64,000 nucleotides of DNA from Quercus robur (taxonomy: Eukaryota > Streptophyta > Magnoliopsida > Fagales > Fagaceae). Location: contig NC_065537.1 of assembly GCF_932294415.1 (NCBI RefSeq), positions 62,572,290 to 62,636,289 of the forward strand, written 5' to 3'. Made by a program: the position numbers and the translations under genes. Position 1 is the stretch's first letter, and each line of letters opens with the position of its first letter. Positions 1-64,000 of this stretch are shown piece after piece. The notes under the pieces are model-generated. The model was not told the DNA's origin and ran no database searches. It saw only the letters and a program-made list of their open reading frames with translations.

Positions 1-226
1 GTACTCTACCAAATAGATTTCTTTAAATCTTAACCATTCTTTAATGATTTAATGGTCTAAATTCTGCCATGTCAGCATTCCACTAACAATAATCTGAATT
101 ATTTTGTTTGCAATATTATTTTATTATTTTAAGAATATTGTTAGTGGAATACTGACATGACAAAATCTAGACCATTAAATCATTTAAAAGTGGTTAAGAT
201 TTAAGGAAATCTATTGGTAGAGTTCC
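1..226. mobile_element. Foldback-type MITE, left edge at or beyond the window start
   Basis: Two inverted arms of about 95 bp face each other across an AT-rich spacer. The left arm begins GTACTCTACC and the right arm ends GGTAGAGTTCCC. Both arms contain the words AATCTTAACCA, ATGATTTAATGGTCTA and ATTCCACTAACAAT in opposite orientation. It has no coding capacity. The target duplication cannot be checked because the left flank lies outside the window, so the superfamily is not assigned. The right arm runs into the end of the gag-like reading frame at 201-530. Confidence 0.8.
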
Positions 227-530
227 CTAGGAAATCTAGAGGATCTGAATCCATGATCTTTTGATCACCAATCAGATTCTCAACCTCTTTATTTATATTC
301 TCAAAGAAGTCAGAAACTTCAAGATGAGTAACATTTACTCCATTTGAGGTATTAAGGTAATCTTCTGGATCATTGACTTTGGCAAGGTTCACTTCAACTC
401 CTTTTCCTTTTTCTTTTAAGAAGACTTGGTACAAGTTTGCCAAATGCTTAGGTGAATGACATATACATGACCAATGCCCTTTTATGCCACACCTATAACA
501 TTTGCTTTCATGGCCCTTTTTAGTATACAA
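201..530 (-). pseudogene. gag-like CCHC zinc-knuckle fragment (fossil)
   Basis: A 109-codon minus-strand frame contains a CCHC zinc knuckle near residue 11 (CYRCGIKGHWSCIC, spacing C-x2-C-x4-H-x4-C). It is followed by a KHLANLYQ segment and an acidic stretch. This arrangement resembles the nucleic-acid-binding end of plant retroelement gag/UBN2-type proteins. No protease, integrase or reverse transcriptase lies beside it. The last few codons run into the foldback MITE arm. I treat it as an incomplete fossil. A domesticated single-knuckle protein cannot be excluded from sequence alone. Confidence 0.5.
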
Positions 531-1286
531 ATTGAAAAGGTCATCAATTTAATATATATATATATATGAATTACACATTTCGGAAATTTAATGATTTAAA
601 TTAAGATTCAAACTCCATCTAAATAATAATAAATAAATAAAAAGACGAAATCCAAATATCCAATAGATTTAAAATTTATACGAACCAACCTTGGGAAATG
701 TCAAGCTGAAACCTCTTTAACAATTTTCAATCAAGGACCTCTTCTCCTTTCCTTCTTGGATTCTAACTTGAACTTGCTTGGATGTTAATGAATAAGTTCC
801 CAATCATTAATAGTGACAACTTAGCACATTCGCCAAGAACTCATCAAAGTTTTAGTTAAATTTTGGTTAGAAAGTTTTTTTTTCTATTTTATCTATCTAC
901 ATCAAGCCGTCCCAATCCCCCACATCCAATAAAATAGTGACACCTAACCCTTATCCTATTATTAATTTATTATCATACCCAACTCTTGCATTTTCCTTTT
1001 CATACCTGTCCATCATCTGGTTCCACTTTCTTAAGCTTTTGTCTTTTTTCTATACTTTTTCATTCTAACTTTCTTCTCCCTCTAATCTCTTCCTTTCTAC
1101 CTTTCCAAGGCTCTATTTTAAAAATAATGATAGAAGAATAATATAAATCCTAAATATCTCGAAATATGAAAATGTGTCAGATGAATTATAAGATTTCTGA
1201 CCTCTTTCGGCTCTATTTCGTTAGAAGAGTAAAAACTTAGATAGATGAAAGATAAGATAATTTTAAATTGAAAATTTTATAAAATT
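531..1286. other. AT-rich spacer, no gene seen
   Basis: A TA dinucleotide run lies near 551-567, followed by AT-rich sequence with pyrimidine-rich tracts around 1000-1100. I see no coding frame, RNA gene or clear repeat border. Confidence 0.6.
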
Positions 1287-1483
1287 TAGGGTCGATTTGG
1301 TATCAGTTTATTTTGTTGAAATTGAAAACTTTTTTCTGAAAGTATTGTAAATAAAAATAAAAGTTAGCTGAAATAATATAGTGAGACTCATGAATAGTAC
1401 CAAAAAGTGTCGTGGGATCTATAAATAATACAAAAAAAAACTAAATAGTAAAATAAACTGACTTTTTAAGCTAGACCCAAATA
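1287..1483. mobile_element. MITE-like insertion, GGGTC...TTTATTTT termini
   Basis: The left end reads GGGTCGATTTGG followed by TCAGTTTATTTTGTTG. The right end, read in reverse complement, gives TGGGTCTAGC and then TCAGTTTATTTTAC. The segment after the left end (GAAATTGAAAAC) matches the element at 13255-13495, so these are two members of one family. The termini are imperfect and the target duplication is unclear. Confidence 0.5.
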
Positions 1484-1605
1484 CTCACTTACAATAAAAG
1501 ATACATGAAAAAAAAAAAAAAGGCTACATCAAACTGACCCCAAATTTGTACCTAGAGCAGTTATACCATGACATTTTAATCATAATAATACAGAATTGGC
1601 AAATG

Positions 1606-2109
1606 CTAGAAGTTTTCTGAACATTTGTAAATCTTACTTTTACACATGTCGAACATTCGAATCAAACCTCGTAGCAGAAAAGGCAAAGCAGCAGCAGTCA
1701 GGACGTACTTAAATCTATAAGATTCATGAGGAGTGACAGCAAATATGGCAGATCCATAAGTCACAAGCATTGAAGCTGTGGCAATCAATATTTCTAAATG
1801 GAAAGGGAATCTATATGTGAGAGACATAATGACCAGAACCGACGTGGAAAGTGCCACAGTGTTAAAAACCAAGAAAACATAGTATGCTTGTTTTCTAGAG
1901 GCATAAATGGCACTTCCTGGTGTGTGTCCATGGTCATCATCTTGCCAAACCCCGCCGGGAGGGTTAATCCCAGCTTGAAAGGTCACTGCAGCAATCAATG
2001 TAGCAACTATTAAGAGAACGTTTCGAACTTCGGTAGTCGAGTCCTCGCCATCCTTAAATTGGAAGTGTGTAAACCAGCTCTTGCTCCTTTTAGTTGAAGG
2101 AGTAGCCAT
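1606..2109 (-). CDS. PGG-domain four-helix membrane protein
   Basis: A 167-residue protein made almost only of a PGG domain (Pfam PF13962), the membrane module found at the C-terminus of plant ankyrin-repeat proteins such as ACD6. The order is: a short basic N-terminus with SKSWFTHFQF; helix 1 (VRNVLLIVATLIAAVTFQAG); the signature NPPGGVWQDD loop; helix 2 (YYVFLVFNTVALSTSVLVIM); helix 3 (LEILIATASMLVTYGSAIF); and helix 4 (YVLTAAALPFLLRGLI). No ankyrin repeats lie upstream. I chose the start at MATPSTKRSK because the paralogues begin at the same place; the longer frame upstream to 2250 crosses the TATA region and is not conserved. Its biochemical role is unknown; it probably sits in an endomembrane or the plasma membrane. 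It is one of five related genes in the window, all on the minus strand. Confidence 0.85.
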   Translation of the reverse strand: MATPSTKRSKSWFTHFQFKDGEDSTTEVRNVLLIVATLIAAVTFQAGINPPGGVWQDDDHGHTPGSAIYASRKQAYYVFLVFNTVALSTSVLVIMSLTYRFPFHLEILIATASMLVTYGSAIFAVTPHESYRFKYVLTAAALPFLLRGLIRMFDMCKSKIYKCSENF

Positions 2110-2155
2110 TTTCTTCAAACATTTACAATATACCAAAGCTTGTGTTAAGGACTGG

Positions 2156-2165
2156 TTATATATAG
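2156..2165 (-). promoter_or_regulatory. TATA box of the PGG gene at 1606-2109
   Basis: On the minus strand the sequence reads CTATATATAA about 47 bp before the chosen ATG. Similar TATATATA motifs lie 60-80 bp before the ATGs of the paralogues at 12872, 56640, 61340 and the pseudogene, which supports both the motif and the start choices. Confidence 0.55.
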
Positions 2166-2767
2166 AATGAATAATGTTATTGTAACTAGCATCTTTTTGG
2201 GGGGCAAATTCCACAAGCTTTCCATTTGATGAATTCACACTCATCCCCAAAAGTTTTAAGAAATAATATTCTCACCCTTTTGAGGTCTTATTAATGGAAT
2301 ATTCTGCTAGGAAAGTGAAGATGTAAGAGGAGATGGACTTACTTGTTGCGTTTATTATACTTCGGAAAAAGAGTGTCATTTCAGAGAAACCTCATCTAAA
2401 GTTGGTGAATAGTGTTTGTACCTAGAGAATTACAGGAGTGTCATGTCGGAGAAACCCCATCGAAAGTTGGTGTTGAGTATTCATCTTAATTATTTCCGTA
2501 CCTTTTGTCGTGTCTCAATCTTTTCCTGGTAGTTTGGTTGGGTCCATCCCAAAATGTTTGTCAATTGCCAAGAAGGTAGTACTGTGGTGCATGTGAATTT
2601 ACGTGATTTGTCCATATATGTAAAAATCTATCCCTCGCTGTCCGTGTTTAAATTTATACTATTACTTTAACTCTCAAAAGTCAAAAGTTCATGGAATGAT
2701 GTTAGACCTGGCTATAATTTATCTTCTCGAAATTTGAGATGGATTTTATTTTATCCTCTGGCGTTTA

Positions 2768-2790
2768 TTTATTTTTTTTTTTTGAAAAGT
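2768..2790 (-). mobile_element. Tail-only retroinsertion with 15-bp target duplication
   Basis: A 23-bp T-rich insert is flanked by perfect direct copies of ATCCTCTGGCGTTTA at 2753-2767 and 2791-2805. This is what target-primed reverse transcription leaves when almost only the poly-A tail is copied. The orientation is inferred from the T run. Confidence 0.7.
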
Positions 2791-3337
2791 ATCCTCTGGC
2801 GTTTAGAACTTTGGATTTAAATTCCTTACATTATGTAAAGTTAACCTTATGTGCGTCTATGATGCTGATGTGTTTGTTAAACGTCACCTCAACTTGAAAT
2901 GATGTAATTTTGTAATTAACAACATTTTTTATAAATTATTAAAGGTTTGTGGGGAGTGAATATAGTAGAGTTGGTTGGAAATTAAAATGATATTACTATA
3001 ATTACAATTTATTACCTTAAGGCTTGTTTGTATTGAGGGAGAATGAAGAGTAATAGAGAAGAGTAGAGTTTATCAAAAATGAACGGATGCCTTAAATATT
3101 TGGGTAAGAAAATATTTTTAAAAAAATTTATGAGAAAAAAAAAGTTATTAATTTTTTGAACAATTTTTTATATTTTTCATAAAAGTAGTATTTAAACCTT
3201 CTTAAAATGATTTATTAACAAATGTCTTACCGACACTATTAAGCTGATATTTTTTTTTAACCATTTCTAGTAAGGATGCTAATAATGTCTCAAGATCAAG
3301 ACAAAGGAAGAAGGAACAACGAACAAGTGCTGGCCAG

Positions 3338-3360
3338 CTCATCCAAAAAAAAAAAAAAAA
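3338..3360 (+). mobile_element. Tail-only retroinsertion with 14-bp target duplication
   Basis: The insert is CTCATCC followed by a run of A. Perfect copies of CAAGTGCTGGCCAG flank it at 3324-3337 and 3361-3374. The related block at 42860-42890 carries the same context without this insertion. Confidence 0.75.
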
Positions 3361-5467
3361 CAAGTGCTGGCCAGACCCGGTCAAGAGCCCCTCATCAGGT
3401 CAATCTTGTGCTCATAAATCCAACAAGAAGACTCAAGTCAACCTCACGTAAGCTCACTTTTTTCTTTGGCCTTTGTTGAACGTTGAATGGTAGAGGAAGC
3501 CGTAAATGATTCAAAAGAATCATTAGGATTAATTAACTAGATAAGGACTCAGGAAAATAAAATAAAATAAATATATATATAATTCAATGTGATCAATGGG
3601 TCTAAGATCTTGTCAAGTTGCATCAATTTCAAAGTATTAATTATTTATAGATGGTGTACTAATTTTTATATAAAATGAGTTTATGTGACGGATTTTTAAA
3701 AAATATATATGAAAAAATTAATTTGGAATACTTGTTAAATAAAAAAACAAATAAAAAATTGATTTGGAAGATGAAATTCTTGTCAAGTGGCGCATTCATT
3801 GACACTACAAAAAAACGGGTCTAAAGCTGCGTTTGAAAAACGCAGCTTAAGACCCCAAAAACGCGGCTATAGGCTTTTATCCGCGTTTCCTATGGCCGCG
3901 TTTATAAACGCGGCCTAAAGCCCGCAGCTTAAAGACTATAGCTGCGTTTTTTGAAACCGCGGCTAAAACCAGACCTATAGCCGCGTTTTCTAACCGTGGC
4001 TATAGGATTCAACCCTATAGCTGCGTTTTTGGAAACGCAGCAGTAGACCCTAACCTATAGCCGCGTTTATTAGAAACGCGGCTCCAGGACAGCTTTGAGC
4101 TGCGGTTATCAACGCGGCTATAGGTTGCTTCAAGCAACTGAGTAAGAGTCTATAGCCGCGTTTCTTAAAACGCGGCTATAGGTTTCTTTTTTTTTTTAAT
4201 TTTTTTTCCCCTGCTTTCTCAACTTCCTGCTATACACACAACTCCCTGCTATAGACCCGCTCTTACTTTCCTCTACAAAATCTAAATCTTATTTCCACAA
4301 ATCCTACTACACTTTAATCCACCACAATTACAAGAAGACAAATTTCTCAATTTGTCCTATGTCACTGCATCATCAATCAAGCATGAGAACAATTAGTGTG
4401 TGTGTGTACACATCATTTCCCCCCCCCCCCCCCTTCTGTCTCTTTATTTTCTCATGTATACCATACAGATGAAAGAAATAAAAAAAATGAGACCCAAACT
4501 TCAAACAAGTGATGAAGTAGTTTCAGCAGCATAACCCATGATGGTAGCAAACAGAAGCACCATTACGGAAAAAATACTCTTCAATCATGAGATCAAGGAT
4601 ATGAGCTAGGGGCAAGAAAGAAAGATACACATCATCTTCATTCATCTATCCACGGATAAAAATTGCATTTTGTTAAATGGAATGTTGATACTTCAAGTTT
4701 AATAATGAATACACAACCACAACCAAACTCAGTAGAAAGCCTTAACATGGAGCAGTTTGCAGTTATTTAATCATTCTTACTTTTCAGTCGTTGAGCAGAT
4801 TTACAATCAGGATTTAGTAGATGCAAACACAAGAACATTTGTCCAATCAAAACATCCATTGCTTTTGAAATGTGAGCTTATGTTATCACAAAGCAAATTT
4901 TTTTAAAGTTCTTACTTCTTTCACTTTTTTATCCTGGACAAAAACAAAATCAACACAACCCTTAAGTATTTTAATTAAATTTCCAAAAATTATATGTAGA
5001 AAAAAAGCCTCAAATCGATGAAATGTTTCAAAAATGAAACTTGAGAATAGAAATTAGCTACTGAAAAATACAAGAATGAATCAGGAATTAGAAAATCCAT
5101 GACAAAGTGTACTAGCAAGCAATGTACAACCAGGCAGGAAAGCCAATGATTCTAGAGGGTCAACATATGAGAGTCAATCAAATTGGCTCAATTTTAATAA
5201 AATCTTAATATGATGCTTTCATTTGGACCAGAAACTGAAACAAAAATAAAATAAGACACATTTCAAAATTAACCCTGGCCGTCAAACGTGGTTTAGGAGG
5301 AAAAAAGAAGAAGCAATATAGCAAAAGTTGTTTTCACCTTTATGGCCTGGTTCACATAATTTAACATATTTACTAAGAAATATAGCAGAAGTTGAATCAC
5401 GTGCGATATGCAACACATCCTTGGCTTTTGTTCTGACTGAAAACAAATAATTTATGAACAGAAATAC

Positions 5468-5613
5468 CTGAAAACATCCCAAGCTGTACTAATATTGGGA
5501 TCAGGTGGAGGAAACTCATTCTTGGAGAGTAAATTACAATACACGGGACCAACTGCTGGCTTCTCATCTAGGCCTTCCCTTCCCTCTTCAACCTTAGCTG
5601 AAAAAATCTTCAT
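5468..5613 (-). pseudogene. Captured first coding exon of a LACS1-like long-chain acyl-CoA synthetase
   Basis: Read on the minus strand from the ATG at 5613, the exon encodes MKIFSAKVEEGREGLDEK and then, after AVGPVYCNLLSKNEFPPPDP, a segment ending STAWDVFR. It ends at a good splice donor (CAG/GTATTT at 5468/5467). The order and spacing match the N-terminus of plant long-chain acyl-CoA synthetases of the LACS1 type (VEEG, then GPVYRNLLS, then TAWDIF). The frame is open throughout. No later LACS exon is seen, so the AMP-binding domain is absent and no enzyme can be made from it. Upstream sequence to about 7450, with a pyrimidine-rich leader and a possible donor (CAGCAAG/GTTTGT near 7345), may come from the same source gene. 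Confidence 0.75.
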
Positions 5614-6242
5614 TTTTTTCCAAATTGTGAAACCTGGACAAGAGAAGCATCAGCACATAGACTTATAGATTCAAAAGTCTAGAAAATTTATGGCACCACT
5701 AAATCATTTAGGCAACGGTCAATAAATAGCATATGGAAATGGTTAGAAACATGATTTTCTATTGGTCCAGATATGGGGAAATGGAATTGAATTTAAAAAG
5801 AAGAAAAGAAAGGCATGGTTGTTAATGAGTTAGTTGTAACGGATGGAAAGTAATGGTGTTTGATGCATCTGTACTTTGCATTTATGACAATATATTATAC
5901 TAAAGCAAACACTACAAAATTTCACAATATACATATGCTTGTCTTTCCATTTGGACAAACAAACAAACAACTCAAGCAAAACACAAGAAATGAATGAAAG
6001 TGTTAACTTGGCCGTGTTATGGCTTTTCCTACAACCTAAAATTCTACAAGTTCCTCCACAAATTCATTGAGAACTTGACATGTCTGTACATGACCATGAC
6101 CATGACCATATTATATCATTGATTACTATATTTTCAATTTGTTTCCTTTTGAATCAAATTTAAAATGCCCACCAATCAACCGTGCATTGCAACTAAAACC
6201 AATTATTTCCTTCTGTCAAATTTATTTCCCCAACAACCAACC

Positions 6243-6260
6243 TAATCCTTCTAAAAAAAA
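6243..6260 (+). mobile_element. Tail-only retroinsertion inside the CACTA element
   Basis: The 18-bp insert TAATCCTTCTAAAAAAAA is flanked by AACAACCAACC at 6232-6242 and 6261-6271. It ends TTCTA before the A run, as do the inserts at 14030 and 45969 when read in sense. The target duplication is low-complexity, so confidence is lower. Confidence 0.5.
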
Positions 6261-8145
6261 AACAACCAACCATTATAATTTTAAAACCAATTTAATTATT
6301 AGGCCAATTTAATAGAGGCGCTACATTCATATTTAATGGCCAATACCAACACCTAAAGGGATGTATGTTATTTATTTTTATTTTTTGATTTCCTTAAATT
6401 ATTGTTTCATCAACATCCTGCTGTCAAAAGGTGAGGTCCACCTCAAGAGAGAAGTGCTATTGAAGAGTTGAAGAAGTACTACAATTACCTAATATCAATT
6501 AATGTGATGCAGAACGATGCATTTTCAAGAGTGTGTGGAGAAGAAAAGGACAACAAGTACAGGTATGTGAGAGTAGTAATAGTTCCCAACTCCTTTGGTA
6601 AGGGATTCACAAGAACAGAGCTGCATATCACTTGCTGGTTAATTTAAGATTAAAGCAAATAAATAAAAAATTTATAAATATAATTTTACAAAGCTCACAT
6701 AAAAGCTAATTGTGTTGAAGCCCATTCCAGTGTTATTGTTCAATTGAGATAGTTAAACGCAAAATATTGACCACAATGTCATGTTTGGAGCAACATTTGG
6801 AAAGTGAGGATGCGAGATTGTAGTTGGTGGCTCTATAAATGGTCAAAACAAAGCTATCTAAATAGCTTCAACTGTATTTCTTTTAAGGTCTTTACCAAGT
6901 GTATTTCTTTCAAGTGCATTTTTTCAGTGTACAGCCTCAGTGAAAAAAATTCAACAAATAGCTACAAGAACTGTTTACACACACACATAGGGTCTTGAAG
7001 GATATGAACCAAAAGCTTATAACAATTCACATGCTCTATTTATGTATATCAGTTCTTAGAAGCATTTCATCAAACACATAATTTGCATTACAAAACCACG
7101 AACGAAAATAGAAATAGAAAATAAAGACAAACTCAAAACAAATCATTGAAAATACTATGAAACAAAACCCACAAATGAATCCCAAAAAAAAACCCACACA
7201 CAAATCAGAGGAAACCCAAACAAACCCACAAAAAAAAGACAAAATGAAACCCACAGAAAACCCCAAAGCCTTTATGATTCAGATTTAGTAGAAATAGAGA
7301 AATAGAGAGGATAAAGAGGAAGAAAAGAGTTGAGAGAGACAAACCTTGCTGCCTTAAAGAGAGAAAGAAGCACTAGTACTGACTACTGATCAGAACAGAG
7401 GAAGAGAGTGCGTGACAGTTAATTTCTGAGAACAACAACAACAACAACAAAGCCTTAGCTACTTCTACTAAAATAAGATTAACAACAACAATAACAAAAA
7501 ATTAAATATGTATATAAACAGACCCAAAAACTCAAAAGGAGGAAACCTTAACTTCTCAACGATCCCTTCAAGATTTGGGAGGAAAGGATATCGGTCAGAG
7601 CAAGACGGCGTCGATCGAGCTGCGTGGCACAGAACACGGCGGCGAGATTAGGGATCGAGAGCTAGAGAGTGAGCTGAGAGGTTTTTTCAGAAAATATAGG
7701 GTTTTTTTTCGTTGTTGTGTTGAACTGAGGGTTTTTTTTTTTTTTTTTTTTAAATTTATAACAAACCCAGAGCTGCGTTTTATAAAACGCAGCTCTGTAC
7801 GCGTTTAAGCTGCGTTTAATGAAACGCAGCTTCACTTCACATTTAAGCCGCGTTTAATAAACGCCGCTTGGGGATATATTGAAAAAAAAAAAAAACAAAT
7901 TTCCGCGAACAGGTATGTAGCCGCGTTTTTAAAAACGCGGCTTCAGCCCTAGCCCCAAAAACGCAGCTTCAACAGAAGAAAACGCGGCTTCAGGGCTGGT
8001 CTATAGCCGTGTTTAGTAAACGCGGCTATAGCTCCATGGTGGAGCCGCGTTTTTCATAAATGCGGCTCAAAGTCTAGTTTTTAGCCGCGTTTTTGTAAAA
8101 CGCGGCTAAAAAACGCGGCTTAAAGTCGCGTTTTTTGTAGTGTGA

Positions 8146-9459
8146 AAAAAAATCACCAGCCTTTCACCTTATCAAAACTTTTCATTTATGTTAATGCATT
8201 AATTATATATCAAGTGTAAATAAGCTAATTGCATTGATTTTCATGTATTAATTATTTATAAATGATATACTAATTAATATTATATAAATGAATTTATAAG
8301 GTCATTTATATAAAGGTTATATAAGAAATAATTTATTTGGAATATTTATAATTAATAAAAAGATTAAAAAAAATTGAGAATGTAAAGATAAAACAATTGA
8401 TTTAGATTATGAAATTCTTTCTCATAGATAGTTTCTTTGGAAACAATTAAAACAAAAATATCAATAGACAAGGAAAATTTAATAACACATTCAATAAAAA
8501 TTGAAAATGTATATGTGTGACCAATACTGTGTATTTTAATTTATTAATTAGTCTTAATAATTTACATTTTCTAACTCCTTTTAATGACATAATGTATATA
8601 TGTGCCTGACCAATACTATAATATACTAATTTGTACTATGTAATTAAACAACCTATTAATAGGGTAAATATATTTATTTTTATGTATTAATTATTTGTGT
8701 AAAATGAATTTTCATTATTATTTTTCTAATATATATAACAATTAATTGATTTTAAAAATGACATTCTAGCTCAAATTTACTTACTTTGGAAAAAATTGAA
8801 AAAAATTACTACAAAAAAGTTATTAAGACACATTCAAGAGTATAAAATGGTTAAATATTTTACGTTTAAATTAGTTAAAATAATTAAATATTTTTCAATT
8901 CACTCAACTAATAGGTTCATATTACTAATTATATTAATTCTAACAATTTGCATTCCACTTTTTCTAATCACATGACACATAGTTGAAGTTGATTCCCCCG
9001 AATGTTGTAATACATAATAAGTATTTTACATATACTATAAGATAATTTGTTACAAAATGTTTCAAAGTAACACAAAAAAAGAGCAAGAACATAACAAAGA
9101 GACAACTAAGACTTATACCCTTGTAAGACAAACAAAAACTTCTACAGAAAAGCCCAACTAGAAAAAGACCACAAAAACCTCCACAAGAAAAGCCCAACTA
9201 GAGCCGAGTCATTCCCATACTGATCCAACTTTCTTGGAAGATGAGCCAGTTTATGTTCATTTTCACTAATCCACTATAAAACAAACGTGGTTTTTTTTTT
9301 TTTGGTAAGGTTACCGTAGGATTTTAGGAAACTAAGAAACATAACATGTTAAATTAAAAATTTTATTCATTATAGGTTTCAGTTAATGCTATCCGAAAGA
9401 GAGCACAATTATAAAAATTTGACGCTCTATAAAAGAATTTTAAAAAAAAAAAAAAATCC
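8146..9459. other. AT-rich spacer, no gene seen
   Basis: Long AT-rich sequence with short direct repeats such as AAAAGCCCAACTAGA near 9147 and 9185. No coding frame with recognisable content and no clear element borders. Confidence 0.6.
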
Positions 9460-10017
9460 TCAAGTAGCTAAACTATACTCTATATATATAGACACTTCAC
9501 TCTTAATTTTCTTGAACTTCTGAATCAAATACCTCATTACAAAAGGCACAGCCGCAGCCAGAAAAATGTAGCGTAAAACGCACTGATTCCTTCGGCCTGA
9601 CAGCAAATATAGCAGACCCATAAGTTAAAATCATTGAAGCCGTGGCAACAAATATTTCAAATTGATCAAAAAAGAGGGACCTCCGTGCATGTGAGTGACA
9701 TGATGACCAAGACTAAAGCTGAGAGAGCCAAAGTGTTAGGAATCAAGAAAACATAAAAGGCTTCTTTTTCAGATGCATAAATGGCTCTCCCTCCTCTATG
9801 TCCATGGTCATTACCTTGCCAAACCCCGCTAGGAGGCTTAACCCCAGCAGCTTGAAAGATCACTGCAGCAATCAACTTAGCAACCACTAAGAGAACGTTT
9901 CGGACTTCGGTTGGTGGGTCCCAGTCTTCTTCGTATTGGAAGTACTTAAACCAGTTCCTCAAGCTACGAGTATTTTGAGGTGGGTTATCCTTTTTTTTTT
10001 TCTGTGCAAGCAATCAT
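9460..10017 (-). pseudogene. PGG-domain gene, frameshifted pseudogene
   Basis: The region follows the PGG family from a family-like start (ATG at 10017, MIACTEKKKK) through LRNWFKYFQYEE, the helix TEVRNVLLVVAKLIAAVIFQA, PPSGVWQGNDHG and the helix FYVFLIPNTLALSALVLVIM. Helix 3 (IFVATASMILTYGSAIFAV) and helix 4 (IFLAAAVPFVMRYLI) follow in other frames. At least three shifts are needed: in the A run just after the start, near 9666, and near 9575. The signature is PPSG rather than PPGG. The reading ends near 9460. A TATATATAG motif lies near 10079-10088. Confidence 0.8.
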
Positions 10018-10029
10018 ATAAGTCTCTGC

Positions 10030-10817
10030 AAAACCATACGGTCTTGCTCTTGCATGACGTTTTTTAATCATTTGTTTGCTATATATAGCATATTTGTTTT
10101 TTTTTTTTTTCTTTAAACCTTATTAGTTGTTGTTTTGGTCAATAAAGATGTGCCTTGTGAGGAAGAGATAAGGAGGTTTCATCCTTATGGAAATTAAAGG
10201 AAACTGCAATGCAGTAAAAATATACGTATATACAATTCAGTTCCTTGGAAAAAGGATGAATTTTTTTTCCTGGGCATAGAAAGAGACGAAATTTTGTGTC
10301 AATATGACAAATAATTGTTTGCAGTGAATCTTTGAGTCGATGACAAACGACCATTTTAGAGTCAATAACAATTTATATGTAATAAAAACAGCCCTAAGTA
10401 ATAATAGTCCAGTAGCCTTCGATGATGTGTAAGTAAGATGGCCGGTAGTAAGCCAAATAAGCTTCACACATGCCTAACAAAAAGACAATACGCGTATTTT
10501 TCAAGATAGCGAAATTTATAATTTACATTAATAATAATAAGATGAAAATTTTAGATTTATGGTACATCTTTTTTGGTAATTCTGTTGTTATATAGAAAGG
10601 GGAAGATTTGAATTATCTTTCTCCTAAAAAATATCAAGTATGTCATTGAAATATAAAATTCTTGGCAATTTACAGCATATCTAGGATGTCCAAGACAACA
10701 CCAAACATAACATTATACAACACTTCTTTCTATGCTGTATTTATTTGAAAAGAAAGACCCAAAAATAGGTTATATAGCATACTTTGGAAAGTTCTTTTTG
10801 TCAGTCATCTCCACTTA
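10030..10817. other. Spacer upstream of the PGG pseudogene
   Basis: AT-rich sequence. Two overlapping minus-strand frames of about 70 codons have no recognisable content. A TTA at 10815-10817 is the left target duplication of the next element. Confidence 0.55.
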
Positions 10818-11369
10818 GCCTGCGTTTGAATCGACTTCAAAGTGATTCCGGAAATGATTTTCCAGAAAATGCATGCGTTTGGCTGTCACGGAAAACATTA
10901 TTTTCCGGAAAATGATTTCCGGTTGACCACAAATTTCCCATTTGACCACAGAAATCCATTTCTGCCTTCATTTTCACTTCAATTCACTTCCGGAAAAAGA
11001 GAGAGAAGAGAGAGCCCAGATCAGAGAGAGAGAGGGACGATCGTGCCGACGAGCGCACCGCGCGGACGAGCGGCGCGGTGCACGATCGCGATCGTCAATC
11101 AAGCGGCGCGATCGATGAGCGCGTTCGTCCGACGAGCGTGCTCGTCGATCGACGAGCGCCACTCGTCGGACGCTCGTCGGATGAGCGTTTTGCCGGATTT
11201 GATGCATTTTCTGGTAAAATGATAAAATGAACCAAACACCAAAATTAATTTTCCGTAAAATGAATTTTGTGACAGCCAAACACATGAAAACGTTTTCCTT
11301 TCCGGAAAATAGCATTTTCGGAAAATAGAATATTTTCCGGAAATGATTTTACGCGAACCAAACACAGCC
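10818..11369. mobile_element. Harbinger-like MITE with CpG-rich core
   Basis: The ends are GCCTGCGTTTGAATCG and, in reverse complement, GGCTGTGTTTGGTTCG. The target duplication is TTA (10815-10817 and 11370-11372). Both subterminal regions repeat TTTCCGGAAAA-type palindromes. The core (about 11035-11190) is strikingly GC-rich for this DNA and packed with CGATCGCGATCG, GACGAGCG and similar words. It has no coding content. A second copy lies inside the LINE at 15994-16749. Confidence 0.8.
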
Positions 11370-11750
11370 TTAATTTGAAGAAAGTGTAATACTACAAGTG
11401 AGAGATATGTGAGGAAAATGATTCTCTCCTTTTAAATAGAAAATTTTCATAGTTCAGGTTAAATTTTACAAATCTAAAAGTATAGATACTATTAGGTTAT
11501 TTTAAATAATTTGGTAGTCTATACATTATTAGATCTAAAAAGTAATAAAATTTTAATTGTATAATAGATGAAATGGAGAGAACTTTGATGTAATTTTTTT
11601 CTATTCTCTTTTATTTTTTAAAGCATTATTATCTATAACGTTAAATATCCCCCATTAACCAATTCTTTTACACAATATTTGTTTTTGTTTACAACACATC
11701 TTACAACTTTTTTATACAATTTAGAGTTTAGGATAATGATAGTTTCTCTT

Positions 11751-11800
<50 letters not shown>

Positions 11801-12275
11801 AGTTTTGAGTTTATCTTAATTAAGTCTCTTGATTATTGTATCAATACCATAATTGGGTTCATAAACAAAAATTCTTGGCTTTGCCCGAGTTATAACAAAA
11901 ACTCAAGAACACTAATTAATATATATCAAATGTCAAGAAAAGGTATATTTTTTTTATTAGAAAAAAGAATAATAAATCTAACATATGTAGTGAGGATATT
12001 AAGGGCCTATTGGGTTTGAATTTTTCAAGTGGCCGGTTTAAAAAAATATATAAAAAATAATTAAGCATGAAATTTAACGTGAAAATTCCATAAAATTTTT
12101 AACTAAAGATACATAGAGGGAAAAAAAAAACATCAAAAAGCAAAATGAAACAGACCCATGCAAATTTGTACATGGATATAGCAACTGTCCCACGACAGTT
12201 TTATGGCCTAATAATACAGAATCGGAACATGCTAGACGTCTTCTGAACTTTATTTTTGATAGAACTGATGGAAAT

Positions 12276-12872
12276 TCAAACTTTGACATCTTCTGCACTT
12301 TTGGAAATCTCACTTCCACATCTTCTGCATGAGATATCATCAGAATTCTCCCTTCTACATTTGCAACACAGATTCTCCTGCTCTTCCTCTGCATTGGACT
12401 TGACTATATAAATCAAAACTCGTAGCACAAAAGGCAAAGCAGCTGCTATGAGGATGTACCGATATTTAAAAAAATCACCAGGCGTGACAGCAAATATGGC
12501 CGATGCGTAAGTTCCAAGCATCGAAGCTGTGGCAACAAATACTTCTAAATGGAAAGGGAACTTATATGTGAGAGACATAATGACAAGAACCGAAGTGGAA
12601 AGTGCCACAGTGTTACAGATCAAGAAAACATAGAATTCGACTTCTCGAGACGCATATATGGCCTTCCCTGCAACATGTCCTTTAGTATTATCTTGCCAAA
12701 CCCCGCCGGGAGGGTTAACCCCAGCTTGAAAAGTCACTGCTGCAATTAAAGTTGCAACTATCAAGAGAATGTTTCGGACATCGCCTGCCTGGTCCTTCTT
12801 TGGGTTATATTGGAAGTTTATAAACCAGCTCTTGCTTTTCTTAAGTTTATCAAGTTGAACGCAGCTAGCCAT
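12276..12872 (-). CDS. PGG-domain membrane protein with Cys4 tail
   Basis: 198 residues. The N-terminus MASCVQLDKLKKSKSWFINF leads into the PGG domain: helix 1 VRNILLIVATLIAAVTFQAG, signature NPPGGVWQDN, helix 2 FYVFLICNTVALSTSVLVIM, helix 3 LEVFVATASMLGTYASAIF, helix 4 RYILIAAALPFVLRVLIYIV. Unlike the shorter paralogues it continues about 40 residues into a hydrophilic tail with CCKC then nine residues then CRRC, a zinc-ribbon-like C-x2-C...C-x2-C arrangement. A similar tail (CDKC...CIKC) is encoded by the separated 3' end of its duplicate at 59384-59517. The tail probably faces the cytosol after the fourth helix. The family function is unknown; fused to ankyrin repeats it occurs in defence-related proteins such as ACD6. 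The frame is intact. Confidence 0.87.
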   Translation of the reverse strand: MASCVQLDKLKKSKSWFINFQYNPKKDQAGDVRNILLIVATLIAAVTFQAGVNPPGGVWQDNTKGHVAGKAIYASREVEFYVFLICNTVALSTSVLVIMSLTYKFPFHLEVFVATASMLGTYASAIFAVTPGDFFKYRYILIAAALPFVLRVLIYIVKSNAEEEQENLCCKCRRENSDDISCRRCGSEISKSAEDVKV

Positions 12873-12928
12873 TAATTTTTCTCAAGCAATAACAATGTAT
12901 CAATGATTGTGTTGTGTCCTAGACTTAC

Positions 12929-12940
12929 CTATATATAATA
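12929..12940 (-). promoter_or_regulatory. TATA box of the PGG gene at 12276-12872
   Basis: The minus strand reads TATTATATATAG about 60-70 bp before the ATG. The same motif and spacing are kept in the duplicate at 61397-61408. Confidence 0.5.
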
Positions 12941-12965
12941 GAATGAAAGTTATATGTTTGTCTCT

Positions 12966-13070
12966 TCTTTTTTTTTTTTTTTTTTTTTTGCTAGGTAATT
13001 ACGTGGGCTAGAACCCCCGAGCTCACGGTATCCTACAGATCCGGGTGCCACTGGGCCAGGCCCAGTGGCC
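12966..13070 (-). mobile_element. SINE with pol III A and B boxes
   Basis: About 105 bp, absent from the duplicate block (compare 61425-61440), flanked by GTCTCT at 12960-12965 and 13071-13076. On the minus strand it begins GGCCACTGGGCC, has a tRNA-like A box TGGCCCAGTGG and a B-box-like GGTTCTAGCCC about 35 bp further on, and ends in a poly-A of about 22. That is a short tRNA-derived plant SINE. Confidence 0.75.
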
Positions 13071-13254
13071 GTCTCTCTTACTATCTGATAGTTCACGAGC
13101 AATGATAGGAATAAGACAACTTTTATCATAATCAATTTTTCCCACAATTCTACCCTTCACAACTTTACACATAAATAAATTGTGAAAATATATTGTTTTA
13201 GCATTTTCTGGTAGTGCACTTTTCTTTTTCTTGGGCCCAAATGTTTGGTACATT

Positions 13255-13495
13255 GGGTCTGTTTGGATAGAATTTATTTTGCTGAAATTGAAAACTGAAA
13301 ATACTGTAGTAAAATAATTTTTAAATGTATAAATAGTATTGTGTAACCCATTTTTAATGAAAAAATAATTAAAAAATAGAATTTATAAGTCTATAAACAG
13401 TACATCTATGTACTGTTTATGATTGACTTGACCAGATAGTACGACTAAAGAAAAAAAAAAAAAAAAAAAAAGTCAGAAAAGGCAAACGCAGCCCC
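13255..13495. mobile_element. MITE, GGGTCTGTTTGG / CAAACGCAGCCCC ends
   Basis: Absent from the duplicate block (compare 61610-61620). The ends are GGGTCTGTTTGGATAG and GGCAAACGCAGCCCC, and the internal GCTGAAATTGAAAAC matches the element at 1287-1483. It contains an A run at about 13450-13471 and a short self-complementary ACAGTACATNNATGTACTGT. The target duplication is not clear. Confidence 0.65.
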
Positions 13496-14029
13496 TATAA
13501 TTCGAATTGTCAAAAGGCGCACACCGTATACTGGTATACGTGTTTCACGTGGGCTGCATGTCCAAGTGATTAAAAAAATATTACCCTACCACTCAAAAGT
13601 TTATTGCATAATGTTATAAACTGTACGGTAACATTAGAAATCTATAAAAATAATAAAATAATAAAAAAAGTTGATTTACTTTCCATCATAGAAAATAAAA
13701 AAGAGAAAGAAAGACTTGTTTACAAGCAAATTAACCTGCAATACATCATTTTTTTACCTCTGTTGTTTCGTTATATTGAGAATGTAGAGGGTTTTTTTTT
13801 TTTTTTTTTTGTGTTCTTCACTCCTTTTATTTTCTTTTTCGTATCTCATTAATTAAGTTGAAAATTTTCTCCTTATTTAACAAGCAAGCCTGCAATACAT
13901 CATTGTTACATTTATCAGCTGCCAAAAATAAGTGGAGTTACATCCTTGTTTGGTAAAAATTAGTTTACATAATTCGTAGGGACCACTAAATTTGACTAAC
14001 AAAGCGTAAAGACAAACACGTGGGCTATT

Positions 14030-14085
14030 TTTTTTTTTTTTAGAAAGTTTAGTTAGATTAGAAGTTAGCACACAGGGGAGGGGGA
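14030..14085 (-). mobile_element. Short retroinsertion, poly-T at left, 14-bp target duplication
   Basis: A 56-bp insert is flanked by ACACGTGGGCTATT at 14016-14029 and 14086-14099. The duplicate at 27220-27245 shows the empty site (ACAAGTGGGCTATTAAA). In sense (minus) the insert ends ACTTTCT before the A run. Confidence 0.8.
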
Positions 14086-14178
14086 ACACGTGGGCTATTA
14101 AATAATAGTTAGTGGACGAGTTCATGATCTTTTTTTTTTTTTTTTTTTTTTTGATAACCAATCACGGAATAACTTTCA

Positions 14179-16538
14179 TTAAACTGAACTCTGAGTTAAT
14201 AAGATTACATCTCTTTTCACTTGACATTGAATAATGGGTGGAGTGTCCTCCACCCATACTACACAGTTAGAAACAAGTTTGGCATTTCGAGCCATTAAGT
14301 GAGCAACAAAATTCCCAGTTCTCCGTATGTGGATGGTTGTCCATACCTGGACCTTCTGCTTCCAGTGTGTTGCTCCTGCTATAATTGTTCGGATTGATGT
14401 TGGTGGAAGACATTTTCCCAGCAGTGCATTGGTCACCACTTGAGCATCACCTTCCAAAATCACTTTATTGAGCCCAAGGTCCCCTGCAAGCAGTAATCCC
14501 TCCTCAAAAGCTATAGCTTCCACTTCCACAGCCCCTAAAGGTAATTCCAGCTTTTTACTCATAGCTCCCATAATCTGGCCTTGCGCGTTTCTGATTACAA
14601 CACTAACACCGCAGCTACCCAACTCCATAAACACCGTCCCATCCACATTTACTTTGTACCACCCTTCACACGGAGGCGTCCATCTCTCAGTTCTCGAAGA
14701 CGGTGTACTAATCAAGACTGCATTCAACGATTTGAACTCCTCCACCATAATTTCAGCTTCCTTAGCAATTGTCTTCCCTGCCTTGCCACAACCTTCAAAC
14801 TTTACAGCATTCTTATTTTTCCAAATACACCAAGCTATGGTGGCAAAAAACTCCCAGCTGATCTCCCTTCTGTCCTCCCATATCTTCCACACAACTTCCA
14901 TGAAATCCCGCAACGGGCTTTGAAGCTTTGGCAAAGCAAGCTTTGACTCCCTCCACACAGCCTCAGCCACCTCACAATCCCAAAGCGCATGCCCCGAAGA
15001 CTCTACTTTCCCACACTCCACACACATCCTCCACAGGAATTCTTTTGGGCTTAAGACCGTAATTTGTAGGGAGGATATTCTTGCACGCTCTCCACATAAA
15101 ATGCTTTACCTTGCTTGGGTAGTGCAGACTCCAAATAAAGTTCCAGAACTCATTCCACTTCTTTGGATTTGATGCCTCGCCCCCATCAGTCGTACCTCTT
15201 TGTTCCTTCAGCCAACTACATGCCACTTTATACCCACTGCTCATAGTAAATCTCCCATTTTGGGTCCATGTCCAGGTTATAGCATCCTCTGGAAAAGTGT
15301 GGTTAATTGGAATGCTTAAAATAGTCTCAGCTTCGTAAGGAAGGAAAACGCTGCATACCAAGTTTTTGTCCCAACCACCTCCCTCCCGATCTAGAAGAGA
15401 ATCCACCATATTACTCTCAAAAGCATGAGGCCGAGGACTAGTAACTTTGAAGGATTTTTGGGTTGGCAACCATCTATCACCCCATATTCTCACACTTTGC
15501 CCATTCCCTATGCTCCAACGCAGCCCCCTTTCAAGGACATGTTTAGCTTCCATCAAGCTCCTCCATGTGTATGAAGGCTTCTTGCCTACTTGTGCCTCCA
15601 TGAAATTGCTTTTCGGAAAATACTTCGCTTTCAAGACTCTGTGTGTAAGAGAACCCGGATTTTGCATGAGCCTCCACCCTTGTTTTGCAAGTAAAGCTAA
15701 GTTAAAGGCCCTGAGATCTTTAAATCCCATCCCCCCATCAACTTTTGGTTTGCACATTTTCTCCCAAGCAATCCATGCTAGTTTCTTTTCCTTGTCACGC
15801 TGTCCCCAACAAAAATTACAAATCAGAGAGTTTAGCTTGCTGCACAAGGAGTCAGGGATTTTAAAGCAATTCATTGTGTATGTCGGAGTGGCTTGGACAA
15901 CTACCTTTATTAGAATTTCCCGGCCTGTCGGTGACAGCAATTTTCCTTTCCAACTTGCTATTTTGCGCCCAACTTGGTCTTTAATGCGATTGAGGCTGTG
16001 TTTGGTTCGTGTAAAAGCATTTCCGGAAAATATTCCATTTTCCGAAAATGCAATTTTCCGGAAAGGAAAATGTTTTCATTTCAAAAAATTTTCCGAAAAA
16101 TATTTTCTGGTGTTTGGAAAAGAAGAAGGAAAAGACAAACCCAGAAAAACACGAACAAAACCCATAAAAAAAAAAAAAAAAAAAAATCATCAACGATCAA
16201 CGCTCGACTGGCTAGTTCGATGAGGGGCGAGATCGCGATCGACGCTCGACTGGGTTCGACGGTGCAGTGCTTCGCGAGCTCCAGTTCGACGACCGCGTTG
16301 TCGATCGCGATCGACGCTTCGTGAGATCGCGATCGATGTGAAGGCGAGATCGCGATCGACGGCGCGATCTCGCGAAGCGTTGATCACGATCTCTGATCAC
16401 GATCGACGGCGTGGTCGTCGGACTGGAGCTCGCGAGATCAACTGGTGCGTGCGATCGGCGCAGACTGGAGCTCGAGGTTCGCCGGCGATCATCAGACTGG
16501 ATTGGAGCTCGGGGGCCTTTTCTTCCTCTAGCGCGCTT

Positions 16539-16579
<41 letters not shown>

Positions 16580-19051
16580 AATTCATTTGAAGTGAAAATA
16601 GGAAGGAAAATTCATTTCCATAGTCAAAGCCTTTTTTTTTCGATCAACGGAAATCAATTTCCGGAAAATAGAATTTTCCGGACCAACCAAACACCCGCAT
16701 TTCCGAAAAAGCATTTCCGGAAGTGATTTTCACCCAAAACAAACACCCTAAATGCTTTCTTTTTTCCCCTCCCAACCAAAGGGGGCAATCTCAAATACTT
16801 CTCATGTTGGAGAATGATCTGGGGTCCAAACATATCCTTTACCGCTTCTTGAACCTCCACCTTTGTATTTTTGCTAAAAAATAGGGATGTCTTCTCTCTG
16901 TTTGCTTCTGCCCAGACTCTCTTTCATAGTTATCCAGAATTTTGGTGACTTTAAGCCCCTCTTCCATCGATGCCTAACAAAAAACAATACAATCATCCGC
17001 AAAAAGTAAATGGGACACCCTTGGGGCTCCTCTACACACTGAGATACCCCTCAGATTTTCGCCAGACTCATCTCTTCTTAGCATGGCCGAGGGACCCTCT
17101 GCACATAGGAGGAATAGGTATGGGGAGATTGGGTCCCCTTGCCTAAGCCTTCTTGTTGGAGTAATTTTACCCTTAGGTTCCCCATTCATTAAAACCGAAT
17201 ACGAGACCGTGGATACACACATCATCATCAAAGATATCCACCGATCCTGGAAACCCATTCTCCGCATCATCGCCTCCGGAAAACCCCATTCCACTCGATC
17301 GTATGCTTTGCTCATTTCCAACTTGATTGCCATTAGACCTTCTTTACCCTTCCTCCTTTGATTGATGCAATGCATGACTTCAAAAGCAACCAGGACATTG
17401 TCTGTGATTTGTCTACCAGGAACAAGAGCGCTTTGAGCATCACTAACCACTTCTGGGAGTACCCCTTTCAGCCTATTAGCAAGAACCTTGGATACAATTT
17501 TATATATCACATTACATAAGGTAATAGGGCGATATTCAGAAATTTTTTGGGGGGATTTCACTTTGGGAATCAAGCAGATGTATGTATCATTTAGTCCATT
17601 AGGCATTATTCCAATTCTAAGTATATGAATAACCTGAGGACCTACCACATCCCAATACTTTTGAAAAAATATAGGGGACATACCATCCGGGCCAGGGGAC
17701 TTAGTTGGGTGCATCTGCATAAGGGCTCGCCACACTTCCTCTTCCTTAAATTCCCTCAGGAGCTCAGTATTCATTGCTTCTAAAACTCTTCTGCCAACAG
17801 CACCAAGACTTGCTTCAAATTCTGTTGGGTAGGATGTGCTATAGATCTCAATAAAATACTCTAAAATTATATTTTCAACCACCACTCTGTCCTCTCTTCA
17901 TCTTCCCTTTGGGTCACAAATTCCTTCAATTCTGTTTTTTCTTTGTCGATTGTTGGTCGTGGCGTGAAAGAAATTAGTATTCCGGTCTCCACATTTGATC
18001 CATAGCGCCTTTGATCTCTGATTCCACATCAATTCCTCCCGAAATAACACCTCATTTATTTCCTTTTTTAAGACTTGAATCTCTTCCGCTGACTCATGAA
18101 GCAAATTTAATTCTTCCAGTTGTTGTAGGCGCCTTTGTTTCTGCTTCAGAACTCTATTAACATTCCCAAATACTTTGTAATTCCAATCCTGAAGACGGTC
18201 TTTGCAGCTTTGTAACCGTTTCTGAATTGGCATTGTTGGATTACAATTCAACGGATCCCAAGCCATTTCTATAACTTCTCTGCAACTCTCTTCCCTAGTC
18301 CACATCTCTTCAAACATAAATTTTCTCTTAACTACCCTTTTTGGACCTCTCATTCTAAGAGACAGAGACAGTAAAAAATGGTCAGAAGCCGCCATTGATC
18401 TATGATAAACCTTCGCTTCCGGGAACAAGTTTAACCACTCCTCATTAGCTACCATTCTATCCAACCTGACCAACATTCGTTGTTCCCCAATTCTCCCATT
18501 ACACCAGGTAAACTGCTGACCCACAAAACCCATGTCAATAAGCCCACAATAACACAAACAATCTCTAAACCCTTTCATCTCCTAGCATCTCTTTCCAGCC
18601 AACCCAACTTTTCATCAGAATTAAGAATCTCATTAAAATCCCCAAACACAATCCAAGGCATTTGACATTGTCTTTTTAAAGAGATAAGTAATTCCCAGGA
18701 AATTGGTCTCATACCTGAATCGGGGTGTCCATAAAACCCCGTAGCACGCCACAGCTGTGCACTGTTTCCTTCGCACACGACCATATCAATATGTGTATTA
18801 GAGCAGCTCTTCAAACGAACATCACAACCTTCTTTCCACAGCATAGCCAAACCCCCACTCCGCCCATCAGACTTGATCGAAATTCCTTGTGTCAAACCAA
18901 GTTTTCTCTGTAGACCCTTAATTCTATTCTGAGTAGCTTTGGTCTCTGCTAGAAAGACCAACATCGGATCACAACCTTTCACCTCATCGGCGAGAGCACA
19001 AACCGTCGGAGCTGATCCCATTCCCCGGCAATTCCACGCTAGGATGGTCAT
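14179..19051 (-). pseudogene. LINE ORF2 (endonuclease, reverse transcriptase, RNase H)
   Basis: The order is: AP-type endonuclease from MTILAWNCRGMG (19051) with FLAETK, GDFNEIL and ASDHFLL; reverse transcriptase with SPGPDGMSPIFFQKYW, PKVKSPQKISEYRPITLCN, LRQGDPISPYLF and the catalytic FADD (about 16990); a connection and Zn region (HFMWRACKNILPTN, then CVECGKVESSGHALWDC); and a plant-type RNase H with NVDGT, EAIAFEEG, EGDAQ and AHLMAR. Lesions: a 1-nt shift near 18577, TGA near 17892, TAG near 16973, the MITE at 15994-16749, and a 1-nt shift near 15020. ORF2 begins five bases after the ORF1 stop, fitting reinitiation. Confidence 0.9.
15994..16749. mobile_element. Harbinger-like MITE with CpG-rich core, inside the LINE
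   Basis: The ends are GGCTGTGTTTGGTTCGTG and, in reverse complement, GGGTGTTTGTTTTGGGTG, flanked by TGA (15991-15993) and TAA (16750-16752), probably one original 3-bp duplication. The subterminal TTTCCGGAAAA words match the copy at 10818-11369. The core (about 16195-16520) repeats GAGATCGCGATCGACG-type units and is followed by a CT microsatellite (about 16541-16577). LINE coding sequence resumes on both sides (GRGKKKAF, then RIKDQVGRKIASWKGK). Confidence 0.85.
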
Positions 19052-19056
19052 TGAGC

Positions 19057-20535
19057 TCAGCTGTGCTGCCTCACAGCAACCGCCACTCCGCCATCCTTGA
19101 TTTTTTCCTTTCCTGTACTTTCCTTGCCTTGCGCCTCTCCCTTCTTATGTTTTGTATATCTGAACTGCTGGTCAAGCTCTTCCAGTTGTGTAGGTCCTTC
19201 TCTTTTCCTCTGAATAGGGCCGGCCTCCTCTTTACTTTCTTTACACAGCCCAGCCCGAGCCCTCCTCTTCCAGTGACTGCTATTTGGGCCTAAATTTTCC
19301 ACAACCCAGCCCACATCCACTTCGTACATCATCGCCACTGGGTTGTCCTTATTTTCGTCTAAGGCCAAGCCCACTCGACAGTCCTGTGTTGGGGCTTGTA
19401 GCGTTGACTTCAATTCAAATTTTTGGATTTCACTATGTTGTGTCCCTGTCGCCTTTTGCATGCTTCCTCCGTTCCTGCCTAAGTCAATCCCACTTTCCCA
19501 GTTTTTCTTTCCCAACTGAGCTAAAGTTTCACTTGGATTTTCACCAAGGTTTTTGTCCTTACCATCTTCATGAATAGCTTCTGCAGTCAGTTCTCCCTCG
19601 TTATAATTTTTCGTCAACTTCCCCAATGTGTCCTCCTCGAGGATTGATGCTTCCGTTATTTGCTCATCACGCTCCACCACCCTCCTTGGCTCTACCAGAT
19701 CATTCTGCCCCCCTTCCAAACCAACCTTTGTTCTATTTCTTGTGTCGCCACCCTCCTTCTAATTTGCGAAGCTATACTCACCTCCCGACCGTCTTGCTGG
19801 TTCCCCTCTCAGCCAAGCCCCATATTGGAAATCACCCCTCTCTTCTACCTTATCACTTCCTGCGCTCTCCAGGCACTCCTTCAGGTCATGTTCTAATAGA
19901 CCACATCTATAACAAAAGTTTGGAAGGCGCTCATATTTGAAATGCACCCACCTTGCTTCTTCCCCCTCCAAATTAATTTTCCGGCCTCTGATTAATTTCC
20001 GTGTAACATCTACTTCAACCCGAACTCGAAGATATCTCCCCCACTGAACTCTGGTATCCACCACATCTACATCCATAACCTTTCCCAAACTAGCTTCAAT
20101 TGCTTTCCCCATTTCTCTAGTTCGACTCTTGAGGGGAAGATTGTATATTTGCACCCAGAACGGTGACCATTTTAGCACAACGTCTTTCGGGTCCTGCTCT
20201 CCTTCAAAATCCTGCAAAAGCACCAGTTGTTTTTCGTAGTGCCACGGTCTCATATCCATCACTCTTTTCTTGTCTCTTTCATCCTCATACTCTGCCAAAA
20301 ATAACTCCTCTTCAATCACCGAAAGCTGAAGACTTTTGTTCGGTTTCCATTGCATCCTTATATTCTTTCTCAGAGCATCTAGCATAATACCTCTTCTTGA
20401 TAGTACCCTCAAGACAAGGCAGTTTTTTCCCCTCTCATTTGCTGCTCTCGTACATTCACCTCCAAGTGAAATACTTACCTCCTCTTCTTCGGTAACTTTA
20501 AGTTTCTGCCATAAAGTTTCGAGCTCCTCCGCCAT
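19057..20535 (-). pseudogene. LINE ORF1 (nucleic-acid-binding protein)
   Basis: The start is taken at MAEELETLWQKLKVTEEEE (20535) rather than the longer frame from 20574, because plant L1 ORF1 proteins begin this way. A DUF4283-like domain covers roughly the first 150 residues (with MRPWHYEKQLVLLQDFEG and FWVQIYNLPL). It is followed by a zinc-knuckle segment CYRCGLLEHDLKEC near residue 220. The C-terminal half is a low-complexity, Glu/Lys/Gly-rich tail. One TAG at 19759-19761 interrupts an otherwise continuous frame of about 490 codons. ORF1 protein coats the LINE RNA. Confidence 0.85.
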
Positions 20536-20696
20536 TCCTATCCCGTTAACAAAAACCGACCTTGACCTCACCACCAGAGTAGAAGGTCACTTTACTCCCA
20601 CAAGAACCTGTGGGACTAACTCTGCTTCTACGTGCCAAAAGGCTCGAGAGCACCTGATTCCCAACTAGTGGTAAATGAAATACGAGTTCATGATCT

Positions 20697-21553
20697 AAAC
20701 CAAGGAAAACAACAGTTATAAAGTGAAACAAAAGGAATCTAGTGTTTTCTAAACAGCCATATTTTCAAATGTTAAGTTCTGCGTGAAACTTGACATTAAC
20801 AATGTCGAGTTTTACGCGTATTTTGCAACTTAAATTTTTTAAAAAATTTGTACAAAATTTGATAGTAAACAATGTTGAGTTCTATTTAAAAGTATACATA
20901 TGCTGAGTTCTAAAAAATGGACATTTTGCTATAATAATTTGAAAAAAAGTTGTTTGACTACATAGTTTTAAAATTAAGGCTATTTAGTCATTTTTCCCAT
21001 CTAAAGACAGAAAGTCTTGGACACGATTTTTGTCAGTACCATAATATATGTGATTATAAGTAATAAAAAAAAAAGTAATGAGTTTATGTGTATGTGATAA
21101 TTCATCAATCACAATTACAAATACCATCAAATTGTGGCAAAAATTGTGACAAATGATACGGTACTCATAAAACTTGTATAACATACTATTGTGAATGTGA
21201 TGCATGAAAATTATATTTTTGTGCTCACTAGTGCTAATTAATCGCGTACGGAAAGAGTCGTTAACAAACACAATCCAAACAAATTTGAGATTATGTTGCA
21301 CGGAAAGTAGATAATCATTTTGGGATCTAATCTTTCTAATCAGTGCAATTCTCATCATATTTAGGGATCTTTGCTAATAAGTGGAGATTATTATATGCAA
21401 ATATCGGTATATACTCGATTGATTTTTTATTTTTTGCTTCCAAAATGACACTCAAGAATTAAGGACCATCTGTTGGAGAAATTGATCTTCTCCCTTAGAT
21501 CATTAGGGATCTAATTAGTAAGGGAATCCGGTAAAACATACACGCCTCCTTTA
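20697..21553. repeat. Duplicated spacer (partner 27268-28190)
   Basis: Non-coding sequence closely matching 27268-28190. Shared words include GTTATAAAGT, ACAATGTTGAGTT/AAATGTTGAGTT, GATTATGTTG and TTTAGGGATCTT. The duplicated block resumes at 24039 after the Harbinger-type element. Confidence 0.8.
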
Positions 21554-22446
21554 GAGCATCAGCATTGGTGGTGCCAAAAATTTTAACTTTTGATACCACA
21601 AAAAGCTATTTTATCTATTTTTATCACCTCACTTTACAAAACACTCATCATTTGATTCAGTATTATACTTCAAACGTGCCTTATAAAATTGACATTTAAC
21701 TAGTGAGGGTAATGTCACAGAGCTTTTGGAAAACTTTATCTTGTGGAAAAATTGTCACCTATGGAATGCAATTGTTGACTTGAAGATGGCATCTAGTTTG
21801 TAATGCCCCTTTAGAGTGTAGACTCAACATGCCTATCCACAAACTTTCTTACTACTGGGCCCAAATGTTCTTTTATTTCTTCCTTTTTTATCCTAAAATG
21901 TTGTTGGAAAGATAGTGTAGACTATGTTCCAATGATTTTAAACTTGTGTAAATTTGACCAAAATATATATCTAGTCTTTAAAGATTTTGTGATATCCTGC
22001 TCATCTTACATTTAATCGTGGCCCGTGAGTAGGCATTGGAAAGGTAATCTTAACCTCATCTCAAAGGTAGTCAATTTAATCCAATTAGATGCTAGGATGT
22101 TTGATTAGCTTAGAGCCAGTCCCAATTAATTAGTGTTTAACTCAATCAAAATAGGTCCAAGTTGGGATTATGCTTTCTAATCACATTTTTATTAATTTGT
22201 GAATAGATTTGACTAAGGGAAACGATCAAAAATTAGCTTAGGAGCTTTTGCTTTAAGGCATTCATTTTAAACTTTTTCTTTTATTTTCTTTAGTTTAATT
22301 ATGTTTTGTTTGTTTCTTTACTTGTTTTATGCCTTGATATATTTATGTAGTTCGGCTTGTGTTTTTGTATGTCTCAAAAGCATGTTAGGTTGTTAGAGTT
22401 AAGCTTTCAAGCGTTTTTTTTGTGTTTCTATTTCTGGGTTAGGGTT

Positions 22447-22683
22447 TAGGGTGTGTCTACATACCTAAGAAAGATGGGAAGGTAAGAATCTGTGTGAATT
22501 TTAGGGATTTGAACAAAGCTTGCCCAAAGGATGATTTCCCTCTTCCTCATGTAGATGTTTTAGTGGATAACACAGCTTGTAGTGCCTTGATGATTTTCAT
22601 GGATGGTTTCTAGGGATATAACCAAATCAAGATGGCTCATAGGGATATGACCAAAACTACCTTCACCATAGAATGGGGAATTT
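22447..22683 (+). mobile_element. Ty3/gypsy reverse-transcriptase fragment (fossil)
   Basis: Reading on the plus strand gives the conserved start of a gypsy reverse transcriptase: KDGKVRICVNFRDLNKACPK, then DDFPLPHVDVLVDN and GYNQIKMA. Only this short piece is present and it is broken. It sits in the nested insert of the Harbinger-type element. Confidence 0.8.
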
Positions 22684-22935
22684 TACCACCTCACTTTACA
22701 AAACACCCAACATTAGTGGTTTTATTTCAACATTCAACACATTAAAATAATATAAATAACACAATAAAATAATATAAAGAACACAATAAAATAATATATC
22801 TACTATAATAAACAACGACCACAACCACCACCACCCAAAATGAATCCCTAACCCAAAACTAAACAAAACTCAAATCCAAAGAGAGAAGAGAGGGCGAGAT
22901 GGGTCGAAGATGGGTCGGCAATAGAGGCAAAGATG

Positions 22936-23527
22936 CAGGGGTGGCTTGATGCATTTGGGGGCCTAAGGCGAAAATTGATCATCTTATTTAAATGCAAAAT
23001 TACTACTAATTAACATGAACTAAATAGAATTTTTTTTTTTTGAATTTTTAAGACAAAAAAAATTTGACAAAATTTTTCATATTTGTTGATGTGGTAGATT
23101 GATAGTGGTAAGTAAAACAGTGGTGTTAGTGGTAGATTTAGATGAAAACTAGTAAAAGTTTGTTAATTAAACTCTTATTATTATTCTTTTTTTTTTAGAA
23201 GTGCAACATTCACAATATTTTTTACAACAAATCCTAGATTTTAAACTGTTTTTTGTTTTTTATTTGAAAATATCACTATAATTATTTTTTTGCCATCAAC
23301 AATAGGCTGTAATAACTTGCTACTTAGCATTAGTTGTACAAGTGTTGTGAAAAATATTGTGGACGACGTTGCATTTTTCTCTATTTTTTTATTTTTTTTT
23401 CATCTAATAAAAAAATTTATTTTATTTATTGATTATAAATAATCCTATTGGTTAAAATTTAGGGGCCTTTTTTTTACTTGGGGCCTTAGGCGGTTGCATT
23501 TTTTGCTCCACCATAGAGCCGGCCCTG
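22936..23527. mobile_element. hAT-type MITE nested in the Harbinger-type element
   Basis: The termini are CAGGGGTGGC and GCCGGCCCTG, with a perfect 8-bp target duplication CAAAGATG at 22928-22935 and 23528-23535. Subterminal GGGGCCTNAGGCG words face each other. 592 bp, no coding content. Confidence 0.92.
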
Positions 23528-23851
23528 CAAAGATGGGTCGGCGAGGGGCTTGGGGCTTTGGCTGATGGCAAGTGGAGGAAGAAAGATAGGTCAGCATCTG
23601 AGCAGGGGAATTGGGCCTGCGAGGAGTGGAGGAAGAAAGAAAAAAAAAATAAAAGGGAGAAGAGAAGGGCGGTGGCTTGGGTCGGTGGCAAGTGGAGGAA
23701 GAGGTGGGTCGAAGTTGGGTAGGTTGGCAGCTGGGCAGGTGAGATGGGTCAATGAGGTGGAGGAAGACAAAAAAAAATATCTAAGGAGAGAAGGTGAGAA
23801 AAGTGAAGACTGATGAAAAGGGAGAGGAGGAGCTATAGTGGAGAAGCTAAT

Positions 23852-23882
<31 letters not shown>

Positions 23883-24038
23883 GTTTAACATCTGAGCTAC
23901 AGTGCATGCACTGCCAAAGATGGTTGTACACTCTAGTTCAACAACCAAAAATTTTATCTTTTCCAACATTGATGCAGCTCATTTTTGTTATATTTGGTTG
24001 TTAACTTTAGCAATTTGGCACCATCAATACTAATACTC

Positions 24039-25252
24039 TTAGTCCCATGTTAATGTGGTATATTGTGAAATAATTTACTCCCCTTGACTTATTTGTAGAG
24101 AATAATTGTACCAATGAGGCGTGAATGAGTTTGGCTTGTATTTTGTGTTGAGATTTACCTCCCCCAAATTAATATTCTATATGTAGTATTTTTATAATAT
24201 AAAAAATTTGTAGTGTCTCATAAAATATTGATAGATTATAAAAATTTTATAAAAGCTCCACTTTATTGTTTTTTTGTGAAAATAATTTTGTGATAATTCT
24301 TTAGTGATTCTTATACAATTAAATTTAAGGCATGTGGCTAAGGAAAATATATTTTCAAATTCAAAATTAAATACCAATTTGGTTTGAGTAAAAAATGTTG
24401 TCTAAGGAGTTTAGGCTTTGTTAACTCAAGCTCAATAGTGCACTTTTCAAACTATATCTTCAATATGCTTAGTTTTTATAATTTTCTTGAATACTCTTTT
24501 TTGTTCAATTTATTGTTATTTTTAAATATATTTTATTGAACTTTAGGATAATGTGCAAAGTCGCATGAGATATCAATTGAAAATAAAATTGAGTTTTTTG
24601 AGAGTCTAATTAAATTGGAATGATAGTTTTCTATTGTTATTTGTATGTCAAATAATTGTTATATATTCTTAGCAATTAGTGTATTACATAAGTTTTTTAT
24701 TATTGATTATGAATGGTAAATGAAATTACTTCTTTCTAAATAAAATTTCAAAATGCTTAAGAGGTTAAAAGTTTCATTAAAGCAAAAGTAATCTCAAAGC
24801 ACATCAATAAAGTTAAGAATATGTTACAAATACTATATAAACTCTCAATTTAAATTCAATTCTTTATATAACACTTAAAGATCTTTCAATTACTCAATAA
24901 TACTTAATCAATTTTATAAGAAAAATAGTACATAAGCCAAGCTTATGATGTTAGAAAATACATAAAGAAATTAAATTAGGAATTTCTCTATAATTTTAAC
25001 TTAATTACCTCTCACAAAATAAATATATATAAAAAAATCACTTACATTTTTAATCGAAATAACAAACGTATGCATACCTCTGCATGTTTATTTGTGTTTG
25101 AGTTTTAGACAATTTTATTTTGGTCCTAAAATTTGTCCAAAAATAAGATGTGGAGAGGAGAGAAAATTTAATTGATTCTACTTTACACTGCAAGACGAAA
25201 GCTTGCCACATCAGTAGGTGACATAAGCGTTATGACGAAAAGGATCAACATT
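24039..25252. repeat. Duplicated spacer (partner 39568-41456), keeps an empty site
   Basis: Non-coding block matching 28195-28243 joined to 39568-41456. The words CCCTTGACTTA (ending 24091) and TTTGTAGAGAATAATTG (from 24092) are adjacent here but are 11.3 kb apart in the partner. TAGCAATTAGTGTATTAC near 24670 is the unoccupied form of the Tourist-like insertion at 40326-40852. Confidence 0.85.
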
Positions 25253-26665
25253 TTCTTTTTCGGTGGGTTTGTACCTACGTGTTACAATTATTTGACGCTC
25301 ACATGTGATAAAGGAAAATTCATACTTTTTATATTGTAGATTAAAAAAATGTTTACAATAATATTATATATTTTTTGCAAATATGTATAATGTTGGACAT
25401 ATTTGTTTAATCTATATATATGTCAACTATCAACAAAAGCATAGATTCTTCTCTTAAAAAACAAACTAAAGCATAGATGTGCATCATAACGTGACGACAT
25501 AAAAAAGGAGTGTAAATTTTCCAATTGGAAAGCACTTCCTCTATTTTGGATAGTGAAATTCTTTTCAACATTCACATTCAAATGTCCAATTGGCATGCTC
25601 CAAATAAAAGATAGCATGTGATGGGCCATGCTAGTTAGAATGGATCTGTCTAGCACCAATAATTCAAAATAAGATTTGATATAGAATTCAAAATCAATTA
25701 GCACCGTCAAGTAAAAAATGTTTGGCCTATAGCATCAATAATTCAAAACAAAACTTTGTTAACTATCAAATTGAACCTACAAAAAATAAAAGGAAACGAT
25801 CACACTTTTCAAATAGAAATAGTAATGAATCAAGATGTGATATAGACCCGAATTCTACATATTTTTATTAAGAAAATCTATAGACACAATTTTTGTATCA
25901 TAACTTTTTTAATAATCTTATAATGTGTGATTATGATTAATAAGAAAAAAAAATGATGATTACATATAAAAGTGATAGTTCACCGATCACAATTGCACAT
26001 ATCATTAATTATGACAAATTCGATTGTCTTTTTGGGAACTAAATCTGAAACTCAATGTTGACCCAAAGGAGAGTATTAGCTATCAGTGTACCACTTCCGC
26101 CTATAAGATAAACCTAGCAAAAAATTTGAGAAGCAAGACACTGTGTTGATATAACATTCATCTGTGCCCCATTGGTATGACATAAAACATAAATTATATA
26201 ATCTAATAAAAATATAAATTCATATATTGACAATAACAACAACCAAAAAAACGCAAATGCATAAAGTTTTACAATTTTCTTCTACGAGTATGTTACTTCC
26301 TTATCAAATCTTTCTCCATAATATTAGCAAAAAAATAAACAATAAACTATAAGTTCATTTGAAATATTAATATAAAGTATTAATTATTGTCGTTTAGTTG
26401 TTTTACTATTTTTATTTACTAACCACTAGTAGTTTAGTACATGCCCCACTGCTTAGTTGTAAAGACTAAAAATACACTACCTCATCCACCAGGCTCAAAC
26501 CATTACCTAACATAGTTTAATTTTTTATTTTTTATAATGTCTTGTTCATTTACTTTTAATGCCCACTAGTCTATTCCACTACCCCAATCCAATGCGATAG
26601 TCCCATCCACCCCCACTCAAGAGACGAGCTAATCAACACAATTACATACACTTACACAAGAGTAG
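25253..26665. other. AT-rich spacer, no gene seen
   Basis: A 95-codon minus-strand frame at 25423-25710 has no recognisable content. No repeat borders are seen. Confidence 0.55.
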
Positions 26666-26673
26666 AAAGATGA

Positions 26674-26847
26674 GGAGTAATGCTCAAGACACAACTTTTA
26701 TCACAACTTTTGTCACAACTTACTCATGTGGCAAATTGTGAGTGAGAATTTGTGAGCCCACCACTTTTACTCCACCACTTACAACTTGCCACGCGAGCGC
26801 AAGTTGTGCCAAAAGTTGTGGTGTAAGTTATGTCCCTAGCATTACTC
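26674..26847. mobile_element. hAT-type MITE, GGAGTAATGCT ends
   Basis: The inverted ends are GAGTAATGCT and AGCATTACTC. The 8-bp target duplication is AAAGATGA (26666-26673 and 26848-26855). CACAACTTTT and AAAAGTTGTG subterminal words face each other. 174 bp. Confidence 0.85.
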
Positions 26848-26855
26848 AAAGATGA

Positions 26856-28243
26856 AAGCCTAAGAGTGTTTGTTTGGAGGTAAAATAAGGTGGATGGAAA
26901 ACTTTGGAAAGAAAATAGGAAGAAAATTTTTTTTGGTGTGTTTGGATGGGTGAGAAGAAAGGAAAATAAAAGGTGTGGTCCGGGTGTTTTCCCTCCAAGC
27001 CCACCAAAAATTCTCTCTCCAAAATAGAGAAAAAACTATGGAGAGAAGCTTACTAACAAGATTTGCTCAAAATACCATTCACATTCTTCTTTGCTAACTT
27101 TTTTTTTCTTTCTTTCTTTATTAATGTTCACGTTGTTTTAGGATTTTTTTTTCATCCCACTTGTTTGGTAAAAATTAGTGTGCATAATTCATAGGGGCCA
27201 CTAAATTTGACTCACAAAGCGTAAAGACAAACAAGTGGGCTATTAAATAATAGTCAGTGGACGAGTTCATGATCTTAACTAAGGAAAGCAAAAGTTATAA
27301 AGTACAACAAAAGAAATCTACTGTTTTCTAATAATTATGCACGCACTAATTGATCTAAAGAGGGAAGACTATTTAACCTTAATTTTTTAACTATACAGTT
27401 AAACAGCCACATTTTCAAACTATATACCAAAGTACTCCTGTTTTTTAATTCAATATTGCTGATTTTGAGTTTTGTTTGGATCTCGATATTAACAACGTCG
27501 AGTTCTACGCGTATTTTACTACTTAATTTTAAAAAAAAAAAATACACAGAATTTGACAATAGAAATGTTGAGTTTTACTTTAAAATACACATATGTCAAG
27601 TTCTAAAAGAGTAGTATTTTGCTAAAATAGTTTGAAAAAATAGTTATTTGGTTATATAGTTTAAAAATTAAGGTTATTTAGCCATTTTTTCCATCTAAAG
27701 GCATAAAGTACTTTATCACTACCATGATATATGTGATTATAAGTGATAAAGAAAAAATAATGAGTTTATCTGCACATGATAATTCATCAATTACAATTAT
27801 ACATATCATCAAATTATAGTAAAAATTGTGACAAATGGTGTGGTACACAAAAAACTTGTTTAAAGCATGCTCAATGGTGCATAGTATTGCGTACGTGATG
27901 CATGAAAATTATATTTTTTGTGCTCAATATTAATGGCGTACTGAAAGAGTCGTTGACAAACACAATCAAAAAAATTTTGAGATTATGTTGTACGGAAATT
28001 AGATAATCATTTTGGGTCTAATCTTTCTAATCAGTGCAATTCTCATCATATTTAGGGATCTTGCTTCCAAAATGACACTCGAGAAGGACCATTTGTTGGA
28101 GAAATTGGTCTTTTCACTTAGATCATTAGGAATCTGATTAGTAGGGGAATCGAGTTTGTTTGGGGGTCAAACATACATGCCTCCTTTAATTTAGTCCCAT
28201 GTGAAAGTGGTATATTGTGAAATAATTTATGTCCCTTGACTTA
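26856..28243. repeat. Spacer; from about 27165 duplicate of 13930-14116 plus 20697-21553
   Basis: No gene. 27165-27267 matches the left flank of the LINE and 27268-28190 matches its right flank, so this copy preserves the LINE's unoccupied target. 26870-27060 has short GTTTGG/TCTCTCTCC words of a possible MITE without clear borders. Confidence 0.75.
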
Positions 28244-28419
28244 TATATATATATAACCGAAATCCCTAAAACTTCCACAATTTTCCACATTAGCACAATA
28301 TTTAAATAAAATTATTTTTGTTTAGTCCAAACTTAACAAGGAGTGAAATAAAATTATTTTTGTTTAATCCAAACTTAACAACGAGTAAAATTTTATCTCT
28401 CTAACAAATCCAACTTAAA

Positions 28420-28453
28420 TAGGGACGGAACTACTCAAGGATTGAGGGGGGCC

Positions 28454-28486
<33 letters not shown>

Positions 28487-29007
28487 TTTACAAACTGACC
28501 CAAGAAATCCAACAAATAGATAACAAGAAAAATCTATTAAAAAAATTAAAAAAAATATCCAAATAATAAGAAATTTTTTTGGACAAATCATAAATCTGGT
28601 CTAAGCAAAAATAATAACAATAAATCAATTACAAATTCTAGCAAAAAAAAATCACAAAAACCCAATAACCTTTACCTAATTTCTCCCTCTCAATTGAGAG
28701 CTCTATGCCCCTCTCAAATGACTCCACCCTCATAGCCATAGAAACAACTCCTATGCCACATATTGATCGCTTCATCTACACATTAGTTAGACCTTGAAAA
28801 TATTAGGACGTGTCAATTAACTTGCACAACTCCTGATTATAAAATCCTATTATTAAATTTTATTTAAAGAAAAAAATAATTAATAATTAATAAATTAATG
28901 CTAATAATAAAACTTTGTCAACCTCTAATATTGATATTCCAATTTTTTAAAATCTTTGAACAAAGAACTTCGGCCCCCCCTAAGTTTGAATCCTGGTTCT
29001 GTCCCTG
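28420..29007. mobile_element. hAT-type MITE with C-run, in the Helitron-like element
   Basis: The ends are TAGGGACGGAAC and GTTCTGTCCCTG. The 8-bp target duplication is AACTTAAA (28412-28419 and 29008-29015). A G/C run follows the left end and CGGCCCCCCC precedes the right end. Same family as 42009-42645. Confidence 0.9.
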
Positions 29008-29373
29008 AACTTAAACTCAAACTCATCGTTATCATTATTTAAACAAAATTATTTTTGTTTAATCCAAACTTAACAAGGAGTGAAACTCTATCTCTCTAAC
29101 AAGTCCAACTTAAACTTAAACTCAAACTCAAACTTAAACCGAAACTTTTGACTTTTTGTTGATCTCTCCAAAACTTGTCATATCATTATTATTTTTTTAA
29201 AACAAAATTATTTAAATTTTCTACACCTCATTATAATTTATTTTATTTTTTAATTTCTTCAATTAGATTGAAAAAAGAATAACAACTTAATACAAACATA
29301 AATTGTATCAATCCAAAGTAGAGTTCTAAAGATCACAAAATTTCATTAAAAAAAAAAAATACACCAACTAACC

Positions 29374-29407
<34 letters not shown>

Positions 29408-29797
29408 TCTCCACTTAAAAGGAGTCCAAGTAAAAATCAAATACCTTAAAGTTCTTGAACTCTACGTTAATACCGTGTATATATTAAATGTTTTTTATTT
29501 TTTATTTTTTGAAGGGGCGATATATACAAACGGAGAATGTATGTAATCAGGTTTTTTACTAAAGATGTAATTAAAAACTGGATGCTACTTCGCAAACCAC
29601 TTTATTGAAACCCTAAGATTGAAAGGGTATGTTAGAAATACTGAATGAGTTGTATTGTATTTCACCAAATAAAAGAATATACATGAGTGCCTTTATCTAA
29701 AAGGCATATGAGTGTAGTACAATAATGTGTGCTATACAGGTAATCTAGTTGGGCCTAAAGCCCATAACACTATACACGTTAACAGCCCCCCTCAAAC

Positions 29798-32700
29798 TCA
29801 AGGTGAATGTGAGACCAACTTGAGGTTGTCAACCAAAGTATGAAGGCGTCCCTTAGGATGTGATTTAGTAAAGATATCTGCAAGTTGATCTTTAGAGTAG
29901 ACTGAGATCAGCTTGAGAGCACCATGGACAAGATGATAACGGATAAAATGACAATCGATCTCGATGTGTTTAGTTCGTTCATGGAAGACAACATTGTGAG
30001 CAATATGAATGGCACTCTGATTATCACAATAAAGAGGAGTATTAGAGGATGTAGACACACCTAAGTCTTTGAGAAGCCATCGTAGCCAAAGAAGCTCAGA
30101 TGTGGTATCAGTAAGGGCACGATATTCTACTTCAGTACTAGAGCAGGCCACATGAATATTTTTCTTGCTTCGCCAAGAAATCAAAGAAGAACCAAGAAGA
30201 AAGCAATAACCAATGGTGGACCTGCGATTAGTGGGATCTCCTGCCCAATCAGCATCAGAGAATGCACGGAGAATAAGAGGAGACTGAGCAGAGTAGAAAA
30301 TACCATGGAATAGAGTGCCCTTTAGGTATCGAAGAATGTGCAAAACAGCAGCATAGTGAGTCGATCGTGGAGCAGACAGGTACTGGCTCACCTGGTGAAC
30401 AGCATAGGAAATGTCTGGACAAGTGACAGTAAGATAAACGAGGCTACCAACCAAGCATCTGTAAAGAGAGGGATTAGACAATGGTTTACCCCCAGAGGGA
30501 GTCAGATGCGCATTAAGCTCAACTGGAGTGTCAACAGTCTTACTATCAGTGAGTCCAACTCGAGACAAGAGTTCAAAAGCATACTTGGCTTGAGTAATAT
30601 AAAGTTCATCTGTAGAATGAGTGATTTCAAGACCCAAGAAGTAGTTGAGATGTCCAAGATCTTTCATCTCAAACTGCTAACTGAGAAAATCCTTGAGTTC
30701 TTGAATGCCACTGAGGTCATCACCAGTTATGATCATATCATCCACATACAGGAGAAGTAAAATAGTGCATTTGTCAGTGCAACGAAGAAATAAGGCAAAA
30801 TCATAATGACTGGCCATGTAACTCAAGCGAGAGATGCTAGAACTAAATTTGGCAAACCAAGCTCGTGGAGCTTGTTTAAGGCCATAAAGTGCACGTCAAA
30901 GGTAACAAACCTTGTTTGAGTCAACAGAGAGACTAAGAGGAGGTTGCATATAAACTTCCTCACTTAAATCCCCATTAAGGAATGCATTTTTGACATTCAT
31001 TTGAAAAAGATCTCATTTACTGGCAGCAGCAACAGCTAAGAGGGCACGGACAGAAGAGATACGAGCAACTGGAGTAAAGATCTCTTCATAATCAATCTCA
31101 TACTCCTGTGTAAAACCTTTTGCAACAAGACGAGCTTTATAGTGCTCAATGGACCCATCAGAGCGAGTCTTAATCTTGTAGATCCACTTACAACCAACCA
31201 CAGATTTCCCGGGGGGGAGTGTCACCAAATCCCAAGTATGATTTTTAGATAATTCATCAAGTTCCTCTTTCATTGCAATCTGCCATAAAGGGTCAGTGGA
31301 AGCCTCACAATAGGTGTGAGGCTCATGTAGTGTAGCAAGGGCAGTGTAATAATGATAGTCAAGTAAATGTGTAGGAATAGATCTTACCCAAGTTGAGTGA
31401 CGAGGTAGAATGTCTTGTGCAAGATCTTCAGGCGAAGTAGGAGCAGGGGACCCAAGTTTAGGGTTGGGGTTGGGTAGCTCGTCTTCAACCTGTTCATCTT
31501 CCACCTGTTCATTAAAGGGTGAACTAGGAATGGATCAGTGATATCTGGTGGTTAGACAGAGAAGTCTACAGGAGAATCATGAGCAACTACAGGAGGATCA
31601 GGAGCAGCTACAGAAGGAATATGTGCCTCATCTAGAAAAAGATCTAAAACAGAGGAGGAAGATAAGAAGCACGGAAGTGAGAGAGCTCGACAAAGAGGCG
31701 ATGTTCCCAAAAGACAACATTGCGGGAAATACGAAGACAATGAGAGACAGGATCATAACACCGATACCCCTTTTGAGTTTCGCCATAGCCAAGAAAACAA
31801 CAAAACCTTGACCTAAGCTCAAGTTTGTTATGCTCATGTGGCTGAAGAAGAACGAAACAAGCAAAACCAAAGGAGCGAAGGTGGTGATAGTTTGAAGGTG
31901 ACCCAAAAAGGCGCTCATATGGAGTTTGATTTTGGATAACAGGACTCGGAATGCGATTAATAGCATGAACAGCCCAAAAAGGAGTAGGAACTTTAGCAGA
32001 GAGAAGGAGAACACGAACAGTGTCAAGAATATGATGAAGTTTCCATTCGGCTTTACCATTTTGCTGAGAGGTACCTGGACAAGTTAGTTGATGAATAGTA
32101 TCATAGGAATGCAAAACAACTTGGAAAGCATATTGAGTATGTTCAAGAGCATTATCAGATCGAAAAATCTTGATGCATTTGGAAAACTGAGTTTCAACCA
32201 TTTTTGCAAAATTAGAATATACTTGCAATAATTCAGAACGATATTTCATATTAAAAATCCAGCTATAACGAGAGTAATCATCAATAAAGACAACAAAATA
32301 TCGATACCCACCAATACTAAAGACAGAAGAAGGCCCCCAAACATCAAAATGAATAAGGTCAAAGATATCAGTGGATATTGATTCACTAGTATTGAAAGGC
32401 AAAGCTAGTTGTTTTCCTAATTGGCACGAAACACAATCAAAATTTTCTGTAGACACTGAACCTAACAAACCTTTAGAAGCCAATTATTGTACTCGAGAGG
32501 AAGATGCATGACCAAGGCGAGCATGCCAAAGTGCAAGGGAAGGAATTGAAGAAACTGTAACAGCTGTAGCAACAGAAACAGGAGCAACAAGTGGAAGATG
32601 AAGGTTGTCCACGGGAAACGTACGCCTAACTCTAGGACCGGTCCCAAGCTCTTGTCTCATCCTCAGATCATGTACAATACACTCAAAATAATCAAATATA

Positions 32701-33269
32701 ATACGATAACCCAACTCAGCTAATTGTCCCATAGAAAATAAATTGTAAGAAAGGTTAGGAACATTAAAGAACCCAAGAACCAAAAAGTTGGAGGTCGAAA
32801 CAGAACCTATATTATGACCAGACATTGTGGAACCATTTGCTGTGCAAATATTAAGAGGGTGTGGTGCATGTTTGAGTTCAGAAAATAAGGATGAGTGAGG
32901 TGTCATGTGATTGCAACAAGCAGAATCCATAAGCCAAGAGGAATGAGACATACCAGATAAAGCTAAGAGAGAAGAGGAATAAGATGCATTACCAACCATA
33001 CGAATGACATTGGCAATGTTGTTTTTAAGGTCATCTGTGGACATGGTGAAAGTGCGTTCTGAAGACTTAAACTGTGCAGAGACAGGAGCCATTGGTTGGA
33101 CACTCTCAGTGTTAGCAACAGTAGCAGCAGAAATTGAAACAACTGATGTGTTGCAATGATAGCAAGTCTCAATATTGTGGCCAAAATGTTTGCAAAAATT
33201 GCAAAAACATTTGCTAGATTGTCGGCGATGATTATTGCAACAAGAAGAAGACCTGTCCTTATTCTTCAT
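29798..33269 (-). pseudogene. copia gag-pol remains (fossil)
   Basis: Parts recognised, in order on the minus strand: CCHC knuckle (CNFCKHFGHNIETC) and protease-like WLMDSACCNHMT (32484-33269); GAG-pre-integrase HARLGHAS and integrase FDVWGPSSVFSIGGYRYFVV (31644-32500); reverse transcriptase GCKWIYKIKTRSDGSIEHYK (31013-31504); and the end of the reverse transcriptase with RNase H, MKDLGHLNYFLGLEI through YCDNQSAIHIAHN (29798-30667). This is the normal copia order. The element is broken and not expected to encode a working polyprotein. Confidence 0.9.
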
Positions 33270-34032
33270 TTAGAAGCAAAATATGCAAAAATGGACTACA
33301 AAAATGAAATCTACGCGAAAAACTGGGTAAGGAGCACCTGGACTGTAAAAAGTCAACTCTTTGAAAAAGTCAACGGTCAAACATAATCAAAGTCAACCGT
33401 CAAAGAAAAGTCAACGAATGACGTCAGCAGGCAGACTGGTGATGACGTAATCAAGTGACGTCAACTAGGGTTGACATGGCAGTTATGACGTCAACTATGA
33501 CATCAACAGGATACCGGCGGCATGTGTGGCACGTGGACGAAATTCGCTAAAGCTTATGGCAGCGCGTGAGGGCGCGTGGGCCGTCAGATGAAGCTGATTC
33601 TTTCCCGAAAATGCAGATTGGAGAAAGACGATTCTGATGGTGTCAGTGGCAACAAGATCAAAACTACCCTGGTGGCGCGTGAAGTGCGTGGAATAATTTG
33701 CTGAAACTTTAACCGGCACGTGGCGGCGCATTGATGTTCCGAGGTCGATTTTTCTGGCGGCTATGTGTAGAGCGATTGAAAATCTACACGGTGATATATC
33801 TTATGTCCTAATCGGTGGTCAGAGGTGACAGATCCAATGATGGCAGTGGTTTTGGTGGCGGAGGAGGAGCTTCTGGTGGTGGAGATTCAACCCTGAGGAC
33901 CTCTAATGGCGGCGAAGCTGTCGGGAGAGGGTAGTGAAAGGGTTTACTGACCACAGAAGTTGAGGCAGCGGAAAATACTAACAAAACAAGACGGCAAGAC
34001 ACAAGAAAATTATAGCAATGGCTCTGATACCA

Positions 34033-34355
34033 TGATAAATATTAGTATTGATACACCATGTTGAATATGCTTGTATAGATGCAGAAGTGAAAGTATAAAG
34101 TATAGAATATAGTAACACACGAGAGTTACGTGGTTTAGCCTAACGGCCTACATCCACTGATGAAACCTTAAAGGGCTACATCAATAATATATTAGAGTGT
34201 AGTACAAATCTTGTGTTACAATGAATTATAACATGTATATATATGGTAAACTAAACCTTAGACTAATAGACTTCTAGTATAAGTAGGAGACTTGGCTTGC
34301 ACACAAAGTAGAATTAGGCTTGGGCTTATGCTAATGGGCTAATATATTTTTAACA
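34033..34355 (-). repeat. LTR of a second copia family, internal to the 29630-34818 element
   Basis: 323 bp, TG...CA in minus orientation. A primer-binding site (TGGTATCAGAGCC, minus) lies on its low-coordinate side (34020-34032) and a polypurine tract on its high side (34356-34370). It is clearly related to the LTR at 59518-59862 (shared words include CCTAATTCTACTTTGTGTGC and AGAAGTCTATTAGTCTA), and not to the terminal LTRs of the element that contains it. Confidence 0.85.
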
Positions 34356-35485
34356 CCCCCTTTCAAACTCAAGATGGAAACTTGATGAAATCTTGAGATT
34401 TGATAAGGTTGAGAAGATCTCTTGAATGAAGTTTGACTCTATAACGGTAGTTTGAGGAAGGCAATGGTCTTGCAGTGTTGATGCGACTTCTAATGGTGGC
34501 TTGACTATACCTGAGAGTTTTGACGGCAGCAGTAGGAAGCCAAAGAAGATGAACGCAGCGAAAAAACACCGAGGAAGACAAAGATTGCTCTTAAATGTAC
34601 CGTAAGGACAGAAAACCATGGCCGCAGGAAGGTGACTCTGATACCATGATAGAAATACTGAATGAGTTGTATTGTATTTCACCAAATAAAAGAATATACA
34701 CGAGTGTCTTTATATAGGAGGCATATGAGTGTAGTACAAGTAAGAGTGTAGTACAATAATGTGTGTTATACAAGTAATCTAGTTGAGCCTAAAGCCCATA
34801 ACACTATACACGTTAACAGGGTAAAAACAAACGAAATCAAAACCAACACTCAAACTTATCGTTATCATTTTTTAAACAAAATTATTTTTGTTTAATCCAA
34901 ACTTAACAAGGAGTGAAACTCTATCTCTCTAACAAGTCCAACTTAAACTCAAACTCAAACTTAAACAGAAACTTTTGATTTTTTGTTGACCTCTCCGGAA
35001 CTTGCCACATCATTATTATTTTTTTAAAATAAAATTATTTAAATTTTTTACACCTCATTATAATTTATTTTATTTTTTAATTTCTTCAATTAGATTGAAA
35101 AAAAAAATAACAACTTAAAAATACAAACAAAAATTGTATCAATCCAAAGTAGAGGTCTAAAGATCACAAAATTTCATTAAAAAAGAAAAAAAAAATACAC
35201 TACTAACCGTGTATATATATACATTCTACACTTAAAAGGAGTCCAAGTAAAAATCAAATACCTTAAAGTTCTTGAACTCTATGTTAATACCATGTATATA
35301 TCAAACGTTTTTTATTTTTTATTTTTTGAAGGGGGAATATATACAAATGGAGATTAATGTATGTAATCAGGTTTTTTTTACTAAAGATGTAATTAAAAAT
35401 TGGATGCTACTTCGCAAACCACTTTATTGAAACCCTAAGATTGAAAGGGGTAAAACAAACGAAATCAAAACCAACACTCAAACTC

Positions 35486-35695
35486 AAGAAAACCATGGCC
35501 GCAGGAAGGTGACTCTGATTCCATGATAGAAATATTGAATGAGTTGTATTGTATTTCACCAAATAAAAGAATATACACGAGTGTCTTTATATATGAGGCA
35601 TATGAGTGTAGTACAAGTAAGAGTGTAGTACAATAATGTGTGCTATACAAGTAATCTAGTTGGGCCTAGAGCCCATAACACTATACATGTTAACA
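35486..35695 (-). repeat. Second copy of the copia 5' LTR, primer site and leader end, within the array
   Basis: 35524-35695 is a 172-bp LTR nearly identical to 34647-34818, including the 17-bp segment absent from the other terminal LTR. It is followed by the same GGGTAAAAACAAACGAAATC array flank. The adjoining 38 bp repeat the primer-binding region of the big element. It was copied together with its flank and is not an independent insertion. Confidence 0.88.
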
Positions 35696-37308
35696 GGGTA
35701 AAAACAAACGAAATCAAAACCAACACTCAAACTTATCGTTATCATTTTTCAAATAAAATTATTTTTGTTTAATCCAAACTTAATAAGGAGTGAAACTCTA
35801 TCTCTCTAACAAATCCAACTCAAACTTAAACTTAAACCGAAACCTTTGACTTTTTGTTAACCTCTCCAGAACTAGCCACATCATTATTATTTTTTTAAAA
35901 CAAAATTATTTAAATTTTTTACACCTCATTTTAATTTATTTTATTTTTTAATTTCTTCAATTAGATTGAAAAAAAAAAATAACAACTTAAAAATACAAAC
36001 ATAAATTGTATCAATCCAAAGTAGAGTTCTAAAGATCAAAAATTTTCATTAAAAAAAAAAAAAAGACACCAACTAACCGTGTATATATATATACATTCTC
36101 CACTTAAAAGGAGTCCAAGTGAAAATCAAACACCTTAAAGTTCTTTAACTCTACATTAATACTGTGTATATATCAAATGTTTTTTTATTTTTTATTTTTT
36201 GAAGGGGGGATATATACAAACAGAGAATGTATGTAATCAAGTTTTTACTAAAGATGTAATTAAAAACTGGATGCTACTTCACAAACCACTTTATTGAAAC
36301 TCTAAGATTGAAAGGGTAAAAAAAACGAAATCAAAACCAACACTCAAACTCATCGTTATCATTTTTTAAACAAAATTATTTTTATTTAATCCAAACTTAA
36401 CAAGGAGTGAAACTCTATCTCTCTAACAAGTCCAACTTAAACTCAAACTTAAACTTAAACTGAAGCCTTTGACTTTTTGTTGACCTCTCCAGAACTTGCC
36501 ATATCATTATTTTTTTTAAAATTATTTAAATTTTTTACACCTCATTATAATTTATTTTATTTTTTAACTTCTTCAATTAGATTGAAAAAAAAAATAACAA
36601 CTTAAAAATACAAACAAAATTTGTATCAATCCAAAGTAGAGTTCTAAAGATCACAAAATTTCATTAAAAAAAAAAATACACCAACTAACTGCATATATAT
36701 ATACATTCTCCACTTAAAAGAAGTCCAAGTAAAAATCAAATACCTTAAAGTTCTTGAAATCTACGTTAATACCATGTATATATCAAACGTTTTTTTATTT
36801 TTTATTTTTTGAAGGGGGGATATATACAAACGGAGAATGTATGTAATCAAGTTTTTTACTAAAGATGTAATTAAAAATTGGATGCTACTTCGCAAACCAC
36901 TTTATTGAAATCCTAAGATTGAAAGGGTAAAAACAAACGAAATCAAAACTAACACTCAAACTCATCATTATCATTTTTTTTTAAAAAAATATTTTTGTTT
37001 AATCCAAACTTAACAAAGAGTGAAACTCGATCTCTCTAACAAGTCCAACTTAAACTCAAACTCAAACTTAAACCAAAGCATTTGAGTTTTTGTTGACCTC
37101 TCCAGAACTTGCCACATCATTATTTTTTTTTTAAAAATTATTTGAATTTTTTACACCTTATTATAATTTATTTTATTTTTTAATTTCCTCAATTAGATTG
37201 AGAAAAAAAAAATTACAACTTAAAAATACAAACAAAAATTGTATCAATCCAAAGTAGAGTTCTAAAGATCACAAAATTTCATTTTAAAAAAAAATACACC
37301 AACTAACC

Positions 37309-37350
<42 letters not shown>

Positions 37351-37639
37351 TCTCCACTTGAAAGGAGTCCAAGTAAAAATCAAATACCTTAAAGTTCTTG
37401 AACTCTACTTTAATACCATGTATATATCAAACGTTTTTTATTTTTTATTTTTTGAAGGCGGGATATATACAAATGGAGAATATATGTTATCAGGTTTTTT
37501 ACTAAAGATGTGATTAAAAATTGGATGCTACTTCAAAAACCACTTTATTGAAACCCTAAGATTGAAAGGGTAAAAATAAACGAAATCAATACCAACATCA
37601 AAATCTGAATCATATTATTATACAGATTGAAAAAGTTTT

Positions 37640-39567
37640 TTTTTTTTTTTTAATTATGTATATATAATAATTGAACTCTTCAAATACTAAAAGATCATGA
37701 TATATTAGAACTTTGGGAGACTAATCGCTTGGTGGACAAATTATTAGCACCAGCATAGATGGCTCCCAATGGTGACTGCTTGATTGGTGAGGAAGAAAAA
37801 GAAGTCGCATTATATATATAATTTCGATCTCAAGTCTCAACAACAAGCTATTATCCTAGGGTAAACTTAGCGCTAGGTTCAACCCACCAGTAGATTGTTT
37901 CATCTAAATAATTCCATTGTGTTTTAACTACTGACTTTTTGGTTAATTTTTTGTAACATTTGAAATTTTCTTGCAAATTTTAACAATTATAGCAATGGAT
38001 TATTCTTTTGAAAGTAGAATATCTTTCTTTTATATTTCTCTGTGTAGTTACATATTTTATTTTATTTTTGTTTATATTTTGTTTCAATAATTTGTAGGTT
38101 TAGGTTCTAAAAGTTTAAAATAACTGGCAAATTGTGAACACAAACTTGTCTAGATATAGATCCTAGAGTCTATAGGTATTATTAGACAATGCTCAATGCG
38201 ATATAAGTCAAGATTCAAGAACATACAAGCCGCAGAAAGAGAATTCAAAATCTACCTGGTTCGACTGATCGAAAGACAGGCTCGACCGATCGAAATACGG
38301 GTCTATAGAATTTTAAGTTCAGCCCAACAGCAGTTCAAACCCAAAAAGGATTAGGATTTCAGATCTACTTCTTCTAGTATTTAAAGGAAACCATAAGCAC
38401 GTTTTTATAAGACTTTTCAGAGTGAGAAGAGTGTGCCTCTTTTGTATCTAGGGTTTTGTACCCAAAAAGCTCTCTCATATCTTCTACCGATGTTATTCCT
38501 TGAAGAATCTCAGGATCCGGTGTTGTAGAAGTTGCTACCTTCTCTAGTCATCAAAGGTGCTGATGATCTAAACTTTCAAGAGTGGTCTTGTTGTCACAAA
38601 CAAGAGAGTTTGTATTGATAAACCTTTGAGTGGAGTCTCAAAGTCACAAGTGTGGGTGATTGTGTTGCAAAGGCCAAGGAAAGAAGTAGTCCATGGACTC
38701 GAAGTTATTACGGGGTCGTGGTAGTAAGTTCTATGTGTAGTAGCAATAGGATGTTAGTGGTCTAAGTCTTATTGTAAACTTCTATTTTTTTCTAGTGGAT
38801 TTGGTTTTTACCTTTAGAATATCTAGGTTAAATCCTTCCCAAGTTTTTTACCGATTTGGTTTTCCTAGATCATCATATCATTATGTTATTTATTTTTCCG
38901 TTGCTTTGCATGATATGATTGGTTTTTTTTTTTTTTTTTATCATCTAGATCTAAATAATAAACCTAAGTATTCACTTGGTTAATTAATTAGGTTAAACAT
39001 TCTAGTTTAAAGGGATCTAAAAACCTAACAGTAGGCACCAAATTTTCAAATTCTTTAGTTTCTTCTGAATTTTTGGGTTTATTTTTTGCATTATATGAAA
39101 CTGTGTGGCATCTTTCAACGGCATCTTTCTCTTGTATTTCTCTTTTGTGTGTAATGACTGTAGTCATATAATTTTTCTATTGTTTCAATAATTCTAGGTT
39201 TAGAATCTTCTAATTTTTTTTAAATTATTTTTTTAGCATTTTCGAAGTTTTAACATCTGACCTTTTACATTAGTTTTAGCAATATCTGAACATGTTTGGT
39301 AGATTTCAACAACTATACCATGGGTAATTCTTTTGAAGATAACTAATATTTCTCTTATATTAATTTCTCTATTGTGTACGTAGCCATATATATTTTGTTT
39401 TGTTTCAACAATTCCTAGGCAATGAATCTTTCAATTCGTGAATATTTTAAGTTTTGACTTTTTCATCAAATTGTAACACAAATTCAAGTCAAATAGGAGC
39501 AATTTATGCAATTGTATAGTTTCATAATCAATTTAAGTTCTCATGCATTGCACAGGTTAGCGGCTAG
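37640..39567. repeat. 3' part of the Helitron-like element: diverged repeats and possible solo LTR
   Basis: Three imperfect copies of a segment of about 180 bp (37930-38110, 39060-39215, 39290-39450) share AACAATTATAGCAATGG-, GATTATTCTTTTGAAAG- and TTTCAATAATT-like words. 38133-39030 looks like a solo copia LTR: TG start, CCTAACA end, internal GTTGCAAAGGCCAAGGAAAG and TCTTATTGTAAACTTC. It interrupts the first copy. Its borders are approximate and no clean target duplication was found. Confidence 0.5.
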
Positions 39568-40325
39568 TTTATAGAGAATAATTGTACCAATGAAGCTTGA
39601 ATGAGTTTGGCTTGTACTTTGTGTTCTTGTGCACTAGAGATGGAAGTATATTGAGATTAACACCTCCCTCCCCAAAAAAAATCTATATTGTATTATTTAT
39701 AATTATTAAAATTTTTAAGAGATTTCAAACAAATAAATAAATAAGAGTTTGCCTCCCTAAAAATTTGAATCCCCCCCCCCCCCAAAAAAAGGAGAGAGGG
39801 ACGTCTTTTGAACTCAAAAAAAAAAAAAAAAAAAATCTCATAAAATTTTGATAGATTATACAAATTTTATAAAGGCTCAATTGTTTTTTGTGAAAATAAT
39901 ATTGTGATAATTCTTTAGTGGTTCTTATACAATTAAATTTAAGGCCTATGGCTAAGGAAAATTTATTTTCAAATTCAAAATTAAATACCGATTTGGTATG
40001 AGTAATAAATGTTGTCTAAGGAGTTTAGGCTTTGTTATCTCAAGTTCAATAATGCACTTTCAGACTATATGTTCAATATGCTTAGTTTTTATAATTTTCT
40101 TGAGTACTCTTTTTTGTTCAATTTATTGTTATTTTTTAAAATATATTTTATATTATTTTGTTGAACTTTAGGACAATGTGTAAAGTTACATGAGATATCA
40201 ATTGAAAAGAAAATTGAGTTTTTTGAGAGACTAAATTGGAATGATAGTTTTTAAAAATGATTTTTGATTAATGTATTGCTTTGTTATTTGTTGGTCAAAT
40301 AATTATTATATATTCTTAGCAATTA

Positions 40326-40852
40326 GGGTACGTTTGGTATACTAAATATGAATTACAACAGGAATGGTAATCTTTATTACCAGAAATAAAAGGTATTGTA
40401 ATGGAATAACTAAACATATTCATTAGTTTGGTTGTGCGTTGTAACATTAGAATAAAACTTATGATCTATTTTAGAAAATATCTCATTCATACAAATATAT
40501 TTCCTAGAAAATAAGATATTTTAAATTTTAGAGAGATGAGTTATTTTTTAATGATTTTTTATTTCCATAATTGTTAGGTGGATATGAAAAGTTCATTTAT
40601 TTGGAAATATATTAATGTTAGAATTTTTTTTTTTTTTTTTTTTGGATACAAGATAGAATTCTACTCCAGCCTAATCTAAGTGTATATGTGTGTGAAGCTC
40701 CCTCCTAGAAACTTGAACCTCGGTCCTTGCCCCCCACACTTCACAAGTAATGGCTATTCCCTGTAATAAAAATATAACCAAACTATTGAATAGCTAAACC
40801 ATAGGAATAACTATTACATTACAGTGCCTATTACAATCTACCAAACATGCCC
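40326..40852. mobile_element. Tourist-like (PIF/Harbinger) MITE
   Basis: The ends are GGGTACGTTTGGTA and TACCAAACATGCCC, with TTA target duplication (40323-40325 and 40853-40855). The duplicate at about 24670 shows the unoccupied AGCAATTAGTGTATTAC. A minus-strand SINE is nested inside. The subterminal words AATGGTAATCTTTATTAC and GGAATAACTATTACATTA face each other. Confidence 0.9.
40624..40734 (-). mobile_element. 5'-truncated SINE, nested in the Tourist-like MITE
   Basis: A T run (poly-A on the minus strand) is followed by GGATACAAGATAGAATTCTA and GTGAAGCTCCCTCC. This is the reverse complement of the 3' two thirds of the SINE at 45036-45204. The A-box end is missing. Confidence 0.75.
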
Positions 40853-41456
40853 TTAGTGTATTACACAAGTTTTTTATTATTAATTACGAGTGGTAAACGA
40901 AATTACTTCTTTCTAAATAAAATTTCAAATGTTTAAGTTAAAAGTTTCATTAAAGTGAAAGTTATCTCAAAACCCATCAATAAAGTTAAGAACATGTTAC
41001 AAATACTATATAAAGTCGCAATTTAAATTCAGTTCTTTATAGAACACTTAAAGATCTTTCAATTACTCAATAATACTTATTCAATTTTATAAGAAAAATA
41101 ATATATAACCCAAGCTTTTGATGTTAGAAAATACATAAAAGAAATAAAAAATTGAGAAGAAATACATAAAAGAAATTGAATTAAGAAATTCTCTGTAATT
41201 TTAACTTAATTACCTCTCACAAAATAAATATATATAAAAAAAATCACTAATATTTTTTAGTGAAATAATAAACATATGCAAATCTCTTCATGTTTATGTG
41301 TGTTTGAGTTTCATACAATTTCATTTTGGTCCTAAAATGTGCCCAACAATAAGATTTGAAAAGAAAAGAGCAAATTTAATTGATTTCATTGTATAATGCA
41401 AGAAGAAAGGATCAACATTAGTTAGTGACATAAGCATTATGACAAAAAGGATCAAC

Positions 41457-41875
41457 ATTTGTCCATTAAGGTTAATTTATTTAGGGTTGATGGAATATTT
41501 CTATTTAATTTATTACATTTACTACTTCAAGTGGGGAGATTGGGAATTAGTCTTTTGTTATCCAATGGAGTCAATTTTGCACAACAAGGAGGGATGGGTA
41601 TTCAACCAAAAAAAAAAAAAATATAGGAAGGAGGGCGAAAAGGGTTTTGTTGTATATGATTTTGTGGCCAAAGTAAGCAGAAAGTAAAAGTCAACAAAGC
41701 CAGTGCATGGATTTTCCGAAAATAATTTATGGTTTGGGGAGCCTATGCCAATCAGGACCAATGTGTTTATTCCTCCCTTTAAATTCAAAATCTACTAGTA
41801 TTTTATAGATAATATTTTTAACCACAGCACACCATTGGTATATTGTTCACTCTATAAATACAAAATTATTGTGAT
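41457..41875. repeat. Duplicated PGG-upstream block (partner 56826-57115)
   Basis: Shared words include GATTTTGTGGCCAAAG, CAGAAAGTAAAAGTCAA and GGGGAGCCTATGCCAATCA. An insert at about 41600-41633 (AAGGAGGG duplicated on both sides, A run inside) is absent from the partner. No PGG gene remains on the downstream side of this copy. Confidence 0.7.
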
Positions 41876-41992
41876 GTGGGGGCAGGAAATAGGGCTCAAA
41901 TCTTCAGGAGGAAGTTTTACACATAAACACACTTAGATTGTGATAGATTTATATATAAAAAATTATAAGGAAAAAAAAAAAGGTAATTGATT
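41876..41992 (+). mobile_element. Degenerate, 5'-truncated SINE copy
   Basis: GTGGGGGCAGGAAATAGGGC, TTCAGGAGGAAGTTTTACAC and ACACTTAGATTG follow the middle and 3' part of the SINE at 45036-45204, then an A run. Many substitutions indicate an older copy. Confidence 0.65.
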
Positions 41993-42008
41993 TTTGAATA
42001 GCTTTTTA

Positions 42009-42645
42009 CAGAGATGGACCCACGTTAGGGCAAAGGGGGGCCATGCCCCCCCCCCCCCCCCTTCCCCCATTTTGAAAAAAATATAGCACTATATACATTT
42101 CTACCTGGAAAATTAAAAATTTCCACCAAAACCTGTGCAGTGAATAGTAATAAATGTTATTAACGGATAACGTTTGTTTGTTGATTTATTTTATGAATTA
42201 TTAACTATTTTCAGAAAATAATTTATTAACATTAATGTTGTTGTAACTTGTGTGGTATGTTTGGTTTATTTTTTGGACTAAATTTTGAAACTATAGAGCT
42301 ATATAATATGGAAGTAATGAAACTTTTATGTGAATGGTTGGTGATGGGAAAATTATCTATAATATTTGATTTTTTGAAAGAGGAAAAATTACAAATAATT
42401 TGAAGCTAATAATGCAGCTTTGCCTCTAGTGTTGATGTCCCAATTCATGAAAATTTTCAAACAAAATTCCAAAAAATTACCACCGATTAAATCAGTATCA
42501 ATCCAAATTGTGAAAATATGAGATTATAATGTTAATGAATGGGATGAAATTTGACAAAACTTGAGTAGATGTTAGTTTTGATTTTTATAAACTTTTTTTG
42601 TATTTATACTTTGCCCCCCAACTTCGAATCCTGGTTCTGTCCCTG
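42009..42645. mobile_element. hAT-type MITE with C-run
   Basis: The ends are CAGAGATGGACC and GGTTCTGTCCCTG. The 8-bp target duplication is GCTTTTTA (42001-42008 and 42646-42653). The blocks near 3165 and 57220 show the same context without the insertion. Same family as 28420-29007. Confidence 0.9.
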
Positions 42646-43150
42646 GCTTTTTATATTTTTTTATAAAAATATTAAAACTTTCTTTAAATGGTTTATTAAC
42701 AATTGTTCTAAACGATGCCTGTAAAATAACCATTTGTGGTAAGGAATCTGAAAATGGGAAGCAAGGATTCTAATAGTATCTCCGGATTAAGACCAAGGAA
42801 CAACAAACAAGTACTGGGCAAGAATTCTAATAGTGTCTCCAGATCAACACCAAGGAACAACAAACAAGTGCTGGGCCTGCTGGCTAGACTCAGTCAAGAG
42901 CCTCTGATTAGGTCAACCTTGTGCTCATGAATCCATCAAGGAGACTCAAGTCAACCACTCGGAAGCCCTAAAGAATCATTAGGATTAATTAACTAGATAA
43001 GGACTCTAGAAAATTATAAAATAAAAACTAGATATGGAAGTTTACAATATCAAACATGGATGACACTTCATGATGTTAGGCTCGCCCTTGTTTTATAACT
43101 TGTTCATATATAATATGTGTAGTGGCGAAGCTGTTTTGGGGGGGTGTGGG

Positions 43151-43845
43151 TAGACGTGGCAAAACGGGCGGGTCGGGTCGGGTTCGGGTCGGGTCAATCG
43201 GGTTTGCGGGTTAAACGGGTCACGGGTCAAAACGGGTCATTTTTAAAACGGGTCAATCGGGTTGCGGGTCAAACGGGTCGCGGGTTGAGTCGGGTCATGA
43301 GTCGGGTCAAGTTGACCCGTATTTTTCAAACAATTTTTTTTTTTTTTTTTTGAAATAGATGCAATCTGTCAATTGTTTATGAGTTCCTTAATTGTGATTA
43401 GATTCTCACTAGTGATATTGTTACCAATTACCACTAAACACTTGAATTGATACCCAAATTTGGTGCAACTCCTGTTCCAGCTTTCTAGAAACTAATCTTG
43501 GTATAATCTTTAATCTATTTAAAGTAGGAAGAGAAAATAAAGGTGGTAAGTAAAAAATAACAAACTATAATGGAGTACATAACATATTAAGTAAAAAAGA
43601 ATAAGTAAATATTTTATAAAAATTACACCTCAATCTAAATCTACTCAACATTAGTAAACGTGGCAAAACATGCGGGTCGGGTTCGGGTCGGGTCAATCGG
43701 GTCGCGGGTCAATCGGGTCGCGGGTCAAAACGGGTCACGGGTCAAAACGGGTCATTTTTAAACGGGTCAATCGGGTTACGGGTCAAACGGATTGCAGGTC
43801 AAACGGGTCGGGTCAAAACGGGTCTGACCCGTTTTGCCATGTCTA
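43151..43845. mobile_element. hAT-type element built of CGGGTCAA repeats
   Basis: The inverted ends are TAGACGTGGCAAAACGGG and CCCGTTTTGCCATGTCTA. The 8-bp target duplication is GGTGTGGG (43143-43150 and 43846-43853). Both subterminal regions (43160-43325 and 43675-43830) are minisatellite-like arrays of CGGGTCAA, CGGGTCGGG and GCGGGTC words. The middle is AT-rich and non-coding. Confidence 0.88.
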
Positions 43846-43853
43846 GGTGTGGG

Positions 43854-44143
43854 GGGGGGTGGTGGGGTGGGGGAGGGGGGGAGGGAGGGGACCCTTAGAC
43901 TTACGAAATTTCCTATTTTAGAATTTGGCAGCCACAAAATTTAAACTTTCATTTTGGCTAAAATGACATCCAAATTTTATAATTTAGTTCATCAAAAATT
44001 AATTATTTTAGTCTTTAAAGTTTTATAATTGACCCTTAAACTTATAAATTAGTACAAAATGATTTTTTTTTTTTTTTTTTTTAGTTTGTACAACAAATCC
44101 AAAAACAATACAAAATTCCTTTTCTCCTAACCAATCCCTATAC

Positions 44144-44186
<43 letters not shown>

Positions 44187-44429
44187 AATAAACCCAAATC
44201 TATTTTCGAGAGAGAACCATAATACCTAGCATGAAAAAAAAAACACACACACACACAAAAAGAACCCAAATCTGTCTTGCGGTTACTCCATCATGCCATC
44301 AGTATCCATACTTGCCAGAAGTTAATCACCTTGTTGTGAGTCTATGACATCATCACTGGTATCACTTTATGTTTTATAAGATGTAATATATACTGTTAAT
44401 TCTTGAAATGTTTTAACATATAATGTTTA
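43854..44429. other. Spacer with G-rich tract and GA microsatellite
   Basis: A G-rich run at about 43851-43888, a T run near 44063-44083, and a GA repeat at about 44149-44179. No gene seen. Confidence 0.6.
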
Positions 44430-44750
44430 TAATATAGCAAGGGCATGATCAAAACAACATATAATGGTGTCTTTCATGATCGAACCAAACACATCAAGAT
44501 AGAATGACATTTTTTTGTCATTGTGTGCGCGAAGGAATCATTGTCATGCCTTTCATTACTTCACACTTACAAGTTGCAAACTTTTTGATGAAGTCTCAAT
44601 CCACTACCCACCTTCACTACTTAGTATCCAAATTAGTTACCATAAGCAAGTGTGGTACAATGAAAAGAAGCTTTCAAAAATACTCGTCACTTCAAACCAA
44701 GTGCCAAAAGGTCGTGAGTTATTTGGGCACTAGTATTGACTTATAGTTTC
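44430..44750 (+). mobile_element. copia RNase H fragment (fossil)
   Basis: Plus-strand readings give GVFHDRTKHIKIE and then VREGIIVMPFITSHLQVANF and HYLVSKL. This is the characteristic C-terminal end of a copia RNase H. Only this piece is seen; it is broken and has no LTR nearby that I recognise. Confidence 0.7.
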
Positions 44751-45035
44751 TAATATGCAAAAATTGTGATAATTGGGGTCGAATAGTGGCATACCATTTT
44801 GTGCGTTGGTAGTGCCCATGAACTTACCAAAAAGCCCAAATAGCAATGTATTATGGGTCATGGGGTGATGACTATATACGCAAGTCCCCTTTTCTATTTT
44901 TTCTCAAAAAAAATATATATCCAAATTAGTTGGAGGGGGTGTTAATTCATAATAATATTGTGGGATAGCCGAATAGGTGGCTCAAATAGGTTCATAATAT
45001 TTGGGCTCAAGCCTTTTTAGAATATACTAGTGCAT

Positions 45036-45204
45036 ATCACCGCACACCCTTGGTGCGATGGTCACTCCACAAGTATAAGTGCTTGTGGAGTGTGGGGGGC
45101 AAGGGTTTAAGTCTCCAGGAGGGAGCTTCACACACATATACACTTAGATTAGGCTAGAATAAAATTCTATCTTGTATAAAAAAAATTTAAATAAAAAAAA
45201 AAAA
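45036..45204 (+). mobile_element. SINE, complete, with 17-bp target duplication
   Basis: Flanked by AGAATATACTAGTGCAT (45019-45035) and AGAATATACTATTGCAT (45205-45221). The A-box-like TGGTGCGATGG lies near 45051, a B-box-like GGGTTTAAGTCTCC near 45105, and the 3' end is CTTGTATAAAAA followed by an A-rich tail. Truncated relatives lie at 40624-40734 and 41876-41992. Confidence 0.9.
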
Positions 45205-45221
45205 AGAATATACTATTGCAT

Positions 45222-45952
45222 TATGATTGTATATTAGGTTTCAAGCCCTAGTAATAAAGTCTTGCAATTATCATAATGTTTTCATTTGCACCATTATTCA
45301 TATATAAAAGCTAACTTAAAAGTTACCATAGTTTTTAAATGGAGTTTGTGATATGCATTTATGTTAGAATTCATTTCTCTTTCCCTTATGTGTGCATGTG
45401 TATTTGTTTCTCCCAAAAAAAAAAAAAAAAATGCTTATGGGATTTATTATTTGCCCAATTTTTTTTTTTTTTTGGCAGATGCTATTTATCTATTAAATTT
45501 TAAGCCATCGATATTACTCAACCACTCAGAACTTGGAAGTAGCAGTCAAGCAGCCATCTTAAAATTGGTAGTAAACTGTAAACCCGCATAGGGATCTAAA
45601 TAACTTTTTTTCATATATCAAAATATTTAGTTTTAGAAACAAAACAATAGAATCGACCATATATTATTTATAAATTTACTTTGAAATTCAGCCTCGTTGG
45701 GTACTCGTGCTGCCCTTATTCCTACTAAAGGTTTTATATTTTGTTTTTGGTAGTTGTCCAGTTTATGTCCCATAACACTGCAATTTATTAAAAATAAAGG
45801 CATGTGTATTGTTCCGGAAATTTTGATGATCTGTTCTAAACTTGACTTTCTTAAATGATAAAAAGGATCATTTTAAAAAAAGGCATGCATGTCTTGGAAG
45901 TTTTTTATCATTCAATTCTAATTTTTCCTTACGGAATAAACAACGTATTATT
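45222..45952. other. Spacer; end resembles the 3' flank of PGG genes
   Basis: No gene seen. From about 45900 on, the sequence resembles the 3' flank at 58900-59110 and 11850-12030 (for example TTAAGG-CCT-TTGG-TTTGAATTTTTCAAGTGG at 46130-46165). Confidence 0.55.
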
Positions 45953-45968
45953 GAGCCACAAGGTTCTT

Positions 45969-45989
45969 TTTTTTTTTTTTTTAGAAAAA
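45969..45989 (-). mobile_element. Tail-only retroinsertion with 16-bp target duplication
   Basis: A 21-bp insert (T run then AGAAAAA) lies between perfect copies of GAGCCACAAGGTTCTT (45953-45968 and 45990-46005). In sense it ends TTTCT before the A run, like the insert at 14030-14085. Confidence 0.85.
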
Positions 45990-46184
45990 GAGCCACAAGG
46001 TTCTTAACAATAAGTACTACATAGTTCTTAAGCTCGAGAACACTAAAACAATATTTATCTCAAGCAAATTTTTCTTGTTACCCAAAAAAAAATAATAGAG
46101 AATATATTTGGCATATGCAGCAAGTATATTAAGGACCTGGTTGGTTTGAATTTTTCAAGTGGTTTAAATCATTATAAAAACTAG

Positions 46185-49100
46185 TCACTAACCCGTGCTA
46201 TGCACGGGATTAGAAAATAAAAATTAAATATAATTATTTTATTTGAAAGTACATTTATTTGAAAATGAATAAAATTAAGTAAAAATATAACTGTACGCAA
46301 ACTGCTGAAGGAAGATAATAATATTTTGAATTTGTACCACTTCTTGAATCAAAACCATACAAAAATCATTGCCTAGAAAGTAGTAACAATTTCAAATAAA
46401 AATGTGCAATATATGCACACCACAGCTAGTGGAAAAGAAATATAACTATGCAATAATACATTTTTTGCATTTAGATCCAACAGGAAAAAAAAATTCCCTT
46501 GAAGATGCCAAGCCTTGGCATATGATATGATATCTATAAAATGAACTTGCTTGCAGCTTCATGCAGAGTTGAAACACCAACATAGAGATCTGATATAGCC
46601 CCAATCTTCCATGGGTCAAATAATTTGGTGAAACATTAGACACAATCACTTAATTAAGAAATTAGTACAAAAGATCATATCAGGTTGGACCATTTTATTA
46701 GTTGAAAAAATTTTCAGCAAAGCCAAAGCTTATATACAAAAAATCAGTGAATTCCAAATGGAATCAAAGGCAACACAAATAATGGTAATGTTTATTGCAA
46801 TGGTAAATATCTCTATTGAACTTACAGTTCATAAAGGTAATGTTTATTTCCATACCTACTATTTGTTTAGTAGGTATGTAAAGTTGACTTAATATGTATC
46901 CTTCTCAATTGCATTACACACGAAATGTCAAATTTTGAAGCAAGTCACATGGTTTAGTGAACCAAACAAAATCTAACACAAATAAATATCTAAAACATAA
47001 CCAAATCTAACCTTTATACCTTTATCTAATCCAAATGCCTAAATCATAATCTATCCCAATAAAATACCCAAACCTAGATCATATTTGTTAAAGAAAATAT
47101 ATACTATATTTAACAATATTTGATGCACAAATTTTTAAATTAAAAAAAATACCGGGAAGAAAATATGACCTTTAGTTTGGTATCAATAGTGACATAATGA
47201 AAGCCAATCAATATATTAACTAACCCCTATGACAAAGAAAGACAACTCTAATCAGTAAATTTATTTGGTAGAACAAAATAGTATATGATTGATGTTAAGA
47301 TGTGATTGATGTTAAGATGTGGTTGTTACTTAATGTCACCAATCACAACAATATAAAGAGAAGTATATAGGCTGCTGATCCAAGTATACTCTATTATCCA
47401 TTAGAAACTGTTAGTAGAAAAAGACACATCTATCATCAAAAGCTTAGGTAACACACTAATGACATAAACCTAACCATCAAGCGTTAGTTTTAAAACCAAC
47501 ACAAGGTATGTAATAAACTAATAATTTAAAAAAAAATGGTGTTCAAAGTGGGATATAAGCAAATAAAAGTATCATTAAATAGAGACAACTACTAAAATGG
47601 CTTTCATAGCAATATCTAGAAATTCCTAAGAAAATAATATTCTCAAAACTAACCGCACACCACTTTGACTCCAAGAAAAATTATGAAAAGACCAGGATAA
47701 AAGTTCTAAAATTTTAAACCGCCTACTCATGTCAAACAAATGCTCAGATCAATGACCACTACAATTTTAAATCCTATCCATCATAAATAACCTAAAATTT
47801 ACACATGCAAAACTGCAAAAATGCTGCTTTATTATTAGGGGGAAAAATTAGAGTAAAAGATTATCTGCATAGATATGACTGTGTCTCAAACCCAAGATTA
47901 AACTTCAGCCTTAATTATTTCAACAGCATACCAATTATGTTTTAAAAGTAAGTTTGCATCTGACAGAATTCAAGTAGCTAAATACATGCTGATCAAAATG
48001 AGCAAGTCCATTGAAGCAAAATTAAAAAAGGGAAACTGAAAAAGGTCAATCATGTTGCATACCAAATCTGCATTATCGATGATAGCAATATCTGCCTGTT
48101 TCAGTGTAGTCAACTCAAAGGCTCCCTTAAAGATCCAAGTGAGAGTTTTGGCAGTTACACCACAACATTAACCCATTGACCATTACTATATCTAGATCGT
48201 GCTGCAAGCTCCAGTGCTTTATCAATAATATATGCTATCAATATAACACCTCACTGAGTAAAAAATCTAAAGATTTTCTAAAACAAAACCCAAAAACTAT
48301 TTAGCATCAAATCAACTGTGCCTAAAATTTTTATTGAACCCCATAAACAAAACTATCTGCAACAAACAGCCCATATATATCACTGAAAATTCTGAAACCA
48401 CAATCTACATCAATATAAATTAATGTTTCAGCCAAATAAATTAATCACCAGGCCGACTCTTAGGCCTTTCAAAAACACCCAAAAAAAAAAAAAAACCATT
48501 AAATCGCTACTATCTCCACTACGAAACCCATCCATATCCACAATATTTTCTTACAAAACCTGTAGAATTGGATTTTCTATAAGTGTTTCCTTGACTTCAA
48601 CAAAAAAATATATATATAGAGAGGAAAAAGGGTTAGGGATTGAAATCCATACATAGATAGATAACCTAATTGAAGACATATAATAACTACTCAACTTCAA
48701 GGCTCTGTTCTATGCCCAGATCAATGACCGCCACAGTTTTAAATCCTATCCATCATAAATAACCTAAAATTTATATTACACAAATTGATTTACAGATGAA
48801 TTGTATTTTTGTAAGATGTAATGTAATTTTTCACGTCAAGGCAAAGTTAAATGATGATTCCAAAGAGAAACAACAAAAAGTATAGCGATGCGAAGGTCTA
48901 TTGGCATATTAGAGACTTGTGATAGAATTTAACTTGCCTTTTTCTTTATACCTAACATTATAAAGAGAAAACATGACTTAATATGAAAAGAAAACAGAAA
49001 CTTGGAAAGAGAAAAACTTTTTGATAAAATAGTATTAAAATGACTATAACATGAATCCACCCAAAAATTATGCCCATGACAAACTAAACACGTTACAATT

Positions 49101-50600
49101 GAACAAATACAGCACAGCGTCCTTTGCCACTAAACACCCTTACGTTTTTCTAAATCCAAATATGTTGCAATGAAGTGCTATATTAATAAACCGAACTGCC
49201 TCAGGTGAAATCCTAAGTCCATTGTTGCATGCTTATATGCAAATTGGGTCATGATCTATCAATTGCAGAAAAACCATGTAAACCAACTGACTTGCCACCT
49301 CCTCATTACAGTTAAGCTGCAACCAACTGAAGTTTGTGGACTAATGTGCACATGAGTTTTGACATCTGACATGATTTATATCTATTTACAAAAAGAAAAT
49401 TTCAACATTAAAAAATAGCATAAAACCAAAAATGCACAATCCTAACATAAATCAAAAGAAGTGGGAATAAGCACATCAAATAGTCCAAACAATTAAATTT
49501 CTAGTATTCAAACCCAAGTCAGCACATCCCCAATCTGCATAAAGCAGAATGTAACAATGTCTAAGATATTAAACATAAATATAGAACTTATGACAGTTCA
49601 TCTATACTATTATCCCAACACATGTACAGGCTTTTAACTTACATAGATGCAAAAATGCCAAGTAATAGCAGCTGCTCTTAGAGGCATTTTGTTGAACTCC
49701 TAGCAGATATAACCGAGAAATAGAACTTGGTTAATGTACAGGTGTTGAAAATTGAGGGAACCATAATTTCCAGTATCTAAGACATATTTAGAATAATGGA
49801 ATTCACAATTCAAAAACAAATTGATACATCAAGTAAAATTTAAGGGACCAACATTAGACTACCTAAACTACTTCTGGGAATTTTTTTAAAAACAAATCAG
49901 GTAATAAAAAAGATAACAAAAAACCTATACTTGGGTTAGATATTGGAGTATAGTAGAAGAGGGCAGAGAGTAGAGCAAACATTTTCTTACAACCACACCC
50001 ACATTTTCTTACTACATCACCCTTGTCTTATTTTTCCTCATTAATTGGCAGTTTTTTCCTATATCAATATTCGTAAGCCCAAAAAAAAAAAATTTGAAGT
50101 TTATATGATATCCCAAAGCATTAATAGGGAAACTAAAACAATTCCTTAACTCAACACAAATCAAACAAAACACAACAAAAAATCTATTTGGGTTTCTCAT
50201 AAATGATCCTAGAAACCATTGGTTATGACCAATCATCAACCAACAATAATTCCCACAATAGATATTTGAATAAGAAACACATACCCACTTGAAAAAGACA
50301 GCCCTTGGCTTCTGCTTTGGGGATTTTGTGGGAAGTTTTTTGGGACTATGTGAAATCAATCAAAAAGGGAAAAAAATAGAAGCAAGAGATGCTTAAACTT
50401 AATACCTAATCTCGAATCAGTGGTAAAACAAAACTAAATAAATAAATAAATTCAGATAAAAGAAGAGGAGGAGGAGAAACGTACCTAATAGCAAGCGATC
50501 TGGTAGAAATTATGAAAAAACAGAGACAACTTGTAGTTGGATACTTGGGTTATAACCAATCAATGTGGCAAATTATGCAGAGGAAAATCATTAAGGAATT
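46185..50600. other. Interior of Helitron 1, no recognised gene
   Basis: AT-rich. Minus-strand frames near 46446-46649 and 48060-48240 look exon-like in places but match nothing I can name. The 70-bp word group beginning GATCAATGACC occurs twice. Confidence 0.5.
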
Positions 50601-50605
50601 ATTAC

Positions 50606-50691
50606 CTTTGCTTGTTTAAAATAGAATCAACCAAAGACGTCTTTCTAGGATCAACATGAGCCACAATCTCTATATTCCTCACTATGAAATT
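50606..50691 (-). pseudogene. Captured exon of a TypA/BipA-like translational GTPase
   Basis: An 86-bp segment bounded by a splice acceptor (TAG at its 5' side) and a donor (AAAG/GTAAT) encodes NFIVRNIEIVAHVDPRKTSL followed by VDSILNKQ. Translational GTPases of the TypA/BipA group have RNIAIVAHVDHGKTTLVD at this position, the first GTP-binding (P-loop) motif. Here HGKTT is PRKTS, so the loop has decayed. Upstream (50940-51230) lie a TATA-like motif, a leader and a short ATG exon (MTMGIRPFSL), possibly from the same gene. No other G motif was found. Confidence 0.6.
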
Positions 50692-52019
50692 CTACCAGAA
50701 TTCAAATATCACTTAGTTTAAATAGAAGTAATAAAACTAAGCCCAAAAAGTATCATTGTGGAAAATTCTTTTTAACAAATATATTCAAGCAATCAAAATC
50801 AAGCAAATCCATCTTAGAATTACAATTTCAGGCACAATTACACAGACCCACTATGAAGACATACGCTTTTATCAAACCATTTGATTAACAAAATTGCATA
50901 CAAAAGTAAAGCCAATAAAAAACACCAATAAAGGAAAACCTGAGAAAAACCGAGAGAGAACGGTCTGATACCCATAGTCATGCCCTTGCAAGACTTGGGT
51001 CTATGTTTGAGAAAGGGTAGAGGGTAGAGGTTTTACGCTTAACGATGGACTGAAAGGGAAAAACATAAGAAGACAATTTCACCGGCAGCAGTTTCGCTGT
51101 GTGACAGCGGCAGGCTAGTGGAGACAATCCTATATCCTATCTCTATTCACAGAGTTTCTTCTCGCAGAGGAAAAATGGGCAAAGGCAAAACTGAAGTGAA
51201 ATTGAGAATATATAAAGAGACAGCTAAAGAACTTACCCACTGAAACGCTATGTGTGTATTTGTTTTTCATTTTAGGGAGTAAAATTTTGGTCAATGTGTC
51301 TGGAGGGTGAGGCTAAAAATATAAAATATTTGATTTTGGTTATTTGTTGGTTGGTTTTCAAAAAAAAAAAAAATCTTATTTGTTAATTTGTCACGAATTT
51401 AAAGAAGTGTTTTTCTTTTTTTAATTTCTGTAACTACTATTTAAGAGTGAAACATTTCACCTAAACCACTAAACGAAAACGCACAATATTTTGGTGTTTT
51501 AAAATGTAAACGTGGCATTAATTTGTGTAGTCACGTGACGCAATGAGACACGGTCAACAAAAAGTCAAACATTTCGGCTATTAGTTATTACTAGTCGTTA
51601 ACTCGTGCGATACACGGGAAAGTTTTGCAAAAAAAAAAATATATATATATATATTATATTATGATACATATTTAAATTATATGCAATTACAATAATCTCA
51701 TTTCTCATGTTCAAACCCATGCAATAATAAAAACACTAAATAAGAAATGTTATATTAAAAAAAATGACAAAAACCATAAAACCAAAACCAAAAAAACAAA
51801 CTCACTTTTAAGGAAGTCAACTCTTTGAAGAATTGGAACAATTAGGACATATGGCATATGAAGAAACTTTCACTTAGTCAAACTATTGAATTCCATTAAG
51901 CAAAAACATATTAAGCAAAGAAGTTAACACTACCAAAACCCAAAATCCAAACCCACTTTTGAGATCTTAATTGGGCAATGAAGACGCTTTCCGCATTTAA
52001 TGTTACAAAGATTGCATCT

Positions 52020-53285
52020 TAATTTATTGAGCTTCCTTTGCTTCAAGAAAACAGGAAGGTTTGCAACGGTCATGAATATCAGTTACTAAATTTCGGTGCA
52101 TATCAGTCCGTAGGAAAGTTGTCATAACAATCATTGCCATTATTGTAAGCTAAAAGAAGAAAACAAAAGAAAAGGTTTATATTACTCATATTTGGGTATA
52201 ATGAAATTTGATAAAGAAAAGAAAGTTTTAAAAAATACTATAAAGCTCATCTTACTTGAATGAACTTGAAGATGTAGACAAACGAATTCCTATTCATGAG
52301 CAAGAATTCTCTTGACAAGCAAGCTTTCACCAGTTCTGCCTTTTTGACACCACACTTTCTTGTTGTCAAAGCAGCCGGATGGCTTTTAGCCTTGTCCAAC
52401 AGAGTTGCAAGTTCATCTCCGAGTTTCCGTCCCACATGGAAAGATTGGAATGCCTCAGCAAATTTCTTGACTATTACAAAATTGTAGGGCTCGTCTTTTT
52501 GTGCCCAGTACTGCTCCTTATCTTTCCTTGAAGTCACCTATAAATTGGTTATATATGAATCCAAATATGAGATTCTACTTGTAATGCTTACCTCTTTAGA
52601 AGATAATAATACTATTAGCATATATGAGACCCAAAAAAAAAAAAAAAACCATTATTCAAACTCACTTCTTGCAGGAAGTCTGCCACCCCTTTCCTCTCAG
52701 GACATTTAAAGCCCATTGATTCAAAAAATTCAAGCACTTGTTCACTAGAACCCTGGTATACAATCTGGCCATCAGAGATGAGAATAATGTCTCAAAAAGA
52801 TTATAAGTCTCTGGTGCTGGCTGGAGGAGGGAGATGACAGCAGTTCCATTGAAAATGTGAACATATTGCTTGATTGAATTCACAATCTAAAAGTTGTTGA
52901 GCTATCCAAACCAGTAGATATTTCATCCATGAATAACACTTTAGATGGTCCAACCAACATCTAACCTATAATTTTAGTATTAGATATTATTGATATAGAT
53001 GTAGAGAGAAAATGATTCTGTATATATGAACTGCAATTTGACTGTACCAGTTGTAACTCGTTTCCTTTGCCCTCCAGATTTTCCCCTTAACATTTGATTC
53101 CCAACTAAGGTATCTGCACAGACGTCCAATCCCAAAACCTGAAAACAACGTGGAAAATGAATAAAAGTGAACTATAATGATAATTTCTAAACAATTTTAT
53201 AATCAATTCAACAATTTGCTGTTATTACCTTTAGAATGTAATCTGTCACCACATTCACCTCCCACCATTCTGTTGCCACTGCCTA
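52020..53285 (-). pseudogene. Captured exons of a PDR-type ABCG transporter
   Basis: In order on the minus strand: VNVVTDYILK (about 53230); [19 protein letters not shown] with the ABC signature [10 protein letters not shown] (about 53140-53050); Walker B region KVLFMDEISTGLDSS (about 52960-52890); NSIKQYVHIFNGTAVISLLQ with PAPETYNLF (52880-52800) and, in a shifted frame, the [19 protein letters not shown]-like segment; TSRKDKEQYWAQKDEPYNFV through LSREFLLMNRNSFVYIF (52537-52250); and a transmembrane-start exon TIMAMIVMTTFLRTDMHRN (about 52150-52090). This matches the first nucleotide-binding domain and start of the first membrane domain of pleiotropic-drug-resistance transporters. Walker A is absent and frames are broken, so it is a fragment. 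Introns remain, so it was captured as genomic DNA. Confidence 0.88.
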
Positions 53286-53289
53286 GATT

Positions 53290-55900
53290 AGCAGAAGCAA
53301 ATAAATAGAATGACATATAATGACAATACATATTTTAAGGAAGCTGTGAAAACCAGGATAGAAAAGATTGGTTTTGCATAAATCCCAAAAGCAACAAAAC
53401 TGCTGCAAACCAACTAAGCCAATAACAAAAGCAAATCTTGAAACAGAGTCCATTACATAACCAAAAAACCAAAAATTAAACACATAATAGAACTAACAAC
53501 ACAAATATACATCAAAATTAAATCTCACATCAGACATTCACATTTTAAATTGCTACCCTACCCATTTACGAATTATTTTATTAAAACAATTATAGTATAT
53601 ATTTAACTTGATGCACTAAATCCAAAAACTTCATATAATCCCTTCCTTCGGTATAAAAATTCAACCATTCAAATATCTTAGTTGACTAAAAGGAAAGAAA
53701 TCGTATTTGTAAGGAACCCATTTATTGTGTAGGAGAAGATGAAGAGTTTATTGCAATGCAACACCATTTCAATCTCTTCTACCAAAACAAATAATCCTAA
53801 AAAAAATTATGTTTTGTCTAGAATTGGTTTAATCTACTTCTTTTTCTTATGTTTTGTCTAGAATTAGTTTTCTTTTTGAATATTTGGGTTAATCTCCATA
53901 TTTGTAACCAAATTATTCATTTCCGTAAAAATTTGATTTTAATCAGCTATAGTATAAATACTTAGATTTTTAACGACATGATTTTTTTTTTTTTGGGGGA
54001 TATAATGAGAAGATTATATATCAAATTCCAAAGGAATTTCATTGAACATAATTCATGTAACACCAAAAGAACATATAATTTTAGATTTTAAAAAATTTTA
54101 TAAGAAAATTTTCTATTATAACCAAATTAATAAATTCCATTAAAAATTTAACTTTTTTACAACCATGGTATAGCTACTCAGATATCACAACATGAGGATG
54201 GAAAAAAAAAAGTTGAATGAAAAGATCTCATGTCAAATTTAAAATGAATTTCATCAGACATGTGTCATGCAACACCAAAAGAAGACCTAAAAAATAAGTT
54301 AATTCAAAGCAACCCAAAAAGATGATTCAAGGAAAAACACTTACCGTTTCATCCCTTCAAGCAATCCAGTTCCCAACAAATAGACCCATGAGTACAGTAT
54401 GTTGACCAACAACTTTGATGACCCTGAAACTGAAATTTTGCATTTTGATTGAACAATGAGAAAAACAGTATCCACGTCTATGATTAAAAACACAGAAAGA
54501 TATAACTTTTCGAAACAAACTGTGTCGGTCCTATTTTTCCTACTGTTGGTGTACAGTTGCACCATTCCGTTGGGTATTTATTAGTATTTGCAGCACTTAT
54601 CAATTAACCACGCAAGACAATTCAAACTATTCAAGCGTGAAGTGCTAAAAGTGCAAGCCAGAGGTATTTTTATATATCTAAAAATTTGCAACTCAATATT
54701 CAAAGTTATATTGAATTGAGTACGCTCCGGACTGATTATCAATGTAAAAAGAAAAAAGAATAAACTATTATAGTTTTCAATTTTCAGTTTTTAATTTATA
54801 TTCTTTTTTTCTATTATATTGCCAATTCCTTCTGTATTCATGCAAGCAATATAACAACCCAAAAAGATAGCAAGAAAAAGTAATATGCAATTCAAACTAT
54901 TCCGAACTAAATATTTTATATGTTTTACAATTCACATCCAGAATTCTAAGTAATTATCATGAAAAAAAAAAAAAAAAAGAACTTTATAAACTCATTTTCA
55001 CAATTCCATAAATTTCATCCTTGCTTTTACACGCACACACATATATAGAAAATCTAATAATACTTCTATGTTTTTTTATGGTACAATTCTCACTATGATC
55101 ATGACCATCAATTTCAAAGGGTTTTAGTCTCTACCACACTGCCACAATTCTATTTAGGTTTTTACCATATCTTAACGGTAGTGCCCTCAGATTTCTCATT
55201 CTTTCCCAGGATCCAAAACCCTTTTTTCCCTTCTCTTTTCCCTCAATTTCTCACCAAACAAATACAATCATAAGAAAATTGCAAAATAAAAATAAAAAGT
55301 TTTGGACTTACGGTGAACCTTTGGACTTGGTTTGGAACTTTGCTGGTCAAAAATTGTGAAGTCTTGCTACAAGTGCTTTTGCAGATAGGACAAAATTTAT
55401 ATGGAGGGAAATACAGAGAAAGGGTGAGAGAGAGGAAGAAGAGCGTATAGAGAGATAGAAAAAATGTTTTTTTTGGGAAGGAATTTGATACTTGAAAAAT
55501 TTATAACTACCCATGTAAGACTCTTTTATATCTATGACGGTTTGGTTTTTTAAATAAACTGAATCAAGCCACCAACTATAACAAAAATTGTACTGAAACG
55601 GTTCAGTTATTTAAAAGACATCTCGTTTTTTTTTTTTTTTTTAATTTTATTTAATTTTATTTTTTTTAAATGGTAGTGTTTATTGATTGAGAAGGTGTTA
55701 ACTGAAAAATGAAAAGATACAATTATTCGGTATTTTTTAACAATAATAAGTAGTTACCCATTGGAACTAAATAAGCAAACCACCGAAAAAACACAATTGT
55801 TTAATGTTTTAAACTGAATGTGTCAACAATTTATGTAGCCATGTAGAGGAATGAGAAGTGGTCAACGAAAAGTCAAACGTTTCGGCTATTAATTATTATA
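53290..55900. other. 5' part of Helitron 2, no recognised gene
   Basis: AT-rich, with A/T runs. The promoter-like stretch at 55140-55460 contains a pyrimidine-rich leader. Short frames at 53283-53483 and 54341-54565 are unrecognised. Confidence 0.5.
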
Positions 55901-56142
55901 TAGATATATAGATATAGATAATTAAATTTTAGTTTTATCTGATTTGAATTAATAAGATGATGAACTTTTTTAAGTGAAAAATCCATAAAAGTTACAATTA
56001 CTTAAACATGGAGGGAAAAGTAAAACACGTTGAAAAAGCTGATCAGACAGGCCCCAACATGCATGTATATAGCTAGAGCAGCTGTACCTCGACAGGTTAT
56101 CATAATAACAAAGAAAGTGGCAAATGATAGAAGATTTCTTAA

Positions 56143-56640
56143 CTAGTTGGAACTCAAACTTCTATACTTTTTGAATATTTGAATCAAACATCGTAAAGCA
56201 AAAGGCCCAAGAGAAGCTATCAAGATGTACCGAAATCTAAAAGATTCATCAGGCGTGACAGCAAATACCGCAGATGCATATGTAACAAGCATTGAAGCTG
56301 TGGCAAACCATACTTCTAAATGGAAAGGGAACCTATATGTGAGGGACATAATGACAAGAACCGATGTTGAAAGAGCCAAGGTGTTAGAAAACAAGAAAAC
56401 ATAGTAGGCTTGTTTTTGAGACGCATAAATTGCTCTTCCTGCTTTGTGTCCATTTGGACCATATTTTTCATCTTGCCAAACCCCTCCAGGGGGGTTAACC
56501 CCAGCTTGAAAGGTCACTGCAGTAATGAGTGTGACAACTACTAAGAGAACGTTTCGCGCATCGTTTGGCGAGTCCCTTCCTTCCTCATATTGGAAATATC
56601 TGAACCAGCTCTTTGGAGTTGGAAGAGGAGGGCTAGCCAT
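56143..56640 (-). CDS. PGG-domain four-helix membrane protein
   Basis: 165 residues from MASPPLPTPKSWFRYF. I prefer this start over the in-frame ATG at 56667 because the paralogue at 1606-2109 starts equivalently. Helix 1 DARNVLLVVVTLITAVTFQA, signature NPPGGVWQDEKYGPNGHKAG, helix 2 YYVFLFSNTLALSTSVLVIM, helix 3 LEVWFATASMLVTYASAVF, helix 4 RYILIASLGPFALRCLI, and a short basic tail without the Cys4 motif. The frame is intact. The Helitron pair has inserted about 225 bp beyond its stop codon, where the 3' flank lay, and may have changed its transcript end. Upstream sequence matches the block at 41457-41875. Confidence 0.87.
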   Translation of the reverse strand: MASPPLPTPKSWFRYFQYEEGRDSPNDARNVLLVVVTLITAVTFQAGVNPPGGVWQDEKYGPNGHKAGRAIYASQKQAYYVFLFSNTLALSTSVLVIMSLTYRFPFHLEVWFATASMLVTYASAVFAVTPDESFRFRYILIASLGPFALRCLIQIFKKYRSLSSN

Positions 56641-56697
56641 TTTCCTCAACCAATAACAATGTGCCAATATTCCAATGCTTGTGTCAAGGATTGAAAG

Positions 56698-56701
56698 AGA
56701 G

Positions 56702-56716
<15 letters not shown>
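56698..56716 (-). promoter_or_regulatory. TATA-like run and GA repeat before the PGG gene
   Basis: TATATATATATATA about 60-75 bp before the ATG, followed upstream by a GA repeat (about 56714-56733). Position agrees with the TATA motifs of the paralogues. Confidence 0.45.
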
Positions 56717-56732
<16 letters not shown>

Positions 56733-56816
56733 CAACTAGTAATATTTTTATACGCCCTTTGTTGTTATGATAAGTGTTATCTGTCTGTATATATAATTTC
56801 CAGTTGTGACTATTTC

Positions 56817-57388
56817 AAAATGTATGTCCATTAAAGTAATTTTATTTAAGGTTCAAGGAATATTTCTTTCTAATACCTTACATTTACTAGTTCAAAGTGA
56901 GGAAACTGGGAGTTAAGTCTTTAGTTATCCAGTGAAGTCAATTTTACACAACTAGGAAAAAGGGGCGAAAAGAGTTTGCTTTTGTTGAATATGATTTTGT
57001 GGCCAAAGAAAAATACAGAAAGTAAAAGTCAAATTTAGGTTTGGGGAGCCTATGCCAATCATGGTCAATTTGTTTAGTCCTCCCTTAAAATTCAAAGCCT
57101 ACTATTATTTTTAATTGGGAAAAGGTAATAGGTGCCCTAATTAAGGATATTGAGATATAGAAAATATTTTTAAAAATATTTTATGAGAGAAAAAAAAAAA
57201 TGTAATTGATTTTTTGAACAACTTTTTATATTTTTTATAAAAATGATAATAAAACTTTCTTTAAATGGTTTATTAACGAATATCATAAAAGTACTTATGA
57301 AGCCACATTTATTTTTAACAAATTTTTAACCATTTGTAGTTAGATTCTAAAGATGGAAAGCAAGGATTCTAATAGTGTCTCAAGATCA
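56817..57388. repeat. Duplicated PGG-upstream block
   Basis: 56826-57115 matches 41457-41800, and 57180-57388 matches 3105-3300 and 41975-42780. The match ends at GTCTCAAGATCA where the CACTA fragment begins. Confidence 0.75.
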
Positions 57389-57903
57389 TCGGTCTTTGAC
57401 TCAGTCATCGCCATAGCTATCGTAGCTAGAGATTCTAATTGTAAGATTATGAAGGTTTGGGCTAAATTGCATGGAAAGTGCTCCCCTCTCCAAGCTTAAG
57501 CTACTGCGCTCTTGTGAGCGGTTCAAATTACTACTATCAAGTAAAATGGAGCTATGTCTTTGTTTTGAGCCCTTAATTTCCAGAGACCTCCCATCTAATT
57601 GGTCCTTAAGTAACACCATTTGTAATATTATTAGTATCTCTGAGTTTTGTCTTTGTTTTAGTTTCTATTGGGTTAAGTAGGTATGCAACTCTGTGGTTCA
57701 TACCGCAGCAAAGCTTGCTATAAGCTACCTATACAGCGGTGCTTTTTATTACCGCTGCAATAGGTCTACTGCGGCACTTAAACAGTGACGCTGCTAACCG
57801 CTGCAATAGTAGCCACAAGTAAAGGTTAAAAGTGCCTTTAGCGGCGCTTTTTTGGTTTTAGCGGCGCTTTTGGAACACCGCAATAGCCCTTTTTCTTGCA
57901 GTG
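57389..57903. mobile_element. CACTA element fragment, one terminus
   Basis: The right end TTTTTCTTGCAGTG is the reverse complement of CACTGCAAGAAAAA. Before it lie repeats GCGGCGCTTTT, ACCGCTGCAATAG and ACCGCAATAG (57700-57895), a subterminal array. No opposite terminus is found, so the copy is truncated at the left. The family differs from the element at 3803-8142. Confidence 0.8.
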
Positions 57904-58072
57904 AATATCCCCTATTAACCCAATTCTTTTACGCAATATTTGTTTTTGTTTACAACGTATCATGCAACTTTTTTATACAAATTAGAGTTTAGGACAATGA
58001 TAAGTTCTCTTAAATTATATATTATATATCCTTCTCAAAAAAAAAAATTATATATTATATACATATATATAT

Positions 58073-58832
58073 TGTGGGGGGCACAAGAATCTACGGGCCC
58101 GGCTCGCTCACTTATAGGGAATCCACAGGCCCCCAAACTAAAGGAGGCCAGGTCCCAAGCCCGAAAGTAGTGAGCTCGATATGGCCAAAAGACACGTCCG
58201 AGGACCACTCCGTCCTCGGAAAGCCCAGGACCCCACTGACGAAAATGGGATACAGGCGAGCTTGAGAGGTCAGAAAATATCTCATGGAAATAGTCCTTAA
58301 TACCCTTCCTTGACATAACACTGCCCCTAACAAAGCCGGGATCTTAGGCTTTATGGATCATCTACAGCAAATTTGGGACTAGACTGATGGGACAGATATC
58401 TGTCCCGGAAAGATCGACCCTACACGTGGACGAAGGACAACTAACGTAGGCTAGTATAAAAGAGAATGTTATGTGACCAAAGGTGGGACTCCCATCTGGC
58501 TTCTGGAGAAAGACTTGATGAAAGTGAGGGTCTGGATAAGACACGCCGGACATCACCTAAAATCCCACCGATGGGTGACCGGGAACAGCGCCCTCACGCC
58601 TCGGATCATATCCGAGGAGCCAAATCCTCCTAGATACAAGATTGAAGGGCCTGAATATCCAGCCCGAAGCTCTTCCTCATGTCGGTGTGCCTGTAGTCCG
58701 GCCCGAGATGCCGCCCCGCGACCCAACGCTGGCCTTTTGTTAAGCCCACTCTCTACAAATATCATTGTGAGGGATTTTCCTTGCGCGAGCCCAACAACGT
58801 TGATGGGCCGCTGAAGATTTTGTGTCCCTACA
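58073..58832 (+). repeat. Solo LTR, probably gypsy, with TATAT target duplication
   Basis: Begins TGTGGGGGGCACAAG and ends TTTTGTGTCCCTACA, with TATAT on both sides (58068-58072 and 58833-58837). GC-rich. A TATA-like GTATAAAAG lies near 58454. Two hairpin-forming words occur: TCCGAGGAC...GTCCTCGGA at 58197-58220 and CCTCGGAT-CAT-ATCCGAGG at 58599-58617. No internal region is left. Strand is inferred from the TATA motif. Confidence 0.88.
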
Positions 58833-59383
58833 TATATATATATACACACACATTTATTTATTTAGATATATGTTTTGAGTAATTAAGTCCCCTGGTTATT
58901 GTGTCAATACTATAACTCGGTCCATAAACAAAAATTTTTGGCTTCACCAGAGTTATAACAAAAACTCATGAACACTAACTAATATATATCAAATGTAAAG
59001 AAATTATATTTTTTTTTATTATTAGAAAAGAAGAATAAATCTAACATATGTAGTGAGGATATTAAGGGCCTATTGGGTTTGAATTTTTCAAGTGGTTTAA
59101 AAATATATATAAAAATAATTAAACTTGATTTATATCTTTCTTGGTTAACCCAAAAAACAAAAAGATAATATAATTTTTAACGTGAAAATTCCATAATATT
59201 TATAACTAAAGATACATAGAGGGAAAAAAAAAATCGAAAAAGCAAAATCAAACAGACCCATGCAAATTTGTACATAGATATAGCAGCTGTCCCACGACAG
59301 TTTTATGGCATAATAATACAGAATCGAAACATGCTAGACGTCTTCTGAACTTTATTTTTGATACAACTGATGGAAATTCAAAC

Positions 59384-59517
59384 TTAGACGCTTCCTGAAT
59401 TTTTGGGAATCTCCTCTCTACATTTTATGCAGAAATTCCCACTTCTACATTTGTCACACAGATTCTCTTGTTCTGAATTTTTGATCTCTTGTTCTTGATC
59501 TGCATGTGCTTTGAACT
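59384..59517 (-). pseudogene. Separated 3' end of the PGG gene at 60798-61340 (Cys4 tail)
   Basis: On the minus strand this encodes a hydrophilic tail with ENLCDKCRSGNFCIKCREE and a stop at 59384. It aligns with the Cys4 tail of the duplicate gene at 12276-12872 and adjoins the exact point where the LTR element entered (ACTTG at 59515-59519 and again at 60813-60817). The piece is open but has lost its promoter and membrane domain. Confidence 0.8.
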
Positions 59518-60812
59518 TGTTAGAGATATATATTGTTCATATTAGCCCAATGTAATAGGCCCAAACCTAATTCTACTTTGTGTGCAAGTCAAGTCTTCTA
59601 CTTGTACTAGAAGTCTATTAGTCTAGGGTTTAGTCGCCTATATATACTCATGTTAGGGTTCATTGTAATACAGGTTATTGTACTACACTCTTATACACAA
59701 TAAAGATGTAGCCCTTAAGGGATTCCTCCGTAGATGTAGGCCGTCAAGGCTGAACTACGTAATCCTCGTGTTCTTAATGTTCCTATTGTATGCCTCCCCT
59801 TCCGCATCCACTCTAGCATATACAACATGGTATAACACACATCACGATGCTAATATTTAACATGGTATCAGAGCTAAACTCCGTTCTTGGCATCAAACAA
59901 ACATCTCTACACAACAAAGAAGATTCTCACGTGCACACCACCAACAGAAGTCACACATGCTTGTCTGCTGGATCTAGATTCCACGGCATCTCGCAGCCGC
60001 CACGGCTCACTGCTGTGTCCAAGATCCACAAACTCAAGCAAAGCCGTGACTTAACTTTTCAGATCTGTGCACATCAAGCCTTCGCCTATTGAAACCGACA
60101 CCACAGACGTGCTCCTCGGCCTCCCGTGAGGAAAACCCAGAAATCCGGTCACCCGAAGCCCTGCCACGCGCCTCCACACGCCTCAGTTGTCTCCGGAAAA
60201 TCTCCCACGCGCCGCCTCAGATTCCTGACTTCCAGATCGTGTTCTTGGTACACGCGCCGCCATGATGGCCTCCTCGTCCACCGATCTACAAAACCTAGGC
60301 ACTCGACCTCCATCAGCAGCCGCAGAACTCTCACACGCGCCGCCGAATGTTCTTGACTCCTAGCTTGGATCTCAGCTACACGTGCCGCCAAGACGGCCTT
60401 GTCGTCCCCCGATCTACTTGGCCTGAAAATCTGGTGATCATACGAACTCACACGCGCCTTCCGGGTTTCTGGCTTCTCCTCCACGCGCCGGTGAACATCG
60501 CACGCTCCTGCCAGGCGCCGGAAAACTACTGCTGATGTAATCTGACGTCACCGGATGACGTCATCACTCCACGTCAGCAGCCATGCAAGCACCTCCACAT
60601 CAGCCCTAGTCCACGTCAGCGACACGTCATTAGCCACGTCAGCAGTGTCGTTTCGTCAGCACCACGTCACCTAGCTGACCGTTGACCCGGACTGACCTGA
60701 CCCGAACCACTCGGATCTGACCCGTGAGCACTTTGACTGTTGACTTTGACCCTGGACCAGTTGACTTTGACTTTTTGAGTCGACCTTTGACCAAAAGTCA
60801 AAATTTCCACTT
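59518..60812 (+). mobile_element. Incomplete copia element: LTR, primer site and leader
   Basis: LTR 59518-59862 (TGTTAGAG...TTTAACA), primer-binding site TGGTATCAGAGC at 59863-59874, then about 0.94 kb of leader rich in CACGTCAGC-, GACGTCA- and TTGAC-type words. No gag or pol is seen, so the element is incomplete. The LTR belongs to the same family as 34033-34355. It lies inside the last part of a PGG gene. Confidence 0.88.
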
Positions 60813-61340
60813 GACCATATAAATCAAACCTCGTAGCACAAAAGGAAAAGCAGCTGCAGTCAGGACGTACCGAAATCCATGAGATGCATGAGGTGTGACG
60901 GCAAATATGGCCGATCCGTAAGTTACAAGCATTGAAGCTGTGGCAATAAATACTTCTAAATGGAAAGGGAAGTTATATGTGAGAGACATAATGACAAGAA
61001 CCGAAGTGGAAAGTGCCACAGTGTTAAAAACCATGAAAACATAGAAGGGGTTTGTTTGAGACGCGTAAATGGCCGTCCCTGCAGCATGTATTATAGCACA
61101 TGAAGGGTCAGATGGCAATCCCTGATTACTTTTTTCATCACATAAAGTCTGATTCTTTTTCATATCATCTTGCCAAACACCACCAGGAGGGTTAACCCCA
61201 GCTTGAAAAGTCACTGCTGCAATTAGAGTTGCAACTATCAACAGAATGTTTCGGACTTCGACCGTCTTGTCCGTTATTGGGTCATATTGGAAGTCTTTAA
61301 ACCAGCTCCTGCTTCTCTTAAATGGAATGCAGCGATCCAT
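60798..61340 (-). CDS. PGG-domain membrane protein, 3' end replaced by an LTR element
   Basis: 180 residues. MDRCIPFKRSRSWFKDFQYD, helix 1 EVRNILLIVATLIAAVTFQA, signature NPPGGVWQDDMKKN with an insertion of about 19 residues (QTLCDEKSNQGLPSDPSCA) before GTAIYASQ, helix 2 FYVFMVFNTVALSTSVLVIM, helix 3 LEVFIATASMLVTYGSAIF, helix 4 RYVLTAAAFPFVLRGLIYMV. The frame then ends after KWKF, residues supplied by the inserted element. The original Cys4 tail lies at 59384-59517. All four helices are complete, so a shortened membrane protein could still be made; its transcript would end in foreign sequence. Confidence 0.82.
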   Translation of the reverse strand: MDRCIPFKRSRSWFKDFQYDPITDKTVEVRNILLIVATLIAAVTFQAGVNPPGGVWQDDMKKNQTLCDEKSNQGLPSDPSCAIIHAAGTAIYASQTNPFYVFMVFNTVALSTSVLVIMSLTYNFPFHLEVFIATASMLVTYGSAIFAVTPHASHGFRYVLTAAAFPFVLRGLIYMVKWKF

Positions 61341-61396
61341 TAATTTTTCTCAAGCAATAACAATGTATCGATGATTGTGTTGTGTCCTAGACTTAT

Positions 61397-61408
61397 CTAT
61401 ATATAATA
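61397..61408 (-). promoter_or_regulatory. TATA box of the PGG gene at 60798-61340
   Basis: The minus strand reads TATTATATATAG about 60-70 bp before the ATG, identical in position to the duplicate gene at 12872. Confidence 0.5.
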
Positions 61409-61801
61409 GAATGAAAGTTATATGCTTGTCTCTATTACTATCTGATGGTTCACAAGCAATAATAGGAGTAGGACTACAACTTTTATATGATTGATTTTTG
61501 CCACAACTCTACCATTTATAACTTGCCATATAAATAAGTTGTGACAAAATTTATTGTGTTATCATTTTCCAATAGTCCACTTATCCTTTCCTTGGGCCCA
61601 AATGTTTGGTACATTATTGGAACGCGCATACTGTAGATTGGTATACGTGATTCGCGTGGGTTGCATGTCCATCCATATCCATTCGGTGGCTTACGTGTTC
61701 AAAAACATATTACCCTACGACTCAAAAGTTTATTGCATAATGTTATTAACTATACGGTAACGTTAGAAATCTATAAAAATAAAAAGAGTTGATTTACTTT
61801 C

Positions 61802-64000
61802 TGTACGGCACCGAGCTCCCAAAGTCCATACTTCCCTTGGGCCCAGATCCGTCTGGGCCCCGGGCCCAAGCCCATACCGGCCCTGGATGCAGGCCCGGCG
61901 CCGAGCTTCCAAAGCCCGTACTGTCCTTGGGCCCGGACCCTTCTTGAAACTGCCTTAAGGTAAAAACAGGTTTTGAGCACAATGTTCCCGGAGTTTTTCC
62001 GGTTATTCCTTCCCGGAAGAGCGCTTGAGTCATGCCCGGGAAGGACACGATATGAACGGGGACGCGAGTTGCCGAACATAATCGGCGCAAGTGGAAACAA
62101 GTTCCAAGATCATAAATGCTGCACCGCCCTTCCACCTAAACGGCCACTTTAACCAGATGATACTGGACCCTTAGTAGCACTAACGGTGATTGTAATCATG
62201 GTCTCCCCACTAGCCTTGACTATAAATAGAAGAAAGTTGGGAGAAGAGGGGGTTCAGAAAAATGGAGAGAAAATAGTCAAGGAGAGAGCTTTTCAACTGA
62301 ATGCTGCTTTGAGTCTCTCTGCCGAGAACGACCCATTGTAGGAAATCCTTAAACCCACTACAAATAAATTGTGAGCCCAAGGGATCTAAGGCCCAGAGTT
62401 CTTGTACTTGGTTCTTACAATTGGCGCCCACCGTGGGGCCATCCTACGAAGCTGTGGTTCGAGTGAGACTCAAGCAAAGAAGATGTCTGAGGAGCGTTCA
62501 AGAGGGCACGTTCCGAGCAATTCCGCAGGATCTTCCCGGGGATCGACGTGGAGGGAGAGAAGGCAGAAGCGGCTGGAGGATAGGGAGCATTCAAGAGGAG
62601 AGGAAGGGTCCGGACTGGGAGAAGGATCGGACCAAACGCACCGGACGATTTCAAACGTCTCAGCACATCGGCAACCTGATGATAGAGACCGGGAGCTGGA
62701 GCGGTTGCGCAGATTGGTAATGGACTTGGAGCTGGAGGCAAGGGGTCGGCGCCAGGAAAGGTACCACAACCCCCAACATAGGAGGAACCGTGGCGAGGAA
62801 GGTTCCAGCCGACCTGTCACGCAACAACGCCGAGACCGATCCCATTCTCAAGAGTCACGTCGTCACCCCCGGGATATTCGTCGTAGACGGGACCGTTCCC
62901 GGTCACATGGGTATGATAACCAAGGGTCAGAGTCGCCAGAGGAGCAGCAGCACCACAACGCCGCAATGGATGCCATGAGCAGGGCCTTGCGGATGGCGGC
63001 CCGGTCTCCATTCTCGGATGAGATTGAACGGGCACCCATGCCGAGCAGATTCGCGCGCCCACCATTCAATTCCTATGAGGGGAGGACAGACCCCGTGGAG
63101 CATGTCAGTCATTACATCCACATGATGTCGTTGCATGCGCACAACGACGCATTGATGTGTAAAGTATTCCCTTCCAGTCTCGGCTCTACCGCACTGAGGT
63201 GGTTCAATGGGTTGCGGAAAGGTTCTATACACAGCTTCGCCGAACTGATTCAGGAGTTCGGCAGCAGGTTCGTAACATGCAGCCGAGTGCAACAACCGGT
63301 CGACGCGTTGCTTTCCATGAAAATGAGGGTCGGGGAAACCCTTCGGAGTTATGCCAGCCGATACTGGGAACTCTACAATGAGATTGGTGGGGGAAACGAG
63401 AAGATTGCGGCTAGCACCTTCAGGATGGGGCTCCCCGAGGATTCTGAACTACGGGAGTCGTTGACAAGAAGACCCCCGGAGAACATGAGGCAACTGATGA
63501 GACGCATAGAGGAGTACAAACGCTTGGAGGATGACCGGCTGCAAAGCAGGGGGAAAGCTCCTTTTTCGGGGAGATCTCGGCAAAACATCTTGCCGCCAAA
63601 GCCGAAAAGGGACTTCAGAATGCAGGAACCAGAGGTGCAGTTCGAAGGGGTTAATGTGTTATTTAAAGAGCCCGTGCACAAGATACTGGAACGGATAAGG
63701 AACGAGCCATTCTTCAGATGGCCGAACAAAATGGGGGGCGATCCATCTCGGAGGAACCAAAGCCTGTACTGCACTTATCACAGAGACAAGGGGCACACCA
63801 CCGAGCAGTGTAGGGTATTGAGAGATCATCTCGGGCAGTTAGTGAAGGCAGGGCACCTGAAAGAGTTTGTAGCAGATTCCACTGACCGGGAGACCGAGCA
63901 GGGCGTCCCACAGAGAAGGAATCCCCCTCCACCACCCCGGGGAGTGATCAACGTCATTCATGCCGCACCGAGAGGGACAGCAGCGGCGAAGATGGTGATG
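61802..64000 (+). mobile_element. Ty3/gypsy element, Tat-like, 5' part; runs off the window
   Basis: The 5' LTR is 61802-62419 (TGTACGGC...TTCTTACA), with a TATA box TATAAATAG at about 62221. It is followed by a primer-binding site TTGGCGCCCACCGTGGGG, then gag. The unoccupied context survives at about 13672-13690 (TTGATTTACTTTCC). Codon and base composition are far more GC-rich than the neighbourhood. As far as the window goes it looks whole and fairly young. The 3' LTR and pol lie outside. Confidence 0.92.
62483..64000 (+). CDS. Ty3/gypsy gag, continues beyond the window
   Basis: A single open frame runs from ATG 62483 to the window edge (506 codons). It starts MSEERSRGHVPSNSAGSS, has an Arg/Glu-rich N-terminal region, then a retrotransposon gag domain (GRTDPVEHVSHYIHMMSLHA, then ALRWFNGLRKGSIHSFAELI), and a His/Cys motif YCTYHRDKGHTTEQC near residue 430 typical of Tat/Ogre-type gag. 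It is the capsid/nucleocapsid protein of the element, listed as part of a virus-like fossil and not as a host gene. Confidence 0.88.
   Translation, partial: MSEERSRGHVPSNSAGSSRGSTWRERRQKRLEDREHSRGEEGSGLGEGSDQTHRTISNVSAHRQPDDRDRELERLRRLVMDLELEARGRRQERYHNPQHRRNRGEEGSSRPVTQQRRDRSHSQESRRHPRDIRRRRDRSRSHGYDNQGSESPEEQQHHNAAMDAMSRALRMAARSPFSDEIERAPMPSRFARPPFNSYEGRTDPVEHVSHYIHMMSLHAHNDALMCKVFPSSLGSTALRWFNGLRKGSIHSFAELIQEFGSRFVTCSRVQQPVDALLSMKMRVGETLRSYASRYWELYNEIGGGNEKIAASTFRMGLPEDSELRESLTRRPPENMRQLMRRIEEYKRLEDDRLQSRGKAPFSGRSRQNILPPKPKRDFRMQEPEVQFEGVNVLFKEPVHKILERIRNEPFFRWPNKMGGDPSRRNQSLYCTYHRDKGHTTEQCRVLRDHLGQLVKAGHLKEFVADSTDRETEQGVPQRRNPPPPPRGVINVIHAAPRGTAAAKMVM

Follow-up and report, generated by a model that had tools for sequence, protein, structure and literature searches.

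The 11,324-bp block at positions 28244-39567 of the window (the whole stretch of 64,000 nucleotides that was analysed, C4:62572290-62636289 in a genome of 786 Mb and 42 contigs) is almost certainly a single insertion of a non-autonomous Helitron from a high-copy plant family, which has since decayed, been enlarged and been invaded. The block is a composite in which three other mobile elements, each with its own target duplication, have entered some 4.4 kb of Helitron-derived DNA. Its parts, preceded by a paralogous empty site, are:

24039-25253, + strand: paralogous empty site, junction 24091|24092 (self-BLAST).
28244-28419, + strand: Helitron 5' end TATATATATATAACCGAAATCCC..., now without its terminal TC, together with the first short repeats (left end recurs at at least 38 other places).
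28420-29007, no strand assigned: hAT-like non-autonomous element, 588 bp, inverted ends TAGGGACGGAAC and GTTCTGTCCCTG (read from the sequence).
29008-29629, + strand: array unit W1 (self-BLAST, repeats, unit alignment).
29630-34818, - strand: LTR retrotransposon of Ty1/copia type whose coding part is split over several frames (Pfam, LTRs).
34819-35486, + strand: array unit W2 (self-BLAST, repeats, unit alignment).
35487-35695, - strand: second copia-end copy, 36 bp internal sequence plus LTR (self-BLAST, 93%).
35696-36318, + strand: array unit W3 (self-BLAST, repeats, unit alignment).
36319-36930, + strand: array unit W4 (self-BLAST, repeats, unit alignment, genome search).
36931-37605, + strand: array unit W5 (self-BLAST, repeats, unit alignment).
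37606-38098, + strand: Helitron 3' body (joined directly to the sequence from 39031 onward in L033, L034, L035, L037 and L038).
38099-39030, no strand assigned: solo-LTR-like insertion, 932 bp, TTTAGGTT...AACCTAACA (absent from five relatives; ends read).
39031-39567, + strand: 3' end of the Helitron: decayed hairpin CTCATGCATTGCACAGG, terminus TTAGCGGCTAG, then T (right-end search, fold).

Self-BLAST of the window gives two paralogous segments, A (20682-25253) and B (27261-41460), and a third, C (L003, L051, L052), is located at C4:62.647 Mb, some 11 kb beyond the last base of the window. The block splits B at TGACTTA|TT, where A and C are unbroken: CCCTTGACTTATTTGTAGAGAA runs across 24081-24102 in A, while in B the left flank stops at 28243 and the right flank picks up at 39568. 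The preliminary description, made from the sequence alone, had pointed to this continuity and this split, and paralogue C (L003), which is also empty of the insert and reads TGACTTATTCATAGAG, now adds a second empty site. The alignment that it proposed joins 24039-25253 to both sides of the insert at 83-93% identity: 24039-24092 matches 28191-28244 (91%, E 9e-14), 24092-24149 matches 39568-39625 (93%), 24216-24683 matches 39836-40330 (84%) and 24676-25253 matches 40853-41460 (83%). By these alignments A is a true segmental paralogue and no chance match. Judged against the two empty sites, no target duplication was found at the outer borders, and the earlier claim of one insertion between A and T without target duplication holds as well. 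Paralogue A also contains a stretch of about 2.5 kb (21553-24039) that has no counterpart in B at 28188-28191 (self-BLAST).

Both ends of the block recur in the genome, and they recur together. The left-end query gave at least 41 matches at at least 40 places, which are the window, paralogue C (matched through its flank only) and at least 38 others; the right-end query was matched at at least 39 other places, mostly over part of the query only. We read 20 of the 38 other left-end loci, and a 25-base motif with at most 5 substitutions within 5 kb downstream was scored as the 3' end. Such an end is found on the same strand in 14 of the 20 loci and on the opposite strand in one, and 6 of the 20 have no right end within 5 kb. 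The paired ends are 0.7 to 4.3 kb apart, a span in which nested material may be counted, so that not every distance is a clean element length. The base after the 3' end is T in all 14 paired loci, and 11 of them end in CTRR (10 CTAG, 1 CTAA), the other three in GTAG, TTAG and TTGG; together with the empty sites, these 14 copies indicate a preference for T after the 3' end. The window copy itself ends with CTAG at 39564-39567, followed by T. At the 5' border, 12 of the 20 loci read A|TC and 3 read C|TC, while 5 (L017, L019, L020, L023, L026) lack the TC. Relatives start with A|TCTATATATA...AACCGAA, and the family end sequences are TCTATATATA...AACCGAA upstream and GCACGGGTTAGCGRCTAG downstream. 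The exact end GCACGGGTTAGCGRCTAGT occurs 1274 times in the genome versus 0 times for a control (the pattern read backwards), which means that the wider family is abundant; the window copy, being decayed, does not match this exact end. The paired ends, the A|T target and the terminal CTAG sustain the earlier assignment to a Helitron; against it count the 6 loci without a right end, the 3 paired ends outside CTRR, the 3 C|TC starts, the C|TC start and GGTTAA end of the relative L030 and, in the window copy, the missing TC and the unstable hairpin.

The close relatives are short, with lengths calculated from match positions. L030 (C6:32.26 Mb) is about 1.1 kb long, contains one near-full unit of about 617 bp, starts with C|TC and ends with GGTTAA, and its right end is 91% identical to that of the window. 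L033 and L034, about 1.7 kb each, share the 3' body and contain a partial unit, then a match to 37584-38098 joined directly to a match of 39031-39569; L033 starts with A|TC and ends with CTAA|T. L010, a locus also numbered L004, is about 0.7 kb long and complete, A|TC...CTAG|T, with short repeats of about 95 bp, and such repeats stand in tandem in several relatives. In L023, the 5' start of one copy lies 2 bp past the CTAG of another, head to tail.

Two other readings of the borders were weighed against a single insertion. If the element had once been common to the paralogues, the empty sites would be losses, not never-occupied sites. The relations among the paralogues are indeed not clean: A and C are closest to the right of the border (distances A-B 0.111, B-C 0.105, A-C 0.074), yet in the 54 bp to its left C is 98% like B and A 91% like B (left-flank distance A-B 0.139), so that no single simple history fits all three. 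However, A and C each run uninterrupted through this A|T, and a precise loss happening twice is improbable, which leaves this reading with hardly any credit. The block might also come from two Helitrons that lay head to tail and later fused, each supplying one end. Head-to-tail neighbours exist in the family, as in L023 and in L030, where another 5'-like start directly follows the copy, but the same ends are paired in the short copies (L010, L030 and L033/L034), and L030, L033 and L034 continue from the unit into the 3' part seen in the window. Fusion is therefore disfavoured and very unlikely. The search for copies with both ends, which the preliminary description had called for, found them in these relatives and in 14 of the 20 loci, in agreement with one insertion.

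The 5' border of the window copy reads TGACTTA|TATATATA, without the terminal TC that the family has (A|TC in 12 of 20). This absence had been named as the main weakness of the Helitron assignment; the TC is indeed missing, as in 5 of 20 relatives, and L033 and L034 offer an explanation. They represent one insertion duplicated with its surroundings, the flanking sequence being common to both, and the border is CTATTA|TCAATATA in L033, with A|TC kept, and CTATTATATATATA in L034, with TC lost. TC loss after insertion, as in the window copy (TGACTTATATATATA), is thus seen directly in a relative. Judging by these sequences, we take the missing TC of the window copy to be a loss in its TA-rich start. 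The window copy is a decayed Helitron by family descent, not by its own 5' end.

At the other end, canonical plant Helitrons carry a hairpin about 10-12 bp upstream of the 3' terminus. Three copies were folded: the 3' end of the window copy folds no better than shuffles (z 0.97), so its hairpin is not stable, while L030 has a 7-bp stem (z -3.5) and L010 a 5-bp stem (z -2.6). The description of an insert ending in CTAG after a decayed hairpin is thus confirmed. Between the L030 hairpin CCCGTGCATTGCACGGG and that of the window there are three differences, all transitions, which would fit decay of methylated cytosines.

Inside the block, the hAT-like element is flanked by the 8-bp target duplication AACTTAAA at 28412-28419 and 29008-29015, the left copy being the last 8 bases of the Helitron 5' part; we presume, from its features, that it belongs to the hAT superfamily. 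The copia element has LTRs at 29630-29784 and 34647-34818 and the target duplication GGGTA at 29625-29629 (the last 5 bases of W1) and 34819-34823. The LTR pair, the 5-bp target duplication and an integrase ahead of the reverse transcriptase identify it as Ty1/copia. When five of its frames were submitted to Pfam one by one, three exceeded the cut-off (RVT_2; SH3_retrovirus with rve; Pol_BBD), a fourth reached 31.5 bits for RVT_2 against a cut-off of 31.6, and the fifth matched no family. The element is also a mosaic: an LTR-like stretch of another kind (34034-34345) and, next to it, a spacer of 300 bp (34346-34645) lie between the right-hand LTR and the coding part. In L006:163-1088, stretch, spacer and stretch in series form an element of about 0.93 kb resembling a TRIM, and a further copy of the LTR-like stretch lies at 59539-59837 on the minus strand. 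The second copia end belongs to a tandem duplication, 34610-35486 / 35487-36352, in which 56 of 864 sites differ (0.065). The solo-LTR-like insert is bounded by GTAGG at 38094-38098 (the last 5 bases of the 3' body) and 39031-39035, and similar pieces are found in L039.

The block minus these four stretches of later origin (588 + 5189 + 209 + 932) leaves 4406 Helitron-derived bases, target duplications counted in, of which the five units make up about 3.2 kb. The figure of 11.3 kb is therefore rejected as a transposed size: "very large", as the preliminary description put it, is right for the present composite and has to be qualified for the Helitron, whose own part is about 4.4 kb, whereas enlargement by an internal array and later insertions can now be itemised as five units and three inserts. 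By arithmetic, a one-unit version would be about 1.9 kb, near the complete relatives of about 0.7-1.7 kb.

A genome search with W4, in which the best 39 of 1210 candidates were scored, gave first the five units of the window (89-100%), next L030 (89%, over positions 48-612 of 612), after it four places where partial units match at 81-89% (L033, L034, C40:45.06 Mb and C1:6.58 Mb), and finally shorter matches. Among these best 39, the segment is whole elsewhere only once, in L030, and no second locus has more than one full unit. W1-W5 differ from one another by 0.046-0.083 and from L030 by 0.087-0.118; their distances to L033/L034 (0.175-0.202) are inflated by the non-homologous last part of the L033/L034 rows. 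The split of L030 and L033/L034 from the window units receives 51% ultrafast bootstrap and 0.80 in FastTree. From this search, these distances and this weakly supported split, it is likely, short of proof, that the segment of about 617 bp was amplified in place into five units. That the array should have been made in an earlier copy, and been there already when the Helitron inserted, is possible but doubtful: the units of the array are just somewhat closer to one another than to L030, support for their grouping is weak and several relatives carry tandem short repeats of about 95 bp, but among the best 39 candidates a full unit was repeated at no other locus, and at least one duplication postdates the insertion, as a copia LTR sits within it and it must have happened after the copia element arrived. 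For amplification in place, the full account, a satellite-like array that arose in one Helitron copy out of its unique body and in which the trapped retrotransposon marks at least one later unequal duplication, has about an even chance of being right.

Beside the observed borders, two empty sites, co-occurring ends, composite anatomy, nested target duplications and post-copia duplication, a history may be proposed. The Helitron entered one copy of a segmental duplication at an A|T step, and related Helitrons presumably supplied, in trans, the Rep-helicase that moved it. Later the TC disappeared from its TA-rich 5' start, and the hairpin near its 3' end decayed; the body segment now stands in five tandem units, and unequal exchange at the locus is the most likely way in which it multiplied; the hAT-like, copia and solo-LTR-like elements inserted into the Helitron; and a later duplication copied one copia LTR along with a unit. 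The copia LTR pair differs at 9 of 156 sites (0.058) and the duplicated LTR at 6 of 173 (0.035), against 0.065 for the whole duplication. Segment duplication first, then the Helitron, then the array and copia, and at last the second duplication is an order that agrees with these values and with those of the flanks and units, though the last values overlap and are read here without a clock.

The movement of Helitrons is ascribed to a Rep-helicase. No frame for such an enzyme was seen in the insert, in the open-frame list or by Pfam on the copia coding stretch, so that it would depend on other elements. The genome has 126 Helitron_like_N matches, and among the matches listed seven lie in open frames over 1000 codons. 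When these 126 coordinates were compared by eye with the listed left ends, right ends and the first 100 of the 1274 exact 3' motifs, no Rep-helicase element was tied to the family ends. The closest candidates were a right end at C38:27928250 (minus) and a fragment at C38:27933734 (plus); they lie some 5.4 kb from each other, but in opposite orientation, and were rejected.

Outside the block, the window contains a cluster of PGG-domain (PF13962) frames at 1606-2271, 12276-12881 and 60798-61349 (minus strand), all three of which match Pfam, and two similar-looking frames at 9666-10013 and 56143-56814. A LINE-like element lies at 14179-20586 (minus strand; RVT_1 and Exo_endo_phos in two frames tested), and an open frame at 62390-64000 with a Retrotrans_gag match runs off the window.

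The locus offers a clean worked case, in which the paralogous empty sites, the relatives that confirm the ends and the target duplications of the nested elements lead to an ordered history, and if the array expanded in place, it would exemplify a Helitron body seeding a tandem repeat. No view of how Helitrons work is changed. The array, seen at the window locus only among the best 39 of 1210 candidates, is the one less ordinary feature of an ordinary Helitron. An A|T target without duplication, a CTRR end and a hairpin near one end belong to the description of Helitrons in PMC4683698, which also presents DHH_Mothra of rice, a non-autonomous Helitron with tandem-repeat blocs and sub-types of 1252-2741 bp. 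As there described, DHH_Mothra has in common with the family of the window copy a TC start and CTAG end (at family level here), a 3' hairpin (here a stem in L030 and L010, not in the window copy), no Rep-helicase, low G+C and internal tandem repeats; unlike it, the window copy has a body segment of about 617 bp that stands five times in a row, at this one observed locus, with nested elements in between. The Cg_HINE non-autonomous Helentrons of the Pacific oyster, as described in PMC7492417, resemble the window copy in having a central satellite-like array within an element of the rolling-circle group, but they belong to the Helentron superfamily and an animal host, and their arrays are dispersed with many elements.
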